Shown: positions 1-64,000 of the stretch, one piece after another
How positions within the stretch are numbered: position 1 is the first letter of the stretch
Layout: each line of letters starts with the position of its first letter
DNA from: Asanoa ishikariensis
GTDB taxonomy: Bacteria > Actinomycetota > Actinomycetes > Mycobacteriales > Micromonosporaceae
Assembly (NCBI RefSeq): GCF_900107455.1
Contig: NZ_FNQB01000005.1
Location: 186,001 to 250,000, forward strand
Direction of reading: 5' to 3'
DNA length: 64,000 nt
Translations under genes and position numbers: made by a program
The notes under the pieces: model-generated
Database searches by the model: none
What the model was told of the DNA's origin: nothing
The model's input: the letters and a program-made list of their open reading frames with translations, nothing else

Positions 1-233
1 GCGTCGCGTCGTCGATCCTGATCGAGGCGTCGCTGTCGTTCCTCGGTGTCGGCGTGCCGGTGCCCACCCCGTCCTGGGGCCAGATGATCGAGCAGGGCAA
101 GGAGTATTTCCAGATCGCGCCGTGGCTGCTGTTCGCTCCCGGCGTCTGCCTGATCGTCACCGTGCTCGCCTTCAACCTCGCCGGTGACTGGCTGCGCGAC
201 CTCCTCGACCCGACCGCACCGGAGCGCCGCTGA
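1..233 (+). CDS. Peptide-type ABC importer permease, DppC family (3' part only)
   Basis: Only the last 76 codons lie in the window (frame begins at base 3). This is the C-terminal part of a DppC/OppC-type inner-membrane permease that forms half of the channel of a peptide or nickel importer. Visible parts are the cytoplasmic coupling loop (IEASLSFLGVGVP), the last membrane helix (WLLFAPGVCLIVTVLAF) and the typical tail GDWLRDLLDP. The TGA stop overlaps the ATG of the next gene (ATGA), so the two permeases are probably translationally coupled. The order C then B is the reverse of the usual B-C order. The binding protein and ATPases are not seen downstream and, if present, lie upstream of the window. 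Confidence 0.85.
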   Translation, partial: VASSILIEASLSFLGVGVPVPTPSWGQMIEQGKEYFQIAPWLLFAPGVCLIVTVLAFNLAGDWLRDLLDPTAPERR

Positions 234-1159
234 TGACCCGGTTCCTGCTGCGCCGCATCCCGCAGGCGGTCATCGTCCTGTTCGGAGTGGTGACTCTCGC
301 CTTCGTCCTGACCCACGTGGTGCCCGGCGACCCGGCCCGGCTGATCGCCGGCCCGAACGCCAGCGTCGACACCGTGGCGTCGATCCACCACCAGCTCGGC
401 CTGGACCGCTCGATCGGCTATCAGTACTGGCGCTACCTGGTCGGGCTCTTCCACGGCGACCTGGGCACCAGCTACGCGCTCCAGGACACTCCGGTCGCGT
501 CGGCGATCCTGCGTGCCCTGCCGATCAGCGCCGCGCTGGCCGTCCTCGGCGTGCTCTGGGAGGCGCTGCTGGGCATCCCGGTCGGGATCCTGGCCGCGTA
601 CCGGCCGGGCAAGCTCGCCGACCGGGTCACCACGCTGGCCACCCTGGTCGGCCTGTCCGCTCCGCCGTTCTGGGTCGGCCTCCTGCTGCTCTACGTGCTG
701 GCGTTCAAGTTCAACCTGTTCCCGCTGTCCGGCTACGCGGCGCCGTACATCAACTACCTGATCCTGCCCAGCTTCACCCTCGGCCTCGGCGGAGCGGCCT
801 GGTACGCCCGGCTCACCCGCACCAACATGCTGGAGGCGCTGCGCAGCCCGTACGTGCAGATGGCCCGGGCCAAGGGGATGCCCGAGCGGGTCGTGCTGCT
901 GCGGCACTGCCTGCGCAACGTGCTCAGCCCGCTGCTGACGATGCTCGGCATGGACCTGGGCTACTTCCTCGGCGGCGTCGTGGTCATCGAGTCGGTCTTC
1001 GGCCTGCCCGGCGCGGGCAAGCTCACCTTCGACGCCATCGGCACGCTGGACGTCCCCATGATCACCGGCGCTGTGCTGTTCGCCGCCTTCTTCATCGTCG
1101 TCATGAACCTCCTCGTCGACCTCGCCTACGCGCTGGTCGACCCCCGGGTGCGTCGTTAG
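233..1159 (+). CDS. Peptide-type ABC importer permease, DppB family
   Basis: A 308-residue permease of the DppB/OppB family, a normal length. The first membrane helix is at about residues 9-29, followed by an extracellular stretch with the family's GLDRSIGYQYWRYLVGLFHGDLG region near residues 54-80 (DxPxxxQYxxWxxxxxxGDLG in relatives). Further helices follow, and the EAA coupling loop (MARAKGMPERVVLLRHCLRN) is near residues 210-229. It pairs with the DppC-type permease just upstream to import short peptides or a similar solute. No ATPase gene follows. A 34-base gap with a purine-rich site (GGAAAGGAAA) leads into the oxidoreductase gene, so all are probably one transcript. The substrate cannot be read from sequence. 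Confidence 0.93.
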   Translation: MTRFLLRRIPQAVIVLFGVVTLAFVLTHVVPGDPARLIAGPNASVDTVASIHHQLGLDRSIGYQYWRYLVGLFHGDLGTSYALQDTPVASAILRALPISAALAVLGVLWEALLGIPVGILAAYRPGKLADRVTTLATLVGLSAPPFWVGLLLLYVLAFKFNLFPLSGYAAPYINYLILPSFTLGLGGAAWYARLTRTNMLEALRSPYVQMARAKGMPERVVLLRHCLRNVLSPLLTMLGMDLGYFLGGVVVIESVFGLPGAGKLTFDAIGTLDVPMITGAVLFAAFFIVVMNLLVDLAYALVDPRVRR

Positions 1160-1193
1160 ACCGCCCCGGAAACGCAAACGGAAAGGAAACACC

Positions 1194-2315
1194 ATGAGTG
1201 ACAAGCTGCGCGTGGCTGTGGCCGGTGCCGGCCGCTGGGCCCAGCGGGCCCACATCCCGGGCTGGCAACGCGATCCGCGCGTCGAGGTGGTCGCGCTCGC
1301 CGACACCGACCCGGCCATGCTGGCCGAGGCGGGGGAGCGCTTCGGCGTCAAGCGGCTGGTCACCGACTACCGCGAGCTGCTCGACGACCCGGACATCGAC
1401 GTCGTCGACGTGGCCACCGCCAACCGGGTCCACTACGAGATCTCCGCGGCGGCGCTCGAGGCGGGCAAGCACGTGCTGTGCGAGAAGCCGGTGCACCATG
1501 ACAACCGTGAGACTCGCGCGCTGGCCGAGCTCGCCCGCGGCAAGGGCCTGAAGACCAAGCTGGGCTTCACGTTCCGGTACGCGCCGGCCGTTCAGTACGC
1601 CAAGAGCCTGATCGACGCGGGCTTCGTCGGCACGCCCTACATCTTCAACGGGTACGAGCAGAACAGCCAGTGGATCGACCCGGCCACCCCGATGCGGCAG
1701 GTCGACCCGAACGCCGACCCGGCCGTGCTGACCACCTCGTCCATCGAGGGCTACGGCGCGCCGATCATCGACATCATGCACTGGTGGAGCGGCGGCAACC
1801 TGAGCTCCGTCGTCGGCACCATGCGCAACTTCGTGCCCGAGCGGATGGTCCGCGACACCGGCCTGGTGCAGCGCCTCAACATCGACGACGGCGACATGTG
1901 GATCGGCGAGTTCGACAACGGCGTGCTGGCCTCGATCCAGTCGTCGTACGTGACCGTCGGCAACTTCCCTGGCATCGAGGCGCGCATCTTCGGCTCGGAA
2001 GGCGCCATCATCGTCCGACTGGTCGAGGAGTTCGGCATCTGCCAGACCATCAAGACGGCCACCAAGGGCTCCGTCGAGTTCGTCGAGCGGGAGATCCCGC
2101 AGGAGTTCTTCCCGGCCGGCGGCCACAGCCGCGAGGACTGGGACTTCCTGTTCTACTCCAACCTCTGCGCCGACTTCACCACCGAGATCCTCTCGGGCAG
2201 CGACGTCAACCAGGGCGACTTCGCGCAGGGCGCGCTGGTGCAGGAGACCATCAACGCCTTCGAGAAGTCGTTCCGGGACCGGGCGTGGGTGTCGTTCCCG
2301 CTGGAGTCCGCATGA
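1194..2315 (+). CDS. Gfo/Idh/MocA family NAD(P)-dependent oxidoreductase
   Basis: A 373-residue cytosolic dehydrogenase of the Gfo/Idh/MocA type. The N-terminal Rossmann fold starts with VAVAGAGRWAQRAH (GxGxxxxxH, residues 7-20). The family signature CEKP is at residues 96-99, and a likely catalytic Asp/His pair lies in IIDIMHWW. The C-terminal alpha/beta domain follows. Such enzymes oxidise or reduce hydroxyl groups of sugars, cyclitols or related acids; the substrate here is unknown. The ATG has a good purine-rich site (GGAAAGGAAA) and its stop overlaps the tldD start. Its place between a peptide-type importer and a TldD/TldE pair is unusual, since neither the ABC permeases nor TldDE suggest a sugar substrate. 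Confidence 0.9.
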   Translation: MSDKLRVAVAGAGRWAQRAHIPGWQRDPRVEVVALADTDPAMLAEAGERFGVKRLVTDYRELLDDPDIDVVDVATANRVHYEISAAALEAGKHVLCEKPVHHDNRETRALAELARGKGLKTKLGFTFRYAPAVQYAKSLIDAGFVGTPYIFNGYEQNSQWIDPATPMRQVDPNADPAVLTTSSIEGYGAPIIDIMHWWSGGNLSSVVGTMRNFVPERMVRDTGLVQRLNIDDGDMWIGEFDNGVLASIQSSYVTVGNFPGIEARIFGSEGAIIVRLVEEFGICQTIKTATKGSVEFVEREIPQEFFPAGGHSREDWDFLFYSNLCADFTTEILSGSDVNQGDFAQGALVQETINAFEKSFRDRAWVSFPLESA

Positions 2316-3787
2316 GCTCCCACGATTGGGGCGCGCTCTCCGACGATGCCGCCGCTCGCGCCATCCTCGACTCCGCTCTGGACACTGTGGATGGCCGGGT
2401 CGAGTACGCCGACGCCCGGCTGATCGAGTGCGAGGAGCTGCGGTCGTACGCCCAGCTCGGCGCGGACCCCGACGAGCGGATCGAGCAGAACATCGGCATC
2501 GGCGTACGGGTGCTCGTCGACGGCCAGTGGGGCTTCGCCGCCCGGCCGCTCGCCGCGCACGCCGACGCCGCGACCGCCGCCCGTTCGGCACTCGCCTCGG
2601 CGGTCGCGTTGGCCGGCAGCGGCCGGCGGGTGTCGTTGCCGCCGCGCGAGGCGGTCAGCGGCCGCTACGAGACCGAAGCCGGCCAGGATCCGTTCACCGT
2701 CGACACCGCTACCCGGCACGACCTGCTGGCCGCGTGGCTGGGTGCCGCGAGCGCGCCGGCCGAGGTGGCGGCCGCGCAGGCCGGCGTCAACGCCAAGCGC
2801 CAGCATCGGCATTTCGCCAGCACCGAGGGCTCGCGCCAGCACCAGCATCTGCTGGAGACCGGCGCGATGCTGATGGTGACCGCGGCCGGGCACGGCGACG
2901 TGCAGCGGCGCAGCTACCCCAACTCGTTCCACGGCAACACCGCGGCCGCCGGGTGGGAGTACCTGGCGGGCCTGGCGATGCGCGAGAACGCGGCCCGGGT
3001 CGGCGAGGAGGCGGTCGCACTGCTGACCGCGCCGCTCGCGCCGCGCGGCCACGCCGACGTGGTGATCGGCGCACAGCAGGTGTCGCTGCAGATCCACGAG
3101 TCGGCCGGGCACGCGCTGGAGCTCGACCGGATCCTCGGCGACGAGGCCAACTACGCCGGCACGTCGTTCATCACGGCCGGCGACGTCGGCTCGCTGCGCT
3201 ACGGCTCGGACGCCGTCACCATCGCCTCCGACCCGACCGTGCCCGGCACCCGCGGCAGCTTCGCCTTCGACGACGAGGGCACCCCGGCCCGCCGCGCCGC
3301 ACTGATCGACCGGGGCATCGTCCGCAACACGCTGTCCACGCGGGACTCCGCCGCCCGGTCGGGTCTGGCGCTGACCGGGGCCGCCCGCTCGGACGGCTGG
3401 GCGTACCTGCCCGTGTGCTTCTCGACCCACGTCTACCTGGAGCCCGGCGACGGCGGCAGCCTCGACGAGCTGCTCGACCGGATGGGCGACGGCTACTACA
3501 TCGACGACAACCGGAGCTGGTCGATCGACAACCAGCGCCTCAACTTCCAGTTCGGCACCGAGGTGGCGTACGAGGTTCGCGGTGGCCGGCGCGGCCGGCT
3601 GCTGAAGAACTTCTCCTACGGCGGCGTCACGCCCCAGTTCTGGGGTTCGGTGGAGGCCGTCGCCGGTCCCGAGGAGTTCCGCGCGTTCGGCTACCCGTGC
3701 GGCAAGGGCGAGCCCAAGCAGTGGGGCTTCCTCAGCCACGGCGCCTCCCCGATGTTGGTGCGCGACCTGCGGATCGGAGTGGCCTGA
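2312..3787 (+). CDS. tldD: TldD-type metallopeptidase subunit
   Basis: A 491-residue TldD homologue of usual length. TldD is the catalytic half of the TldD/TldE zinc protease, which cleaves unfolded or modified peptides within a barrel, best known from microcin B17 maturation and CcdA degradation. The zinc motif HESAGH (HExxxH) is at residues 262-267. The third ligand is probably the Cys of YPCGKGEPKQ near the C-terminus, where TldD proteins carry a conserved Cys-Gly-Lys. The start is the ATG overlapping the previous stop (ATGA). The long open frame extending further upstream is antisense noise within the oxidoreductase gene. Its tldE partner follows immediately. No RiPP precursor gene was found nearby, so processing of an imported peptide is the simpler inference. 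Confidence 0.95.
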   Translation: MSSHDWGALSDDAAARAILDSALDTVDGRVEYADARLIECEELRSYAQLGADPDERIEQNIGIGVRVLVDGQWGFAARPLAAHADAATAARSALASAVALAGSGRRVSLPPREAVSGRYETEAGQDPFTVDTATRHDLLAAWLGAASAPAEVAAAQAGVNAKRQHRHFASTEGSRQHQHLLETGAMLMVTAAGHGDVQRRSYPNSFHGNTAAAGWEYLAGLAMRENAARVGEEAVALLTAPLAPRGHADVVIGAQQVSLQIHESAGHALELDRILGDEANYAGTSFITAGDVGSLRYGSDAVTIASDPTVPGTRGSFAFDDEGTPARRAALIDRGIVRNTLSTRDSAARSGLALTGAARSDGWAYLPVCFSTHVYLEPGDGGSLDELLDRMGDGYYIDDNRSWSIDNQRLNFQFGTEVAYEVRGGRRGRLLKNFSYGGVTPQFWGSVEAVAGPEEFRAFGYPCGKGEPKQWGFLSHGASPMLVRDLRIGVA

Positions 3788-5166
3788 TGACCTCGTTCGC
3801 CCCACCCGTGGCACCGGACGGCCTGCTGGCGCAGCTCGCGTCCGCAGCGGCCGCACCGAATGCCGACGCGGTCGAGATCACCCTGCTCGGCCGGGCCGGC
3901 GAGTACACGCGGTTCGCCGGCGGCCGCGTGCACCAGCCGCAGGACATCCTCGAGACGCAGTTCTCCGTGCGGGCCGTCGTCGACGGGCACGCCGCCCGGG
4001 CGGCGACGGGCACACTGTCGGGTTTGGACCAGGCCGTCGCGCGGGCCACGGCTGCGGCCCGCGCGTTGGCGGACCGGGCGCGAGGGAAAGCCGGTTCGGC
4101 TACTGTCGCGATGCCGGCCGTCGCGCCCGAGGTGGTGCTCTGGCACGACGACACCGCGGCCTTCGACGGTGGCGCCCGCGCGACCGCCGCCGGCCGGACG
4201 ATGCGGGCCGCGGCGGACGCCGGTGGCGGCGCCGCCGGCATGTTCGGCCGCGCGCTGACCCAGATCGCCGTGGTGAACTCGGCCGGCGTGGCCCACCACG
4301 CGCTGGCCACCGAGGCCCTCGGCACGCTGACCGCGACCGTGGCCGACGGCACCTCGCACTGGATCGACCTGCACCGGTCGGCCGGAGCCCTCGACCTGGC
4401 CGCCAGCGTCGACCGGACGATCGCCGAGGCGGTCGCCGGCCAGGGCCGCCGGCCTGTGCCCGACGGCCGGCACACCGTCGTGCTCGGCCCGCAGGCGGCC
4501 GGCGAGCTGCTCACCTTCCTCGAGGACGCCGGCTTCTCCGGCGAGCTCGCGGCCGCGCACGTCGGGCTGGTCGCCCAGCGAGCAGGCCAAAAGGTGGCCA
4601 GCTCGTTGGTGACCGTCGCCGACGACGCCACCGCCACGATCGGCCTGCCCATCGGGTTCGACATGGAAGGCACGCCGAAGCGCCGGGTGCCGCTGCTGAC
4701 CGCCGGCGTCGTCGGCGAGGCCGTCACCAACCTGGCCACGGCCGCCGCGCTCGGGACCCGGTCGACCGGGCACGCGCACATCGCCCGCGAGGAGGTGCCG
4801 ACGCCCGTCGCCGCCAACATGGTGATGGACGCCGGCGACGCCACCGAGGCGGAGCTGATCGCGGGCGTCGAACGCGGCATCTACGTGCAGCGGTTCTGGT
4901 ACACCCGGCTGGTCGACCGGGTCACCGCGACCATCACCGGGGTCAGCCGCGACGGCTGCTTCCTGATCGAGGACGGCCGGCTGACCGCGCCGGTCGCCGG
5001 TGCCCGGTTCACCCACTCGGTCCTCGACTTCCTCGGCACCGTCGACGGGGTCGGATCGGCCCGCCGGTCGCAGCCGGTGATGAACGTCTGGAACGGCGCC
5101 GTCACCGCGCCCGCCTTGCGCGGGCACGGGTTCCGGTTCGGCGCCGCGACCGTGGAGGAGTCCTGA
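3787..5166 (+). CDS. tldE: TldE/PmbA-type metallopeptidase partner subunit
   Basis: A 459-residue PmbA/TldE homologue that forms the heteromeric partner of TldD. In the known complex TldE lacks the zinc site and closes the chamber; here too no HExxxH motif is present. Visible family features are the N-terminal region EYTRFAGGRVHQPQDILE (YxRFxxxxIHQ-like) and the C-terminal TATITGVSRDGCFLIEDGRL ending in the RFTHSVLDFLGTV stretch typical of PmbA. The start ATG shares one base with the tldD stop, which fits stoichiometric production. The next gene starts on this gene's stop codon (TGATG). Confidence 0.93.
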   Translation: MTSFAPPVAPDGLLAQLASAAAAPNADAVEITLLGRAGEYTRFAGGRVHQPQDILETQFSVRAVVDGHAARAATGTLSGLDQAVARATAAARALADRARGKAGSATVAMPAVAPEVVLWHDDTAAFDGGARATAAGRTMRAAADAGGGAAGMFGRALTQIAVVNSAGVAHHALATEALGTLTATVADGTSHWIDLHRSAGALDLAASVDRTIAEAVAGQGRRPVPDGRHTVVLGPQAAGELLTFLEDAGFSGELAAAHVGLVAQRAGQKVASSLVTVADDATATIGLPIGFDMEGTPKRRVPLLTAGVVGEAVTNLATAAALGTRSTGHAHIAREEVPTPVAANMVMDAGDATEAELIAGVERGIYVQRFWYTRLVDRVTATITGVSRDGCFLIEDGRLTAPVAGARFTHSVLDFLGTVDGVGSARRSQPVMNVWNGAVTAPALRGHGFRFGAATVEES

Positions 5167-6020
5167 TGGCTGTCCGCAGCAATGCCGACCGGCTGGTCAC
5201 CCAGATCCTGACCGGCGAGGTGTGGCCGGCCCTGGCGGATCGGCACGGCTACCGGGTCGACGCCGACGGGACGCCGTTCCTGCTGCCCGGCATGGGCGGG
5301 GTGACCCTGGGCGTGCACCCCGGTGACCCGGCCACCGGCTACGCCGCCGACCACCTGGAGCCGGGCCTGTCGGTCCGGCACCGGGACGGCGACGCCAACA
5401 TGGCCCTGCAGTTCCTGTCCTGCGTCGGCAACACCGTGACGGTGCGCACCGGCCCGGCCGCGGGCGCGCAGGGCAAGGTCATCGGACAGCACGCGTACGT
5501 CCTGGTCGACCTGGCCGAGGAGGAGCTGGCCCAGGTCAGCACCGGCGACCAGGTGACCGTGGCGGCCCGTGGCCAGGGCCTGCGACTGCTGGACCACCCG
5601 GACGTGGTGGCCAAGAACCTCGACCCGGGGCTGCTCGACCGGCTGCCGGTGCGGACCCGCGCCGACGGGCGGTTGGAGATCGGCGTCGCGGCCAGGGTCC
5701 CAGCCATCGCGGTCGGAGCGGGCGCGGGCATGGTGTCCGAGTTCGCGAACACCGATCTGATGGGCGCGTACGCCGGCCAGGGTGACGATCTGTCGCTGGG
5801 CCTGGAATCGCTGCGCATCGGCGACCTGGTGGTGCTCGAGGACAGCGACCACCGTTTCGGCCGGGGTTTCCGCCCCGGCTATCTGACGATTGGCGTGATC
5901 AGCACCGGCCACTGCCGGCTGTTCGGCCACGGACCCGGGCCGAGCACCATCCTGTCCGGCCCGGCCGACGCGTTCCACGTCGTCGACGACCCCGACGCGT
6001 GCCTGGGAGGCCTGCTGTGA
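5166..6020 (+). CDS. DUF4438 domain protein, first paralogue
   Basis: A 284-residue protein I assign to DUF4438 from overall pattern, a family of unknown function. Visible landmarks are GMGGVTLGVHPGD near residues 40-52, CVGN with a GxAxGAxG segment near 92-110, the stretch GDQVTVAARGQGLRL near 127-141 and a C-terminal block RPGYLTIGVISTG...GHGPG near 237-261. All of these recur in the next gene, so the two are tandem paralogues. No signal peptide or membrane helix is seen, so it should be cytosolic. Its start overlaps the tldE stop. Position in the operon suggests that it acts on, or with, the product of TldDE processing. Confidence 0.75.
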   Translation: MAVRSNADRLVTQILTGEVWPALADRHGYRVDADGTPFLLPGMGGVTLGVHPGDPATGYAADHLEPGLSVRHRDGDANMALQFLSCVGNTVTVRTGPAAGAQGKVIGQHAYVLVDLAEEELAQVSTGDQVTVAARGQGLRLLDHPDVVAKNLDPGLLDRLPVRTRADGRLEIGVAARVPAIAVGAGAGMVSEFANTDLMGAYAGQGDDLSLGLESLRIGDLVVLEDSDHRFGRGFRPGYLTIGVISTGHCRLFGHGPGPSTILSGPADAFHVVDDPDACLGGLL

Positions 6021-6841
6021 CTGTCGCGGTGAACCTGACCGGGGTGGTGGAGACACCCACCATGCCCGGCTCGCCCTACCTCGTCGACGCCGACGGCCAC
6101 CCGTACGTGCCGGTCGGCGACGGCGGCGTGGTGCTCGGCGTACACGTGGGCGACGGGGTCTTCGACGTCGACGGCGACCACGTCGCGCCCGGCGTCACCC
6201 TCGCCCACCCGGACCAGGCGGCCCGGCACGCGCTGACCGCGTTCGCCTGCTTCGGCAACCGGGCGCTGGTCCGCTCCGGCGGCGCGGCCGGCGCCGAGGG
6301 CTTCGTGCTCGGCAAGCGCGGCGAGGCCGGCCGGGTCATCGTGGTCTTCCACGACGACGTGCTGGCTCGATTGGCACCCGGCGACAGTGTCGTGGTCCGG
6401 GGCGACGGCCAGGGTGCGTCGCTGCCCGGGGTGTCGGTGCTCAACGTCGACCCGGCGGCCCTGCACCTGCTGCCGTTGACTGTCGGCGACGGCAACGTGT
6501 CGGCGACGGTCCGGGCGGTGTTCCCGTCCTCGTACGCCGGGAACGGGATCGGTCGTCCCGCGCAGATGTGGGACATCGACCTCCAGGTGACCCCGGCGTT
6601 GGCGCCAGGACTGCGGCTCGGCGACCTGGTCGCGGTCGACGACCTGGACGTGCGGCACAACGCCGGCTACCGGCGCGGCTACCGCACGATCGGCCTGATC
6701 GTCCACGGCGCCAGCCCGTTGCCCGGGCATGGACCCGGCCTGATGCCGATCCTGTGCGCTCCCGCGGAGAACTTGCCGGTCACCATCACGACCGATGCCT
6801 TGCCCATGCTCCGCCCCGACGACCTAAACTGCCGCCCATGA
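6017..6841 (+). CDS. DUF4438 domain protein, second paralogue
   Basis: A 274-residue paralogue of the preceding gene. It begins at a GTG overlapping the previous stop (GTGA); the frame stays open upstream but this coupled start is best. Shared landmarks are DGGVVLGVHVGD, CFGNRALV followed by GAAGAEG, GDSVVVRGDGQGASLPG, NVDPAALHLLPL, and the C-terminal RRGYRTIGLIVHG...GHGPGLMPIL. The shared C-terminal block points to the same fold, so the pair may form a heteromer. The 3' end carries the probable -10 element of the GntR gene, and its stop overlaps that gene's ATG. Function is unknown. Confidence 0.72.
   Translation: MTVAVNLTGVVETPTMPGSPYLVDADGHPYVPVGDGGVVLGVHVGDGVFDVDGDHVAPGVTLAHPDQAARHALTAFACFGNRALVRSGGAAGAEGFVLGKRGEAGRVIVVFHDDVLARLAPGDSVVVRGDGQGASLPGVSVLNVDPAALHLLPLTVGDGNVSATVRAVFPSSYAGNGIGRPAQMWDIDLQVTPALAPGLRLGDLVAVDDLDVRHNAGYRRGYRTIGLIVHGASPLPGHGPGLMPILCAPAENLPVTITTDALPMLRPDDLNCRP
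6825..6837 (+). promoter_or_regulatory. Probable leaderless -10 element for the GntR gene
   Basis: TAAACT at 6825-6830 lies seven bases before the ATG at 6838, and no Shine-Dalgarno precedes that ATG. The spacing fits leaderless transcription, so the regulator could be made on its own besides reading through from the operon. Confidence 0.45.
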
Positions 6842-7500
6842 CCGATCCGACAGCTGTCCTGCACAGGTCCCTGCCGGAGAGCGTCTATCTGCTGTTGCGC
6901 CGGCGCATTCTGAACAACGAGTTCCAGGCCGGGCAACGGCTCATCGAGGCCTCCATCGCAGAGGAGCTCGGCGTCAGCCGGTCCACGGTCCGTGAGGCGC
7001 TGCGCCAGCTCTCCGTCGAGGGGCTCGTCGACATCTCGCCGCGCCGGCACAGCGTGGTCACCCGGATGGCGTACGAGGACATCCGCGACGCCTGCTACGC
7101 CCGGTTCGTGCTGGAGGCCGGCGCCGCCCGCAGCATCAGCGAGCGCACCGGCCTGATCGTGGCGATGAAGAAGGTCGTCGCCGGCATGGCCGAGGCGGCG
7201 GAGTCCGGCGATGTGGCGCGCATGATCGACCTGGACACCGAGTTCCACGGCTGCATCATCGACGCCTCCGGCCGGCACCGCCTCGGTTCGCTGTGGCGGA
7301 TGCTGGACGCCCAGATGGGCGCGCTGATGCGGTCGTCGATCGACCGGCAGCACATCGCGCTGGACGAGGCGGTCCGGCGGCACCAGCTCATCGTCGACGT
7401 GTTCGGCGCGGGCACCATGGACGAGATCGTCGCGGCCATGGAGGAGCACTACCTGGGCACGGTCGACGGCATGGCGGAGGCGGGCGTACTCAGCCAGTAA
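6838..7500 (+). CDS. GntR family regulator, FadR/FCD subfamily
   Basis: A 220-residue transcription factor. The N-terminal winged helix-turn-helix (residues about 10-75) includes the canonical ASIAEELGVSRSTVREALRQLSVEGLV. The C-terminal all-helical FCD ligand domain has the expected metal-type residues D-x(3)-H in DLDTEFHGCI and later His residues (VRRHQLI, EEHYLG). FCD domains usually sense carboxylic acids. As the last gene of the peptide-import/TldDE/DUF4438 operon it is the obvious candidate regulator of that operon. Its operator cannot be identified because the operon promoter is outside the window. Confidence 0.92.
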   Translation: MTDPTAVLHRSLPESVYLLLRRRILNNEFQAGQRLIEASIAEELGVSRSTVREALRQLSVEGLVDISPRRHSVVTRMAYEDIRDACYARFVLEAGAARSISERTGLIVAMKKVVAGMAEAAESGDVARMIDLDTEFHGCIIDASGRHRLGSLWRMLDAQMGALMRSSIDRQHIALDEAVRRHQLIVDVFGAGTMDEIVAAMEEHYLGTVDGMAEAGVLSQ

Positions 7501-7589
7501 CAACCGTTTTGGCTCGGTGGGGCAGCAGGGTCGCTGACAGTGATCTATCGTCTGCGGTCTTGATCTTTGACCCCCTCCCGAGGACATCC

Positions 7590-9116
7590 ATGTCGATAAA
7601 GACTGCCCGCCGGCTGCTCGCCGGCGTAGCGGCCGCCGGCGCTTTCGTCGCGGCGACCGCGTTTCCCGCCTACGCCGCGCCCAGCCTCAAGATGGACACG
7701 CTTGACGCGCTCGTGGCCGCGAACGGCTACACACGCGGATTCGTCGCGGTGTACGGCGGCGGGGACGAGCTGGTTGGCAAGATCTCCATCCTGATCGACT
7801 CGTCGGATCTCGAGGGCGCCACCGTCGAGCTCGACTGGACGTCCAGCGACTGGCTGTGCGACACCACCACCGGCACGCAGATCCGGTGCGAGCAGGACGC
7901 TCCCGAGGGCTCCTTCGGCACCAGCATCAGCTACGCGATCCTCGGCAAGTCGGACGCGGAGATCGGCACCAAGAGCAGCATCACCCTCACGGCGGACGTC
8001 GACGGCACCAAGGCGACCGCGAAGTCGGTCGTCACGATCGCCGAGGCGAGCGACCTGCGGGTCCAGCAGGAGCCGCTGGCGGTCAAGGGTGACCCGGGTG
8101 GCGTGGCCAAGTCGAACGCCCCGGTCTCCAACGTCGGCGAGTCCACTGTGGCCCGCACGACCATGATCCTGTCGCCCGACTGGCACACGCCCTACGCCGG
8201 CGACTTCTCGAACTGCGTCAACTACATGGACGCGTTCACCATCTGTGAGTTCGACCAGCCGCTCAAGCCGGGCAAGAGCTACCGGCTTTCCGAGGACATC
8301 CCGTACTCCGTCTCGAAGACCGCTCGCACCGGCGCGGTGTTCCCGACGTACGCCGACTGGTACGTCGAGGACGACTGGAAGGTCCTCGAGCCGGCGTGGG
8401 GCCTGGGCGACTACGAGCCGACGCGCGGCACGGGTGAGCCCCTGCGCCTCGAAGAGGTGGCCAACACCGCTCGTGGTCCGCAGACCGACATCAACCCGTA
8501 CGACAGCTTCCTGCAGATCGACATCACGGTCGGCGGCAACAACCAGGTCGACATGGCGGCGGTCGGCGCCACCGCCACCGGCGCGGCCGGCGCGACCGTC
8601 ACGGTGACGCCGACCCTGAAGAACCTCGGCCCGGCCGACCTCGAGACGAACTTCGAGGAGCCCAAGACGCCGGCCCTGCGGATCACCATTCCGGAGGGTA
8701 CGACGGTGACCGACGCGACGTGGGACTGTGCTCCCTACTCCGCGGGTGGCACCTGGCCGCCGGACGAGGACGCGTGGGGCAAGGCGGGCGCGCGCGAATA
8801 CGGTTGCATGGTCTGGGACGTGTTCGCCGGAGACTCGTACGGGTACGACTTCCGACTCAAGATCGACCGGGTGGTGAGCGACGCGACCGGCACCATCACT
8901 GCCAAGATCGATGGCGACCCGAACGCCGCCAACGACGTGGCCCAGATCGTGATCAACGGAACCGGCGCCGGTGGCGGCGGTGGCGACGATGACGGCGGGC
9001 TGCCCGTTACCGGCCCGCAGGCGACGCTGATCGCCAGCGCCGGCGTGCTGCTGGTCGGCGCCGGCGTGGCCGGCTTCATCGTGGCCCGGCGTCGCCGGAC
9101 CCGCTTCGTCGCCTGA
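7590..9116 (+). CDS. LPVTG cell-wall-anchored surface protein
   Basis: A 508-residue secreted protein. The start ATG follows CGAGGACATCC. A signal peptide (LLAGVAAAGAFVAATAFPAYA, residues 9-29) precedes a long all-beta extracellular region with two or more repeated Ig-like or DUF11-like segments (DLRVQQEPLAVKGDPGG and QVDMAAVGATATGAAGATV, each followed by a thread of the form NxGxxxxxxT). A glycine-aspartate linker leads to LPVTG, a hydrophobic helix (ATLIASAGVLLVGAGVAGFIV) and an Arg-rich tail, the classic sortase-sorting signal. No sortase gene is near. Ligand or role unknown; a structural or adhesive surface function is only an inference. It appears monocistronic and is followed by a strong hairpin. 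Confidence 0.85.
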   Translation: MSIKTARRLLAGVAAAGAFVAATAFPAYAAPSLKMDTLDALVAANGYTRGFVAVYGGGDELVGKISILIDSSDLEGATVELDWTSSDWLCDTTTGTQIRCEQDAPEGSFGTSISYAILGKSDAEIGTKSSITLTADVDGTKATAKSVVTIAEASDLRVQQEPLAVKGDPGGVAKSNAPVSNVGESTVARTTMILSPDWHTPYAGDFSNCVNYMDAFTICEFDQPLKPGKSYRLSEDIPYSVSKTARTGAVFPTYADWYVEDDWKVLEPAWGLGDYEPTRGTGEPLRLEEVANTARGPQTDINPYDSFLQIDITVGGNNQVDMAAVGATATGAAGATVTVTPTLKNLGPADLETNFEEPKTPALRITIPEGTTVTDATWDCAPYSAGGTWPPDEDAWGKAGAREYGCMVWDVFAGDSYGYDFRLKIDRVVSDATGTITAKIDGDPNAANDVAQIVINGTGAGGGGGDDDGGLPVTGPQATLIASAGVLLVGAGVAGFIVARRRRTRFVA

Positions 9117-9130
9117 CCCTTCGTATCAAC

Positions 9131-9167
9131 GGAACCCGCCGACCATGCACCGTGGTCGGCGGGTTCC
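9131..9167. terminator. Hairpin terminator after the LPVTG gene
   Basis: A perfect 15-bp inverted repeat (9131-9145 with 9153-9167) around a 7-base loop starts 14 bases after the stop codon. No T-run follows, as is common for actinobacterial terminators. Confidence 0.7.
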
Positions 9168-9172
9168 TGCGG

Positions 9173-9266
9173 TAACGTGCGGGCCATGCCCGGTTACTCG
9201 CGCACGCGCTGACGTTCCAGGCCGATTCTCGGCCGGTCCGCATCGCGTGCTGCTCTGATCAGCGCG
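9173..9266 (+). promoter_or_regulatory. Possible leaderless leader peptide with two stem-loops upstream of the MFS gene
   Basis: TAACGT (9173-9178) lies seven bases before an ATG that opens an 8-codon frame at 9186-9212 (MPGYSRTR, stop TGA). Two stem-loops follow before the MFS start: GGCCG/CGGCC (9220-9224 with 9230-9234, 5-base loop) and CGTGCTG/CAGCGCG (9246-9252 with 9260-9266, one G-U pair, 7-base loop). The layout resembles ribosome-mediated attenuation leaders. Whether the mini-frame is translated cannot be seen from sequence alone. Confidence 0.35.
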
Positions 9267-9300
9267 GCACAGCGAGCCCTTCAGTCCAAGGGGTTCTCCT

Positions 9301-10524
9301 TTGCCGTCCCTGTTCAACGACCGTGACTTCCGCTCCCTCTGGATCGGTCAGACCGCGTCCCAGCTCGGTGAGCAGACCAGCCTGGTGGTCCTGCCCCTGG
9401 TCGCCGTGCTCACCCTCGGCGCCGCACCGGACCAGCTCGGCCTGCTCCGCGCGGTCGGGCAGGTGCCGTTGCTGCTGCTCCCACTCCTGGCCGGCGCCTG
9501 GGTCGACCGGTGGCGCGGCCGGACCGTCATGGTGCTCGCCGACCTCGGCCGCACCGTCGCCCTGGCCGGCGCGGTGGTGGCCGCGTACCTCGGTGGCCTC
9601 GGACTGCCGGCGCTGCTCGCGGTCGCCTTCGCCGTCGGGGCCATGTCGGTCTTCTTCGACGTCGCCTACCAGGCGTCCGTGGTCCGGCTCGTCCGCCGCG
9701 GCCGGCTGACGGAGGCGAACAGCGCGCTGGAGGCCAGCCGCTCCGGCGCCCAGATCGGCGGTCCCGCCCTCGGCGGTGCCCTGGTCTCCGTGCTCTCGGC
9801 GCCGTTGGCCGCCGCGTCCAGCGCGGTCTTCTTCGTGGTGTCGTTCCTGACCATCCGCCGGATCCGCCGCGTGGAGCCGGTCCCGCCACGGTCGTCGGGC
9901 GCGCTCTGGCAACAGGTCCATGATGGACTTCGCTTCGTGGCCCGCGACGGTGCGCTGCGGGCGCTGTGCCTGGCGTCGGCGGCGTTCCAGTTCTGTTTCT
10001 CCGCCACGATGACGGCCTACCTGTTGTTCCTGCCACGCGAGCTGCATCTGTCGGGCGCCGCGATCGGCCTGGTGCTGGCGGCGACCGGGCCGGGCGCGCT
10101 GGTGGGCTCGCTGCTCGCCGCCCGGCTGCCACGCCGGCTCGGCCACGGCTTCGTGCTCGTGTCCGGGGCCGCGATCGGCGACGGCGTGCTGCTGTCGGTG
10201 TCCGCCCTGCACGGCCCGGCGGCCGTGACGGTGCCCGCGCTCGTGGCGGTCAACCTGGTGTTCGGTGTGTTCGGGCAGCTCGTCAACGTCACGACGCAGG
10301 CCGTCCGTCAGGCGCTGACCCCGGACGGTCTCCAAGGCCGGGTGGCCGCGACGATCACCTTCGCCGGGATGGGCATGACGCCGCTGGGCTCACTGCTCGG
10401 CGGCGTCCTCGCGGCGCACTGGGGTCTGCGCACGGCGCTCACCTTGACGGCCGCCGGCATGCTGCTCTCGCCGGTGGTGATGGCGTGCTCGCCGCTGGCC
10501 CGACTGGGCCGAGAGCTTGGCTGA
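9301..10524 (+). CDS. MFS transporter, EntS/MFS_3-like exporter
   Basis: A 407-residue major facilitator protein with about 12 hydrophobic segments. The start is TTG at 9301, chosen because AAGGGG lies seven bases before it and because FNDRDFRSLWIGQTASQLGEQ is the usual beginning of this subfamily; there is no ATG nearby. The central loop holds the family pattern EANSALEASRSGAQIGGPALGG near residues 138-160. Relatives export siderophores, macrolides or other small molecules. The substrate is not predictable here. The upstream leader (mini-frame and two stem-loops) suggests translation-coupled control. It converges with the ECF41 sigma gene, with 10 bases between stops. Confidence 0.85.
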   Translation: MPSLFNDRDFRSLWIGQTASQLGEQTSLVVLPLVAVLTLGAAPDQLGLLRAVGQVPLLLLPLLAGAWVDRWRGRTVMVLADLGRTVALAGAVVAAYLGGLGLPALLAVAFAVGAMSVFFDVAYQASVVRLVRRGRLTEANSALEASRSGAQIGGPALGGALVSVLSAPLAAASSAVFFVVSFLTIRRIRRVEPVPPRSSGALWQQVHDGLRFVARDGALRALCLASAAFQFCFSATMTAYLLFLPRELHLSGAAIGLVLAATGPGALVGSLLAARLPRRLGHGFVLVSGAAIGDGVLLSVSALHGPAAVTVPALVAVNLVFGVFGQLVNVTTQAVRQALTPDGLQGRVAATITFAGMGMTPLGSLLGGVLAAHWGLRTALTLTAAGMLLSPVVMACSPLARLGRELG

Positions 10525-10534
10525 ACTTGGGAAC

Positions 10535-11410
10535 TCAGTTGAATTGGCGCAGCTTGTCGGGGTTGGCGACGATGAAGAGCTCTTCGATGCCTCGGGCGGA
10601 CGTGCTCAGCGCGATCAAAGCCTCGGGCGTTCCGTCGGCGTGCACCACCAGCAGGCCGGTGTCGCCGTTCACCTCGACCTCGCGGAACGTCGCCGTGTTC
10701 CAGTACTTGCGCAGGACGTTGTCGAGCAGGTTGGCCACCCGGTCCGCGCCGACCACGTCCTTGCGGGCCGCGTGCACCTTGCCGCCGCCGTCGTTGCGGG
10801 CGATCACGTCGCTGGTGAGCAACTGCTCGAAGGCCGCGATGTCGCCGTCCCGGGAGGCGGCCAGGAAGCGGTCGACGAAGCGCCGGTGCTGCGCGCGGTC
10901 GACCGGCGCGGACCGGTCGCTGGCCAGGTGCCGCCGCGCGCGGGTCACGAGCTGGCGGGCGTTGGCCTCGCTGGTCTCCAGCACCTCCGCCACGTCCTTG
11001 TGCGGATAGCCGAACGCCTCGCGCAGGACGTACGCGGCCCGCTCCGCCGCCGGAAGCCGTTCCAGCAACAGCAGTGCGCTCATCTCCAGCGCCTCGGCCC
11101 GTTCGGCGCCGAGCGACGGGTCCGCGCTGGTGTCGACAGGCTCGGGCAGCCACGGACCCACGTACGTCTCCCGCCGCGCCCGCGCACTGGTGGTCGCGTT
11201 GATGGCGAGGCGGGTGGTCGTGGTGGTGAGGAAAGCGGCTGGGTTGTCGACCTTCCGGCGATCGGTGTTCTGCCACCGCATCCAGGCCTCCTGGACGACG
11301 TCCTCGGCGTCGCTGACCGAGCCCAGCATCCGGTACGCGATGCCGAACAGCCGCCCGCGTACCGCCTCGAACTGGTCCAGGTCTTCGCCTGTGACGTCAA
11401 CGCCGGTCAC
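10535..11410 (-). CDS. sigJ: ECF41 family sigma factor with SnoaL-like C-terminal domain
   Basis: A 291-residue extracytoplasmic-function sigma factor. Sigma region 2 (RLFGIAYRMLGSVSDAEDVVQEAWMRW, about residues 20-46) is followed by the ECF41 hallmark GPWLPEPV near residue 86, then region 4 (YPHKDVAEVLETSEANARQLVTRARRHL). A SnoaL-like fold at about 170-285 ends in the ECF41 signature NPDKL. In ECF41 the fused C-terminal domain regulates activity in place of an anti-sigma factor. The next gene in the same direction is an NAD(P)-binding epimerase, which fits the family rule that ECF41 genes sit beside a decarboxylase, oxidoreductase or epimerase target. The GTG start has TAGGGT (11417-11422, minus strand) six bases upstream and no ribosome site, so it is probably leaderless. 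Confidence 0.93.
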   Translation of the reverse strand: MTGVDVTGEDLDQFEAVRGRLFGIAYRMLGSVSDAEDVVQEAWMRWQNTDRRKVDNPAAFLTTTTTRLAINATTSARARRETYVGPWLPEPVDTSADPSLGAERAEALEMSALLLLERLPAAERAAYVLREAFGYPHKDVAEVLETSEANARQLVTRARRHLASDRSAPVDRAQHRRFVDRFLAASRDGDIAAFEQLLTSDVIARNDGGGKVHAARKDVVGADRVANLLDNVLRKYWNTATFREVEVNGDTGLLVVHADGTPEALIALSTSARGIEELFIVANPDKLRQFN

Positions 11411-11430
11411 CCGACAACCCTAGCCTCGCG

Positions 11431-12183
11431 TTACTTTCCGGCGTGGGCGGCGAGCCAATCTGCGAGCTTGGTCGCACCCTTGTCGTAATCGCCGATCGGG
11501 ACGATCGTCTCGTCGTTCATGACCTGGCCGAAGTACGGTGCCTTCGGGTCGGTGACCACCTCACGCGTGTCGCCCTTCGACGCGAGCGCCTGCCGGATCA
11601 CCTCGTCGAAGGTGCTGCGGTCCGGTCCGGCCACCTCGACGGCACCGTTGACCGGTGCGGCGACCGCCGCGTCCGCGACCGCCTTCGCGACGTCGGCGGA
11701 CGCGATCGGCTGGAAGGCCACGGGCGCCATGTGCACCTTGCCGTCCTGGGTCGCCGAGTCGGCGATGGCGCCGAGGAACTCGAAGAACTGCGTCGCGCGC
11801 ACCACCGTGTACGGCAGTCCCGACTCACGGATCAGCTTCTCCTGCGCGACCTTCGCCGGCAGGTAGGTGCTCTGCGGGCTGCGGTCGGAACCGACCACCG
11901 ACAGGGCGACGTAGTGCCCCACCCCGGTCGCCCGCACGGCCTCGATCAGGTTGGTCGTCGCCGTCGTGAAGAAGTTGAGCACGTCGTCCGGCGCGAAGGA
12001 GGGCGAGTTCGCCACGTCCACCAGCACGTCGGCGCCGGTCAGCACCTCGTTCAGCCCTTCACCGGTCAGCGTGTTGACGCCGCTGGAGGGTGACGCCGCC
12101 ACCGCCTCGTGCCCTGCCTTCTCCAGGTGGCTCACCACCTGCGAGCCGATCAGGCCGGTCCCACCAATCACCACGATCTTCAT
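11431..12183 (-). CDS. NAD(P)-binding epimerase/oxidoreductase (ECF41 partner, atypical SDR)
   Basis: A 250-residue atypical short-chain dehydrogenase of the NmrA/NAD(P)H-binding type. The Rossmann motif GGTGLIGSQVVSHL is at residues 7-20. The start ATG at 12183 is preceded on the minus strand by GGAGGGG; the frame remains open 66 codons further upstream but that part has no ribosome site. The position YVALS (residues about 97-101) lacks the classic YxxxK, as in the atypical group. It is expected to be under ECF41 control: a TGTCACG/GGTC pair with a 16-base spacer lies upstream. The enzyme's substrate is unknown. Confidence 0.85.
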   Translation of the reverse strand: MKIVVIGGTGLIGSQVVSHLEKAGHEAVAASPSSGVNTLTGEGLNEVLTGADVLVDVANSPSFAPDDVLNFFTTATTNLIEAVRATGVGHYVALSVVGSDRSPQSTYLPAKVAQEKLIRESGLPYTVVRATQFFEFLGAIADSATQDGKVHMAPVAFQPIASADVAKAVADAAVAAPVNGAVEVAGPDRSTFDEVIRQALASKGDTREVVTDPKAPYFGQVMNDETIVPIGDYDKGATKLADWLAAHAGK

Positions 12184-12237
12184 GTACTTACCCCTCCGGT
12201 CAGTCTGCGCGGCACCGTGGAGCGCCGCCACCACTTC

Positions 12238-12264
12238 GACCGGACAGCCCACCGATCCGTGACA
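12238..12264 (-). promoter_or_regulatory. Candidate ECF41-type promoter for the epimerase gene
   Basis: On the minus strand TGTCACG (12264-12258), a 16-base spacer, then GGTC (12241-12238) lie about 55 bases before the epimerase start. From memory the ECF41 consensus is TGTCACA-N16-CGTC, so this differs by one base in each element. Confidence 0.5.
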
Positions 12265-12313
12265 GGGTCGCGGGAGGAATTTGGAAAACCGGACATTCGC
12301 CTCAGACCGACGG

Positions 12314-13060
12314 TCAGCGGGCGACGAGGGACACCTCGAACGAGTAGCGGTCCGCGCGGTAGACGTGCGAGCCGTACTCAATCGCCCGGCCGGCGTGGTC
12401 GTACGCCGTGCGCTGCATGGTCAACAGCGGTGCGCCGCGGCCCTCGCCGAGCAGGCGGGCCTCGGCCGCGGTGGCCCGGCGCGCGCCGATCGTCTGGTCG
12501 GCGATCCGCAACTGCACGCCGTGCGTGCGCAGCACCTGGTAGAGGCCATGCTCACCGAGTTGCTCAGGGGTCAGCCCGGGCGCGACGGCGGCCGGCAGAT
12601 AGTTGTGCATCAGTGCGAGCGGCTCGTCCTCGGCGTAACGCAGGCGCTGCGTGGTGATGACGTCGGCGCCGGGCTCGAGGTGCAGGGCGACCGCGATGTG
12701 CTCCGGCGCGGGTGCGACCGAGAAGGCCAGCACCTCGGTGCGCGGTGACCGCTGTGCCCGGCGCAGATCGTCGTTGAGGCTGGTCAGCTCGACCTTGCGG
12801 CGCACGGCGCTGTGCACGACCTGGGTGCCGACGCCGCGCTTGCGGACCACGAGCCCCTTGTCGACCAAGTGCGCGATCGCCTGGCGCATCGTGGGGCGGG
12901 ACAGCCCGAGCCGGTCGGCCAACGCCACCTCGGTGTCGAGCCGGGAGCCGGCGGGCAGCTTGCCGGACTCGATCAGGTCTTCGAGGCTCGTCGCCACCTG
13001 GAAGTACAGCGGCACGGGGCTGAACCTGTCGATGGTGATGAGGCTGGCGATGCCGTCCAC
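12314..13060 (-). CDS. GntR family regulator, HutC/UTRA subfamily, likely inositol regulator
   Basis: A 248-residue regulator. I place the start at GTG 13060 because AGGAG lies six bases upstream and the protein then begins near SPVPLYFQVATSLEDLI, where GntR proteins normally start. A longer frame reaches TTG at 13105 without a ribosome site. The winged helix (residues about 15-75) has LADRLGLSRPTMRQAIAHLVDKGLVVRKRGVGTQV. A UTRA ligand domain follows, with NYLPAAVAPGL and MQRTAYDHAGRAIEYGSHVYRADRY near its end. It is divergent from the inositol operon with a palindrome between them, so it most likely represses that operon and perhaps itself. Confidence 0.9.
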   Translation of the reverse strand: MDGIASLITIDRFSPVPLYFQVATSLEDLIESGKLPAGSRLDTEVALADRLGLSRPTMRQAIAHLVDKGLVVRKRGVGTQVVHSAVRRKVELTSLNDDLRRAQRSPRTEVLAFSVAPAPEHIAVALHLEPGADVITTQRLRYAEDEPLALMHNYLPAAVAPGLTPEQLGEHGLYQVLRTHGVQLRIADQTIGARRATAAEARLLGEGRGAPLLTMQRTAYDHAGRAIEYGSHVYRADRYSFEVSLVAR

Positions 13061-13122
13061 GTCGGACTCCTGCGCTCGGGGCATCCATGATAGGGCTACG
13101 GACAAGGGTCATTCGAACGTCA

Positions 13123-13138
13123 GTATGTCATGACAAAC
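13123..13138. promoter_or_regulatory. Palindromic operator between GntR and inositol operon
   Basis: TGTCATGACA (13126-13135) is a perfect 10-bp palindrome, extendable to a 16-bp dyad with one mismatched pair (13123-13138). It lies immediately upstream of the -35 element of the inositol operon and upstream of the divergent GntR gene. This placement fits a GntR-family operator. Confidence 0.55.
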
Positions 13139-13140
13139 AC

Positions 13141-13170
13141 TTGACACGATCTCGGGACCGCGGCAAGACT
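13141..13170 (+). promoter_or_regulatory. Inositol operon promoter
   Basis: TTGACA (13141-13146), an 18-base spacer and AAGACT (13165-13170). The -10 ends seven bases before the ATG at 13178 and no Shine-Dalgarno is present, so the first gene is probably translated from a leaderless mRNA. Confidence 0.55.
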
Positions 13171-13177
13171 CGCTGAC

Positions 13178-14146
13178 ATGCGCATCGGACTCATCGGTGC
13201 AGGGCGCATCGGCGCTCTGCATGCTTCCACGCTGGCTTCGTTGCCGTCCGTGACCGGGTTGGTGATCGAGGACGTCGATCGCGACCTCGCCCGGGTGCTG
13301 GCGGAGAAGGTCGGCGCCGAGACGGGGGACGGCCTCGGCGGCCTCGACGCGGTCGTCGTCACGACACCCACCTCCACCCACCGCGCGCTCATCGAGCGGG
13401 CGGCCGCCGCCGGGCTGCCGGTGTTCTGCGAGAAGCCCGTCGCGCCCGATGTCGCCGGCACCCGGGCGGCGCTCGCCGCGGTGCGCGCCGCCGGAGTGCC
13501 GCTGCAGGTCGGCTTCCAGCGCCGGCACGACGCCGGCATCACGGCCGTCCGCGACGCGATCGCCGCCGGCACGCTCGGCACCGTGCACCTGGTGCGCTCG
13601 GCCACCCACGACCCGGCACCGCCGCCGCCCGGCTACGTCGCCGGCTCCGGCGGGATCTTCCGCGACTGTGCGGTGCACGACTTCGACGCGGTCCGGTTCG
13701 TCACGGGACGGGAGGTCGTCGAGGTGTCGGCGGCCGGCGCCAACCGCGGCGACGCGTACTTCGCCGAGGCCGGCGACGTGGACACCGCCGTCGCCACCCT
13801 GACCCTCGACGACGGCACCCTCGCGGTCTGCACCGCGACCCGATACAACGGCGCCGGCTACGACGTCCGGCTGGAGGCGCACGGTTCCGCCGGTGCGCTG
13901 GCCGCCGGGCTCGACGCGCACACGCCACTGCCGCCGATCACCGCCGCAGCGCCGTACGCCGGCTTCGGTGAACGGTTCCGCGACGCCTACGTCGCCGAGC
14001 TGACCGCGTTCTGCGCGCTGGTCGCGGGCACCGGGCCGAACACCTGCCCCGGCGAGGAGGCACTCGCCGCCCTGCTGGTCGCCGAGGCGGCCGACCTGTC
14101 CCGCCGCGAAGGCCGGCCGGTGCGCATCACGGAGGTGGCCGCATGA
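13178..14146 (+). CDS. Gfo/Idh/MocA family inositol 2-dehydrogenase (IolG-like)
   Basis: A 322-residue NAD-dependent dehydrogenase, first gene of the inositol operon. It would oxidise myo-inositol (or scyllo- or another isomer) to an inosose. The Rossmann start is IGLIGAGRIGALHAS (residues 3-17), the CEKP signature is at 84-87, and the catalytic DxxxH is in RDCAVHDFD (Asp163, His167). The stop overlaps the iolE start (ATGA). Isomer preference cannot be read from sequence. Confidence 0.9.
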   Translation: MRIGLIGAGRIGALHASTLASLPSVTGLVIEDVDRDLARVLAEKVGAETGDGLGGLDAVVVTTPTSTHRALIERAAAAGLPVFCEKPVAPDVAGTRAALAAVRAAGVPLQVGFQRRHDAGITAVRDAIAAGTLGTVHLVRSATHDPAPPPPGYVAGSGGIFRDCAVHDFDAVRFVTGREVVEVSAAGANRGDAYFAEAGDVDTAVATLTLDDGTLAVCTATRYNGAGYDVRLEAHGSAGALAAGLDAHTPLPPITAAAPYAGFGERFRDAYVAELTAFCALVAGTGPNTCPGEEALAALLVAEAADLSRREGRPVRITEVAA

Positions 14147-14988
14147 TCCGCGTTGCCGGGGCACCGATCTCCTGGGGCGTCTGCGAGGTGCCCGGCTGGG
14201 GCCACATGCTGCCCGTTGAGCGGGTGCTCGCCGAGATGGCCGCGCTGGGGCTGACCGCCACCGAGCTCGGGCCCGACGGCTATCTTCCGGTCGACCGGGC
14301 CACGGTGCTGCGACAGCACGGTCTCGAGGTGGCCGGCGGGTTCGTACCCGTGGTGCTGCATGACTCCGCGCACGACCCGCTGCCCGCGCTCCAGCCGACC
14401 CTGCAAACCTGGGAGGGCGCGCTCGTGCTGGCCGCCGCGACGGGCGCCGACGGCTACGACGCCCGACCGGAGCTCGACGCCGACGGCTGGCGGACCCTGC
14501 TGACCAACCTCGACCGCATCAACGCCGCCGCCACCCGGCGCGGCGTCCTGGCCACCCTCCACCCGCACGTCGGCACCATGGTCGAGCGGGAGGACGAGGT
14601 GCGTCGGGTGCTGGACGGCTCGGACGTCAAGCTCTGCCTGGACACCGGCCACCTGCTGGCCGGCGGCACCGACCCGGCGGCGCTGGCCCGCGAGGTGCCG
14701 GGCCGGGTCGCGCACGTCCACCTCAAGGACGTCGACGCGGCGTGGGCGGAGCGGGTGCGCGCCGGAGAGGTCAGCTACACCGACGCGGTCCGGGCCGGGA
14801 TGTACAGGCCGCTCGGCGATGGCGACGTCGACGTGGCCGCCATCGTCACCACCTTGACGGCCAACGGCTACGCGGGATGGTACGTGTTGGAGCAGGACAC
14901 GATGCTCGACACGGACCCGCCGGCGGGGGAGGGACCCGTGCTCGACGTCCGCCGGAGCCTCGAACACCTGCGAAAGGTGAGCGCATGA
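14143..14988 (+). CDS. iolE: Inosose dehydratase (IolE-like TIM barrel)
   Basis: A 281-residue AP-endonuclease/xylose-isomerase-like TIM barrel. IolE dehydrates scyllo-inosose to 3D-trihydroxycyclohexane-1,2-dione. The start MIRVAGAPISWGVCEVPGWG is the usual IolE beginning. Metal-site segments are visible: ATELGPDG, LHPHVGT, LCLDTGHLLAGG and HVHLKDVD. The gene overlaps both neighbours by four bases, so it is tightly coupled within the operon. Length is slightly below the Bacillus enzyme but the core is complete. Confidence 0.88.
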   Translation: MIRVAGAPISWGVCEVPGWGHMLPVERVLAEMAALGLTATELGPDGYLPVDRATVLRQHGLEVAGGFVPVVLHDSAHDPLPALQPTLQTWEGALVLAAATGADGYDARPELDADGWRTLLTNLDRINAAATRRGVLATLHPHVGTMVEREDEVRRVLDGSDVKLCLDTGHLLAGGTDPAALAREVPGRVAHVHLKDVDAAWAERVRAGEVSYTDAVRAGMYRPLGDGDVDVAAIVTTLTANGYAGWYVLEQDTMLDTDPPAGEGPVLDVRRSLEHLRKVSA

Positions 14989-15929
14989 CCCAGTTCGACG
15001 TCGTCGCGGTGGGGCGTCTCGGCGTCGACCTCTACCCCGAGCAGATCGGCGTGCCGCTCGGCGCTGTGCGGACGTTCGCCAAGTCGCTGGGTGGCACCGC
15101 CGCCAACGTCGCGGTCGCGGCGGCCCGGCACGGAAGGAGGGTCGCGCTCGTCAGCGGCACCGGCAAGGACCCGTTCGGCGACTACCTGCACGACGAACTG
15201 CGCGGCTACGGCGTCGACGACCGCTGGGTGGCGACCGTGCCGGACCTGCCGACCCCGGTGACGTTCTGCGAGATCTTCCCGCCGGACCACTTCCCGATCT
15301 ACTTCTACCGCTTCCCGACCGCTCCCGACCTGTGCGTCGCGGAGGAGGACCTGGACCTGGGCGCGTTGCGCGCGGCCGGGGTCCTCTGGCTGACCGGCAC
15401 CGGACTGTCTGCGGAGCCGAGCCGCGCGGCCCACCTGGCCGCGCTCCGCGCCCGCGACCGGGCGCCGCTGACCATCCTGGACCTCGACTACCGCGCCCAG
15501 TTCTGGCCGGACGAGGAGACCGCCGGCTCCGCGTACCGCCAGGCATTGCCGTTGGTGACGGTCGCGGTCGGCAACCAGGAGGAGTGCGCGGTCGCCACCG
15601 GCGAGCGCGACCCGGAGCGGGCCGCCGCCGCGCTGCTCGCCATGGGAGTCGAGATCGCCGTCGTCAAGCTCGGCGGCGACGGTGTGCTCGCGGTGACCGC
15701 GACCGAGGCGGTACGGGTGCCGCCGGTACGGGTCGAGGTGGTCAACGGGCTCGGCGCGGGCGACGCGTTCGGTGGCGCGCTCTGCCACGGCCTGCTGGCC
15801 GGCTGGCCACTGGCCCGGGTGCTGGCGTTCGCCAACGCGGCCGGCGCGCTCGTCGCCGGCCGACTCGCCTGCGCGCCCGACATGCCGACGTCCGCTGAGG
15901 TGGAGGAACTGGTGACGACCCATGCGTGA
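14985..15929 (+). CDS. iolC: 5-dehydro-2-deoxygluconokinase (PfkB family, IolC)
   Basis: A 314-residue ribokinase-like sugar kinase that phosphorylates 5-dehydro-2-deoxygluconate in the inositol pathway. The start TQFDVVAVGRLGVDLYPEQIGVPL is typical of IolC. The substrate-side motif is SLGGTAANVAVAAARHG (residues about 30-46), and the anion hole and catalytic base are in VNGLGAGDAFGGAL near residue 250. The ATG overlaps the iolE stop. The ribosome site GAAAGGTGAG lies shortly upstream. Confidence 0.92.
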   Translation: MTQFDVVAVGRLGVDLYPEQIGVPLGAVRTFAKSLGGTAANVAVAAARHGRRVALVSGTGKDPFGDYLHDELRGYGVDDRWVATVPDLPTPVTFCEIFPPDHFPIYFYRFPTAPDLCVAEEDLDLGALRAAGVLWLTGTGLSAEPSRAAHLAALRARDRAPLTILDLDYRAQFWPDEETAGSAYRQALPLVTVAVGNQEECAVATGERDPERAAAALLAMGVEIAVVKLGGDGVLAVTATEAVRVPPVRVEVVNGLGAGDAFGGALCHGLLAGWPLARVLAFANAAGALVAGRLACAPDMPTSAEVEELVTTHA

Positions 15930-16797
15930 GGAAGCCTTGCGGGAGCTGGTCCGGACCCGCGCGGAGGAACCGGAACGGCTGGCGGCCACGGCCGCGGCCC
16001 GACGGCGCCGCCCGCTGCTGGGTGACCGGGGCCGGCTGATGCTGATCGCCGCCGACCACCCCGCCCGCGGCAACCTCGCGGTCGGCAAGCGAAGCATGGC
16101 GATGGCCGACCGGATCGACCTGCTCGACCGCCTCCAGGTCGCGCTGTCCCGCCCCGGCGTCGACGGCGTGCTGGCCACCCCCGACGTGATCGAGGACCTG
16201 CTGCTGCTCGACGGGCTCGACGGCAAGGTGGTGATCGGCTCGATGAACCGCGGCGGGATACCTGGCACCGCGTTCGAGATCGACGACCGGTTCACCGCGT
16301 ACGACGCCGACGCGCTGGCCTCCGGGCACCTCGACGGCGGCAAGATGCTGCTGCGCATCGACCCGACCGACCGCGCCAGCGCCGACGTCCTGCAGGGCTG
16401 CGCCGAGGCGGTCAGCGCGCTGGCCGCGCACCGGCTGATGGCGATGGTCGAGCCCTTCTGGGTGCGCCGCGACGACGCCGGCAAGGCCGTCAACGACCTG
16501 TCGCCGGACGCGGTGATCAAGTCGATCGCGGTCGCGCAGGCGCTCGGCCGCACCTCCGCGTACACCTGGCTCAAGGTCCCGGTCGTCGCGGACATGGAGC
16601 GGGTCCTCGCCGCCAGCACGCTGCCGGCGCTGCTGCTCGGCGGCGACCCGGGAGAGGCACCGGACGAGACCTACGCCGCGTGGCAGAAGGCGCTACGGCT
16701 GCCGACCGTACGCGGGCTCGTGGTCGGCCGGACCCTGCTCTACCCACCGGACGACGACGTGGCGACCGCGGTGGACACGGCGGTGGGCCTGCTGTGA
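15922..16797 (+). CDS. Cgl0159-type (beta/alpha)8 protein, probable IolJ-like aldolase
   Basis: A 291-residue protein of the Cgl0159 family, predicted to be a DeoC/LacD-like barrel. It overlaps the end of iolC by eight bases. The same gene order (kinase, Cgl0159 protein) is known in corynebacterial inositol clusters. Visible segments include LMLIAADHPARGNLAVG near residues 39-55, GSMNRGGIPGTAFEIDDRFTAYDA near 107-130, and a likely Schiff-base lysine in WLKVPVVADMERV. No classic class II IolJ is present in the operon. I infer that it cleaves 5-dehydro-2-deoxygluconate 6-phosphate to malonate semialdehyde and a triose phosphate. Confidence 0.8.
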   Translation: MREEALRELVRTRAEEPERLAATAAARRRRPLLGDRGRLMLIAADHPARGNLAVGKRSMAMADRIDLLDRLQVALSRPGVDGVLATPDVIEDLLLLDGLDGKVVIGSMNRGGIPGTAFEIDDRFTAYDADALASGHLDGGKMLLRIDPTDRASADVLQGCAEAVSALAAHRLMAMVEPFWVRRDDAGKAVNDLSPDAVIKSIAVAQALGRTSAYTWLKVPVVADMERVLAASTLPALLLGGDPGEAPDETYAAWQKALRLPTVRGLVVGRTLLYPPDDDVATAVDTAVGLL

Positions 16798-17626
16798 GCG
16801 TGAGCTGGCACCGACCACGGTGCTCGGAGGTGGCCCCGGACGGCGACGGCTGGCGGCACACCGGTCTGCGGATCGTCACCCTCGCGCCCGGTGAGTCGAC
16901 GACCTGGCACACCGGCGGCACCGAGGTGGTCGTCGTGCCGTTGGCCGGAGCCGCCGAGGTGAGCTGCGCCGGTGTCGACCTGACCCTGCACGGCCGGCCG
17001 GACGTCTTCACCGCCGCCACCGACCTCTGCTACCTGCCTCCCGGCGAGCGGGCGACGATCGGCAGCGCGGCCGGCGGCCGGTTCGCGATCGCCTCCGCCG
17101 CAGCGGACCCCGGCCTGCCGGTGCGCTATCGGCCGGCAGCCGACGTCCCGGTCGAGGTGCGCGGCGCCGGGGTTTCCACGCGCCAGGTCAACAACCTCGC
17201 CGACGCGGTGACGTTCGAGTGCCGCAAGCTGATCGTGGTCGAGGTGCTCACCCCCGGCGGCAACTGGTCGAGCTACCCGCCGCACAAGCACGACGAGCAC
17301 CGGCCCGACGAGACCGAGCTCGAAGAGATCTACTACTTCGAGGTCGCCCGCGGCGGCCCCGGCTACCAGCGGGTCTACGGCAGCGCGCCGGACCGCCCGA
17401 TCGACGTGCTGGCCGAGGTGCGCACCGGCGACGTCGTGCTGGTGCCGCACGGCTGGCACGGCCCGTCGATGGCGGCGCCCGGCTACGACCTCTACTACTT
17501 GAACGTGATGGCCGGGCCGGGCGACCGGGCCTGGCGGTTCCGCGACGACCCCGCGCACGCCTGGATCCGCGACACCTGGGCCGACCAGCCGATCGACCCG
17601 CGCGTTCCGTTCTACGGGAGGCCAGC

Positions 17627-17630
<4 letters not shown>
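16794..17630 (+). CDS. iolB: 5-deoxy-glucuronate isomerase (IolB)
   Basis: A 278-residue bicupin that converts 5-deoxy-glucuronate to 5-dehydro-2-deoxygluconate. It starts at a GTG overlapping the previous stop (GTGA). The metal site is visible as PPHKHDE (near residues 163-169) with a following Glu in LEEIYYFE and a His in VPHGWHGP. The C-terminal VMAGPGDRAWRFRDDPAHAWI is characteristic of IolB. The stop overlaps the iolD start. Confidence 0.95.
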
Positions 17631-19468
<1,838 letters not shown>

Positions 19469-19479
19469 GGGGTTCTCTT

Positions 19480-20952
19480 TTGCGCACCATCGAGCACGTC
19501 ATCGGCGGCACCCGGCGCACGTCGGAGCGGACCCTGCCCGTGCACGACCCGGCGACCGGCGCCGAGACCGCGCGGGTGGCCGCGGCGACGGCCGCCGACG
19601 TCGACGACGCGGTCGCGGCCGCCGGCAAGGCGTTCGTGGAGTGGAGCGAGATCTCGCTCGCGCGCCGCAGTGCGGTCATGTTCGCCATGCGCGACCTGGT
19701 CGACCGGCACGCCGACGAGCTCGCCCGGCTGGTCACGGCCGAGCACGGCAAGACCCTCGAGGACGCCCGCGGCGAGGTGACCCGCGGCCGAGAGGTGATC
19801 GACTACGCCTGCGGCATCCCGTCGCTGCTCAAGGGCGCCTACACCGACCAGGCGTCGACCGGCGTCGACGCGTGGACGTTCCGGCAGCCGCTGGGCGTCT
19901 GCGCCGGCATCACACCGTTCAACTTCCCGGTGATGGTGCCGCTGTGGATGCACCCGCTGGCCATCGCGACCGGCAACACGTTCGTGCTCAAGCCCAGCGA
20001 GCGGGACCCGTCCGCGTCGGACCTGATCGCTTCCCTGTACGCCGACGCCGGCCTGCCCGACGGGGTGTTCAACGTGGTGCACGGCGACAAGGTGGCCGTC
20101 GACGCGCTGCTGGACCACCCCGACGTCGCCGCCGTCTCGTTCGTCGGCTCGACGCCGGTCGCCCGCTACGTGCACCAGCGGGCGGGCGCGGCCGGCAAGC
20201 GCGTGCAGGCGCTGGGCGGCGCCAAGAACCACGCGGTGGTGCTGCCGGACGCGGACCTCGACGACGCGGCGCGGCAGATCACCGGGGCCGCGTACGGGTC
20301 GGCGGGGCAGCGTTGCATGGCGATCTCGGCCGTGGTCGCCGTCGGTGCCGCCGCCGACCCGCTCGTGGAGCGGCTGGCCGCGCACGCCCGCGCGATCGTC
20401 GTCGGTCCGGGCGCTGACCCGGCCAGCCAGATGGGACCGGTCGTCACGGCCGCGGCCCGGGACCGCATTTTGTCCCTTGTGGACGCTTCTGACGCCGATC
20501 TGGTGGTAGACGGCCGCGACCTGGCCACTGGGGAAGGCTTCTTCATCGGGCCGTGCCTGTTCGACCACGTCGGCACCGACATGCCGGTCTACCAGGAGGA
20601 GATCTTCGGGCCGGTGCTGGTTGTCCTGCGGGTCGCCACCCTGGACGAGGCGATCGAGTTGCTGAACGCGAACCCGTACGGCAACGGTGCGGCCATCTTC
20701 ACCGACTCGGGTGCGGCCGCGCGGCGGTTCCAGCGGGCGGTGCGGGCCGGCATGGTCGGCGTCAACGTGCCGATCCCGGTGCCGATGGCCTACCACTCGT
20801 TCGGTGGCTGGAAGGACTCGCTGTTCGGCGACACCCACGTGCACGGCCCGGAAGGGGTGGCCTTCTACACCCGCGCCAAGGCGGTCACCTCGCGCTGGCC
20901 CGGCCCGGCGGTCGACGCCGCGCCGTCGATGCACTTCCCGACCGCTAGCTGA
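19480..20952 (+). CDS. mmsA: Methylmalonate/malonate-semialdehyde dehydrogenase (MmsA/IolA)
   Basis: A 490-residue acylating aldehyde dehydrogenase, the last inositol-pathway step, giving acetyl-CoA or propionyl-CoA. I choose TTG 19480 as start: GAGGGG lies seven bases before it and the protein then begins RTIEHVIGG, as MmsA proteins do. The alternative is GTG 19465, which overlaps the iolD stop. Family landmarks are GITPFNFPVMVPLWMHPLAI, the glycine-rich VGSTPVARYV, ALGGAKNHAVVLPDAD and the catalytic Cys in GQRCMA. PVPMAYHSFGGWKDSLFGD near the end is typical of MmsA. Its 3' end overlaps the convergent kinase gene by eight bases. Confidence 0.95.
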   Translation: MRTIEHVIGGTRRTSERTLPVHDPATGAETARVAAATAADVDDAVAAAGKAFVEWSEISLARRSAVMFAMRDLVDRHADELARLVTAEHGKTLEDARGEVTRGREVIDYACGIPSLLKGAYTDQASTGVDAWTFRQPLGVCAGITPFNFPVMVPLWMHPLAIATGNTFVLKPSERDPSASDLIASLYADAGLPDGVFNVVHGDKVAVDALLDHPDVAAVSFVGSTPVARYVHQRAGAAGKRVQALGGAKNHAVVLPDADLDDAARQITGAAYGSAGQRCMAISAVVAVGAAADPLVERLAAHARAIVVGPGADPASQMGPVVTAAARDRILSLVDASDADLVVDGRDLATGEGFFIGPCLFDHVGTDMPVYQEEIFGPVLVVLRVATLDEAIELLNANPYGNGAAIFTDSGAAARRFQRAVRAGMVGVNVPIPVPMAYHSFGGWKDSLFGDTHVHGPEGVAFYTRAKAVTSRWPGPAVDAAPSMHFPTAS

Positions 20953-22405
20953 CCCCCCGGTAGCTGCTGAGGACCAGCCGGAACAGGTCCTGGTCGCGCG
21001 GCCAGGCGGCGTCGTCGGTGAACCACGACAGCGCGTACGCCCGGCCGGGATCGGTGGTGACGGTGACGCGCCGCGCGTGCCGGCCGGACCAGGTGAACTC
21101 CCAGTCGGCACCGCCGGCGGCGGCCCGCACCGGGCCGATCCGCAGCCGCTCGTAGCCGGGCAACACGCGTAGCTCCGGTTCGGCGCGCAGCCAGTAGTCG
21201 GCGGGCTCCGGAGTAGGCGTGACCGTCGGGTCGACGGCCAGCGTCCTGGTGCCGATCTGGTCCCGGAAACACACCGCCGAGCCCGCCTGGAAGCGGGTCC
21301 AGGTGGCGGGCACGGCCACCGTGAACCCGGTCTCGTCGGTGTGCCAGCGCCAACCGGGCGGCAGCGCGAACGCGCCGGTGCCGCCGCCGGGGGAGGTGGC
21401 GCCGGGTTCCGGGCCGGCGTTCAGGCAGGCGTGCACGGCCGGCGGCCCCGGTGCCGGCTCGTCGGCCGGGAGGGCGACCGCGGCGGCGGTGCCCACCGAG
21501 GCCAGCGTCAGCGCGGCAGCGCCGGCCAGCACGACCCGCCAGCGATGCCGCAGGGCCAGCCCACGGGCCGCCCGGACCACGCGCCGGCCCGGCCCGGGCT
21601 CCGGCGGCTCGCCGTCCGCGACGGCCTCGAGCAACTGCCGGATCCGGGCGGCGTCCGGCCGGCGGCCCGGGTCGCGATCCAACAGGCGCAGGATCACCGG
21701 GGCGAGCGGCCCGGCTCGGCGCAGCGGGTCGGGTGGTCCGGCGGCGAGCGCGGTCAGCGTGGCGACCACGCTCGGCCGGTGGTAGGGCGCGACGCCTTCC
21801 ACGAGCGCGTAGAGCGTGGCGCCCAGCGACCACAGGTCGCATGCCACGGTGGACGCACCGGTGCGGGCGAACTCCGGCGCGACGAAGTCCGGCGACCCGA
21901 GCACCTGCCGCGGGATGGTGACCCCGCCCTCGGCGGCGACCGCGAGCCCGAAGTCGGTGAGCACCACCCGTCCGTCGTCGGCCAGCAGGACGTTCTGCGG
22001 CTTCACGTCACGGTGCAGGATGCCGGCCCGGTGCGCCGCGTCGAGGGCGGACAGGAGCTCCAGCCCGATCCGGGCGGTCTCCTCCGGATCGAACGGACCG
22101 CGGTCGGCGACCACCTCGTGCAGGGAGCGGCCCGGCACGTACTCCATGACGATCCACGATCTGTCCGTCTGGAGCACGTCGAGGATCGCGACCACGTTGG
22201 GGTGCCGCAACCGCGAGGCGGCGCGCGCCTCACGCAGGGTCTGCTGCCAGCGGTCGGCGCCGAGCCACGGCTGTGCCAGCACCTCTTTGACCGCGACGGC
22301 CCGGCCGAGGACCGGGTCGTGCGCGCGCCAGACCCGTCCCATGCCGCCGGTGCCGATGACCTCGTCGAGGACATAACGGCCGGCAAGCACGGTTTCGGCG
22401 GTCAC
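20945..22405 (-). CDS. Receptor-type Ser/Thr protein kinase
   Basis: A 486-residue Hanks-type kinase starting at GTG 22405. The kinase domain covers residues about 11-260: G-loop GTGGMGRVW (18-26), ATP lysine VAVKEV (Lys40), catalytic HRDVKPQN (131-138), DFG at 151-153, and SPDFVAPE closing the activation segment. A juxtamembrane stretch leads to one membrane helix (VVLAGAAALTLASVGTAAAV, about 291-310) and an extracellular domain of roughly 170 residues without PASTA repeats. The extracellular part may sense a ligand, but I recognise no fold. The frame is open far upstream but only antisense to the neighbouring gene. Substrates are unknown. Confidence 0.93.
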   Translation of the reverse strand: MTAETVLAGRYVLDEVIGTGGMGRVWRAHDPVLGRAVAVKEVLAQPWLGADRWQQTLREARAASRLRHPNVVAILDVLQTDRSWIVMEYVPGRSLHEVVADRGPFDPEETARIGLELLSALDAAHRAGILHRDVKPQNVLLADDGRVVLTDFGLAVAAEGGVTIPRQVLGSPDFVAPEFARTGASTVACDLWSLGATLYALVEGVAPYHRPSVVATLTALAAGPPDPLRRAGPLAPVILRLLDRDPGRRPDAARIRQLLEAVADGEPPEPGPGRRVVRAARGLALRHRWRVVLAGAAALTLASVGTAAAVALPADEPAPGPPAVHACLNAGPEPGATSPGGGTGAFALPPGWRWHTDETGFTVAVPATWTRFQAGSAVCFRDQIGTRTLAVDPTVTPTPEPADYWLRAEPELRVLPGYERLRIGPVRAAAGGADWEFTWSGRHARRVTVTTDPGRAYALSWFTDDAAWPRDQDLFRLVLSSYRGVS

Positions 22406-22498
22406 ATCAGTGCTTCGAGGCCGAAGCCGCCGAGGATTGGCCGCCGGCGAAGATTCTTTCGGTGGAATCGGGGGACACCGCCGCGGCGGCCGGACCGA

Positions 22499-22510
22499 TA
22501 CGGTCGGTGC
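22499..22510 (+). promoter_or_regulatory. Probable leaderless -10 element for the GT-C gene
   Basis: TACGGT (22499-22504) lies exactly six bases before the GTG at 22511 and no Shine-Dalgarno is present. This is the same spacing as at other starts in the window. Confidence 0.4.
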
Positions 22511-23956
22511 GTGGACGAACCGGGGGAACGGCCGGCAGTGTCCTGGGGTCCGGTCGGCGCGGTGGCCGTGCTGCTGGGTGTCCTGGTCGCGGCCAACAGC
22601 AACCGTTACGGCTACCACCGCGACGAGCTCTACTTCCGCCTGCTGGGTGAGCATCCGGCCTGGGGCTACGTCGACCAGCCACCGTTGACCCCGCTGCTCG
22701 CGCGGGCGACGACCGAGGTCTTCGGCGACCACCTGTGGGCGCTGCGGGTCCCCGGGTCGCTGGCCATCATGGCGACCGCCGTCCTGACCGCGCTGCTGGC
22801 CCGCGAGCTCGGCGGCCGCACCGGAGCGCAGGTGCTGGCGGCGCTGGGCGCGGCCGGCACGTTCCCGCTGGTCTTCGGTCACGTCCTGCTGACCGCGACG
22901 GTCGACCTGGTGGTCGTGGCGGCGGTGCTGCTGTTCGTGGTGCGGGCCCTGCGCGGCGACCCCCGTTGGTGGCTGGCGGCGGGCCTGGGCGTCGGAGTCG
23001 GGCTCTACAACAAGCACCTCGTGCTGCTGACGTTGGTCGCGATCGGCGTCTCGCTGGTCGCGGTCGGTCCGCGCCGGGTGCTCGCGTCGCGCTGGCTCTG
23101 GGCGGGCGTCGCCGTCGCCCTGGTGGTCGGCTCCCCGAACGTGATCTACCAGATCACCCACGGCTGGCCGCAGCTCGAGATGGCCGGCGCGATCCGCGAG
23201 GACAAGGGCGCCGAGTCGCGCACCCTGTTCGCGCCGTTGCAGCTCGTGCTGCTCGGCATCCTGTTCGTGCCGGTGTGGGTGGCCGGCATCGTGCGGCTGT
23301 GGCGCACGCCCGCGCTGCGCGCGCTGGCGCTGGCGTACCCGGTGCTCTGCGCGCTGGTGCTGGTGACCGGCGGGCAGCCCTACTACACGCTGGGTCTGGT
23401 GCTGGCGCTGTTCGCGGCGGGTTGCCCGACGGCGGTGCGGTGGCCCCGTTGGCTGCTCGGAGTCGGGGCACCGCTCAACGTGGCGGTGTCGGCGGTGTTC
23501 GCGCTGGCGCTGCTGCCGGTGTCGGTGCTGGCGAAGACCCCGATCGCCGACGTCAACCAGGGCACGAGCGACCAGATCGGCTGGCCGGTCTACGTCGAGC
23601 AGATCGCCTCGGTCTACGACTCGCTCCCGCCCGCGGACCGGTCCCGCACGGTGATCCTGACCGCCAACTACGGCGAGGCGGGCGCGCTGGACCGTTACGG
23701 TGTCGGCCTGCCGGCTGTCTACAGCGGACACAACGAGCTGTGGTATCGAGGCGGTCCGCCGGCCGACGCGACCGTGGTGGTCGCGGTCGGCTTCGGTGCC
23801 CCGCTAGGCGCGTTGTTCGGCTCGTGCCAGGTGGCCCACGACCTCGACAACGGCGTCGACATCCCCAACGAGGAGCAGGACAACGACGTCCGGGTCTGTC
23901 GCGACCCGGTCAGCCCATGGACCGTTCTCTGGCCGCGCCTCCAGCACTATTCCTAG
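22511..23956 (+). CDS. GT-C membrane glycosyltransferase (family 39/83-like)
   Basis: A 481-residue polytopic membrane protein with about 10-12 helices. The first periplasmic loop carries the acidic motif [27 protein letters not shown] (residues about 36-62), which is the lipid-sugar catalytic signature of the PMT/ArnT-like superfamily. The C-terminal 110 residues are soluble and include a segment [18 protein letters not shown]. It would transfer a sugar from a polyprenyl-phosphate donor to an acceptor outside the membrane. Donor and acceptor are unknown. The GTG start is probably leaderless. The stop overlaps the convergent ATPase gene by four bases. Confidence 0.85.
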
Positions 23957-25140
23957 CGGATCGCGTCCCCGGTCGTCGGGTCGAAGAAGTGCATCCGCTC
24001 CGTGTCGACGACGACCTCCACCTCGTCGCCGGCGCGGACCCGGGAGCGGGGGGCGAACGAGGCGACGAACTTGGTCGCGTCGTGCTTCGGTGCCTCCTCG
24101 GCGTGCGCGTCCTTGTCCAGCAGCTTGGTGTCCTCGGTGACCACGCGGGGAGCGTCGAGCAGGAAGTGCACCATGATCTGCGAGCCGAGGGCCTCGATCA
24201 GGCTGACCGTCGCCCGCAGCCGGCTCCGCTCGTCGGCGCCGCGCACGAGCCGGGCGTCCTCCATGTCCTCGCTGCGGATGCCGACCGCTACCTGCCGGCC
24301 GGCGTACGCGTCGAGCCCCGGCCGCTCGGACCTGGCCGCCGCGGGCAGTGGCAGCCGGGACCGGCCCAGCACCACGACCAGGTCGTCGCCGTCGCGCTCG
24401 ACCTGGGCCAGCGCCATGTTCATCGGCGGTGACCCGATGAAGCCGGCGACGAAGATGTTGTCGGGGTTGTCGTAGAGGAACTGCGGGTTGCCGACCTGTT
24501 GCAGCACGCCGGCCTTCATCAGGGCGACCCGGTCGCCCATCGTCATCGCCTCGGTCTGGTCGTGGGTGACGTAGATGGTGGTGACGTTGAGGTCGTGCTG
24601 CACCTGGGCGATCTCGGCCCGCATCTGCACGCGCAGCTTGGCGTCCAGGTTGGACAGCGGCTCGTCCATCAGGAACACCTGTGGCTCGCGGACGATCGCC
24701 CGGCCCATCGCCACGCGCTGCCGCTGGCCGCCGGAGAGCTGCTTGGGCCGCCGGTCGAGCAGCGCGCCGAGCTCCAGCATCTCGGCGGCCTTCTTGACCC
24801 GACGGTCGATCTCGGCCTTCTCCATCCGCCGGATCTTCAGCCCGTACGAGATGTTGTCGGCGACCGTCATGTGCGGGTAGAGCGCGTACGACTGGAACAC
24901 CATCGCGATGTCGCGGTCGCGCGGCGAGAGGGTGTTGACCACCCGGTCGCCGATCTTCAGCGTCCCGCTGGTGATGTCCTCGAGCCCGGCCACCATCCGC
25001 AGCGCCGTGCTCTTGCCGCAGCCGGACGGGCCGACCAGGACGAGGAACTCGCCGTCGGCGATGTCCAGGTCGAGATCCTTGACGGCGTGGAACCCGTTCT
25101 CGTACTGCTTGTTGACCCGATCGAGGATGACCTCGGCCAT
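23953..25140 (-). CDS. ugpC: Sugar ABC transporter ATPase, MsmK/UgpC type
   Basis: A 395-residue ATP-binding subunit. Walker A is GPSGCGKST (near residues 37-45), the ABC signature is LSGGQRQR, Walker B is VFLMDEP, and the switch His is in YVTHDQ. A C-terminal TOBE/MalK-type regulatory domain follows ([13 protein letters not shown] onward). The ATG at 25140 has GGAGG about six bases upstream; the 16 codons before it are not needed. As the last gene of the maltodextrin operon it should energise the MalF/MalG permease. ATPases of this type often serve several sugar importers, so it may be shared. Confidence 0.93.
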
Positions 25141-25153
25141 CACGGACCTCCGT

Positions 25154-26977
25154 TCAGAGCTGCCAGACCTGGAATGTGGGCCCGTCACCGGGCAGCGTCA
25201 CGTGGTTGTCGACGGCGGCCCGCAACGGGGGCGCGCCGCCGTAGCGGTTGGCCGCCTCGCCGTGCAGCCCGAGCTGCCGGCCGAGCAGCCGCACCGGGGC
25301 GTGCGGGGACCGTGCGGCGAGCACGAGCAGCCGGCCCGCCGCGCTCTCGCGCAGGAACACCAGCACGTCGCCGTGGGCGTGCACCCAGCGCAGGCCACCG
25401 CGGCGCAGCGGTTCGGCGTCCCGCCGCAGCGCCGCGAGCCGGGCGTACACGTCGAACGTGCGGCGGTCCCAGCGCTCCGGCCGGTCCCAGGGAAACGGGC
25501 GCCGGGCGTCCTCGCCGTTGGTGCCCGTCAGGCCGATCTCGTCGCCGGCGTAGACCATCGGCACGCCCGGCATCGTGAACATCAGCCCGGCCGCGACCTC
25601 GACCAGCGCGGCGTCGCCCGTGATGGTGCGGATCCGGGCGGTGTCGTGCGAGCCGACCAGTGACCACGAGGCGGCCATCGCGTGCCACGGCACGCCGGCG
25701 CGGAAGGCCCGCACGGTGGCCAGCAGCGCCTCGGCCGGTCCGCGGGTCGGGGCGACCGGCTTGCCCGACAGGGTCAGCCCGGCGGCGGGGTCGCGCAGCC
25801 AGGTCCACACCGGGTTGCTGAAGCCGGCGTAGTTCATCGTGCCGTGCCAGTCGCCGCGGCGCAGGTCGGCGGTGGCGTCGTGGCAGTGCTCGGCGATCAG
25901 CAGCCCGCCCGGCCTCGCCTCGTCGACCGTGCGGCGCAGCGCGGCGGCGACCTCGGCGTTGCGGTCGTCGGTGCGGTAGCGGCCCGTCATGTTGGCGACG
26001 TCGACCCGCCACCCGTCGAGCTCGAACGGCGGGCGCAGCCAGCGTGCGGCGGCCGACGCCGGCCCCTGGACCAGCCGGCGGCGCAGCTCGACGGAGGCGT
26101 ACCGCAGCTTGGGCAGGGATCCGTGGCCGAGCCAGCCGACCACCTCGCCGGCGGGGGTGAGGTAGAAGAACTGGCGTTCGAGGCTGGCCGGGTCGGCGAG
26201 CGCGGTCCGGAACCAGGGGTGCGTCGACCCGCAGTGGTTGGTGGTGAGGTCGCCGAGGATCCGCCAGCCCCGGGCGTGCACCTCCTGCGCCAGCCGGGCC
26301 AGCGCCTTGTCGCCGCCCAGGTGCGGGTCGACCTCGTCGAACGAGGAGGCGTTGTAGCGGTGGTTGGACGGTGCGGGGAAGAACGGTGTCAGGTAGACGG
26401 TGTCGGCGCCGACGGCCCCGATGTGGTCGAGCTTGTCGGTGACACCGTCGAGGTCGCCGCCGTACCACTGCGCGGGGGTGGATGGTCCGGTGTGGACGAC
26501 CGGATCGTCCCAGCCCGCCGGCTCGGCCCAAGGTGGCGGCTCGCGATCGTGGCCGGACCGGGCGAACCGGTCGGGGAAGATCTGGTAGACGATCGCGTCC
26601 CGGGCCCAGTCGGCGGCGGGCGGCGCGGTGGTCAGCAGGAAGTCGTCGGCGTCGGTCACGTCGTGGTGGTGGGTGCCGGAGCCGTTGAGCCAGCGGTAGC
26701 CGGGGTCGGCGCCGCCGCCGAGCAGGAAGCGGTAGCCGGTGAGCGGGTTGTGCATCGGGATGTCGCAGCGCCACCACGTCTCGGCCGCGGTGGTGCGGTC
26801 GATCCGACCGGCGACGAACATGGGCTCGGCGTCGGCGGTCGCGCGCGCCCACACCCCACCGGTGCCGTGGCCGTGCGGCACCCGGACGAAGACCGGCACG
26901 GTGTCGCCGAGCCGCGGTGCCTCGACCGGCACGTGCCAGGCGGCGCCGTCGTGGTGAGGCTCGGCGAGCAGGCTCAT
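25154..26977 (-). CDS. GH13 alpha-glucanase, cyclomaltodextrinase/neopullulanase-like
   Basis: A 607-residue glycoside hydrolase family 13 enzyme without a signal peptide, so cytosolic. Residues 1-115 form an N-terminal beta domain of the CBM34 type. The catalytic barrel shows all four conserved regions: DLTTNH (243-248), GWRVDVAN with nucleophile Asp326, IAEH with acid/base Glu363, and VGSHDTARI with Asp445. A C-terminal beta domain ends the protein. It sits between malG and the ATPase gene, with an ATGA overlap to malG, so it should hydrolyse imported maltodextrins or cyclodextrins. Exact specificity within the subgroup is uncertain. Confidence 0.9.
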
Positions 26978-27885
26978 CCCTTCACCGCACCCGCGGTGAG
27001 TCCGCCGACGATGTAGCGCTGGAGGAACTGGAACAACGCCACCGTGGGCACGGCGAGCACCAGCGCGCCGGCGGCGAAGACGCCGAAGTTGTTGTTGCGC
27101 TCCTCGGAGACCAACCCGTAGAGCCCGACGGCCGCGGTCTTCGCGTCGTCGTCGGTGAGGAAGACGCTGGCGATCAGGAACTCGTTGACGGCGCTGATGA
27201 AGCCGAGCAGGCCGGTGACGGCGAGGATCGGCGTCACGAGCGGCAGGATCAGGCCGAAGAACACCTGCGCGTGGGTGGCGCCGTCGACCTTGGCCGACTC
27301 GTCGAGGTCCTTCGGGATGGTGTCGAAGAAGCCCTTCATCAACCAGGTGTTGGTCCCCAGCGCGCCGCCGAGGTAGAGCAGCAGCAGCCCGGTGCGGGTG
27401 TTGAAGCCGACCGCCGGCCACAGGTCGCTGACGTACGCGAACATGATGTAGAGGGCGACGATGAGCAGGAACTGCGGGAACATCTGCACGAGCAGGATGC
27501 CGAGCAGGCCGGCGCGGCGGCCGCGGAACCGGTAGCGGCTGAACGCGAACGCCGCGCAGGCCGAGACGAACATCGACAGCGCGGCCGCGAGCAGCCCGAT
27601 CACCATGCTGTTGAGGAACCACGTCGGGAACGCGGTGTCGACGAACAGCTTGCGGAAGTTCTCGAAGCTCGCGCCGGTCGGCACCAGCTCCGAGGAGCTG
27701 AGCGTGCCCAGCGGGTTGACCGCCGCCGAGACCACGAACAGGATCGGGAACAGCGAGAACGCCAGTGCCAGCAGGCCGACCAGGTGCCGCCAGCCGACCT
27801 GGCGGAACCAGCCGCCCTGGGCGCCGCCGAGCCGGACGACGGTCTCGTCGCCGGTAGTCGCCGGGAGGGTGTCGGTGGCAGCCAT
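26974..27885 (-). CDS. malG: Maltodextrin ABC permease MalG-like
   Basis: A 303-residue carbohydrate permease of normal length. It has six predicted helices; the first is LLALAFSLFPILFVVSAAV. The EAA loop is KDLDESAKVDGATHAQVFFGLILP in the second half. The C-terminus ([17 protein letters not shown]) is the strongly conserved MalG tail. Its start is coupled to the malF stop (TGATG) and its stop overlaps the GH13 start. Confidence 0.93.
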   Translation of the reverse strand: MAATDTLPATTGDETVVRLGGAQGGWFRQVGWRHLVGLLALAFSLFPILFVVSAAVNPLGTLSSSELVPTGASFENFRKLFVDTAFPTWFLNSMVIGLLAAALSMFVSACAAFAFSRYRFRGRRAGLLGILLVQMFPQFLLIVALYIMFAYVSDLWPAVGFNTRTGLLLLYLGGALGTNTWLMKGFFDTIPKDLDESAKVDGATHAQVFFGLILPLVTPILAVTGLLGFISAVNEFLIASVFLTDDDAKTAAVGLYGLVSEERNNNFGVFAAGALVLAVPTVALFQFLQRYIVGGLTAGAVKG

Positions 27886-29444
27886 CAGTTGATCTCCTCC
27901 AGCGCGTGGGTGCGGCGGAAGCTCACGATCGAGATCGTGGCCACGATGAGGAAGATGAACACCGAGATCGCGGCGGCGAACCCGTACTGCGCGCCGGCAC
28001 CGCCGAACGCCAGCCGGTAGGTGTAGGTGATCAGGATGTCGGTGGCACCCGCCTGCGGGTTGTCGGGCGGGAACGGCGCGCCCTCGCTCACCAGATAGAT
28101 CGCGGTGAAGTTGTTGAAGTTGAAGGCGAACGAGCTGATCAGCAGTGGCGCGAGGGCGACCAGCAGGAGTGGGAAGGTGATGGTGCGGAACGCGTGGAAC
28201 GGCCGGGCGCCGTCGACCTGGGCCGCCTCCGTGAGGTCCGCCGGGATCGCCTGGAGCGCGCCGGTGCTGACCAGGAACATGTAGTTGTAGCCCAGCCAGA
28301 GCTGCACGAGCAGGATCGCGAACATCGAGCTGGGTGCCGAGCCGAACCAGTTGACGTCGAGCCCGAACAGCCTGTTGATCAGCCCGAAGTCGGTGTTGAA
28401 CATGTCCCGCCAGACCAGCATCATCGCGACGGCGGGCATCGCGTACGGCAGGATGATCAGCGACCGGTATAGCCGCTGGCCGCGCAGTCCCGGCTTGTTG
28501 AGCACGAGCGCGACGAGCAGCCCGAGGGCGAACGTGATCAGCACGACGCCGAACGCGAAGCCGAGGTTCCACAGCAGGATCTTGAGGAACGACGCCCGGA
28601 TCACCGGGTTGGTGAGCACCTCGGCGAAGTTGCGGAAGCCGACGTTGACCTGCCAGCCCTGGGCGAGCGCCTGGCCCTGCCCGTCGACGAACAGGCCGTC
28701 GTCGTCGTTGGCCGTCCACGTCTGGCCGGTGGTGCGGTCCTTCACACAGTCACAACCGGCGTCGTACGCCTGCTGCGGGGTGCCCTCGAAAGCCCGGGAC
28801 AGGCCCTGGTTCTTGATCGCCCCGCGGTCGGTGGGGACGCTGAACTCGACGATGTCCGCCGAGCGGGCGCTGACCTCGGCGATGTCGAGAATCTCGTACC
28901 CGCCGGCCTCGGTTATCTTGCCGTCGGTGTTCTGCGTGGCGTCGTTCAGCGGTTCGAGGCCGTCCGCGGTGCCGACGAACGCGGCCTTCGTGGCGGGATC
29001 CGTGAGCAGGAAGACGATGTCGCCGCTGCCGGGCTCGCCGTCGGTCGCGATGGTCAGCGTGTAGACCGTCGAGCCGGGCACCTGCTGCACCGACGAGCCC
29101 TCGACGGCGGCGACCGCCTCGTCCTTGCTGCCCCGGTGCGCGTCGCCGAAGTTGGTGAACGCGGTGGAGAGCGTGAACAGCACCGGCAGCACCTGGAACA
29201 CGATGAGGAACAGGGTGCCGGGGATCAGGTACTTCGCGGGTATCGCCCGCGGCGACAGGTAGATGGAGAAGATGACGGCGGTGACCAGCAGCAGGACGGC
29301 CAGGCCGAGCCAGTTGCCGGTGCCGATCAGCGGGAACGCCGCCCAGACCGCGATGGCGGCCACCAGGCCGAGCACCACGATCTTGATGATCAGGCCGAGC
29401 GGGGAGGCCGTGCCGTCGGCGCCGAGGCCGAGCTTGCGTCTCAT
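27885..29444 (-). CDS. malF: Maltodextrin ABC permease MalF-like
   Basis: A 519-residue permease, much longer than the usual ~300 because it contains a MalF-type large extracellular P2 insertion (about residues 100-270, between helix 3 and the helices of the transport core). Such an insertion in MalF docks the binding protein. The EAA loop is ADLTEAAQVDGARPFHAFRTITFP. The ATG has GAGAGGA about six bases upstream and lies 11 bases after the binding-protein gene. The P2 loop supports a true maltose/maltodextrin assignment for the operon. Confidence 0.92.
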   Translation of the reverse strand: MRRKLGLGADGTASPLGLIIKIVVLGLVAAIAVWAAFPLIGTGNWLGLAVLLLVTAVIFSIYLSPRAIPAKYLIPGTLFLIVFQVLPVLFTLSTAFTNFGDAHRGSKDEAVAAVEGSSVQQVPGSTVYTLTIATDGEPGSGDIVFLLTDPATKAAFVGTADGLEPLNDATQNTDGKITEAGGYEILDIAEVSARSADIVEFSVPTDRGAIKNQGLSRAFEGTPQQAYDAGCDCVKDRTTGQTWTANDDDGLFVDGQGQALAQGWQVNVGFRNFAEVLTNPVIRASFLKILLWNLGFAFGVVLITFALGLLVALVLNKPGLRGQRLYRSLIILPYAMPAVAMMLVWRDMFNTDFGLINRLFGLDVNWFGSAPSSMFAILLVQLWLGYNYMFLVSTGALQAIPADLTEAAQVDGARPFHAFRTITFPLLLVALAPLLISSFAFNFNNFTAIYLVSEGAPFPPDNPQAGATDILITYTYRLAFGGAGAQYGFAAAISVFIFLIVATISIVSFRRTHALEEIN

Positions 29445-29455
29445 CTCGGTCCTCT

Positions 29456-30682
29456 CTATTTGATCTGGGCCTGGATGGCGGAGGCGGCCGCGGAGATGGT
29501 CGAGGCGGGGTCGGCGCCACCGACCACGGCGGCCTCGGCCTTGCCCAGCGGGTCCCACACCACGGCCATCGCGGGGATGCTGGGCATGATCTGTCCGAAC
29601 TCGACACCCGCGTCGGACACCTTGCCGACGAGCGGGTCGCCTGCTCGGACCGTGGCCAGGGCCTCCTTCAGCGCCGGGACGCTGGAGGTCGCGGTGTAGA
29701 GCGCGGTGCCGGTGTCGGGGCGGGACCAGAAGTTGGTGACGAACTCCTGCGCGAGCGCCTTGTTGTCGCCGCGGCTGGCCACGTAGGCGGCGTCGACCGT
29801 GATGAACGGCCGGGCCGGCTGGCCGCCCTCGAACGGGGGCACTGGGGAGATGTCGTACTTGACGCCGGTCTGCTGGAGCTGCGGTAGCTGCCACGGCCCG
29901 GAGATCATGAACGGGGCCTTGCCGCCGGAGAACAGGCTCAGGATGTTGTCGGTGGTGATCGATCGCTTGAGCACGCCGGCTCCGCCCTCGCCCAGCGCAC
30001 GGATCTTCGCGTACGCCGCGGTGGCGCCGGGCTTGGCCACGCCGAGGTCTGCCGGGTCGAAGTCGCCGGTGTCGCGGGTGCCGAAGATGTAGCCGCCGCC
30101 CGAGGTGAACAGCGGGTTGATGTGGTACGGGTCGCCGGTCGGCCCGACCGGCAGCGCCAGGATCTCCTGTGCCTTGCCGCTGCTCTTGAGCTGCGTTCCT
30201 TTTTGGACAAGCTCCTCCATGGACCGTGGCGCGTCCGGGACGAGGGCGGTGTTCCGGAACAGCACGATGTTGTTCATCGTGTACGGCATGCCGTAGACCT
30301 GCCCGTTGAAGGTGACCGCCTTGATCGCCAGATCCTGGTAGCCGGCCTTGGTGTCGTCGGTCATCTGCAACGGATCGATCGTCGCGTTCTGCACCAGGTT
30401 GCCGATCCAGTCGTGCGCGCCCATCACGACGTCGGGCGCGCGGCCGGCCTGGGAGGCCGTGACGAACTGGGTCTGCAGGTCTTCCGGGATGATCTGGACG
30501 TTGACGTCGACGCCGTTCTCCCGGGCGAAGATCGCGCCCAGCGCCTGCGTCGCCTCGCCGCCGGGGCCGCCGCCCGTCCAGATCAGCAGGCTCGGCTTTT
30601 CCGTGGCACCCGCGCCCGCTCCTGCTTGGCAGCCGGCGAGCAGCAGGGCGGTGATAGCCACCAACGCTCGTGCTCTGTGCAT
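29456..30682 (-). CDS. malE: Sugar ABC substrate-binding lipoprotein, MalE-like
   Basis: A 408-residue family 1 solute-binding lipoprotein with signal peptide and lipobox LLAGC. The start ATG 30682 is chosen because GGGAGGGG lies eight bases upstream; the GTG nine bases earlier overlaps that site. The mature protein has the two-lobe pattern with KPSLLIWTGG, VQIIPEDLQTQFVTA, VYGMPYTMNNIVLFRN and SGPWQLPQL, as in maltodextrin-binding proteins. It heads the five-gene operon and is the direct target of the LacI-type operator just upstream. Confidence 0.92.
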   Translation of the reverse strand: MHRARALVAITALLLAGCQAGAGAGATEKPSLLIWTGGGPGGEATQALGAIFARENGVDVNVQIIPEDLQTQFVTASQAGRAPDVVMGAHDWIGNLVQNATIDPLQMTDDTKAGYQDLAIKAVTFNGQVYGMPYTMNNIVLFRNTALVPDAPRSMEELVQKGTQLKSSGKAQEILALPVGPTGDPYHINPLFTSGGGYIFGTRDTGDFDPADLGVAKPGATAAYAKIRALGEGGAGVLKRSITTDNILSLFSGGKAPFMISGPWQLPQLQQTGVKYDISPVPPFEGGQPARPFITVDAAYVASRGDNKALAQEFVTNFWSRPDTGTALYTATSSVPALKEALATVRAGDPLVGKVSDAGVEFGQIMPSIPAMAVVWDPLGKAEAAVVGGADPASTISAAASAIQAQIK

Positions 30683-30712
30683 GGTCGTCACCCCTCCCGC
30701 AGGGGAGTTGCT

Positions 30713-30732
30713 GTGCTAACCCGATTTAGCAC
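30713..30732. promoter_or_regulatory. LacI-type operator of the maltodextrin operon
   Basis: GTGCTAA (30713-30719), six bases, TTAGCAC (30726-30732): a perfect 7-bp inverted repeat centred on C-G at 30722/30723, the normal centre of LacI-family operators. It covers the predicted transcription start of malE, so binding would block initiation. Confidence 0.7.
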
Positions 30733-30734
30733 GG

Positions 30735-30763
30735 AGCATGCGCCGGGATTCGGCGACTGTCAA
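30735..30763 (-). promoter_or_regulatory. Promoter of the maltodextrin operon
   Basis: On the minus strand TTGACA (30763-30758), a 17-base spacer and CATGCT (30740-30735). The operator begins three bases downstream of the -10. A TACGAT on the plus strand (30764-30769) may serve the divergent lacI gene. Confidence 0.55.
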
Positions 30764-30810
30764 TACGATGCGTCGATCGGATTGCCAGCGGCGGCAAGAT
30801 CGGTGAACCT

Positions 30811-31812
30811 GTGCGTATGGCATCGCGCGTCACACTCCAGGACGTCGCCCGGCACGCCGGCGTCTCACGGACCACCGCGTCGTTCGTCCTCACCGGCCGG
30901 CGCGACATGCGGATCTCCGTCGACGCCGAGCAGCGGGTGCTGCGGGCGGCCCGGGAGCTCAGCTACCGGCCGAACCTGATGGCGCGCGGGTTGCGTACCC
31001 GCACGACGCACACGATCGGCCTGATCTCCGACACGGTCACCACCGAGCCGTTCGCGGGCGACATCGTCCGTGGCGCCGTCAACGCCGCGCTGCGGCACGA
31101 CAACCTGCTGGTCATCGGGGAGACCTCGGGCGACCGGGGCGTCGAGGAACGGGTCGTCCAGGACATGCTCGACCGGGGCGTCGACGGTTTCCTGTACGCG
31201 TCGACCTGGACCCGGGTCAGCCGGCTGCCGGCCGTGCTGCGCGGGCATCCGTTCGTGTGGCTCAACTGCCTGCCACGCGGCCGGGCGAGCGCGTCGGCGG
31301 TGATCCCCGACGAGCGTTCGGCCGGCACGCTGGCCGCCTCGGCCCTGACGGCGGTGGGGCACGAGCGGATCGCGCTGGTCGGTGTCCCGAGCCCCGACGT
31401 CTGGGCGGCAGGGGAGCGACTGGCGGGCATCCGGGCGGCGGGGGTCACGGTGGCCGCGACGGTCGAGTGCGACTGGTGGCCGGAGCCGGCGTACACGGCG
31501 GTGTCGTCGTTCCTCGCCACCGGCCCGTCGGTGACCGGCCTGATCTGCCTCAACGACCGGATCGCGCTGGGCGCGTACCAGGCGGCGCAGGAGGCGGGGC
31601 TGCGAGTGCCCGACGACCTGTCGGTGGTCTCGTTCGACGACTCGGACCTGGCGGCCTGGCTGCGACCGTCCCTGACCAGCGTCGCGCTGCCCCACGCGGA
31701 GCTCGGCGGCCGCGCCGTCGACCTCCTGCTGTCGCCACCGGCGAGCCCGCTGGTCGAACGGGTGCCGATGCGGCTCCACGAGCGGGCCTCGATCGCCCCA
31801 CCTTCATCCTAG
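30811..31812 (+). CDS. LacI family regulator of the maltodextrin operon
   Basis: A 333-residue LacI/GalR repressor. The N-terminal helix-turn-helix and hinge are clear: VTLQDVARHAGVSRTTASFVLTG and the hinge LSYRPNLMARGLRTRTTHTIGLI. A periplasmic-binding-like ligand domain follows, ending with the SFDDSDLAAWLRPSLTSV block typical of the family. GTG 30811 is used as start; an ATG six bases later is equally possible, and neither has a strong ribosome site. It is divergent from malE with a perfect operator between, so it should repress the mal operon and respond to a maltodextrin. Confidence 0.93.
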   Translation: MRMASRVTLQDVARHAGVSRTTASFVLTGRRDMRISVDAEQRVLRAARELSYRPNLMARGLRTRTTHTIGLISDTVTTEPFAGDIVRGAVNAALRHDNLLVIGETSGDRGVEERVVQDMLDRGVDGFLYASTWTRVSRLPAVLRGHPFVWLNCLPRGRASASAVIPDERSAGTLAASALTAVGHERIALVGVPSPDVWAAGERLAGIRAAGVTVAATVECDWWPEPAYTAVSSFLATGPSVTGLICLNDRIALGAYQAAQEAGLRVPDDLSVVSFDDSDLAAWLRPSLTSVALPHAELGGRAVDLLLSPPASPLVERVPMRLHERASIAPPSS

Positions 31813-31841
31813 GACGCTTTAGGGGGTGTGCGGCCGGCGAC

Positions 31842-31853
31842 TAACGTGGCGCC
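31842..31853 (+). promoter_or_regulatory. Probable leaderless -10 element for the phosphoesterase gene
   Basis: TAACGT (31842-31847) lies six bases before the ATG at 31854; no Shine-Dalgarno is present. Confidence 0.45.
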
Positions 31854-32591
31854 ATGATCATTGCGCAGCTCAGTGACCTGCACGTCGACGGTGGGGAGCG
31901 CAGCCGGCGGCGGGTCGAACGGGTCGTGCGGGAACTGGCCGGGCTGCGGCCGGCGCCCGACGTCGTGCTGGTCACGGGCGACATCGCCGACCACGGAGCC
32001 GAGGCGGAGTACGAGCTCGCCCGCGAGCTGGTCGACCTGCCCGCGCCGGTGCTGTACTGCCCCGGCAACCATGACGGCCGCGCGGCGTACCGGAAGGTCC
32101 TGCTCGGTGAGCCGGCGAGTGACGCGCCGGTCAACCGCGCCCACCGGGTCGGCGGGGCACTGTTCGCGATGTGCGACTCGAGCATTCCCGGCCAACACGA
32201 CGGCCTGCTCGAGGCGTCGACGCTGGGCTGGCTCGACGCGGAGCTGACGGCAGCGGCCGACCTGCCCGCGTTCGTCTGCTTCCACCACCCGCCGGTCGTG
32301 CTCGGGTCGCCGTTCGCGGACCAGAGCCGCCAGTTCGCCACCGACCGGCTGGCCTCGCTCGTCGCCGCGCACCCCAACGTCGTGGCGCTGCTCTGCGGCC
32401 ACGCCCACACGCCGGCCGCGACGACGTTCGCGGGCCGGCCGCTGCTGGTCGCGCCGGGGGTGGTGTCGACGTTCCGGCTGCCGTTCGAGCCCGCCGACAC
32501 GATCGACCAGGACCTGCCGCCGATGCTCGCCTACCACCTGCTGGACAATCAGCGCCGGCTGACCACCCACTATCGCGTCGTTTCGGCCTAG
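31854..32591 (+). CDS. Metallophosphoesterase, cyclic-nucleotide phosphodiesterase-like
   Basis: A 245-residue calcineurin-like phosphoesterase close to class III (CpdA/Icc-type) cyclic-nucleotide phosphodiesterases. Metal ligands are visible in order: SDLH (Asp8, His10), TGDIAD (Asp43), GNHD (71-74), FHHPP and GHAHTP. No signal peptide, so cytosolic. It might hydrolyse cAMP or other phosphodiesters, but related enzymes act on UDP-sugars and nucleotides, so the substrate is open. The next small gene starts nine bases after its stop. Confidence 0.88.
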   Translation: MIIAQLSDLHVDGGERSRRRVERVVRELAGLRPAPDVVLVTGDIADHGAEAEYELARELVDLPAPVLYCPGNHDGRAAYRKVLLGEPASDAPVNRAHRVGGALFAMCDSSIPGQHDGLLEASTLGWLDAELTAAADLPAFVCFHHPPVVLGSPFADQSRQFATDRLASLVAAHPNVVALLCGHAHTPAATTFAGRPLLVAPGVVSTFRLPFEPADTIDQDLPPMLAYHLLDNQRRLTTHYRVVSA

Positions 32592-32600
32592 GGTGCGCCT

Positions 32601-32948
32601 GTGGACCAATACGATCGCTACCTTCTCGACAGCCATGTGCTTCGCGCGATCGGGACAACGCTGGGCGGCGCGGTGGCCGGAGCCGCCGTGACGCTTCCGA
32701 GTGAGCTCGCGGCCGCCGCCCTGGCCGCCTGGCACCGCGACGAGGACGACGACCTGGCGTCCCCGGAGTCAGCGCGGCAGTCGACTCTGCGCGAGCATGC
32801 CGCCACGCTGGCGCTGATCGGTCTGACGGTCGAGAAGCGCGGCAGCGACACCGCCGGTGGGGTCAGCGTCCAGCTCCGCGCGAACCTCGTCGCGGAGGCA
32901 CGGGCGGCCGCGGCCGGGGGTCAGCCTGCCAACCCGGGCCGGCAGTAG
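32601..32948 (+). CDS. Small uncharacterised protein
   Basis: A 115-residue cytosolic protein that I do not recognise. It begins at GTG 32601, with TAGGGT (32589-32594) six bases upstream. That -10-like box overlaps the stop of the previous gene and argues for a real leaderless start. The middle is alanine-rich with an acidic patch (WHRDEDDDLASPES), and the C-terminus reads LIGLTVEKRGSDTAGGVSVQLRANLVAEA. No membrane segment. Codon third positions are strongly G/C as in the neighbours, which supports coding. Confidence 0.65.
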   Translation: MDQYDRYLLDSHVLRAIGTTLGGAVAGAAVTLPSELAAAALAAWHRDEDDDLASPESARQSTLREHAATLALIGLTVEKRGSDTAGGVSVQLRANLVAEARAAAAGGQPANPGRQ

Positions 32949-33016
32949 CTGTCGCGTCGGCGTCCGGTCTCGGCGGGTCGCTGGTGTGTTTCCGCTCGCG
33001 GGTGGACGATCGACGC

Positions 33017-33526
33017 ATGGTGTCGTCAGATCCGCCGCCGTTGACGGTGGTGCAGCCCGGTGGCGGGCAGGTGGGCGAGCTCGGCTCGATCGGCGTGCAG
33101 TTCAAGCTCTGGGGTCACGACACCGGCGGCGCGTTGGCGATTGTCGAGCATCCGTTTCCGGTCGGCGCGTTGGTGCCGCCGCATCTGCATACCCGGGAAG
33201 ACGAGTACTCGATCGTCACCGAGGGCGAGATCGGGTTCCGGTCGGGCGATCGGGAAGTCGTGCTCGGGCCCGGCGGCTACATCACCAAGCCGCGGGGTGA
33301 GTTGCACGCGATGTGGAACGCCGGTGTCACACCCGCGCGGATGATCGAGATCATCAGCCCGGCCGGTTTCGAGCACTTCTTCCGGGAGGTGGCCGAGGCG
33401 ATCGCGGCCGGGCCGGTCGCGGAGGGGGCGGGCGCCGACCTGACCGAGCGCTACGGTTTGCAGTTCGGGGACCCGGACTGGCTGCCGGGCGTCATCGAGC
33501 GCTACGGACTCACCGTCGAGCGGTAG
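33017..33526 (+). CDS. Cupin domain protein
   Basis: A 169-residue single-cupin protein. Cupin motif 1 is PPHLHTREDEYSIVTEGEIG (His, His and Glu ligands near residues 55-66), and motif 2 contains PRGELHAMWN with the last His. Relatives include quercetin-dioxygenase-like proteins, so a metal-dependent oxygenase or sugar-binding role is possible but not shown. I place the start at ATG 33017, which has GACGAT six bases upstream; an in-frame GTG at 32984 would add 11 residues. It converges with the peptide-importer operon, with one base between the stops. Confidence 0.8.
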   Translation: MVSSDPPPLTVVQPGGGQVGELGSIGVQFKLWGHDTGGALAIVEHPFPVGALVPPHLHTREDEYSIVTEGEIGFRSGDREVVLGPGGYITKPRGELHAMWNAGVTPARMIEIISPAGFEHFFREVAEAIAAGPVAEGAGADLTERYGLQFGDPDWLPGVIERYGLTVER

Positions 33527-33527
33527 T

Positions 33528-34268
33528 TCAGGGCAGCCGGGGAATGCTCGCGATCAGTCGTCGGGTGTACGCGTCCTGCGGGCTGCCGAGCACCGCGCCG
33601 GTCGGGCCCTGCTCGACCACCCGGCCGCGTTCCAGGACCACCGTCTCGTCGCAGAGGCTGGCCACCGCGGCCAGGTCGTGGGAGACCAGGACCAGGGTCA
33701 GGCCGCGGGTGGCGCGTAGCTCGGCCAGCAGGTCGATGATGCGCACCTTGGTGGTCACGTCCAGCGCGCTGACCGGCTCGTCGGCCAGCAACACGGTCGG
33801 CTCGACCGCGATCGCACGGGCGATCGCGATCCGTTGCCGCTGGCCGCCGGAGAACTCGTGCGGGTAGCGGTCCGCCGCGTCGACCGGCAGGCCCACGGCC
33901 GACAGGGCCGCCGACACCCGGGGCGCGTGGTCGGTGAAACCCAACGCCCGCAACGGCTCGGCGACGATGCGCGAGACCTTCTGGCGCGGGTCCAATGAGG
34001 AGTACGGGTCCTGGAACACCGTCTGCACGTGCCGCCGGAAGTCGCGGGCGGCGCGGTGCCCGGTCGGCAGCGGCGCGTCCTGGAACAGCACCGACCCCGA
34101 TGTCGGCCGGCGCAGGCCGAGCAGCAGCCGCAGCAGCGTGGTCTTGCCGGCCGCGGACTCGCCGACCAGGGCGACACTGCGGCCCGGTGTCACGCCGAAG
34201 GAGACACCGTCGAGCACCGGTGCGCCCGACGGGTAGCGGAAGCCGACGTCTCGGGCCTCGAGAATCAC
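33528..34268 (-). CDS. Oligopeptide ABC transporter ATPase, DppF-like
   Basis: A 246-residue ATPase, last gene of the five-gene importer operon. Walker A is GESAAGKTT (near 36-44), signature FSGGQRQR, Walker B VLLADEP, switch VSHD. It is shorter than DppF because the C-terminal oligopeptide/dipeptide extension is minimal. The start ATG overlaps the stop of the DppD-like gene. Confidence 0.92.
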   Translation of the reverse strand: MILEARDVGFRYPSGAPVLDGVSFGVTPGRSVALVGESAAGKTTLLRLLLGLRRPTSGSVLFQDAPLPTGHRAARDFRRHVQTVFQDPYSSLDPRQKVSRIVAEPLRALGFTDHAPRVSAALSAVGLPVDAADRYPHEFSGGQRQRIAIARAIAVEPTVLLADEPVSALDVTTKVRIIDLLAELRATRGLTLVLVSHDLAAVASLCDETVVLERGRVVEQGPTGAVLGSPQDAYTRRLIASIPRLP

Positions 34269-35053
34269 AACGCACCTCCGAGGGCCTCGTCGAGGCGGCG
34301 GGCGCTGGCCACCAGGGCCGCCGTGTAATCGTCCTGAGGGTCGGCCAGGATCGCACGCAGCGGACCGGTGCGCACCGCCCGCCCGGACGACAGCACCACC
34401 ACCTCGTCGGTGACCTTGCCGACGACGGCGAGGTCGTGGCTGACGAACAGCAGCGCCATGTCGTGCGCGGCGACCAGCCGGTCGAGCAGGGCCAGCACCT
34501 CGGCCTGCACGGTGACGTCCAGCGCGGTGGTCGGCTCGTCGGCGATCAACAGCGCGGGGCGGCAGGCCAGGGCCATCGCGATCGCCGCGCGCTGGCGTTG
34601 GCCGCCCGAGACCTCGTGGGGATAGGCGTGCGCCACCCGCGCCGGCAGTGCCACCTCTTCCAACGCCGAGGCGACGGCGGCCCTCAACGCGGCGCCGCGC
34701 AGGCCCTGATGCCGGCGCAGCGGCTCGGCCACCTGGTTGCCGAGGCGCATCAGCGGGTCCAGCGCCGTCGACGGCTCCTGGAAGACCACCGCCGCCACCC
34801 GACCGCGCAGGCGGTTGAGCGAACGCTCGTTGGCACCGATCACCGGTGTGCCGTCGAGCAGCACCGTGCCGGACGCGCGCAATCCGGGCGGCAGCAGGCC
34901 GGTCACGGCCAGCGCGGTCAGCGACTTGCCCGAGCCGGACTCGCCGATCAGCCCGAGGCGGTGGCCTTTCGCGATGGAGAACGAGAGACCGTCGACCAGT
35001 GTGCGTCCGTCAGCCGTCGACACCGTCAGGTCGGAGACCGTCAGCAGGCTCAT
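34265..35053 (-). CDS. Oligopeptide ABC transporter ATPase, DppD-like
   Basis: A 262-residue ATPase that pairs with the DppF-like subunit. Walker A is GESGSGKSL, signature VSGGQRQR, Walker B LLIADEP, switch VSHD. VFQEPSTALDPLMRLGNQVAEPL is typical of the DppD/OppD group. The C-terminal Cys-containing 4Fe-4S-like extension of some OppD proteins is absent. ATGA overlaps at both ends. Confidence 0.92.
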   Translation of the reverse strand: MSLLTVSDLTVSTADGRTLVDGLSFSIAKGHRLGLIGESGSGKSLTALAVTGLLPPGLRASGTVLLDGTPVIGANERSLNRLRGRVAAVVFQEPSTALDPLMRLGNQVAEPLRRHQGLRGAALRAAVASALEEVALPARVAHAYPHEVSGGQRQRAAIAMALACRPALLIADEPTTALDVTVQAEVLALLDRLVAAHDMALLFVSHDLAVVGKVTDEVVVLSSGRAVRTGPLRAILADPQDDYTAALVASARRLDEALGGAL

Positions 35054-35862
35054 CGGTGCCCCCTTCGGGTCGGGTCGGCGACGTCGCGCAGGCCGTCGGC
35101 GAGCAGGTTGACGCCGACGACGAGGACGACCAGCAGGACGCCGGGCGCGATGGCTCCGATCGGTGCGGTCAGGACCGTGGACTGGGCCTCCTGGAGCAGC
35201 CGGCCCCAGGACGCGTTCGGTGGCGGCGGACCCAGGCCGAGGTAGGAGAGGCTGGCTTCCGCGAGCACGGCGAGCCCGAACTGGAGGGCCAGGTTGACCG
35301 CCATCGTGGGCCAGATGTTCGGCAGCACGTGCGCGGTGACGATCCGGGGCCAGCTCACCCCGGAGGTGCGGGCCAGCGTCACGTAGTCCATCGCCAGCAC
35401 GCGTTTGACCAGCACGCGGGTGAGGCGGGCGACGATCGCCGACATGGCCAGCCCGATCGCGACGATCGCGGAGCCGAGCGACGCGCCACGGGCGGCCACC
35501 ACGAGCATCGCCAGCAACAGGGTCGGGAACGCGATCAGGATGTCCAGCAGGGCCGCGAGGGTGTCGTCGAGCCAGCGGTTGGCGAAGCCCGCGAGCAGCC
35601 CGGCGACGCCCCCGACCACCGCGCCCAGGGCGACCGCCCCGAGACCGACCGCGACCGCGATCCGGGCGCCGATCATCAGCCGGGTGAGCAGGTCGCGGCC
35701 CAGCTTGTCGGTGCCGAGCAGGTGGTGCGCGCCCGGTCCTTCGAGCCGGCCGCCGGTGGTGTCCGCGGCCGGGAACGGTGTCCAGAACAGCGACACCAGT
35801 GCGATGCCGACGACGAGGGCGACCAGCACGATCCCGGCGATGAGGAAGACGCGGCGTCTCAT
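35050..35862 (-). CDS. Oligopeptide ABC transporter permease, DppC-like
   Basis: A 270-residue permease. The first helix is VFLIAGIVLVALVVGIALV, followed by LLGTDKLGRDLLTRLMIGAR, which is the DppC/OppC landmark (GTDxxGRDxxSR). The EAA loop is DYVTLARTSGVSWPRIVTAHVLPN, then EASLSYLGLGPPPPNASWG, and the tail is NLLADGLRDVADP. Translationally coupled to both neighbours. Confidence 0.93.
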   Translation of the reverse strand: MRRRVFLIAGIVLVALVVGIALVSLFWTPFPAADTTGGRLEGPGAHHLLGTDKLGRDLLTRLMIGARIAVAVGLGAVALGAVVGGVAGLLAGFANRWLDDTLAALLDILIAFPTLLLAMLVVAARGASLGSAIVAIGLAMSAIVARLTRVLVKRVLAMDYVTLARTSGVSWPRIVTAHVLPNIWPTMAVNLALQFGLAVLAEASLSYLGLGPPPPNASWGRLLQEAQSTVLTAPIGAIAPGVLLVVLVVGVNLLADGLRDVADPTRRGHR

Positions 35863-36815
35863 CGGACGAGCCCGCCGCGCAGCCGAGGGTCGATGAACCG
35901 CTGTGCGACGTCGGCGAGGAAGCCGACGACCAGCACCGCGAACGTGCTGACGAACAGCACGCCCTGGATCACCGGGTAGTCGTGCTGGGCGATCCCGCGC
36001 ACCAGCATGCTGCCGAGCCCGGGAAGCGCGAACACGCTCTCGATGACGACCGCGCCGAGGAACGTGGTGGCTAGCTCGATGCCGAGCACCGACACCACCG
36101 GCACGGCCGCGTTGCGCACCCCGTGCCGCCACATCGCGCCCGCGAACGACGAGCCGAGCGCGCGGGCCGTGCGCAGGTGGTCGCTGCCCAGCACGTCGAG
36201 GGTGGCCGACCGGACGTACCGGATCAGCGATGCCGCCATGACGAGAGCGACAGTCACCACAGGAAGCACCAGTGCCCGGAACGCGTCGGGGAACGACGAC
36301 CAGCCGTCGGGCGGGAAGCCGCCGGCCGGCAGCACCCGCAGGTTCAGCGCGAACACCCAGACCAGCAGCAGACCGAGCCAGAACGCGGGTACGGCGATGC
36401 CGAGCTGCGACACGAGCCCGGCCAGCGCGCCGTACCAGGTGTGGGCGCGGTGCGCGGCCAGGAAACCGACCGGCACCGCGACGACCACGGCGAGCACGAA
36501 CGCGGACAGCGTCAGCGGCACCGTCACCGACAGCCGGCTGACGATCTCCGGGCCGACCGGCAGCGAGCTGACGAACGAGTCACCGAAGTGCAGCGTGGCG
36601 AGCTGGCTCAGCCAGTGCCCGAACTGGGCGGGCAGCGGCCGGTCCGTGCCGATCTGGTGCCGGGCGGCGGCGACCTGGTCGGGCGTGGCGCCGACCGACA
36701 GCAGGGCGTTGGCCGGGTCGCCGGGCAGCAGCCGCAGGATGAGGAACAGCACCACGCTCGCGAGCAGCAGAGTGCCGACCAGCAGCGCCGCCCGGCGCAC
36801 CAGGTAGCGGGTCAT
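35859..36815 (-). CDS. Oligopeptide ABC transporter permease, DppB-like
   Basis: A 318-residue permease. The N-terminus MTRYLVRRAALLVGTLLLASVVLFLILRLLPGDPA is the DppB beginning, with the family's IGTDRPLPAQFGHWLSQLATLHFGDS region next. The EAA loop is DHLRTARALGSSFAGAMWRHGVRN and the tail is FIDPRLRGG. It is the second gene of the operon and overlaps both neighbours by four bases. Confidence 0.93.
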   Translation of the reverse strand: MTRYLVRRAALLVGTLLLASVVLFLILRLLPGDPANALLSVGATPDQVAAARHQIGTDRPLPAQFGHWLSQLATLHFGDSFVSSLPVGPEIVSRLSVTVPLTLSAFVLAVVVAVPVGFLAAHRAHTWYGALAGLVSQLGIAVPAFWLGLLLVWVFALNLRVLPAGGFPPDGWSSFPDAFRALVLPVVTVALVMAASLIRYVRSATLDVLGSDHLRTARALGSSFAGAMWRHGVRNAAVPVVSVLGIELATTFLGAVVIESVFALPGLGSMLVRGIAQHDYPVIQGVLFVSTFAVLVVGFLADVAQRFIDPRLRGGLVR

Positions 36816-38326
36816 CCCTTGTGGATGCCGTACGCGTAGAACTGCGAGTTGAGGCCGTTGACCGGGTAGCCGGACAGCTTGGTCGAGGCGACCACGATCT
36901 GGGGGTAGAGGTACAGCCAGTCGCTGGCGGCGTCGGCCGCGATCTGCTGGTCGGCCTTCTTCAACAGCTCGGTCTGCTCCGCCTCCGAGCCCGCCTGCTC
37001 CGCCTGCTTGATCCACGCGGTGACCTGCGGGTTGTCGTAGCCCCAGTAGAAGTTCGGGTCGCCGTACCAGACGACGTCACGGTCGTTGACGTGCTCCTGG
37101 AGCGTCGCCGTGAAGTCCTTGTTCTGGTAGACCTTCGTGTACCACTGGTCCGGCGTGATCACGTTGATGTTCACCGTGATGCCGACCTTGGCCAGCTCCG
37201 ACTTGACGAACGCCGCGACCGTCGGGTGCGGGTCGTAGTTCGGGGTGTCCAGGGTGAACGTGAAGCCGTTCGGGTGGCCGGCCTCGGCGAGGAGCGCTTT
37301 GGCACCAGCCACGTCGTAAGCGTTGACACCCGTGAGATCGGTGTGCCACGGGTCGGTCGGCGGGACCATCGAGCCGATCAGCTCGCCGTGGTCGCCCCAG
37401 ATCGACTGGAGCAGCTTCTTGTCGTCGATCGCCGAGCTGACCGCCTTGCGCACCTTGACGTCGTTGAAGGGCGCGACGCGGTCGTTGAACGCCAGCAGCA
37501 GCTTGGTGGTCGAGTGCCCGTCGTTCACCTTGTACGCCGGGTTGTCGGTGAACTGCGCGAGCGCGTCCGGGTTCTGCTCGCTGGTGACCACGTCGACGGC
37601 GTTGGTCAGCAGCGCGTTGTCGAGGGCGCTGCCGTCGGTGAAGTAGTGGAACACCACGCCGCCATTGGTGGCCGCCGTGCCCCAGTAGCTCGGGTTCTTC
37701 TTGAGCGTCAGGGACGAGCCGCGCTTCCAACCGTCCAACGTGTACGGACCGGTGCCGTCCTCCTTGGCGGATAGGTTGCCGGCCTGGTCGTTGACGATCC
37801 ACACGTAGCTGAGGTTGTAGATGAACGAGATCGAGCGCGTCGCCAGCGTGACGGTGACCGTCTTCGGGTCCGGGGTGGCGATCGACTTGATCTCCGGGAA
37901 GCTGCTCTTGCGGGCCGACTTCGAGTCGGGCGCGAGCACCTTCTCGATGCTGTACTTCACGTCGGCGGACGTGAGGGCCTTGCCCGAGTGGAACTTCACG
38001 CCGTCGCGCAGGGTGAACGTGTAGGTCAGGCCGTCGGCGCTGACCGTGTTGGCGGTGGCCAGCAAGGGTTCCACCTTGCCGTCGTCGGTGAGCCGGAACA
38101 GTCCTTCGTAGACGTTGCCGTTGAACGCCTCGGTGATGCCCTGACCGCCACCGGCGGTGTTGTCGAGGTTCTGCGGTTCGTAGAGCGAGCCGACCTGGAC
38201 GACGGCGTTGGCGTCGGCCGCCGCACTCGAGGACGGGCTGGCGCCGCCGCTGTTCGAGCCGCACGCGGCCAGGGCCACAGCGGTCGCGACAGCGGCGCCA
38301 AGCAGCGCGATTCGTTGCTTCTTCAC
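36812..38326 (-). CDS. Oligopeptide-binding lipoprotein (family 5)
   Basis: A 504-residue family 5 extracellular solute-binding protein, the substrate receptor of the importer. The signal peptide ends in a lipobox ALAAC (near residues 18-22), followed by a Ser/Gly/Ala linker. Family landmarks are VEPLLATANTVSADGLTYTFTLRDGVKFHSGKALTSADVKYSIEK and VRKAVSSAIDDKKL. The start is GTG with GGAGAT about nine bases upstream. It begins 39 bases after the DUF1684 gene in the same direction and may share its transcript. The ligand (peptide, oligosaccharide or other) is not predictable. Confidence 0.93.
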   Translation of the reverse strand: MKKQRIALLGAAVATAVALAACGSNSGGASPSSSAAADANAVVQVGSLYEPQNLDNTAGGGQGITEAFNGNVYEGLFRLTDDGKVEPLLATANTVSADGLTYTFTLRDGVKFHSGKALTSADVKYSIEKVLAPDSKSARKSSFPEIKSIATPDPKTVTVTLATRSISFIYNLSYVWIVNDQAGNLSAKEDGTGPYTLDGWKRGSSLTLKKNPSYWGTAATNGGVVFHYFTDGSALDNALLTNAVDVVTSEQNPDALAQFTDNPAYKVNDGHSTTKLLLAFNDRVAPFNDVKVRKAVSSAIDDKKLLQSIWGDHGELIGSMVPPTDPWHTDLTGVNAYDVAGAKALLAEAGHPNGFTFTLDTPNYDPHPTVAAFVKSELAKVGITVNINVITPDQWYTKVYQNKDFTATLQEHVNDRDVVWYGDPNFYWGYDNPQVTAWIKQAEQAGSEAEQTELLKKADQQIAADAASDWLYLYPQIVVASTKLSGYPVNGLNSQFYAYGIHKG

Positions 38327-38365
38327 GTGTGTATCTCCGGCATTGAAGGGGGTAAAGCGAACGGG

Positions 38366-39058
38366 CTAGTGCACCTGGAAGCCGTCGCGGAAGAGGGGCT
38401 GCTTCTCGCCGGCCAGGACGGCCCTGCGGAAGCGGTTCTGCCGCGGCGGCATCGGACAGTTGTATTGCCCGGAGAACCCGCACGGCGGCACGAAGGCCCG
38501 GTTGAAGTCGAGCACGACCCGGTCGTCGCCGGGTTCGCGGGGCACGATCAGGAACCGTCCCGACTCGTACGTGGTGATGCCGTTGGTCTCGTCGCCGAAG
38601 ACCAGCAGCAGCGTCCCCTCGTCGTCGAACGCGTCGAAGGCGTAGTCGACACCGTCGAGGCTGAACAGGATGTCGCCCGGCACGGCGAGGTCCCGGGTCA
38701 GTCCGTTGTCGCGCAGGTGCTCGAAGGCCACCAGCCGGGGCGGGTCGTGGGGTACGAACCGCGCCTCGACCACCCAGTCGGGGTCGAACGGGTAGGCGTC
38801 GATGGTCTCGAAGTGGCGGATGGCCGGCGAGTCTCCGTCGAAGCGGCGCACCCCGCGGAAGACGACGCCGGTGCGCAGGTCGCGGCGCTCGATCGGCACG
38901 CTGCCCGGGTGGTCCTCGACGCCGGCGCCCCAGATCGTCTCGACCAGGGCGAGGTTGCCGTCCGGCCCGGCGACCCGCTTGACCCGGGCGGCATGCCATG
39001 CGGGCCAGCCGGCACGGGCACGGTCGAGCACCGCGACGGAGGCGGGGGGCGTGGGCAC
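38366..39058 (-). CDS. DUF1684 domain protein
   Basis: A 230-residue protein of the DUF1684 family. The diagnostic C-terminal block LDFNRAFVPPCGFSGQYNCP, followed by NRFRRAVLAGEK, is intact, as is the N-terminal WPAWHAARVKRVAGPDGNLALV. No signal peptide, so cytosolic; function unknown. It precedes the peptide importer operon and is divergent from the TrmB/LuxR-type regulator, so all may be one regulatory unit. Confidence 0.85.
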   Translation of the reverse strand: MPTPPASVAVLDRARAGWPAWHAARVKRVAGPDGNLALVETIWGAGVEDHPGSVPIERRDLRTGVVFRGVRRFDGDSPAIRHFETIDAYPFDPDWVVEARFVPHDPPRLVAFEHLRDNGLTRDLAVPGDILFSLDGVDYAFDAFDDEGTLLLVFGDETNGITTYESGRFLIVPREPGDDRVVLDFNRAFVPPCGFSGQYNCPMPPRQNRFRRAVLAGEKQPLFRDGFQVH

Positions 39059-39098
39059 GGTCGGTCTGCCTTTACGGGGTCGGGGGCAACAACTCGAC

Positions 39099-39149
39099 TT
39101 AACCTACTGCCATGGTGGGTTAATCCGACCAGTGCGGTTGATCACAACC
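39099..39149. promoter_or_regulatory. Two dyads in the DUF1684/regulator intergenic region
   Basis: TTAACC (39099-39104) and GGTTAA (39118-39123) form an inverted repeat with a 13-base gap. GGTTG-ATCA-CAACC (39136-39149) is a second dyad. Both lie between the divergent start sites and are candidates for regulator binding. Confidence 0.4.
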
Positions 39150-39195
39150 AACCTGGCCCGCACATGATCAACAGCTCGTTCGTACAGTGGCCCGC

Positions 39196-40182
39196 ATGGA
39201 TGAGCTGCTCTCGGCCGGCGAGCAGGACGCGTACCGGCTGCTGGTCCGGCTCGGCGCGGCCGACGCGGCGAAGCTCGCGGCCTCGGCGGGGGTGCCGGCC
39301 GGCGAGGCCGGAGTGCTGCTGGCGGCCCTGCACGCGAAAGGGCTGGTGAGCGCCGGCCCGGTGTTCCGCCCGCTGGCGCCCGACGTGGCGCTCGGTGACG
39401 CCCTGCTGCGGCGCCAGGAGGTGCTCGACGATGCCCGCCGGACGGTCGCGGCGCTCAGCGAGGACTTCCGCCGGCACAGCCGCCGCCGCGACGCCGACCG
39501 CCTGGTTGAGGTGATCGTGGGTCGCGACGCGCTGCGCGGCCGGCTGCGGGAGATGCAGGAGGGCGCCCGCAAGGAGATCCTCTGGTTCTGCCGCGCCAAC
39601 CCCCTGGCGATGCCCGGTCCGGAGAACACCGAGGAGGACACGGCGCTGGCGCGCGGGGTCCGCTACCGGGCCATCTACGAGCGGGCGTTGCTGGAGCTAC
39701 CCGGCGAGCTGCCCAGCATCCTGGAGTCGATGACGCGGGGCGAGGAGGCCCGCAGCCTGCCGACGTTGCCGGTGCGCCTGGCCATCGCCGACGGTGAGCT
39801 GGCGATCTGCCCTCTCGTGCCGGACGAGGCCCGGGATCTGGGCGAGCCGACCGCGGCGCTGATCCGGCCCAGTGAGCTGCTGGACGCACTCGTCGCGCTC
39901 TTCGAGAGCTTCTGGGAACGGGCCACACCCCTGCGCGGCGACGGACACCCGGCGGAGGATCTCGGCGAGGCCGACGTGCTGCTGCTGTCGCTGGTCGTCT
40001 CCGGCCTGCCGGACAAGTCGATCGCGACGCACCTGCGGGTGAGCAAGCGGACCGTGCAGCGCCGGCTCGAACGGCTGATGGCCCTGGCCGGCGTCGACAC
40101 CCGCACGGGCCTGGCGTTCCAGGCGGCCCGCCGGGGCTGGCTCGCAGCCCCGGCGGACCGGTTCGGTCCCGCCCGCGGGTAG
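39196..40182 (+). CDS. TrmB/LuxR-type transcriptional regulator
   Basis: A 328-residue regulator. The N-terminal winged helix of TrmB type is at residues 1-55 (LLVRLGAADAAKLAASAGVPAGEAGVLLAALHAKGLV). A middle sensor domain contains EVIVGRDALRGRLREMQEGARKEILWF, and a C-terminal LuxR-type helix-turn-helix contains LVVSGLPDKSIATHLRVSKRTVQRRLERL. The combination is common in actinomycetes. The start ATG 39196 has TACAGT (39183-39188) seven bases upstream and no ribosome site; GTG 39187 would overlap that box. It is divergent from DUF1684 and the peptide importer, probably its targets. The last codons fall in the first copy of a 66-bp repeat. Confidence 0.85.
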   Translation: MDELLSAGEQDAYRLLVRLGAADAAKLAASAGVPAGEAGVLLAALHAKGLVSAGPVFRPLAPDVALGDALLRRQEVLDDARRTVAALSEDFRRHSRRRDADRLVEVIVGRDALRGRLREMQEGARKEILWFCRANPLAMPGPENTEEDTALARGVRYRAIYERALLELPGELPSILESMTRGEEARSLPTLPVRLAIADGELAICPLVPDEARDLGEPTAALIRPSELLDALVALFESFWERATPLRGDGHPAEDLGEADVLLLSLVVSGLPDKSIATHLRVSKRTVQRRLERLMALAGVDTRTGLAFQAARRGWLAAPADRFGPARG

Positions 40183-40193
40183 GCGCGGGCAGC

Positions 40194-40220
40194 CCGCCGG
40201 GCTGGGGTGCAGCCCGGCGG
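40194..40220. terminator. Bidirectional hairpin, first copy
   Basis: A perfect 10-bp stem (40194-40203 with 40211-40220) and a 7-base loop, between two convergent genes. No T-run. Likely a bidirectional terminator. Confidence 0.6.
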
Positions 40221-40259
40221 ACCCGATTAGTCAGCCCCGCGCGGGTAGGCGCGGGCAGC

Positions 40260-40286
40260 CCGCCGGGCTGGGGTGCAGCCCGGCGG
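40260..40286. terminator. Bidirectional hairpin, second copy
   Basis: The same 10-bp stem and 7-base loop repeated 66 bases later (40260-40269 with 40277-40286), created by the tandem duplication. Confidence 0.6.
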
Positions 40287-40296
40287 ACCCGATTGG

Positions 40297-43200
40297 TCAG
40301 CCCCGCGGGTAGGCGCGGATGACCGTCTGGTCGAGCGTGTTGCCGGCGCGGTCGGTGGCCCGCACTCGCAGCGAGACCGCGCTGTGGCCGCGCGGCACCG
40401 ACGCCACACCGTCGCGCACCGTCGCCGCCCGCCAGGTGGCGCCGTCGTCCGTGGAGACGTCGACGCGCAGCGTGCGCAGCTTGGCGTTGAAGTCCAACGC
40501 CACCCCGTCCCGGCGCACGTCGTAGTCCACGCCCAGCAGGGGCAGGTCGCCGTCCGCGCCCGAGCGGAACGTCCACTGCGTGTCCGTGCGGGTGGCCACG
40601 GTCCAGTCGTCGCCACCGTGTGCGGTGGTGACCTTCAGTCGGTAGGCCGCGTCGCCCGGGGTGGTGGTCACGTCCTGCCAGCCGTCGGGAAGCTCGGCCA
40701 GCACCGTGCCGTCGCGCCACAGCGTCGCGGCCAGCTCACCGCCGCCCAGGTGGGCGTAGTGGCCCTCCTGGTCGACCAGACCCGGCACCCGCAGGCGGAG
40801 CACGTCACCGGCGCGGGTCGACCCCAGGTCGGCGGGCCGCACCACCGGCGCGCCCCAGCTCTCCGCCGTCCGCCCGGCCTTGACCGAGTGCGGGGCGTCG
40901 CGGAAACCGCTGGTCAGCGGACCCCAGCCCCACGGGTAGCCGTCGGAGACGTAGTGCTGCCACAGCGAGTCGCCGGCCGACACCCACTCCTCACGGACCG
41001 AGGGGGTACGGGCGTCGCGCGAGGTGTCGTTCCACGCGTACTCCTGCCAGGGGCGCCAGCCGAACCGCTGCTCGCGTACCCAGTCAAAGCCGCCGTTGTC
41101 CGCGTAGTCGGTGGTGATCCGCTGGCTGTTGGCCGCGGTCACCTTGTGCACCACCTGGTCCGGGATGCGGCCGGGGGAGACCTGGACGACGTCGTAGAGG
41201 TACGGGCTCGACGTGGTCAGCGTCAGCGACAGTTGGGTCTTGCGGGCCAGCTTGGCCGCGGTGGGCTGGTCGAGCGCGAGCGAGACGATCGGCAGCCGGT
41301 CGCCCTCGGGGCTCCACGAGGTCCAGGTCGAGAAGTCCGGCGGGCGGACCATCAGCGCGACCGCGGCGCCGGCCCGGGCCGCCGCGTCGATCTTGGTCAG
41401 CTCGTCCTGCTCGTCCGCTGGGATCAGGACCGCCTTGCCGCGCACGTCGCGGTCGCCCGAGCGGGCCAGGGGGAAGCGCTTCGTGCCGTCGTACGCGGGG
41501 GAGTTGCCCATCAGGTTGAGGTCCAGCGGCCCCTTGACCCCCGGCGCGCTCGCCACCACGAGCGGCGCGACGAGTTGCCAGCGGGACGAGAACTCGAAGC
41601 TGCCCGCCCGGACCGCCTTGGTCGGCACGACGTTGACCTGCTCGATGTTGCTGAAGTGCATGACGCCGTGAGCGATGGAGCGGCCGGTGCCGGTGACCCG
41701 GTGCACGTAGTAGGACAGCACCGCCCGCTGCTCGGCCGGCTTGGGCGTCTCGATCCGGATCGGCCGGGCCTTGCGGGCGTCGACGACGACCTCGAGGTCG
41801 CGGTCGACGGTGAGCTCCGGGATGGTCAGCAGGGTGGCCTGCTCGTCGTTGCGTGCGCCGTCCTCGAGCACCCCTTGCAGGATGTACGTGCCCTCGCGGA
41901 CCTCGAACGTGGCGCCGCCCTCGGACGCCCAGCCCAGCAGGTCGGAGCGGGCGTCGTCGCCGAACATCGTCAGCACCGGCAGGGAGGCCGGCGCGCCCTT
42001 GCGGTCCAGCGCGCGGACGGTGACGTGGTGTACCGGCCCGTCCTTGATCGCGCCGACGGCGGTGGTGACCTTGACGCCGGTCGCGGTCGCGGTGATCCAG
42101 CCGCTGAGCGTGCCGAGCGGCAGGGTGCCGAAGTCGACGGTCGCATCGACAGTGGCGGTGCCGTTGGCGGGCACGGTCACGGTGGCGGCGCTCAGCAACA
42201 CCCCGGCCGGACCGGCCAGCGTCAGCGTCACGGGGGAGTCGCCGCTGTTGGTGTACGTGAGCGTCCGGGTCCCGGTGGTCGGCGTGCCGCCCACGGTGTG
42301 CAGGCCGAAGTCGGCGACGCCGGTGCCGGTGACGGCCTGGGCGCTGGCCCGGGCGACGTCGACGCGGCCCGCGCCCTGCGCGTACACGGGCAGGTCGGGC
42401 GTGGTCTGTGCGGTGCTGACCAGTGCGTTCTTGATCGCCGTGCCGGTCCAGTCCGGGTGCTCCTGCGCCAGGATCGCGGCGGCACCGGCCACGTGCGGCG
42501 TGGCCATCGAGGTGCCGGAGGCCGCCGTGTAGCGGGCGTCGACCGGGCTGCCCATCGTCGTGCCGGCCGCGCGGGCCGCGACGATGTCGACGCCCGGCGC
42601 GGTGATCTCCGGCTTGAGGCCCTGGTCGCCCAGGCGCGGGCCGCGGCTGGAGAAGTCGGCGAGCCGGTCGGCGCGGTCGACGGCGCCGACGGTCAGCGCG
42701 CTGCGGGCGGCGCCCGGCGAGCCGACGGTGGAGGCGCCGCCGGCGTTCCCGGCCGCGATCACGAACAGCGCGCCACTGCGCTCACTGAGCTCGTCCACCG
42801 CGAGGCTCATCGGGTCCAGGCCGTCGGTGGGGTCGCCGCCGAGGCTCATGCTGACCACCTTGGCGCCGCTGTCGACGGCCCACTGCATGCCCGCGATGAT
42901 CTGCGACTCCGAGCCGCTGCCGGTGTCGCCGAGCACCTTGCCGACGAGCAGGTGCGCGCCGTACGCGATGCCCTTGCGACGCCCGTCGGACGCGGCGCCC
43001 GTGCCGGCGATGGTGGAGGCGACGTGGGTGCCGTGCCCGTGGCGGTCGACGGCGTCGGAGCTGTCGCTGAAGTTGCGTGCCTCGATGACCTGGCCGGCCA
43101 GGTCGGGGTGCGTGGCGTCGACGCCGGTGTCCAGCACCGCGACCTTCACGCCGCGCCCGTCGAGCCCGCGCTGCCACGCCTGCGGTGCGCCGATCTGCGC

Positions 43201-43770
43201 GGCGCTGCGGTCCAGGCTGGCCCGGACCTTGCCGTCGAGATAGATCGTCGAGGCACCGGTGCTGCGGGCGCCCGGCCCGGTCTGGGCGCGCCAGAAGTCG
43301 GCCAGGGTGTCCTTGGCCGGGGCGATCGCGCTCGCGCCGATGCTGGGCAGGTTCGCGGCGGTGCGCTGGGCGGCGCCACCGCGCACGATCAGCGGAAGCG
43401 TCTTGCTCGTCGCGTCGCCGAAGCCGTCGGCGATCAGCTTCTGCACGTCGAACAGGTCGACGTCGAGCCGGCCGGCCTCGATCAGGGGCACGGCGTCGCT
43501 GGGCAGGACCCGCAGGCCGCCGTCGACCTCCAGGGTGTGGAAGGTGACGCGCTCGCGGCCGGGCGCCGGTGCGACGCTGGCCGCGTAGCGGCCCTGCGCG
43601 GCGCGGACGAGCGAGACGGTGTCGCCGGTGACGAGGGTGATCTGGGCGCCCTGGCTGTCGGCGGCCGGGGTGGGTGCGGCCGGGTTCCCGGGTGCGGGAC
43701 CGTTGGCCAGCGCCGCTCCGGGCAGGACCGCCACGCCGGCGATGACGCCGGCGAGCAGACGACTGAACAT
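40297..43770 (-). CDS. Large secreted S8 (subtilisin-like) serine peptidase
   Basis: A 1157-residue secreted subtilase. A signal peptide (about 1-22, ending ALA-N) is followed by a propeptide-like region to about residue 185. The catalytic domain (about 200-460) has Asp214 (AVLDTGVD), His246 (HGHGTHVA), oxyanion Asn342 (AAGNAGG) and Ser421 (GTSMATPHVAGA). About 690 residues of beta-rich domains follow, including a DUF11-like segment (TLTYTNSGDSPVTLTLAG) and a final Ig-like domain. No sorting signal or membrane anchor is seen, so it should be released. The ATG has AAGGAG six bases upstream. Probable role is extracellular protein degradation; it lies near, but is not joined to, the peptide importer. 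Confidence 0.95.
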   Translation of the reverse strand: MFSRLLAGVIAGVAVLPGAALANGPAPGNPAAPTPAADSQGAQITLVTGDTVSLVRAAQGRYAASVAPAPGRERVTFHTLEVDGGLRVLPSDAVPLIEAGRLDVDLFDVQKLIADGFGDATSKTLPLIVRGGAAQRTAANLPSIGASAIAPAKDTLADFWRAQTGPGARSTGASTIYLDGKVRASLDRSAAQIGAPQAWQRGLDGRGVKVAVLDTGVDATHPDLAGQVIEARNFSDSSDAVDRHGHGTHVASTIAGTGAASDGRRKGIAYGAHLLVGKVLGDTGSGSESQIIAGMQWAVDSGAKVVSMSLGGDPTDGLDPMSLAVDELSERSGALFVIAAGNAGGASTVGSPGAARSALTVGAVDRADRLADFSSRGPRLGDQGLKPEITAPGVDIVAARAAGTTMGSPVDARYTAASGTSMATPHVAGAAAILAQEHPDWTGTAIKNALVSTAQTTPDLPVYAQGAGRVDVARASAQAVTGTGVADFGLHTVGGTPTTGTRTLTYTNSGDSPVTLTLAGPAGVLLSAATVTVPANGTATVDATVDFGTLPLGTLSGWITATATGVKVTTAVGAIKDGPVHHVTVRALDRKGAPASLPVLTMFGDDARSDLLGWASEGGATFEVREGTYILQGVLEDGARNDEQATLLTIPELTVDRDLEVVVDARKARPIRIETPKPAEQRAVLSYYVHRVTGTGRSIAHGVMHFSNIEQVNVVPTKAVRAGSFEFSSRWQLVAPLVVASAPGVKGPLDLNLMGNSPAYDGTKRFPLARSGDRDVRGKAVLIPADEQDELTKIDAAARAGAAVALMVRPPDFSTWTSWSPEGDRLPIVSLALDQPTAAKLARKTQLSLTLTTSSPYLYDVVQVSPGRIPDQVVHKVTAANSQRITTDYADNGGFDWVREQRFGWRPWQEYAWNDTSRDARTPSVREEWVSAGDSLWQHYVSDGYPWGWGPLTSGFRDAPHSVKAGRTAESWGAPVVRPADLGSTRAGDVLRLRVPGLVDQEGHYAHLGGGELAATLWRDGTVLAELPDGWQDVTTTPGDAAYRLKVTTAHGGDDWTVATRTDTQWTFRSGADGDLPLLGVDYDVRRDGVALDFNAKLRTLRVDVSTDDGATWRAATVRDGVASVPRGHSAVSLRVRATDRAGNTLDQTVIRAYPRG

Positions 43771-43883
43771 GGGGACTCCTTCGCGCGGTGGTTCGCTGCA
43801 CGCATCCTGGAGTCCGGATATTCATGTTCGTGTAACCGAGGCCTGCCGCACTGCGGACATGGCGCGATGTGGACACCCCATGT

Positions 43884-43895
43884 GACGATGCGACC
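43884..43895 (+). promoter_or_regulatory. Leaderless-type -10 element before the GNAT pseudogene
   Basis: GACGAT (43884-43889) lies six bases before the GTG at 43896, the same box and spacing as at the cupin gene. The start signals survive although the gene is broken. Confidence 0.3.
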
Positions 43896-44353
43896 GTGGT
43901 CGATGACCTTCTGCTGTCGCGGGCCCGCACGCTCTGGGTGAGGCTGGCCGGGGCGCCGGTCGCCTTCGGCTCCCCGGCCGGTGTCGTCGTCTCGCCGGCT
44001 TCGATGTTGTGCCCACCAGGCTGGGCCGGCGTCGTCTCGCTGGCCGGCGCGGCCATCGCGACCGCGCCCGACGACGCGGCGGCGCTCGCGCTGGCGGGGC
44101 CGCTGTCCTGGCGCGACCCGGCGGCGCTCGGCGGCGCGCTGTCGCCGGCGGCGCCGCGCACGTGTGCGTGTTGACCGCGCCGGAGCACCGCGGCCGGGGG
44201 CTGGCGCGGGCCGTGGCCGGCGCGGCTACGACGGAGGCGCTCGCCGTCGGCCTGCTGCCGCAGTGGCGTGCCCGCCCGGAGGCGTCCCGCAGGGTCGGGC
44301 GAGTCCTTGGCTACCGCGAGCTTGGCTGGCAGCTCAGCGTGCGGCTCGGCTGA
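43896..44353 (+). pseudogene. GNAT N-acetyltransferase, internally deleted and frameshifted
   Basis: Two halves of a GNAT acetyltransferase lie in different frames. The first (43896-44174) reads VDDLLLSRARTLWVRLAGAPVAF up to DPAALGGALS. The second (from about 44145 in another frame, ending 44353) reads AAHVCVLTAPEHRGRGLARAV and ends PQWRARPEASRRVGRVLGYRELGWQLSVRLG. The acetyl-CoA loop HRGRGLA is intact but the middle of the domain is missing. Full-length relatives that I recall are about 240-250 residues, against roughly 150 here. An internal deletion that also shifted the frame explains both facts. A single sequencing error would not account for the missing middle. Confidence 0.75.
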
Positions 44354-44387
44354 TCGCTTTCACCCCACCGGCGGTCCGCATCCGGCT

Positions 44388-44515
44388 CGGCCGGTCGTCT
44401 CGGCTCTTGGTGGCGGGTCGGTCCGCCGGGTGGTTGGCGCCTGGTTCGGCTGGTGGTCTCGGCTCCTGGTGGCGGGTCGGTCCGCCGGGTAGTTGGCGGC
44501 CGGCGCGGCTGGTCA
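44388..44515. repeat. 59-bp tandem repeat, about 2.2 copies
   Basis: Copies start at 44388, 44447 and 44506 (third partial). The first two share about 85% of bases, with the divergence mostly at the end. Each contains a short hairpin core, GGCGG-GTCGGT-CCGCC. The partial third copy overlaps the stop codon of the AI-2E-type transporter gene, so the repeat sits at the 3' junction of two convergent genes. Confidence 0.8.
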
Positions 44516-45655
44516 TTTCTGCCACGGGTTCTGGGGTCGACGGCGGCCGATCCGCCACCGGCGGGGCCCCGTCGGCTCCTGGCCGGCCCGCCAGGTCGCC
44601 TCGCCCCGCAGGCTGCCGCTGCCGGCCAGGAAGATGTCGGCCCAGCGGGTGCCCGGCGACGCGTCGACCAGCAGCGCCCGCGCCAGCAGGGTGAGTGGGA
44701 CGGCGAGAACGGCGCCCACGCCGCCGAGGATGAAAGTCCAGAAGATCAGGGACAGGAACGTCACCGTCACCGACAGGTTGACGCTGTCACCGACGATCTT
44801 CGGTTGGACGATCGACTGGAGTACGAAGTTGATCACGCTGTAGACCACGATCACCGCGATCATCAGTCCGACGCCGCCCTCCAACAGCCCGAGGACGGCC
44901 GGGGGCGCCAGGCCGATGACGAAGCCGATGTTGGGGATGTAGTTGGTGACGAACGCGATCACCGCCCACAGCGTGGCCAGCGGAATGCCGAGGATCCACA
45001 GGGCGATCCCGTCGAAGACCGCGACGATCAGGCCGAACACGGTGGACACCACGAGGTAGCGGCGGGTGCCGTTGACGAACTGGCGCAGCGCCCGGGTCAA
45101 CGACGGGCGGAACAGCTCGGCGCGCGCCATCCGGCTGGGATAGCCGCCGGTCTCGACCGCCATGAACAGCAGCAGGGTCACCAGGAACACGATGTTGGTC
45201 AGCAGGTTGAGCACCACGCCCGCCGCGGTCTGGGCGATGTTGGCCAGCGTGCTCGGGTCGATCCGGGTGACGAGCTGCTCGGCGTCGTTGGCCTCGACGC
45301 CGAGGTCCTGCAACCAGGCCTGCACGTCGTTGACGATGTCGCTGACCCGGTCCGAGTAGCGCGGCGCGAGCGATGCGAGCTGGATGCCGGCCGCGACCAG
45401 CGACGCCACCCCCGCGGCCAGGATCCCGTACAACACGATGATCAACACGGCGGTGGCCAGCCAGCCAGGTATCCAGCGGGCCAGCGCCGACCGGATCGGG
45501 CTCAGGGTGACGACCAGGATGAGCGCGAGCAGGATCGGGCCGAGCAGCCCGCTGGCCACCCGCATCCCGGCGATCACGACGACCAGCGCTGCGGTGGCAA
45601 ACAGGGCCCGCGTCACGCCCTCGGTGTTGCGCCGGTCCTCCCCACCCTTCCGCAC
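44513..45655 (-). CDS. AI-2E family transporter (PerM/YdiK-like)
   Basis: A 380-residue polytopic membrane protein of the AI-2E exporter family, with about eight helices. Landmarks are LLGPILLALILVVTLSPIRSALARW near the N-terminus, FVTNYIPNIGFVIGLAPPAVLGLLEGG, and VVYSVINFVLQSIVQPKIVGDSVNLSVTVTFLSLIFWTFILGGVGAVLAVPL, the family's conserved C-terminal half. Substrates of this family are varied, and a quorum signal is not implied. The last 40 residues form an Arg/Gly-rich tail that runs into the 59-bp repeat. The GTG start has no strong ribosome site, so the exact N-terminus is uncertain. Confidence 0.88.
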   Translation of the reverse strand: MRKGGEDRRNTEGVTRALFATAALVVVIAGMRVASGLLGPILLALILVVTLSPIRSALARWIPGWLATAVLIIVLYGILAAGVASLVAAGIQLASLAPRYSDRVSDIVNDVQAWLQDLGVEANDAEQLVTRIDPSTLANIAQTAAGVVLNLLTNIVFLVTLLLFMAVETGGYPSRMARAELFRPSLTRALRQFVNGTRRYLVVSTVFGLIVAVFDGIALWILGIPLATLWAVIAFVTNYIPNIGFVIGLAPPAVLGLLEGGVGLMIAVIVVYSVINFVLQSIVQPKIVGDSVNLSVTVTFLSLIFWTFILGGVGAVLAVPLTLLARALLVDASPGTRWADIFLAGSGSLRGEATWRAGQEPTGPRRWRIGRRRPQNPWQK

Positions 45656-45805
45656 ATCTCATCTCATCACGTACCGGCATTTTCAGGCACAAATCACGTC
45701 GACTCCTGATAAGGCCCGCGAAGATCAGGCCCACATGGTTACCTGACAGCGGGTCGCGCCCCGTTCATGAGCTTTACCCGCATACACGGCAGTTGGGGTG
45801 ATCTT

Positions 45806-46393
45806 GTGAAGATATCCGTACTCGCCCGGTTCGCCGGCGCCGCTGTGGCCGCCGCGATGATTGGGCTCGGAGCCGCACCGGCCTGGGCCGACACCACCAT
45901 CCACATCGATCCGGCTGACACCGGGAAGACCGCGGCGGCGTTCCCCGTCCACCGGTGCGACCCGAACCTGGGCGGCGGCCCGTTCGCGGGCGAGGACGTC
46001 TGGGTCTTCGCGGCGCCGCGGGGCGCCGGCGAGTTCCTCACGCTGACGATCGAGTTCGCGACCGAGGGCGGCCCGCAGACCGAGACGATCACCGCCGAAC
46101 CGGCCCGCGACCGGGCGATCGTCGGCGACCGGGCCTGGATCCGGACCTCGGCGGGCCTGAACTCGTCCGGCGAGCTCGTCAACCCGTTCTCGATCGTCAG
46201 TGCCACCGCGGTGGTCACCGGCGCCGACGGCACCTTCGACCTGGCACAGACCTGCCCGGCCACCGGCGGCATGCTGCCGGTCACGGGGCCTGCGGTCGGC
46301 GGCCTGTCGTTGCCTCAGCTCGCCGGCGTCGGCGGCGCGCTGACGATGGCCGGACTCGCCCTGGTCGCACTGCGCCGGCGGCGCGTGGCCTGA
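45806..46393 (+). CDS. Small LPVTG cell-wall-anchored protein
   Basis: A 195-residue secreted protein. GTG 45806 is chosen as start because a complete signal peptide follows at once (VLARFAGAAVAAAMIGLGAAPAWA, about residues 5-28) and GGGGTGAT is just upstream; ATG 45767 would add 13 residues. The mature part is a single beta-rich domain with a Cys pair (VHRCDPN and LAQTCPATGG). LPVTG at about 159-163, a hydrophobic segment (LAGVGGALTMAGLALVAL) and an Arg-rich tail form a sortase signal. Binding partner unknown. A long hairpin follows the stop. Confidence 0.82.
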   Translation: MKISVLARFAGAAVAAAMIGLGAAPAWADTTIHIDPADTGKTAAAFPVHRCDPNLGGGPFAGEDVWVFAAPRGAGEFLTLTIEFATEGGPQTETITAEPARDRAIVGDRAWIRTSAGLNSSGELVNPFSIVSATAVVTGADGTFDLAQTCPATGGMLPVTGPAVGGLSLPQLAGVGGALTMAGLALVALRRRRVA

Positions 46394-46402
46394 CCTGACC
46401 TG

Positions 46403-46441
46403 ACACCGAACACCCCCGGCGACCCCGGGGGTGTTCGGTGT
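46403..46441. terminator. Long hairpin terminator
   Basis: A perfect 17-bp inverted repeat (46403-46419 with 46425-46441) around a 5-base loop begins ten bases after the LPVTG-gene stop. It lies between convergent genes and could serve both. Confidence 0.75.
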
Positions 46442-46503
46442 GGCCCGGGGTCGCCGGCGACAGCTTCACCCGCCGCGACACAGCCCGGCAAAGCCACCGC
46501 CTA

Positions 46504-46941
46504 TCAGCCGCGGTGCACCCGGACCGTGCGGTCGATCAGCTCCCGCAGCGCGCCCTCGTCGACGTCGGCCAGCCGTTTTAGGTAGAGGCAGCCCTTGCCG
46601 GTCTTGTGCGGCCCGAGCCGCGCCAGGGTCTGCGGGTAGCGCTCCTCGTAGCCGCCGACCAAATAGACCACGAGCTGCGTCTTGCGCGGCGCGAAGCCGA
46701 CCAGGGGCGCGTCGCCCTCCCGGCCGCTCTCGTAGCGGTAGTGGTAGGTGCCGAAACCGACGATGCCGGCGGCCCACAGGGCCGGCGGCTCGCCGCTGAC
46801 CTCGGCCATCAGCGCGGACAATGCCCGCGCGTCGGCCCGCCGCCGCTCGTCCGCGACCGCCGCCAGGAACGGCTCGACGGCCGTGTCCACCGGGCGCATC
46901 GCGGGAGCCGTCCTGCCCGCGTCTGCCGAGGAAGTTCCCAT
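46504..46941 (-). CDS. DUF1801 domain protein
   Basis: A 145-residue cytosolic protein of the DUF1801/YdhG-like fold. The visible pattern is VGFGTYHYRYESGREGDAPLVGFAPRKTQLVVYLVGG, then LGPHKTGKGCLYLKRLADVDEGALRELI, which is the family's C-terminal signature. ATG 46941 is used because CACAAT lies seven bases upstream on the minus strand; the frame extends ten codons further without support. Function of the family is poorly known (iron-chaperone-like fold in some members). Confidence 0.85.
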   Translation of the reverse strand: MGTSSADAGRTAPAMRPVDTAVEPFLAAVADERRRADARALSALMAEVSGEPPALWAAGIVGFGTYHYRYESGREGDAPLVGFAPRKTQLVVYLVGGYEERYPQTLARLGPHKTGKGCLYLKRLADVDEGALRELIDRTVRVHRG

Positions 46942-46948
46942 GCCGACG

Positions 46949-46954
46949 ATTGTG
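46949..46954 (-). promoter_or_regulatory. Probable leaderless -10 element for the DUF1801 gene
   Basis: CACAAT on the minus strand ends seven bases before the ATG at 46941; no Shine-Dalgarno is present. Confidence 0.4.
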
Positions 46955-47041
46955 AACCACGGGTCCGACACTCCTGGTCGACGGCGCGTGACCGGTGCGT
47001 AGATGGACCGGTTCGTGGAGTCGGGCAGATCCGGAGAAAGT

Positions 47042-47054
47042 CTTACCTGGTAAG
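47042..47054. promoter_or_regulatory. Dyad upstream of the glxA-like operon
   Basis: CTTACC-T-GGTAAG is a perfect 13-bp dyad about 100 bases before the GTG of the oxidase gene, in the 215-bp region shared with the divergent DUF1801 gene. It could be a regulator site. I see no convincing -35/-10 pair for the operon. Confidence 0.35.
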
Positions 47055-47156
47055 CGATCTATTCGGACAGTTGCGGGCAAAGCGTTATTGGCCGGGATGG
47101 CAATGACCGGTAGCCTGCGGAACGGCCCAGGTAGACATGGATCGACAGGAGACGCC

Positions 47157-49262
47157 GTGCCCCCCACGGAAGCCGTTCCGATGTTCAGTCCGGAACTCCG
47201 ACGGGGACTCGGCCGACTCCTCGCCCTCACGCTCCTGCTGACGGCGGGCGTGTTCATCGCCTCTCCGGCGCAGGCCGCCGCCAACCTCGTGCAGAATCCG
47301 GGCCTCGAGCAGGCGGGCACCGACGGTTTCCCGGCGTGCTGGGAGAGGTCGGGCCAGGGCGACAACACGTTCACACTGGGCACCACGGCCGAGGCGCGCA
47401 CCGGCGGCAAGGCGTTGCGGGTCGCCGTCACACGGCTCAACAACGGTGACCGCAAGGCCATGATGACGGAGAGCGCGCAGTGTGCGCCCCGTGTCACGGC
47501 GGGCCGCCAGTACGACCTCTCGGTCTGGTACAAGTCGACGACCGCGGCCAACGCGATGACGCTGTTCCGGCACGACAAGGCGCTCGGCTGGCAGTACTGG
47601 ATGGACCCGGCGACCCTGCCCGCGACCAACGCCTGGACCCAGAAGGTCGTCCGGACCCCTCCGGTGCCGGCCAACACCGACCAGGTCACCTGGGGCGTGT
47701 CCGTCTACGGCGTCGGCACGCTGACCACCGACGACTACTCGATGGTCGAGGTGAGCGCGGCGATCGGCACACCGGTCGCGTGCACCGACGCGAACAACTG
47801 CATCAAGGGCAAGTGGCAGGTGATGCCGTACGAGTCCACCGTCCGCGGTGTCCACTCGGTGGTGCTGCACAACGGCAAGGTGCTGCTGGTCGCGGGCTCC
47901 GGCAACGACCCCAACGCCTTCGCGGCCGGCACGTTCAAGACCGCCGTGTACGACCCGGCCAACGGCAGCTTCACCAACGTCGCGACGCCGGTCGACCTGT
48001 TCTGCTCGGGCCACGTGCAGCTCAGCGACGGCCGCGTGCTGGTGATGGGCGGCAACAAGGACTACCCGAGCGCCGACGGCACCGTGGGCTACAAGGGCTT
48101 GAAGAACTCGTACATCTTCGACCCGGCCACCAACAAGTACACGCGGACCAACGACATGCTCGCGGGTCACTGGTACCCGTCGGCGACCATGCTCGGCAAC
48201 GGCGACATCATCTCGCTCGGTGGCCTCGGCGAGGACTCGACCGGCACCACGACCACCGACTATTACAGCGCCGCTTCGCAGCAGTGGCTGCCGATGGACC
48301 AGGTGAAGCAGACCTGGGCCTGGTGGGGGCTCTACCCGTCGATGGTGCTGATGCAGGACGGCCGGCTGTTCTACACGGGCAGCCACACGTTCGGCAACGG
48401 CCTGCCGGGCACCGGCGCGTCCATCTACAACTACGGCGCCAACACCATCACCGACGTGCCGGGCCTGCAGAACAAGGACGAGCGCGACCAGTCGATGAGC
48501 GTCATGCTGCCGCCGGCGCAGGCGCAGCGGGTGCTCACCGTCGGCGGTGGCAACGGTGACACGGGCGCGACCGCCGGCCGGCTGACCGACATCATCGACC
48601 TCAAGGCGGCCAACCCGGCCTACAAAGCCGGCCCGCTGATCCCGCAGGGCAAGCTGACCGGTGGCGTTCCGCAGACCGGCGCGCAGGGCAAGATGTACGT
48701 CTCGCTGGTGCTGCTGCCCGACGGCACGGTCTTCGAGACCGGCGGCGCCCTGCACAACCGGGCCGACCCGGTGTTCGAGGCGTCGATCTTCGACCCGGCC
48801 ACCAACACGTTCAAGTCCGGCATGGCCACCGACCCGGTGCCGCGCACGTACCACTCGTCGGCGTTCCTGCTGCCCGACGGCCGCGTGATGGCGGTCGGCG
48901 ACAACCCCGGCAACGGCTCGTTCGACACCCGCATCTCGATCTACTCACCGCCGTACCTGTTCAAGGGCGCCCGGCCGCAGATCAAGACCGTGACCAACAC
49001 CAACTGGGCGTACGGCAGCACGCAGCGGATCACGACCAACGGCGCCATCACCCGGGCCTCGCTGATCCGCCCCGCCGCCGTGACCCACTCGTCCGACCCG
49101 AACCAGCGGTTCGTCGAGCTTCCGTTGACCGTCAAGGCCAACAACGCGATCGACCTGAACGTCACCAACAACCCCAACGTCGCCCCGCCCGGCTGGTACA
49201 TGCTCTTCGTGCACAACGGCAAGGGGATCCCGTCGGTCGCCAAGTGGGTCAAGCTCGGATGA
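47157..49262 (+). CDS. glxA: Galactose oxidase/GlxA-like copper radical oxidase
   Basis: A 701-residue secreted mononuclear copper oxidase. GTG 47157 has GGAG five bases upstream. A signal/anchor helix (about 17-40, ending AQA) is followed by a CBM-like beta domain (NLVQNPGLEQAGTDGFPACWE onward, to about 200). A seven-bladed kelch domain and a C-terminal Ig-like domain (from SPPYLFKGARPQI) complete it. All active-site residues can be placed: Cys283 (FCSGH) and Tyr340 (HWYPSA) for the thioether cofactor, and copper ligands Tyr565-His566 (RTYHSSA) and His644 (THSSDPNQR). In Streptomyces, GlxA modifies a glycan made by CslA at hyphal tips. Here the following genes also encode glycan enzymes. Its stop overlaps the next start. 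Confidence 0.88.
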   Translation: MPPTEAVPMFSPELRRGLGRLLALTLLLTAGVFIASPAQAAANLVQNPGLEQAGTDGFPACWERSGQGDNTFTLGTTAEARTGGKALRVAVTRLNNGDRKAMMTESAQCAPRVTAGRQYDLSVWYKSTTAANAMTLFRHDKALGWQYWMDPATLPATNAWTQKVVRTPPVPANTDQVTWGVSVYGVGTLTTDDYSMVEVSAAIGTPVACTDANNCIKGKWQVMPYESTVRGVHSVVLHNGKVLLVAGSGNDPNAFAAGTFKTAVYDPANGSFTNVATPVDLFCSGHVQLSDGRVLVMGGNKDYPSADGTVGYKGLKNSYIFDPATNKYTRTNDMLAGHWYPSATMLGNGDIISLGGLGEDSTGTTTTDYYSAASQQWLPMDQVKQTWAWWGLYPSMVLMQDGRLFYTGSHTFGNGLPGTGASIYNYGANTITDVPGLQNKDERDQSMSVMLPPAQAQRVLTVGGGNGDTGATAGRLTDIIDLKAANPAYKAGPLIPQGKLTGGVPQTGAQGKMYVSLVLLPDGTVFETGGALHNRADPVFEASIFDPATNTFKSGMATDPVPRTYHSSAFLLPDGRVMAVGDNPGNGSFDTRISIYSPPYLFKGARPQIKTVTNTNWAYGSTQRITTNGAITRASLIRPAAVTHSSDPNQRFVELPLTVKANNAIDLNVTNNPNVAPPGWYMLFVHNGKGIPSVAKWVKLG

Positions 49263-49798
49263 GTCGTTGGTTCACGGCCACCGCAGACTGGGTACGGGGC
49301 CGCAGCCGCCGCGAGCGGATCGGTCTCGCGGCGGTGCCGGTGGTGCTCGTGCTCGCCCTCGTCGGAGTGCTGGTCGCCGGCGGTGGCGGCGGCGCGGGGC
49401 AGTGGCTGGCCGGTGCGCCCGCCACGACGCCGGCCGACGAGTCCGCGGACCTCGGCGACGCCGGGTCGACGCCCGCCGACAGTGGCCCTGGGCCGACCGG
49501 CCCGACAGGTGCGCCGCCGCCGCTCATCCACAACTTCGCCGACCAGCCCGCCGCCAAGCCGCAGGCGGCGCAGCCGTCGCCCACCGGCGGCGTCCGGATC
49601 GCTGAGGGCACGGACGGCTGCGACCACGCGTACGGCGATCGTGACGTTTGCGTGCCGTGGACGTTTCCGGCGGACGTGACCGACAAATGCGGATGGCTCA
49701 AGGACCGGGGCTTCGAGTCGCTCCAGATCCCGGGCAAGCGGGACCGGCACGGCCTCGACCGCAACGGCGACGGCACGGCGTGTGGCGCGGGGGACTGA
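49259..49798 (+). CDS. Membrane-anchored protein with excalibur-like domain
   Basis: A 179-residue protein coupled to the oxidase gene (ATGA). One membrane helix (LAAVPVVLVLALVGVLVAGG, about residues 28-47) with an Arg-rich cytoplasmic start is followed by a Pro/Ala/Thr linker (to about 125). A C-terminal domain has four Cys and ends HGLDRNGDGTACGAGD, which resembles the DxDxDGxxCE loop of excalibur domains. That loop probably binds calcium. It may tether or organise the extracellular oxidase; this is an inference from position. Confidence 0.72.
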   Translation: MSRWFTATADWVRGRSRRERIGLAAVPVVLVLALVGVLVAGGGGGAGQWLAGAPATTPADESADLGDAGSTPADSGPGPTGPTGAPPPLIHNFADQPAAKPQAAQPSPTGGVRIAEGTDGCDHAYGDRDVCVPWTFPADVTDKCGWLKDRGFESLQIPGKRDRHGLDRNGDGTACGAGD

Positions 49799-49834
49799 CG
49801 CGATGACCGAATTCGCCTTTGCCGGCGCCGGCCC

Positions 49835-49846
49835 TATTCTGCACCG
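49835..49846 (+). promoter_or_regulatory. Probable leaderless -10 element for the GT-C gene
   Basis: TATTCT (49835-49840) lies six bases before the ATG at 49847, with no Shine-Dalgarno. It would give the glycosyltransferase genes a promoter separate from the oxidase gene. Confidence 0.5.
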
Positions 49847-51430
49847 ATGAACGAGGCCGCGCGCTCCCAACTTCCGGTGGCCACCCCCAACGGCGAGGTG
49901 CACATTCCGCTGCCCCGCCGGGTCGGCGTGGTGGAGAAGGCACCGGAACCGGCCTCTGACGCGACCGTCTTCCTGCCCAGGACGCCTAGTCAGGAGGAGT
50001 CCGAGCGCCGCCTGCGCAAGGCGGCCTGGGTGCGCCGGTCCGCGTGGGGCGCACCGGCGCTGCTGACCCTGGCGCTCGGCCTGATCGGCATCACCAGACC
50101 CGGTCTCTGGGCCGACGAGTTCGCCACCTGGGGCAACACCACGGTGTCGTGGTCGGAGTTCTGGCTCCAGCTCAAGGGCACGGACGCCAGCATCGGCCCG
50201 TACTACTTCGTGATCCGGCTCTGGACGACCGTCTTCGGCGACTCCGACCTATCCCTGCGGCTGCCGTCGCTGCTCGCGATGGCCGGCACCGCCGCGGTCA
50301 TCGGCCTGATCGGCAACCGCCTCGGCACCTACAAGATCGGCCTGCTGGCCGGGCTCACCTTCGCGATCATTCCGATCACCACCCGCTTCGGACAGGAGGC
50401 CCGGCCGTACGCGCTGGCCACGCTGTTCGCCGCGATCGCGACGCTGCTGCTGATCCGGATGCTGGGCGGGTTCACCCTCGGCATCGCGATGATGTACGCG
50501 GCCGCCGTCGCCGGGGTCGGCCTGATGCACCTGGTCGCCATGCTGCTGCTCGCCGCGCACGGCCTGGCCGTCCTCGTGCTCAAGCGCAAGCTGTTGTGGC
50601 GGTGGATCCCCAGCGCCTTCGCCGGTGTGCTGCCGCTCATCCCGATCATCCTGATCGGGCGCCGGCAACAGGGCACCCAGATCGGCTGGATCCCGTTCAC
50701 CGACCTGCACGGGATCGAGGCGTACGGCCTGGAGTTCTTCGGCGGTGCGCTGATCGGCGGCGCCATCATGGCCCTCGGTGTGGCCGCCGTGTCCCGCGAG
50801 CGTGGCGCGATCGTCGGCATCACCATCGGCGTCGTGCCGGTGGGCATCCTGCTGGCGCTGGGTTCAGTCGCCCACCTGTGGCAGCAGCGCTACGTGCTCT
50901 ACACGGTCGTCGGTTGGGCCCTTCTGGTCGGCCTGCTGCTCGCCAAGCGCGGGCGGATCGCGGCCGTCGCCACGATGGCCGCGCTGGCGGTGCTCGCCCT
51001 GCCCGGCCAGGTCGAGGTGCGCAAGCCGGCGTTCCGCTACCAGGACACCAAGGTGGTCGTGGCGCTGATCGAGCGCGACCTGCAGCCCGGCGACGGCATC
51101 GTCTACGGCCTCAAGGACCGCGGCCCCGGTGCGCTGAACCGCGACGTCATCGCCCACTACCTGCCCGCCGACCGGCGGCCCACCGACCTGTTGGTCGACC
51201 GGCCGATGCGTACCGACGGGTGGATGGTCTCCAGCGAACACCAGGACCTCGCGGCCCGGTTCAAGGGCACGCAGCGGATCTGGGTGCTGCGCCTCGGGGA
51301 GTATGCCAATCCGCTCGACGAGCTCGACGGTAACAAGAAGGAAGTTCTCGAAGAGGGCTACGATGTCGCCGACAGCTGGTGGACCACGGGTTACACCGTC
51401 GCGCTGCTAACCCGGAAGGACACCGTGTGA
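49847..51430 (+). CDS. GT-C membrane glycosyltransferase (family 39-like)
   Basis: A 527-residue polytopic protein. A 65-residue cytosolic N-terminus precedes about ten helices. The first extracellular loop has the acidic GT-C motif GLWADEFATW near residues 86-95, and TTRFGQEARPYALATLFA marks the PMT_2-type core. A soluble C-terminal region of about 150 residues contains DLQPGDGIVYGLKDRG. It would move a sugar from a polyprenyl-phosphate carrier to a glycan or lipid acceptor on the outer face. It is coupled to the GT2 gene through a GTGA overlap, so the two likely act in one pathway. Confidence 0.85.
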   Translation: MNEAARSQLPVATPNGEVHIPLPRRVGVVEKAPEPASDATVFLPRTPSQEESERRLRKAAWVRRSAWGAPALLTLALGLIGITRPGLWADEFATWGNTTVSWSEFWLQLKGTDASIGPYYFVIRLWTTVFGDSDLSLRLPSLLAMAGTAAVIGLIGNRLGTYKIGLLAGLTFAIIPITTRFGQEARPYALATLFAAIATLLLIRMLGGFTLGIAMMYAAAVAGVGLMHLVAMLLLAAHGLAVLVLKRKLLWRWIPSAFAGVLPLIPIILIGRRQQGTQIGWIPFTDLHGIEAYGLEFFGGALIGGAIMALGVAAVSRERGAIVGITIGVVPVGILLALGSVAHLWQQRYVLYTVVGWALLVGLLLAKRGRIAAVATMAALAVLALPGQVEVRKPAFRYQDTKVVVALIERDLQPGDGIVYGLKDRGPGALNRDVIAHYLPADRRPTDLLVDRPMRTDGWMVSSEHQDLAARFKGTQRIWVLRLGEYANPLDELDGNKKEVLEEGYDVADSWWTTGYTVALLTRKDTV

Positions 51431-52962
51431 CAACCCACGTCGGGGCCGAGCGCCGCGACGAGCCGGGCGAGCGCACACAGATCATCCCGCGCCAGTACCA
51501 CCCCGGCGAGACGCACGTGATGCCCGCCGTGCGCATGCCGATCACGACGCGTGCGACCACGATGGCGCAGCGTCACGCCGGCTGGCTCCCGCGGATGTGG
51601 CCGCTGGCAGCCTGGTTCGTCGTCGTCCTCGCGATCACCCTGTTCCTCAGCGTGAAGTCGACCGGGCCGCTCGGCGCCGTGGTCACCATCCTGTGGACGT
51701 ACCCGGTGATCGGCACCATCGCCGGCCTGGTTGGCGCCGTGATCACCCTGCGGCGGCTGCGCCGCGACCGGCTCACCGCCGCCGACGACAAGCTGATCCG
51801 CTGCCGGGACCGCCTCGTGGTGGTCGTGCCGACCATCGGCCGCAACGACACCTATCCCGCGCTGGACCGGGTCGTCCGCTCGTACATCACGTACCTGCCG
51901 GAATGCTTTCCCAAGCTGCGGATCGACGTCGTCATCGAAGAGGGCTGCGAGGCCGCGGAGCAGATCTACCGGCTCGGCGAGATCAGCCGCTACATCCGGG
52001 TCGTCACGGTCCCGCGCAGCTACCACACGGTCAACGGCACCAAGTTCAAGTCGCGCGCCAACAACTACGTGCACGAGCTTCGGATCGCGCAGCACGAGGA
52101 CCGGGCCGACGTCTGGGTCCTGCACATGGACGACGACACGGGTGTCGGGCTCGACACGGCGATCGCGGTGGCCCGGCTGATCGAGCAGCAGCGGGACCGC
52201 GGCGACGAGGCGGCCCACCTCGCCCAGGGCATCCTGACCTACCCGCGCGAGCACGCCGGCAACCGGCTGACCTGGCTGGCCGACGCGAGCCAGCCGATCG
52301 CCGACGTCACGGTCTACTCGGCGTTCACCGGCAGCGGCTACCCCGTGGCCGGCGTGCACGGCGAGCTCCTGCTGGTGCGGGCCTCGGTGGAGGCCGAGAT
52401 CGGCTGGGACTTCGGTCCGGAGGCGATCGTCGAGGACGCCCAGTTCGCGCTCATCTTCAGCCGCCGCTATCCCGGGCGCAGCGCGTGGTTCGCGGGCCGG
52501 TGCTACGGCGCCTCGCCGGCCACCGTGCGGGACTTCTTCCGGCAGCGGGAGCGGTGGGCGTGGGGCCTGATCGGGCTCGCGCTCGACGACCGGATCCCGC
52601 TGCGCGACCGGCTCTACATCGGATACTCGACGTTCACCTGGGTGATCAGCCCGTTGCAGCACCTCGGCACCATCCTGCTGATCGGCTGGGTGCTCGGTTC
52701 GTTCGACACGGTGCCGATCACCCTGCTGGTGCTGCCGATCTGGGCGCTCAACATGGCGTACGCGATCTGGCTCTACTCGGAAGGGCTGCGGATCAACGTC
52801 AGCGTCTCCCGCCGGGCCAAGTACAACTGGTGGGAAGGCATAGCCGTGATCCTGCTCGTCCCACTGTTCTCGATCATGGAAGCGGTCGGCGCCGTCCGCG
52901 GCCTGATCCGCCACCTCCGCGGTGGGCAACAGCAGTTCGTCGTCATCGCGAAGCCGATATGA
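51427..52962 (+). CDS. GT2 processive-type membrane glycosyltransferase
   Basis: A 511-residue family 2 glycosyltransferase with two N-terminal helices (about 57-110), a cytosolic GT-A domain and three or so C-terminal helices. Catalytic motifs are present: DDD at 235-237 (HMDDDTGVG), ED at 336-337 (IVEDAQFA) and QRERW at 373-377, the Q(Q/R)xRW motif of synthases. The segment YHTVNGTKFKSRANNYVHE resembles Egghead-type beta-mannosyltransferases more than CslA or bacterial cellulose synthase. It probably builds a beta-linked chain. Starts at GTG 51427 on the previous stop. Confidence 0.88.
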   Translation: MTTHVGAERRDEPGERTQIIPRQYHPGETHVMPAVRMPITTRATTMAQRHAGWLPRMWPLAAWFVVVLAITLFLSVKSTGPLGAVVTILWTYPVIGTIAGLVGAVITLRRLRRDRLTAADDKLIRCRDRLVVVVPTIGRNDTYPALDRVVRSYITYLPECFPKLRIDVVIEEGCEAAEQIYRLGEISRYIRVVTVPRSYHTVNGTKFKSRANNYVHELRIAQHEDRADVWVLHMDDDTGVGLDTAIAVARLIEQQRDRGDEAAHLAQGILTYPREHAGNRLTWLADASQPIADVTVYSAFTGSGYPVAGVHGELLLVRASVEAEIGWDFGPEAIVEDAQFALIFSRRYPGRSAWFAGRCYGASPATVRDFFRQRERWAWGLIGLALDDRIPLRDRLYIGYSTFTWVISPLQHLGTILLIGWVLGSFDTVPITLLVLPIWALNMAYAIWLYSEGLRINVSVSRRAKYNWWEGIAVILLVPLFSIMEAVGAVRGLIRHLRGGQQQFVVIAKPI

Positions 52963-54092
52963 GGCGCCGTCTGGCCGCGGCGGTCTGTGCCGCGCTGCTG
53001 TTGGCCGGCGGCTGCTCGTCCGGCGAGGGTGACCCGCTGGGCCGGCTCTCCGACGCGCCGCCCGGTGCGACCTCCGAGCCCGGTGGCGCGCCGACCGAGA
53101 AGCCGGTCGTCAAGGTCAAGGACCCGTGGGAGCCCGGCAAGCGGCAGCACGGCATCGCGATCTACTGGGAGAACAACCCCAACGACACCGACCAGATCGT
53201 GCGGGCCAAGGCGCAGAAGATCCTCGACCACGTGGTCGCGCTGGGCGCCAACGCCATCTCCGTCTCGTTCTCCTTCACGATGGACTCGGCGTACGCCGAC
53301 GAGGTCCTGATGGACAACCCGATCACCCCGTCGCCGGCCCGGCTGGCCCTGGTGCTCGACGAGGCGAAGAAGCGCGACCTGCGCACCGCGATCCGGCCGA
53401 TGCTCAGCGAGCGCAACCTGACCAAGGACGACCCGGACATGTGGCGGGGCTCGATCCGCCCGTCGAGCAAGACGAAGTGGTTCGCCTCCTACCGGGACAT
53501 GCTGGTCAAGTACGGCAAGGTGGCCGAGCAGGCCAAGTCCGCCACGTTCGTCGTCGGCACCGAGCTCAGCTCGCTGGAGACCAACTCCACGGGCTGGAAG
53601 ACGGTCGCCACGGGCGTCAAGGCCGTCTACAAGGGCGAGCTCGACTACAGCGCCAACCACGACCGGCTCAAGGAGAAGGGTCCGGCGGCCGGGATCACCC
53701 TGTCCGTCGACGCGTACCCGCCGGTGCGGGTGTCCGACACCGCCTCGGTCAGCAAGCTCGTCGACGGCTGGAACGACTGGCTGGACGACAACCGCGGCTC
53801 GGGTGAGCTGTCGGACCTGGTGCTGGCCGAGGTCGCGATCGCCGCGCGGACGGGCGCCTACTCGGAGCCGTGGTCGCCGCACGCCAAGGGCTCGATCAAG
53901 CCGGAGATTCAGCAGCGCTGGTTCGACGCGGCCTGCCAGGTGATGCACGAGCGGGATCTCGGCGGCATCTACTTCTGGATGATCAACCTGGACGCGGACC
54001 CGAAGAGCAAGCCGTCGAGCAAGTCGCCGATGGACTTCCTGGGCCGGCCGGGGGAGAAGAACATCGCCGCCTGCTTCACCAAGGACGCATAG
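52959..54092 (+). CDS. Lipoprotein with GH113-like TIM-barrel domain
   Basis: A 377-residue lipoprotein coupled to the GT2 gene (ATGA). The signal peptide ends in a lipobox LLAGGC (residues about 14-19), then a Gly/Pro/Thr linker. The barrel starts at HGIAIYWENNPNDTDQI. Candidate catalytic acids are the Glu of VVGTELSSLE (acid/base position) and of LVLAEVAIAARTGAY (nucleophile position), laid out as in clan A hydrolases such as GH113 mannanases. It would trim or edit the glycan made by its operon partners. Its end overlaps the convergent regulator gene by 17 bases. Confidence 0.75.
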   Translation: MRRRLAAAVCAALLLAGGCSSGEGDPLGRLSDAPPGATSEPGGAPTEKPVVKVKDPWEPGKRQHGIAIYWENNPNDTDQIVRAKAQKILDHVVALGANAISVSFSFTMDSAYADEVLMDNPITPSPARLALVLDEAKKRDLRTAIRPMLSERNLTKDDPDMWRGSIRPSSKTKWFASYRDMLVKYGKVAEQAKSATFVVGTELSSLETNSTGWKTVATGVKAVYKGELDYSANHDRLKEKGPAAGITLSVDAYPPVRVSDTASVSKLVDGWNDWLDDNRGSGELSDLVLAEVAIAARTGAYSEPWSPHAKGSIKPEIQQRWFDAACQVMHERDLGGIYFWMINLDADPKSKPSSKSPMDFLGRPGEKNIAACFTKDA

Positions 54093-55044
54093 TCCCGGCA
54101 CCCTTGAGCCGGCGCACGACGGGTGCTGTCTCGGCCTGGGCGATCCCGTCCAGCGCGCCGATGCCGTTCGCGAGGTAGTCGTACAACGCGGCCAGGTCCT
54201 TCGCGATCACGGACGCCACCACATTGGACGGTCCGGTGGTGGCCGCGGCGAAACCGATCTGCGGATGGGTGGCGAGCGCGCGGGTGACGGTGCCCAGTGC
54301 GGCCGGCGCCACGGTGAGCCACAGCGACGCCTCTGCGGTGTAGCCGAAGAGCGCGGGCTCGATCTCGACGTCGAAGTAGAGCGCGTTGGTGCCGTGGAGG
54401 TGCGCGATCCGCCGACGCACGGTCGTCTCCGACCAGCCGGTGGCCCTCGCGAGCGTCGGGTAGCCGGCGCGGCCATCCTCGGCCAGCGCGGCGAGCAGGT
54501 GGTGGTCGGCGGCGGTGAGGTCTCCGACGGCGCCCGGCGCAACGGGTTCCGGTGTCAGCGCGGCGATCTGGTCCGCGTCAAGGGCGGCGGTGCGGCCCGG
54601 CCAGCCGCTGGTGCCGGCCACCGCCCGCAGGATGCAGTGCGCCGCGACAGCGGTGAGGCGCGGCGTGCGCGGCAGCTTCTGGAGCAGCAGGTCGCCGTCC
54701 GTGGTCTGGGCGCGGGTCCGGGTGATGCAGGTGATCTCGGTGCCGCCGGACAGCAACTGGACCCAGGACGTGTCGGGGCGGCGGGCCAGCGCGGTGCCGA
54801 CCGGCAGGGCGGCGTCCGGGGTGCATCGCATGCGGACGAGCCAGTCGACGTGGCCGAGCGTCGCGGCGTCGGGCACGCCGACCACCCGCAGGGCGCCGCC
54901 CTCCCGGAGCCGCCGGTAGCGCCGGGCCAGCGTGCGGTCGGAGGTGCCGAGCACGGCGGCGACCTGGCTGAAGGGAGCGCGGCCGTCGACCTGGAGGGCG
55001 TGGGCAAGTTGCCGGTCGAGGTCGTCGAGCGTGAGTGGATCCAC
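54076..55044 (-). CDS. Lrp/AsnC family regulator with duplicated module
   Basis: A 322-residue protein that is two Lrp/AsnC units in tandem, about twice the usual 150. The first helix-turn-helix is at residues about 5-55 (LDDLDRQLAHALQVDGRAPFSQVAAVLGTSDRTLARRYRRL). The second is at about 175-225 (LTAADHHLLAALAEDGRAGYPTLARATGWSETTVRRRIAHL). Each is followed by a ligand-type beta domain. Start GTG 55044 has TAGCCT seven bases upstream on the minus strand. It is divergent from the MFS exporter gene by a short gap, so it probably controls that exporter. Confidence 0.88.
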   Translation of the reverse strand: MDPLTLDDLDRQLAHALQVDGRAPFSQVAAVLGTSDRTLARRYRRLREGGALRVVGVPDAATLGHVDWLVRMRCTPDAALPVGTALARRPDTSWVQLLSGGTEITCITRTRAQTTDGDLLLQKLPRTPRLTAVAAHCILRAVAGTSGWPGRTAALDADQIAALTPEPVAPGAVGDLTAADHHLLAALAEDGRAGYPTLARATGWSETTVRRRIAHLHGTNALYFDVEIEPALFGYTAEASLWLTVAPAALGTVTRALATHPQIGFAAATTGPSNVVASVIAKDLAALYDYLANGIGALDGIAQAETAPVVRRLKGAGTMRPW

Positions 55045-55051
55045 CGTTGAA

Positions 55052-55057
55052 AGGCTA
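55052..55057 (-). promoter_or_regulatory. Probable leaderless -10 element for the Lrp/AsnC gene
   Basis: TAGCCT on the minus strand ends seven bases before the GTG at 55044; no Shine-Dalgarno is present. Confidence 0.4.
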
Positions 55058-55130
55058 GCGCGTGTCGGATTCCGCCGCCTGAGCCGTGGTTGACGACGTC
55101 CATGCGCGGGTGCGGGCAGCCTTGCGAACC

Positions 55131-56621
55131 ATGCGCAAATGGTTGCCCCTGCTCGCGGTCTCGCTGAGCACCTTCATGCTGTTGGTCGACCTGACCATCG
55201 TCAGCATCGCGGCGCCGGACCTGGCCCGCGAACTGCACTCGTCGTTCGCCGCCCTGCAGTGGACCGTCGACCTGTACGTCCTCGTGCTGGCCGCCCTGCT
55301 GATGGCGGCCGGCTCGCTCGCCGACCGGCTCGGCCGGCGCCGGGTCTTCGTCGTCGGGCTGGTCGTCTTCGCCCTCGCCTCGCTGGCCTGCGGGCTGGCG
55401 CCGAACACCGGCGCGCTGATCGCCGCCCGGGGCGTGCAGGGCATCGGCGCCGCCGCCATGCTCGCCACCAACGCGGCGCTGCTGTCGGTCACCTACACGG
55501 GCCGGGACCGATCGGTGGCGTTCGGCGTGTGGGGTGCCGCGAACGGCGCCGCGGCGGCGGCCGGGCCGATCCTCGGGGGCGTGCTCACGGAGTACGTCGG
55601 CTGGCGGTCGATCTTCCTGGTCAACCTCCCGGTCGCCGCGCTGGCCGTGTTCTTGGCCCGGATCGCACTTCCCGGCGGGCGGGGTCCGACCGGGCGGCTG
55701 GACCTGCCCGGCGTGGGCAGCTTCACGGTCGCCGCCTCCCTGGTCGTCTACGGCCTCATCCGGGCCGGCGGCGCCGGCTGGACCGACCCGGTCACCGTCG
55801 GCGCGCTGGCCGCCGGCGTGCTGGCGACGGTCGTGTTCGTCGCGGTGGAACGCCGCAGTGCCGACCCGATGCTGGACCTGGCGTTGTTCCGGCGGCCGGC
55901 GTTCACCGTGCTGATGCTCGGCGCCGCGGCGCTGACCGCGGCGGCCTTCGCCAACCTGGTGTTCGTGTCGCTGTGGGCGCAGTCGGTGCTCGGTCTGGGT
56001 GCGCTGAGCGCGGGTCTGGTGCTGGCGCCGATGGCGGTGGTCGCGTTCGTGGTCGCCGGCGCCGGGGGCCGGTTGCTGCACGGCGTGGCGCCGCGCTACA
56101 GCATCGGGTCGGGCCTGCTGCTCGTCGCCGCCGGCACCGCGTTGTGCACGTTGGTCGGACCGGAGTCCGGCTGGGCCGCCCTGGTGCCGGGTTTGTGCGT
56201 CACGGGCATCGGGGTGGGCCTGAGCACTCCGGTGCTGGCTTCGGCCGCGCTGTCGGTGGTGCCACCGGAACGGGCCGGCATGGCCAACGGGGCGTCGAAC
56301 ACCTTCCGGCAACTGGGGTACGCGCTGGCGTTGCCCGTTCTGGCCACGGTCGTGACGGCGCGGGCCGAGTCGGTGCTGGCCGGCGCCGTCCCGTCGCCGT
56401 CGGCGGTGGCGGAGCGGCTCACCGGCGGGGGATACGCCGAGCTGCTGGGTCAGGCGCCGGCGGCGGTGCTGCGGGCCGCGTACGCCGCCGGCTTGGATCG
56501 GATCTTCACGGTCAGCGCGGTCCTGGCCGCCGTCGTGGGCGTCGCGGTCCTGGCGTTGCTGCGTCCGTCGACCCGCCCCGAGCCGACGACGGTGCTGGTA
56601 GAGGCGTCGGCGCGGGGCTGA
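55131..56621 (+). CDS. MFS drug exporter, DHA2/EmrB-like
   Basis: A 14-helix major facilitator of about 496 residues. Landmarks are LLVDLTIVSIAAPDLARELHSS in helix 1, DLYVLVLAALLMAAGSLADRLGRRRVFVVG (motif A after helix 2), ARGVQGIGAAAM, and motif C near NGAAAAAGPILGGVL. I use ATG 55131, which places the start just before helix 1 as in relatives; GTG 55086 in the same frame would add 15 residues, and neither has a clear ribosome site. Likely a proton-driven exporter of a toxic compound, under the divergent Lrp/AsnC regulator. Confidence 0.9.
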   Translation: MRKWLPLLAVSLSTFMLLVDLTIVSIAAPDLARELHSSFAALQWTVDLYVLVLAALLMAAGSLADRLGRRRVFVVGLVVFALASLACGLAPNTGALIAARGVQGIGAAAMLATNAALLSVTYTGRDRSVAFGVWGAANGAAAAAGPILGGVLTEYVGWRSIFLVNLPVAALAVFLARIALPGGRGPTGRLDLPGVGSFTVAASLVVYGLIRAGGAGWTDPVTVGALAAGVLATVVFVAVERRSADPMLDLALFRRPAFTVLMLGAAALTAAAFANLVFVSLWAQSVLGLGALSAGLVLAPMAVVAFVVAGAGGRLLHGVAPRYSIGSGLLLVAAGTALCTLVGPESGWAALVPGLCVTGIGVGLSTPVLASAALSVVPPERAGMANGASNTFRQLGYALALPVLATVVTARAESVLAGAVPSPSAVAERLTGGGYAELLGQAPAAVLRAAYAAGLDRIFTVSAVLAAVVGVAVLALLRPSTRPEPTTVLVEASARG

Positions 56622-56624
56622 TGG

Positions 56625-57023
56625 TCAGCACAGGCTCCGCACCAGGGCGGGGATCATCACCGCCGCCGCGATCAGGTGCAGCCCGATCAGGGTGGCGGCG
56701 GTGGCGGTGTTGGCCCCGACGAGCAGGGGTGGGAGCAACGAGAGCGCGGTCAGCGACACCGCCGTCCACCCGAATCGCTCGGCGGGGCGGGCGCTCCACC
56801 GGCGAAGGGCGGCGGCGATGACGATGCCCACGACCGAGAAGAAGCCGGTCACCACGGCGACCCCGGGCAACGGGATCGTCTCGCCGCCGTCGGGGACCTC
56901 GAAGTCGACACCGACGGCCCGGGCCAGCGCGGCGGCGAGGGTGGTGGCCGCCATCGCCGCGAGCGTGGCGACGGAGCCGGTGACGGCGAGCCTGGTCCGT
57001 CCGCTGACGGTGGTGTCGTTCAT
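56625..57023 (-). CDS. DUF6069-type membrane protein
   Basis: A 132-residue protein with four hydrophobic segments: LAVTGSVATLAAMAATTLAAALARA, VAVVTGFFSVVGIVIAAALRR, a third near VSLTALSLLPPLLVG, and LIGLHLIAAAVMIPALV. The pattern fits DUF6069. Its ATG overlaps the stop of the sigma-factor gene (ATGA), so the two are co-expressed. Function unknown. It could be a membrane partner of the sigma factor, but no anti-sigma domain is visible. Confidence 0.75.
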   Translation of the reverse strand: MNDTTVSGRTRLAVTGSVATLAAMAATTLAAALARAVGVDFEVPDGGETIPLPGVAVVTGFFSVVGIVIAAALRRWSARPAERFGWTAVSLTALSLLPPLLVGANTATAATLIGLHLIAAAVMIPALVRSLC

Positions 57024-57976
57024 GCCGGCAGCCGTTCGGGCAGCCCGAGCCGCGGGAACTGGTCGTCGTGGAACGTGACGATCTCGGCGATCGCCCCGCC
57101 TGTGACGCGCAGGACGTCGATCGTCAGCGGCAGGTACGCGTCCTGCTGCTTCCGCCACTGGTAGAAGGCCACGGCGGGCTGCCGGTTCACGGAGGTGGGC
57201 ACGGTGCGCAGGTTCTTCATGCCCACGAAGCCGTTCTCGACCCAGTCGCTCACCACCGCGTCGCGGCCGATGTGCAGGCCCGGCGTGGGCGGCATCGAGC
57301 AGCGAACGTCGTCCCGCAGCAGCGCGGCGAGCCCGTCGATGTCCGTGGCCACGCTGGCGTCGGTGTAGCGACGCACCAGCTCCCGCGTCCCGGCATCCTC
57401 CTGCCCGCCGGTCCAGTCCTGCCGCTCGGCGGGCAGGTGCTCACGCATGCCGGCGCGGGCCCGCTGCAGCGCGCTGTTCACGGAGTTGACGGAGTCACCG
57501 AGGAGCTCCGCGACGTCCTTCGCCGGCCAGCCGAGCACGTCCCGCAGGATCAGCACGGCCCGCGGACGCGGCGCGAGATGCTGAACCGCGACGAGGTACG
57601 CGAGCTCGATCGTCTCCCGCGCGACGGCCAGGGTTTCCGGCTCGTCCGCGCCACCCGCGGGCAGCTCGTCGAGCAGCCGGTCGGGATAGGGCTGGAGCCA
57701 CCGCACCTCACCGCCGGTCGCGGGCTCGGGGCGGCTCTTGGCGAGCAGATCCAGGCAGGCGTTGGTGGCGATCCGGTAGAGCCAGGCCCGGAACGTCGAC
57801 CGCCCCTCGAAGGTCTCCCGCCGCCGCCAGGCACGCAGAAACGTCTCCTGCACGGTGTCCTCGGCGTCCTCGAACGACCCGAGCATCCGGTAGCAGTGCA
57901 CGTGCAGCTCTCGCCGGTGGCGCTCCGCCAGCCCGGAGAACGCCGGCTCGTCCGCCAGCCGCGTGTCCGCACTCAT
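57020..57976 (-). CDS. ECF sigma factor with SnoaL-like domain (SigG/ECF56-like)
   Basis: A 318-residue ECF sigma factor. Region 2 (LHVHCYRMLGSFEDAEDTVQETFLRAWRR) is near residues 28-56, followed by a linker with WLQPYPDRLLDELP that marks the SigG-like group. Region 4 is GWPAKDVAELLGDSVNSVNSALQRARAGM. A SnoaL-like C-terminal domain (from about 200) contains TDIDGLAALLRDDVRCSMPPTPG. The ATG at 57976 has GGAAGGA seven bases upstream. The fused domain probably replaces an anti-sigma factor. Targets are unknown; the coupled DUF6069 gene is one likely target. Confidence 0.88.
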   Translation of the reverse strand: MSADTRLADEPAFSGLAERHRRELHVHCYRMLGSFEDAEDTVQETFLRAWRRRETFEGRSTFRAWLYRIATNACLDLLAKSRPEPATGGEVRWLQPYPDRLLDELPAGGADEPETLAVARETIELAYLVAVQHLAPRPRAVLILRDVLGWPAKDVAELLGDSVNSVNSALQRARAGMREHLPAERQDWTGGQEDAGTRELVRRYTDASVATDIDGLAALLRDDVRCSMPPTPGLHIGRDAVVSDWVENGFVGMKNLRTVPTSVNRQPAVAFYQWRKQQDAYLPLTIDVLRVTGGAIAEIVTFHDDQFPRLGLPERLPA

Positions 57977-58055
57977 CACGTCATCCTTCCGCCTCATCAA
58001 GCCCTGTCCTAGGTATGACGGGAGCGGGCGCGACAACTCATCACTGCCGGGGCGA

Positions 58056-58067
58056 CACAATGACGGT
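58056..58067 (+). promoter_or_regulatory. Probable leaderless -10 element for the TetR gene
   Basis: CACAAT (58056-58061) lies six bases before the GTG at 58068, with no Shine-Dalgarno. Confidence 0.4.
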
Positions 58068-58622
58068 GTGGACCCAGCCGAGACGAGCCCGTTGCGCCGG
58101 GCTGACGCCCGTCGTAACCATGAGCGGGTTTTCGCGGCGGCGCTGGAGGTGTTCGGCGAGGCCGGGCTCGAGGGGACCGTGCCGCAGATCGCCGAGCGGG
58201 CCGGGGTGGGCAAGGCGACGGTCTACCGGAGCTATCCCACCAAGGAAGATCTTGTGGCGGCCGTGCTCCGTTATCGGCTGGCGGAGTTGGCGGGTTTCAC
58301 CGCCCCCGCGCTGGATCAGCCGGATCCGTACGCGGTGTTCAGCACCTACGTGCTCCTGCTCTTCGAGCGCCTCGCCGGGGACAGGCTGTTGTCCGAGGTG
58401 CTCGGGGACGCACAGCTCCGGAGCACCACCGGTCTGCTCGACGGGCTGTCCGATCTGATGGAGGCGGCCAAGTCGACCGGTCGGGTCCGGGCCGACGCGA
58501 CCGTGCTCGACCTGCGCGTCGTGCTCTGCGGCATGACGGTGCAACTGATGAAGATCTCGGACCGGGACCCCGCGCTCTGGCGTCGGTACGGCGAGCTGAC
58601 GCTCCAGGCGCTGCGTCCCTGA
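58068..58622 (+). CDS. TetR family regulator
   Basis: A 184-residue repressor. The helix-turn-helix (residues about 10-56) reads RNHERVFAAALEVFGEAGLEGTVPQIAERAGVGKATVYRSYPTKEDL. The ligand domain is unremarkable. The MFS exporter gene follows 105 bases downstream in the same direction, with a palindrome over its likely transcription start, so this protein should repress that exporter. Confidence 0.92.
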   Translation: MDPAETSPLRRADARRNHERVFAAALEVFGEAGLEGTVPQIAERAGVGKATVYRSYPTKEDLVAAVLRYRLAELAGFTAPALDQPDPYAVFSTYVLLLFERLAGDRLLSEVLGDAQLRSTTGLLDGLSDLMEAAKSTGRVRADATVLDLRVVLCGMTVQLMKISDRDPALWRRYGELTLQALRP

Positions 58623-58681
58623 CCGCTGTGCGTTCGAACACAGGGAGCCCTCGCTGACGTAAACGGACCCGCGAGACCGGT

Positions 58682-58712
58682 TACAGTCGCCCCCATCCGG
58701 ACTCTGGAGTCC
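58682..58712 (+). promoter_or_regulatory. Promoter and operator of the second MFS exporter
   Basis: TACAGT (58682-58687) is a likely -10. GGACTC-TG-GAGTCC (58699-58712), a perfect 6-bp inverted repeat with a 2-base centre, starts 12 bases further on, over the start of transcription. It is a good candidate for the TetR operator. GAGGGG precedes the ATG. Confidence 0.55.
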
Positions 58713-58727
58713 ACTTATGAGGGGACC

Positions 58728-60161
58728 ATGAAAGACACCTTCCCGATGAACCGGGCGCTCGTCGCCATGGGGCTGGGCACCCTCGCGTACGCCCTGGCTC
58801 AGACGACCGTTCTGCCGGCCCTGCCCGCCCTCGCGTCCGCGCTGCACACCCAGCCGCAGAACACGACCTGGATGTTGACCGCCTACCTGATCGCGGCGGC
58901 GGTCTTCACTCCGGTCTTCAGCCGGCTCGGCGACCTCTTCGGGCGGCGCCGGCTGCTCGTGGTCGTCCTGGTCGTGTTCGCGGCCGGCTCCGTGATCAGC
59001 GCACTCTCCGACGACCTGAGCGTGGTCCTGGCCGGCCGCGTGCTGCAGGGTGCGGGCGGGGGAGTCATCCCGCTGGCCGTGGGCATCGCCCGGTCGGCGT
59101 TCCCCGCCGAGCGGCGGGCGCGGGCGATCGGCATGATCTCAGCGATCTTCGGCGTCGGCAGCGGGCTCGGCCTCGTCCTCGGCGGCCTGATCGTGGACCA
59201 CACCTCGTACACCTGGATCTTCTGGATCACCGCCGCAATGGCGGCCGGGTCGGCCGCGGCCGTCCGCCTCGGCATGCCCGAACCCGAGGGGCACTCGACC
59301 GGCGGGCGGGTGGACCTGGCCGGCACCGCGCTGCTCGGCATCGGCGTGACGCTCCCGCTGCTCGCGATCAGCCGCGGCAGCGCCTGGGGCTGGGCTTCCG
59401 GGCGTACCCTCGGCCTGATCGCCGTCGGGCTGCTGGTGCTGGTGCTGTTCGGCGTGGTGGAACGGCGTAAGGCCCACCCGTTGGTCGACTTAGGACTGTT
59501 GACCCGCCCGCCGGTGCTCGTCACGAACATCACGACGTTCCTGGTCGGCTTCGGCATGTTCGGCGCGTTCGTGCTGGTGCCGCAGTTCGCCGAGGCGCCG
59601 GTGAGCACCGGGTACGGGTTCGGTGCCGACGCCACCCGTGCCGGCCTGCTCCTGCTGCCCGGGAGCCTGGCCATGATGGCCGGCGGCCCGGTCTCCGCGA
59701 TGCTGTACCACCGTTACGGCGGCCGTTCCACGCTCGCGGCCGCCGCCGGTGTGACGGCGCTCGGCTCCCTCCTGCTCGCCGTCTCGCACGGCAGCCAGCT
59801 CGCGGTCCTGTGCTGGTCGTTCGTCGCTCTGGTCGGCGTGGGCGTGGCGCTGGCGGTGATACCCACGACCGTCGTGCACGCGGTGCCCGCCGCCCGTGCG
59901 GCGGAGGCGGCCGGGGTCAACGCCCTGATCCGCTCCGTGGGCTCCTCGATCGGCACCCAGGTCATGGCCGGCATCCTCGCCGGCGGGGTGGCGCTCGGGA
60001 GCCCGTTCCCGCACGCATCCGCGTTCACCAGCGCATTCCTGTTCTGCGCCGCCGGCGCCCTCGTGGCCGCCGTCGCCGCTGCCTTCATCCCCCGCGGCGG
60101 CCCTGAGCCGGTTCAGAACTCGGCGAAGACCCGCATGGCCGGCAGCGCGCGCCCGGTGTAG
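58728..60161 (+). CDS. MFS drug exporter, DHA2-like
   Basis: A 477-residue 14-helix major facilitator. Motif A lies after helix 2 (SRLGDLFGRRRLLVVVLVV), with AGRVLQGAGGGVIPLAVGIARSAFP and motif C in GVGSGLGLVLGGLIVD. The ATG has GAGGGG four bases upstream. It belongs with the upstream TetR repressor as a drug-inducible exporter. The last 49 bases overlap the convergent galactanase gene, so the tail PVQNSAKTRMAGSARPV is encoded opposite that gene's C-terminus. Confidence 0.92.
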   Translation: MKDTFPMNRALVAMGLGTLAYALAQTTVLPALPALASALHTQPQNTTWMLTAYLIAAAVFTPVFSRLGDLFGRRRLLVVVLVVFAAGSVISALSDDLSVVLAGRVLQGAGGGVIPLAVGIARSAFPAERRARAIGMISAIFGVGSGLGLVLGGLIVDHTSYTWIFWITAAMAAGSAAAVRLGMPEPEGHSTGGRVDLAGTALLGIGVTLPLLAISRGSAWGWASGRTLGLIAVGLLVLVLFGVVERRKAHPLVDLGLLTRPPVLVTNITTFLVGFGMFGAFVLVPQFAEAPVSTGYGFGADATRAGLLLLPGSLAMMAGGPVSAMLYHRYGGRSTLAAAAGVTALGSLLLAVSHGSQLAVLCWSFVALVGVGVALAVIPTTVVHAVPAARAAEAAGVNALIRSVGSSIGTQVMAGILAGGVALGSPFPHASAFTSAFLFCAAGALVAAVAAAFIPRGGPEPVQNSAKTRMAGSARPV

Positions 60162-61651
60162 TCGAACAGGGCCTGGTTCTCCCAGCCGTCGCCCGACGTC
60201 GGGTCGGCCGGGTCCCAGCCGGCGCCGTCGGCCGCCGTCCAGGTCGGCTCCCAGTAGAAGACGCCGAGCGCGCCCGGCACCGCCGCCACCGTCGTGCACA
60301 GGTCGCGCAGTGCCCGGGTCTGGCCGGACGGGGTGGCCGGCCAGCCGGCGGTGTCCGCGAGGGCCTGGGTGAAGATGTTCGCCTCGTGGTCCTGCTCGGC
60401 GGTGGTGAACCCGTACGCGGTCTCGGTGACCATGATGGGCTTGCCGTAGCGGGTGGTGAGGTCGAGCAGGTTCGCCTGGAGCGCGCCCAGGGTGCCGTGC
60501 CAGTAGGTGTAGTGCGACACGGCGATCACGTCGAACGGCACACCGCGGCTGACGGCGTTGTCGAACCACCAGCGGTGTCCGCCGTTGTTGCCGCCCTCGG
60601 CCAGATGCAGGACGACCTTGGTCGAGGGCGAGGCGGCGTGTACGGCCTGCGAGCCGGCGGTGAGCAGCGCGGCCAGACCGTCCCAGTTGTCCCACCGGCC
60701 GTCCGGCCACAGTAGACCGCCGTTGATCTCGTTGCCGACCTGAGCCATCGCGGCCGGCGTGCCCTGGGCCCGGAGCGCGGACAGCACGTCGTACGTGTGG
60801 TCATAGAGCGCCTGCCGCAGGCCGTCGAACGGCAGCGCGGCCCAGGCCGCCGGCTTGTTCTGCTTGCCCGGGTCGGCCCAGGCGTCGGAGTAGTGGAAGT
60901 CGACCAGCAGCTTCATGCCCCGCTCGTGTGCCCAGCGGGCCTTGCGCAGCGTGTCGGCCTGGTCGTTGTAGCCATCGACCGGGTCGACCCACACCTTGAG
61001 GCGCGCGTAGTTGACGCCGTTGGCGGCCAGCAGGCGCAGCGGGTCGGTCGCCCGGCCCTTCGCGTCGCGGTAGACCGCGCCGTGGTCGACGTTCTTGGTC
61101 AGGTGGGACACGTCGGCGCCCCGGATCGCGAGCCGGCCGTCGTGGCCGCCACGGGCCAGCGAGACGTCGTCCATCTGCACCCATCCCTCCTGCCCGCTGG
61201 CGGAGGCGAGCGCGATCGTGCAGGCGTGCCGGGTGACCCGGACGCCGAGCGCGACCTGGATCCATGGGTCGGTCGCGGTGCCGGTGCGCGGCACGGCGAG
61301 CCGCTGGTCGGCCCCGCCGCAGTCGCGCAGCACGAGATGGGCCGACTCGCCGCTGGAGCGCACCCAGGCCCGCAGGGTGTAGTCGCCGTTCGCGATGCCC
61401 GAGAGCCGTTGCGAGGTCTCGACCCGATAGGAGGAGGCGGACGCGTGGGTCAGCCGGAACCCTCCACTGTGGCCATCGGCCTCGACGAGAGCGGCGGCTC
61501 TGTCACCGCGCGTCGTCCACCCCGCGGAGCCCGTCTCGAAGCCAGGGTTGGCCATGGCCGGGGCGGTCGGTGGCTTGCCCGCGCCAGAAACGGCGAGGAC
61601 GGTCGTCGCGGCCAGTGCGGCCGCGCAGATCCGTCGGGGAATGCGGACCAC
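60113..61651 (-). CDS. Secreted GH53 endo-beta-1,4-galactanase with N-terminal CBM-like domain
   Basis: A 512-residue secreted arabinogalactan endo-galactanase. A signal peptide (about 1-24) precedes a beta-sandwich CBM-like domain (about 33-168, ANPGFETGSAGWTTRGD onward). The GH53 barrel starts at GADVSHLTKNVDHGAVYRD. Catalytic acids are Glu308 (QVGNEING, acid/base) and Glu410 (VTETAYG, nucleophile). It cleaves beta-1,4-galactan side chains of pectin outside the cell. The GTG start has GGAGG four bases upstream. A perfect LacI-type operator lies 19 bases before the start, and a LacI gene lies directly upstream. Confidence 0.93.
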   Translation of the reverse strand: MVRIPRRICAAALAATTVLAVSGAGKPPTAPAMANPGFETGSAGWTTRGDRAAALVEADGHSGGFRLTHASASSYRVETSQRLSGIANGDYTLRAWVRSSGESAHLVLRDCGGADQRLAVPRTGTATDPWIQVALGVRVTRHACTIALASASGQEGWVQMDDVSLARGGHDGRLAIRGADVSHLTKNVDHGAVYRDAKGRATDPLRLLAANGVNYARLKVWVDPVDGYNDQADTLRKARWAHERGMKLLVDFHYSDAWADPGKQNKPAAWAALPFDGLRQALYDHTYDVLSALRAQGTPAAMAQVGNEINGGLLWPDGRWDNWDGLAALLTAGSQAVHAASPSTKVVLHLAEGGNNGGHRWWFDNAVSRGVPFDVIAVSHYTYWHGTLGALQANLLDLTTRYGKPIMVTETAYGFTTAEQDHEANIFTQALADTAGWPATPSGQTRALRDLCTTVAAVPGALGVFYWEPTWTAADGAGWDPADPTSGDGWENQALFDYTGRALPAMRVFAEF

Positions 61652-61669
61652 GGCTCCTCCTAGGGGCAG

Positions 61670-61683
61670 TGTGAGCGCTCACA
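61670..61683. promoter_or_regulatory. LacI-type operator of the galactanase gene
   Basis: TGTGAGCGCTCACA is a perfect 14-bp palindrome with the central CG typical of LacI-family sites. On the minus strand TGGACA, 18 bases, TTAACT form a possible promoter just upstream, so the operator would cover the transcription start. Confidence 0.75.
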
Positions 61684-61721
61684 GGCAAGTTAAGCGCATC
61701 GACAACCGTGATGTCCAGAGG

Positions 61722-62789
61722 TCAGGCCGACTCGCGCACCACGAGCTCGGTCGGCAGGAGCCGGGACGACGCCGGCTCGCGGCGGACCAGACGCAGCAGC
61801 ACGTCCACCATCTCGCGGGCGACCTGCTCGAGCGGCTGCCGGATCGTGGTCAGCGGCGGGTCGGTCTCGCGGGCGATCCGGGAGTCGTCGAACCCGCCGA
61901 CCGCGACGTCCTCCGGCACCCGCCGCCCGGCCCGGCGCAGCTCGTCGATGGCCCCCGCCGCGAGCATGTCGGAGGCCGCGAAGACGGCGTCGATGTCCGG
62001 GCTCGTGGCCAGCAGCGAGCGCATCGCCGCGACACCGGCGGCGTGGCTGTAGTCGTCCGCGTCGACCACCAGGCGCTTGAGCGCCTTGCGGCCCAGCACG
62101 TCGCGGTAGCCCGCCAGTCGCTCGGGCCCGCCGACGACCTGCGGGCAGGCGATCATGCCGATCCGGCGCCGGCCCTGGTCCACCAGGTACTGCGTCATCT
62201 CGCGCGCGCCCTGCCGGTCCTCCGCGGCGACGTAGGGGATGCTGACGCCGTGCCCGGCCGGCCGCCCGCAGGCCACGGCGGGCAGCACGCCGCGGGCGAG
62301 GTCACCGATGAACGGGTCACCGGCGTGGGCGGAGATCAGCAGGACGCCGTCGACGTGGCCGCCGCGCACGTACCGCAGGACCCGGTCCCGCTCGTCCGCG
62401 CTGGACTCCAGCATCAGCACCAGGCTGAAGTCCTGCTCGCCCAGCGCCTGGGTGCAGCAGCGGAGCAGGACGCTGAAGTTCGGGTCCTCGAAGAGCCGTT
62501 CCTGCGGTTCCGACAGCACGAACGCGATGGCGTTGGACTGCTTGGTGACCAGGCTGCGGGCGCTCTGGTTGACGGTGTAGCCGGTGGTCCGCATCGCCTG
62601 CTCGACCGCCTTGAGCGCGCCCGGGCTGACGTAGTGCGCGCCGTTGAGCACCCGGGACACCGTGCCCCGGGAGACCCCGGCGACCTCCGCGACGTCGTCG
62701 ATCGTGGGGCCGCGCCGCAGCGCCCGCCGCGCCGCCCCGCGCGACTTCGGGTGTGGCGAGGGGTCGGTGATGTCTGTCGCGTCGGCCAC
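61722..62789 (-). CDS. LacI family regulator of galactan use
   Basis: A 355-residue LacI repressor. The helix-turn-helix PTIDDVAEVAGVSRGTVSRVLNGAHYVSPGAL is at residues about 28-60 after a basic N-terminal extension, with the hinge TGYTVNQSARSLVTKQSNAIAFV next. A sugar-binding core follows, ending GGFDDSRIARETDPPLTTIRQPLEQ. GTG start with GAGGA six bases upstream. Encoded between the GH1 and GH53 genes on the same strand, it should act at the palindrome 38 bases after its stop codon and release on a galacto-oligosaccharide. Confidence 0.93.
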   Translation of the reverse strand: MADATDITDPSPHPKSRGAARRALRRGPTIDDVAEVAGVSRGTVSRVLNGAHYVSPGALKAVEQAMRTTGYTVNQSARSLVTKQSNAIAFVLSEPQERLFEDPNFSVLLRCCTQALGEQDFSLVLMLESSADERDRVLRYVRGGHVDGVLLISAHAGDPFIGDLARGVLPAVACGRPAGHGVSIPYVAAEDRQGAREMTQYLVDQGRRRIGMIACPQVVGGPERLAGYRDVLGRKALKRLVVDADDYSHAAGVAAMRSLLATSPDIDAVFAASDMLAAGAIDELRRAGRRVPEDVAVGGFDDSRIARETDPPLTTIRQPLEQVAREMVDVLLRLVRREPASSRLLPTELVVRESA

Positions 62790-62844
62790 AACGAATCCTC
62801 AGGCTGCGGTGGGTCGGGCGCGGTCAGTTTCGCACGTCGACGTT

Positions 62845-64000
62845 TCACGGGGGCGGCACGGCGTTGGACCGGGCCACCTGGCCGTACCAGCCCGCGCTGG
62901 TCTTGGGCACCCGGGACTGGTCGGTGTGGTCGACGTAGACGATGCCGAACCGGGCCGTGAAACCCTCCGCCCACTCGAAGTTGTCGATCAATGTCCACAC
63001 GAAGTAGCCCCGCACGTCGACGCCCGCCTCGATCGCCGAACGCAGGGCCAGCAGGTGCCGGTGCAGGTAGTCGACCCGCAGCGGGTCGTGCACCTGGCCG
63101 TCCGCGCCGACGACGTCCGGGTACGCGGCGCCGTTCTCCGTGATGTAGATCGGCGGCAGCCCCGGATGGCGGGCGGAGAGCCCGACCAGCAGGTCGCGGA
63201 GCCCCTCGGGCTGCACAGGCCAGCCGACGGAGGTGACCGGCGTGTTCGGTGGAAGCACGGTCTCGGCCCGCAGGTGCCCGTCCGGCACGGCCCGCACCAG
63301 CACCCGCCGGTAGTAGTTGACGCCCAGGAAGTCCAGCGGGGCGCTGATGAGCTCGAGGTCCCCCGGGGCAACAAAAGAGGAGTCCAAGAGGCCAGGCGGG
63401 TACGCGCCGGTCAGGATCGGTTCGAGGAAGAGACCGTGGCTGTCGGCGTCGACCCGCCGGGCGGCCGCGACGTCGTCCTCGGCCGGACCGGCCGGTTCGA
63501 CGGGACTGAGGTCCAGGGTGATGCCTAGCTGACCCCCGCCGGCCCGCAGCCGTTGCAGGCCCAGCCCGTGTGCCAGCAGCAGGTGGTGTGCGGCCCGGTT
63601 GCGCTGGTCCAGGTCGCGGATGCCGGGTGCGTGGATGCCGCTCCCGTACCCGGCGTGGCTGGAGACCTTGGGCTCGTTCAGGGTGATCCAGTGCTGCACC
63701 ACGTCGCCGAGCGCGTCGTGCACGATGCCCGCGTAGTCGGCGAACCGGTACGCGGTGTCGCGGGCGGGCCAGCCGCCCCGGTCCTGGAGGGCCTGCGGCA
63801 GGTCCCAGTGGTACAGCGTCACGTACGGCGCGATGCCATTTTCCAGCAACGTTGAAACCAGCCGCCGGTAGTGGTCGAGCCCCTTCTGATTGGCGGCGCC
63901 CCGCCCGTCGGGCTGGATGCGCGGCCAGGCGACCGAGAACCGATAGGCGCTCAAACCGAGCGAGGCCATCAGCGCGACATCGGCCGGATAGCGGTGGTAC
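62845..64000 (-). CDS. GH1 beta-glycosidase (5' end outside window)
   Basis: The C-terminal 384 codons of a family 1 beta-glucosidase/galactosidase; the gene runs off the window end. The reading frame continues through 63969 as YHRYPADVALMASLGLSAYRFSVAWPRI, so that internal ATG is not the start. The acid/base Glu is in ITLNEP and the nucleophile in IYITENGAAYPD. GYFVWTLIDNFEWAEGFTARFGIVYVD is the family's C-terminal signature. No signal peptide can be judged. It would split the disaccharides released by the galactanase inside the cell. Confidence 0.9.
   Translation of the reverse strand, partial: YHRYPADVALMASLGLSAYRFSVAWPRIQPDGRGAANQKGLDHYRRLVSTLLENGIAPYVTLYHWDLPQALQDRGGWPARDTAYRFADYAGIVHDALGDVVQHWITLNEPKVSSHAGYGSGIHAPGIRDLDQRNRAAHHLLLAHGLGLQRLRAGGGQLGITLDLSPVEPAGPAEDDVAAARRVDADSHGLFLEPILTGAYPPGLLDSSFVAPGDLELISAPLDFLGVNYYRRVLVRAVPDGHLRAETVLPPNTPVTSVGWPVQPEGLRDLLVGLSARHPGLPPIYITENGAAYPDVVGADGQVHDPLRVDYLHRHLLALRSAIEAGVDVRGYFVWTLIDNFEWAEGFTARFGIVYVDHTDQSRVPKTSAGWYGQVARSNAVPPP

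Follow-up and report, generated by a model that had tools for sequence, protein, structure and literature searches.

The window analyzed in this study is a stretch of 64,000 nt of DNA from the soil-type actinobacterium Asanoa ishikariensis (contig NZ_FNQB01000005.1, positions 186,001–250,000 of the forward strand), and the eight plus-strand genes at its start, whose reading frames are all open, are the second part of a 15-gene unit encoded on one strand. Positions upstream of the window are given in locus L003, our own locus including the upstream DNA, from which window positions are obtained by subtracting 12000. The unit starts at L003:3822 (near window −8178, ~8.2 kb upstream of the window) with the genes for a D-2-hydroxyacid dehydrogenase (L003:3822–4853), a DapA-like enzyme (L003:4855–5763), an SDR (L003:5760–6533) and an aminotransferase (L003:6530–7693), followed by those for an SBP_bac_5 binding protein (L003:7708–9309) and the Dpp-type ATPases DppD (L003:9398–10366) and DppF (L003:10363–11334). 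These seven whole genes lie outside the window and upstream of dppC (L003:11331–12233, window −669 to 233), the 3' end of which occupies window positions 1–233. Then follow, in the window, a DppB-type permease (233–1159; 308 aa), a Gfo/Idh/MocA oxidoreductase (1194–2315; 373 aa), a TldD-type metalloprotease subunit (2312–3787; 491 aa), its TldE-type partner (3787–5166; 459 aa), two DUF4438 proteins, here called DUF4438a (5166–6020; 284 aa) and DUF4438b (6017–6841; 274 aa, GTG start at 6017), and a GntR-family regulator with an FCD domain (6838–7500; 220 aa). Overlaps of 1 or 4 bases are present at six of the seven junctions among the eight genes of the window, the exception being a 34-base gap between DppB and Gfo, and at 10 of the 14 junctions of the whole unit; a preliminary description, which had reported eight same-direction and mostly overlapping genes, was thus confirmed in coordinates and families. 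A simple scan of positions 7480–7720 found no promoter or terminator 3' of the GntR gene.

The same description had assigned the permeases to a peptide-type importer and had pointed to the upstream bases for its binding protein and ATPases, and these were found there: the binding protein matches SBP_bac_5 of Pfam with 315.8 bits and, together with two permeases and two ATPases, completes a Dpp/Opp-type importer, which by sequence is not a sugar or metal importer. DppD, F, C and B were named from sequence and homologues, and homologues of DppB adjoin DppC in other loci. SBP_bac_5 proteins also transport non-peptides. The closest PDB match of the binding protein is 8upi (337 bits, with the runner-up at 179), which we take to be a Mesorhizobium protein binding L-amino-acid amides; our literature search found no usable paper on 8upi or its amino-acid-amide ligands. 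The oxidoreductase belongs to the Pfam family GFO_IDH_MocA (93.7 bits) and has the EKP motif, and Glu97 and Lys98 are invariant in 17 proteins; a pattern scan found no viral copies of its gene. The DapA-like gene was rejected as a true dapA and is a family member only, scoring 67.2 bits against the NCBIfam dapA equivalog cut-off of 206.15; the nearest solved structures of its product are 3dz1 and then L-2-keto-3-deoxyarabonate dehydratase.

TldDE is ordinarily regarded as a general protease. Both proteins of the unit have the PmbA_TldD domain, and the scores lie far under the NCBIfam TldD cut-offs (107.5 vs 635 and 80.6 vs 513 bits). The TldD-type subunit has HESAGH at residues 262–267 and Cys463, and the TldE-type partner has no HExxxH; across the operons, HExxxH and the C-terminal Cys are found in all 14 TldD proteins (that of L031 is split into two frame pieces, with the motif in the longer one) and HExxxH in none of the 14 TldE proteins. 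According to PMC5810440, E. coli TldD likewise has HExxxH and a C-terminal Cys, and E. coli TldE lacks the motif. Among 150 genomes of the same order, TldD of the unit type (73–100% identical) is present in four, all of them within the six that have DUF4438 over the cut-off, and the best TldD beyond this group is 48% identical. A second TldDE group (40–48%) adjoins Dpp-type genes in five of the eight loci inspected. In several lineages, TldDE appears to be a dedicated component of importers of the peptide type.

The two DUF4438 proteins have both domains of the family (E 2e-44 and 1.1e-32), with 151 and 113 bits for the N domain (PF14505; cut-off 24.9) and 106.9 and 72.3 bits for the C domain (PF20999; cut-off 27) in DUF4438a and DUF4438b, respectively. 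The DUF4438a model (pLDDT 90) matches the TM1086 structures 3dcl and 3n99 with a Foldseek TM of 0.90–0.92 and an E of about 1e-31, and TM1086 is its only fold match at a Foldseek E of 0.001 or better. Glu65 and His109, which belong to the invariant residues of the family, are both kept in all 18 DUF4438a proteins and in all 66 single-copy DUF4438 proteins (the best match per locus, the second copy of L035 not being included); in DUF4438b, both are lost in all 18 cases, Glu65 being replaced by Ala or Ser and His109 by Arg. The preliminary description spoke of twin DUF4438 genes; two genes are indeed present, but the copies are not equivalent. Judging from these residues, DUF4438a is probably the catalytic, working copy and DUF4438b probably a degenerate, non-catalytic partner, a pattern that appears to resemble TldD with its motif present and TldE with its motif absent. 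Our literature search found no publications on DUF4438 or PF14505 and no function for the family, and a search for TM1086, whose name matches were mostly worm strains, found no function either.

The regulator has GntR (62.9 bits vs a cut-off of 27) and FCD (66.8 vs 24.3) domains of Pfam and is the last gene of the unit, as expected from the earlier statement that the operon carries its own GntR regulator. A palindrome of 14 positions lies at the head of the unit (L003:3783–3796) and is a putative GntR operator. Palindromes like GATTGTCGACAATC, with up to 2 mismatches in 14, precede the first gene of the unit in 12 of 18 actinobacterial loci, and 17 of 18 such sites lie outside operon genes; other sequence totaling 197,578 bases contains two such sites. 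With up to 3 mismatches allowed, no palindrome is present in 20 kb of L015 and, with up to 2 allowed, none in the roughly 165 bases before the SBP gene of L023. Further near-palindromes in the Asanoa genome were discarded: a one-mismatch site (contig C3) is inside a long ORF, and two others that we inspected are not beside unit-type genes. From the palindromes at the heads of 12 of the 18 units we infer one GntR-controlled regulon, with the head palindrome as the proposed binding site of GntR.

The 18 distinct actinobacterial loci are our own L003, L015, L016, L017 and L020–L033; L018 and L019 were left out of the actinobacterial counts as repeats of L023 and L027, and L020, L022, L024, L025, L030, L026, L033 and L031 were lengthened with L145–L152. 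In all 18 the DUF4438a–DUF4438b pair is present, accompanied by GntR in every case (18), by Gfo and by at least one Dpp-type gene in 17 each, and by TldE and the hydroxyacid dehydrogenase in 15 each. The complete 15-gene order is common to five loci, namely our own and those of Hamadaea tsunoensis, Dactylosporangium vinaceum, Paractinoplanes pyxinae and Streptosporangium carneum; the DapA-like enzyme, SDR and aminotransferase occur together in only six of the 18, and variant units carry a second Gfo/Idh and a luciferase-like oxidoreductase in place of this set. Because the same neighbors recur in other actinobacteria, a chance neighborhood of the unit genes is excluded. We consider the linkage and co-regulation of these genes as an uptake unit to be well supported. 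TldDE is missing in three of the 18 loci (L023, L027 and L028) and is therefore not essential to the core of the unit.

In a DUF4438 survey of 80 loci (the best 80 of 149), none of the 66 loci outside Actinobacteria has a TldD or TldE match near DUF4438, 65 have one DUF4438 copy and L035 has two, and no common neighbors were found for the lone genes, the largest clusters, of antisense or generic ORFs, reaching no more than 11 of the 66 loci; DUF4438 was not found on plasmids. A general DUF4438–TldDE partnership is thereby rejected and, three actinobacterial loci also being devoid of TldDE, we assign the link to the paired DUF4438 form of actinobacteria. Non-actinobacterial DUF4438 genes stand alone without recurring neighbors, so they give no independent clue to the chemistry. 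The interpretation in the preliminary description is, overall, partly supported: the co-occurrence of DUF4438 with tldDE holds within Actinobacteria but not beyond them, and one linked unit of peptide-type importer, regulator, TldDE and DUF4438 pair is supported, but the reading was incomplete, four more enzymes being encoded upstream.

On the basis of gene order, families, conservation, the head palindrome, the kept TldD motif and the residue loss in DUF4438b, we consider it rather likely that the 15 genes form a single GntR/FCD-controlled regulon for taking up and breaking down a peptide-like conjugate, in which an amide would join an amino acid or a short peptide to a polyhydroxy or keto-acid moiety. 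The compound would be brought in by the SBP/DppBCDF importer, and TldDE would cut the amide bond, with TldD as the catalytic subunit and TldE as its shell partner. The non-amino-acid part would be oxidized or reduced by Gfo/Idh, and DUF4438a, in a mixed oligomer with DUF4438b, may act on it in the manner of a hydrolase or lyase. The amino acid and the 2-oxo-acid fragments so released would be turned into central metabolites by the aminotransferase, the DapA-like enzyme, the SDR and the 2-hydroxyacid dehydrogenase, and a carboxylate product would release the GntR repressor. We suggest more tentatively, as a view with somewhat less than an even chance, that this would be an undescribed pathway for a peptide–sugar or peptide–keto-acid conjugate, in which DUF4438a and b constitute a new heteromeric enzyme of an active subunit and a dead copy for assembly or substrate binding, evolved alongside the active/inactive TldD/TldE, a Sphaerobacter MAG having undergone a parallel duplication of its own.

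The wide margin of 8upi as the top PDB match also fits a nitrogen-scavenging system for plain amino-acid amides or for dipeptides, in which the binding protein takes up the substrate, TldDE or DUF4438 is the amidase and the other enzymes oxidize the amino acid, and rhizobial relatives of the binding protein (37%) adjoin an acetamidase/formamidase gene in both cases inspected. However, judged by families and descent, an FmdA_AmdA amidase is absent from the 15 gene products, and DUF4438, which we considered as a relative of acetamidase/formamidase prompted by this binding-protein link, showed no relation to that family (hhalign probability 0.1% from a profile built on just two FmdA sequences, and no Foldseek match); as the conserved Gfo/Idh (17/18 loci) and hydroxyacid dehydrogenase are also ill-suited to a plain amide, we regard this explanation as unlikely.

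A role in protecting against an amide-linked antibiotic or signal, for instance an aminoacyl sugar, or in turning it over appears quite improbable: Gfo/Idh is compatible with a sugar part, and the TldDE-like pairs LmbIH and LmbQ belong to lincosamide clusters, PMC4351081 listing PmbA_TldD pairs for those of lincomycin and celesticetin, but the knock-outs in that source indicate a supporting or regulatory role rather than product hydrolysis, and no resistance gene was recognized among the 15 genes. Several enzymes of the unit are of a tailoring type, and microcin B17 is matured by TldDE (PMC5810440), so that biosynthesis of a modified-peptide natural product with the importer for re-uptake was also weighed; none of the 15 gene products of the unit was recognized as a precursor peptide, an NRPS, a PKS or an exporter, a binding protein and importer under a GntR/FCD regulator are the layout of an uptake system, and we hold this to be highly improbable. 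As for neighbors without a common pathway, DUF4438 and TldDE each occur alone elsewhere, but the order recurring in many loci, which already refutes chance, the overlapping genes and the common palindrome leave this a negligible probability.

The regulon proposed here matters for DUF4438 in particular, because the family has solved structures (3dcl, 3n99), yet its neighbors outside Actinobacteria are uninformative, and the present unit is its first clear context. Here DUF4438 is linked to an importer, to a protease and to a regulator for which an operator is predicted, so that simple growth, binding and reporter tests could reveal its substrate, and the degenerate DUF4438b would be a clean example of an enzyme pair retaining an inactive partner. 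Compared with TM1086 of Thermotoga maritima, DUF4438a has the same fold and invariant residues, whereas here two genes stand in tandem, the second of them degenerate. TldD/TldE of E. coli have the same Pfam domains and motif split, whereas the pair of the unit is linked to an importer, Gfo/Idh and the DUF4438 pair and scores far below the NCBIfam cut-offs.

The rhizobial amino-acid-amide uptake operons with an 8upi-type binding protein (37% identical) share the importer type with the unit but use an FmdA_AmdA amidase, which the unit lacks. In alphaproteobacterial hydantoinase operons, a DapA-like gene (39–41%) is followed by an SDR gene (42–51%) in three of the four inspected, as in the unit, whereas amidohydrolases and, in three of the four, Asp/Glu racemases are found there in operons that have neither TldDE nor DUF4438. 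On plasmids of Deinococcus, Ensifer and Lichenicola, relatives of Gfo/Idh (41–45%) have a peptide-type (Dpp-type) importer and a DUF885 protein nearby in all seven cases inspected; the five Deinococcus plasmids also have an SDR (39.5% to our own in the one compared), and the Ensifer and Lichenicola operons have a GhrA-type dehydrogenase likened to that of the unit. These plasmid operons differ in that their peptidases are DUF885 proteins (in Deinococcus also M24 and M29) where the unit has TldDE, that an RraA-type aldolase takes the place of the DapA-like enzyme in Deinococcus, and that they lack DUF4438.

The unit is best called a probable peptide-uptake and breakdown operon carrying an unusual protein pair. 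Positions 1–7500 of the window (186001–250000 of contig C6; genome 9.09 Mb) hold, all on the + strand, the end of dppC, dppB, gfo/idh, tldD, tldE, two DUF4438 genes and gntR, with 6 of the 7 junctions overlapping by 1 or 4 bases, and the eight-gene same-strand cluster of the preliminary description is thus borne out in genes and overlaps. The unit starts about 8.2 kb 5' of the window; in this upstream DNA, included in our own locus L003, the binding protein and ATPases that had been proposed for a check were found before dppC as SBP_bac_5 and two Dpp-type ATPases, together with genes for a D-2-hydroxyacid dehydrogenase, a DapA-like protein, an SDR and a class I/II aminotransferase. Throughout the 15-gene unit 10 of 14 junctions overlap, and the largest intergenic gap is 88 bases (SBP to dppD). 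The next gene 3' of the unit (window 7590–9116) encodes a secreted-looking protein without a match in a Pfam search, whose C-terminal layout (LPVTG end, hydrophobic stretch and basic residues) is as in sortase-anchored proteins.

Of 150 same-order genomes, 6 exceeded the PF14505 cut-off; they are spread over four families and have two copies each. Among 396 genomes sampled evenly across the phylum, our own genome alone exceeded it. Scanning named genomes yielded 149 relatives, and the best 80 of 149 were kept (14 actinobacterial and 66 others); the 14, three further genomes and our own make 18 distinct actinobacterial loci, two repeat loci having been dropped. Tandem DUF4438a and DUF4438b (the first and second copies) and GntR are present in all 18. 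Gfo occurs in 17, the exception being L029, which is cut by a contig edge, and 17 loci have one or more Dpp-type genes. TldE and the hydroxyacid dehydrogenase were each found in 15, and TldD in 14; its position in L029 would fall off the contig. DUF4438a is immediately preceded by TldE in 14 of 15 loci, and the full 15-gene order is common to five; in L031, from Trebonia kvetii, TldDE comes after GntR. The tldD of this locus (13170–14637) is split into two pieces in different frames, by sequencing error or decay. TldDE was not found in the locus sequence of L023, L027 and L028, and a genome-wide search of these metagenome-assembled genomes gave a 34% TldD only for L023 and none for the other two. 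The co-occurrence of DUF4438 with tldDE, proposed for a check in the preliminary description, was thus seen in most of the actinobacterial loci and in none of the others examined: these 66, with flanks from <1 kb to 10 kb per side, gave no match to TldD, TldE, Gfo or GntR.

A second Gfo/Idh occurs in 9 of 22 loci scanned (two of the nine being repeats) and a luciferase-like oxidoreductase in 6 of the 22, repeats among them. Importer genes of such variant units are just 27–46% like our own and are of Dpp type nonetheless, and this repeated recruitment of the same kind of importer argues for a peptide-like substrate.

Aligning 66 single DUF4438 copies with 18 DUF4438a and 18 DUF4438b showed that Glu65 and His109 are invariant across the singles and DUF4438a, whereas in all 18 DUF4438b Glu65 is replaced by Ala or Ser and His109 by Arg; Thr47 is also changed to Val (18/18) and Gly232 to Asn (17/18). 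Since DUF4438b retains other conserved positions (His63 in 16/18, Asn89 in 18/18, the GHGPG His in 17/18), it is no collapsed gene. FastTree placed DUF4438a (0.998) and DUF4438b (1.0) in separate clades that group together (0.967), a guide only because the branches are long. AlphaFold gave a good model for DUF4438a (mean pLDDT 90.3, pTM 0.90), which matched TM1086 only in the PDB. The tandem pair of L035, a Sphaerobacter MAG locus, was placed elsewhere in the tree; on visual inspection, its second copy keeps Glu65, while His63, His109 and His255 are replaced by Asn, Ser and Tyr, so that the parallel with DUF4438b is only partial. This tandem (1656–3448) adjoins genes for an SDR, a VOC protein, two aminotransferases, an Ldh_2-type dehydrogenase, a hydroxyacid dehydrogenase and an allantoinase-like amidohydrolase.

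Judged by motifs, the DUF4438 copies appear to differ in the same way as TldD, in which the motif is kept, and TldE, in which it is absent: HExxxH and the C-terminal Cys are kept in 14/14 unit TldD, and HExxxH is absent from TldE in 14/14. According to PMC5810440, E. coli TldD uses these residues as metal ligands, TldE is without them, and the pair cleaves unfolded peptides. The unit TldD forms a kind of its own, being 73–100% identical in 4 of 150 same-order genomes, with the best match beyond this set at 48%. All four are among the six with DUF4438, a coincidence of hypergeometric chance 7e-7, which is only a guide because the genomes share ancestry. Within a 40–48% TldD group (25 genomes), Dpp-type genes adjoin 5 of 8 loci examined, our own C4 included. 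The second TldDE pair there (C4:345001–364000, L142, at 8450–15319), whose TldD is 41–42% identical to that of the operon, adjoins Dpp-type permease and SBP genes. Two plasmid TldDE pairs inspected among 30 matches listed (Burkholderia stagnalis and Pseudomonas aeruginosa, ~40%) occur with binding protein, ABC and TonB-receptor genes.

The terminal gntR is predicted to control the whole unit. A palindrome, GATTGTCGACAATC or near it, lies at L003:3783–3796, about 25 bases 5' of the first gene's likely ATG. With ≤2 mismatches it stands ahead of the first gene of a unit in 12 of 18 loci, where other upstream bases are poorly conserved. When operon genes only were used in the test, 17 of 18 palindrome sites were outside them, the eighteenth being inside DUF4438a of L021; 197,578 bases of other sequence gave two sites at ≤2 mismatches and none at ≤1. 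A slightly longer pattern from these sites fits our own genome exactly once, with one one-mismatch place on another contig. Among the six loci that lack it at this place, L015 showed no palindrome within 20 kb; the sequence examined for L023 covers only little DNA ahead of its first gene, and in L016, L021, L027 and L029 the unit head is outside the sequence examined. The regulator carries GntR and FCD domains, and FCD domains bind carboxylates via a metal.

Linkage, conservation, motifs and the palindrome are observed directly, and a chance assemblage is scarcely credible. Import and breakdown of a peptide-like conjugate under GntR is the reading we consider probable. The conjugate would be imported, TldDE would cleave its amide, Gfo/Idh may carry out redox on the non-peptide part, and a mixed DUF4438a/b oligomer could perform a step; released fragments would be transaminated, pass through aldolase- or dehydratase-type reactions and be reduced, and a carboxylate product would release GntR. 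The closest solved relative of the SBP is 8upi (337 bits; next 179), which we take to bind L-amino-acid amides, though no paper on it was found in literature searches; plain scavenging of such amides is an unlikely account of the unit. Turnover of an antibiotic or signal is distinctly improbable, and biosynthesis slightly more so.

Every protein family of the unit is already known, but searches of open-access literature turned up neither an account of such a combination nor a function for DUF4438. Among known neighbourhoods, rhizobial SBP relatives have an adjoining acetamidase gene in both regions inspected. The DapA-like/SDR pair is a travelling module, recurring with amidohydrolases in 3 of 4 alphaproteobacterial or related regions inspected. 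In three alphaproteobacterial operons with this pair and amidohydrolases (L109, L110 and L111), a simple Ser-Tyr-xxx-Lys pattern was searched for in the SDRs and was absent. Eight of 20 Gfo matches listed are plasmid relatives at 41–45%; in the regions inspected, a DUF885 protein and an importer of peptide type are present in 7/7 and a ketopantoate-reductase-like protein in 6/7, and TldDE and DUF4438 were not seen in these seven. In other phyla, too, the same dehydrogenase clade thus accompanies peptide import and peptidases. Five Deinococcus plasmid units (L106, L108, L116, L172 and L173) have aminopeptidases of M24 type and of other kinds, of which one was confirmed as M29; with a peptide importer, Gfo/Idh, DUF885, RraA-like protein, SDR and aminopeptidase, and with divergent IclR and M24-type genes, these operons look like a sister pathway.
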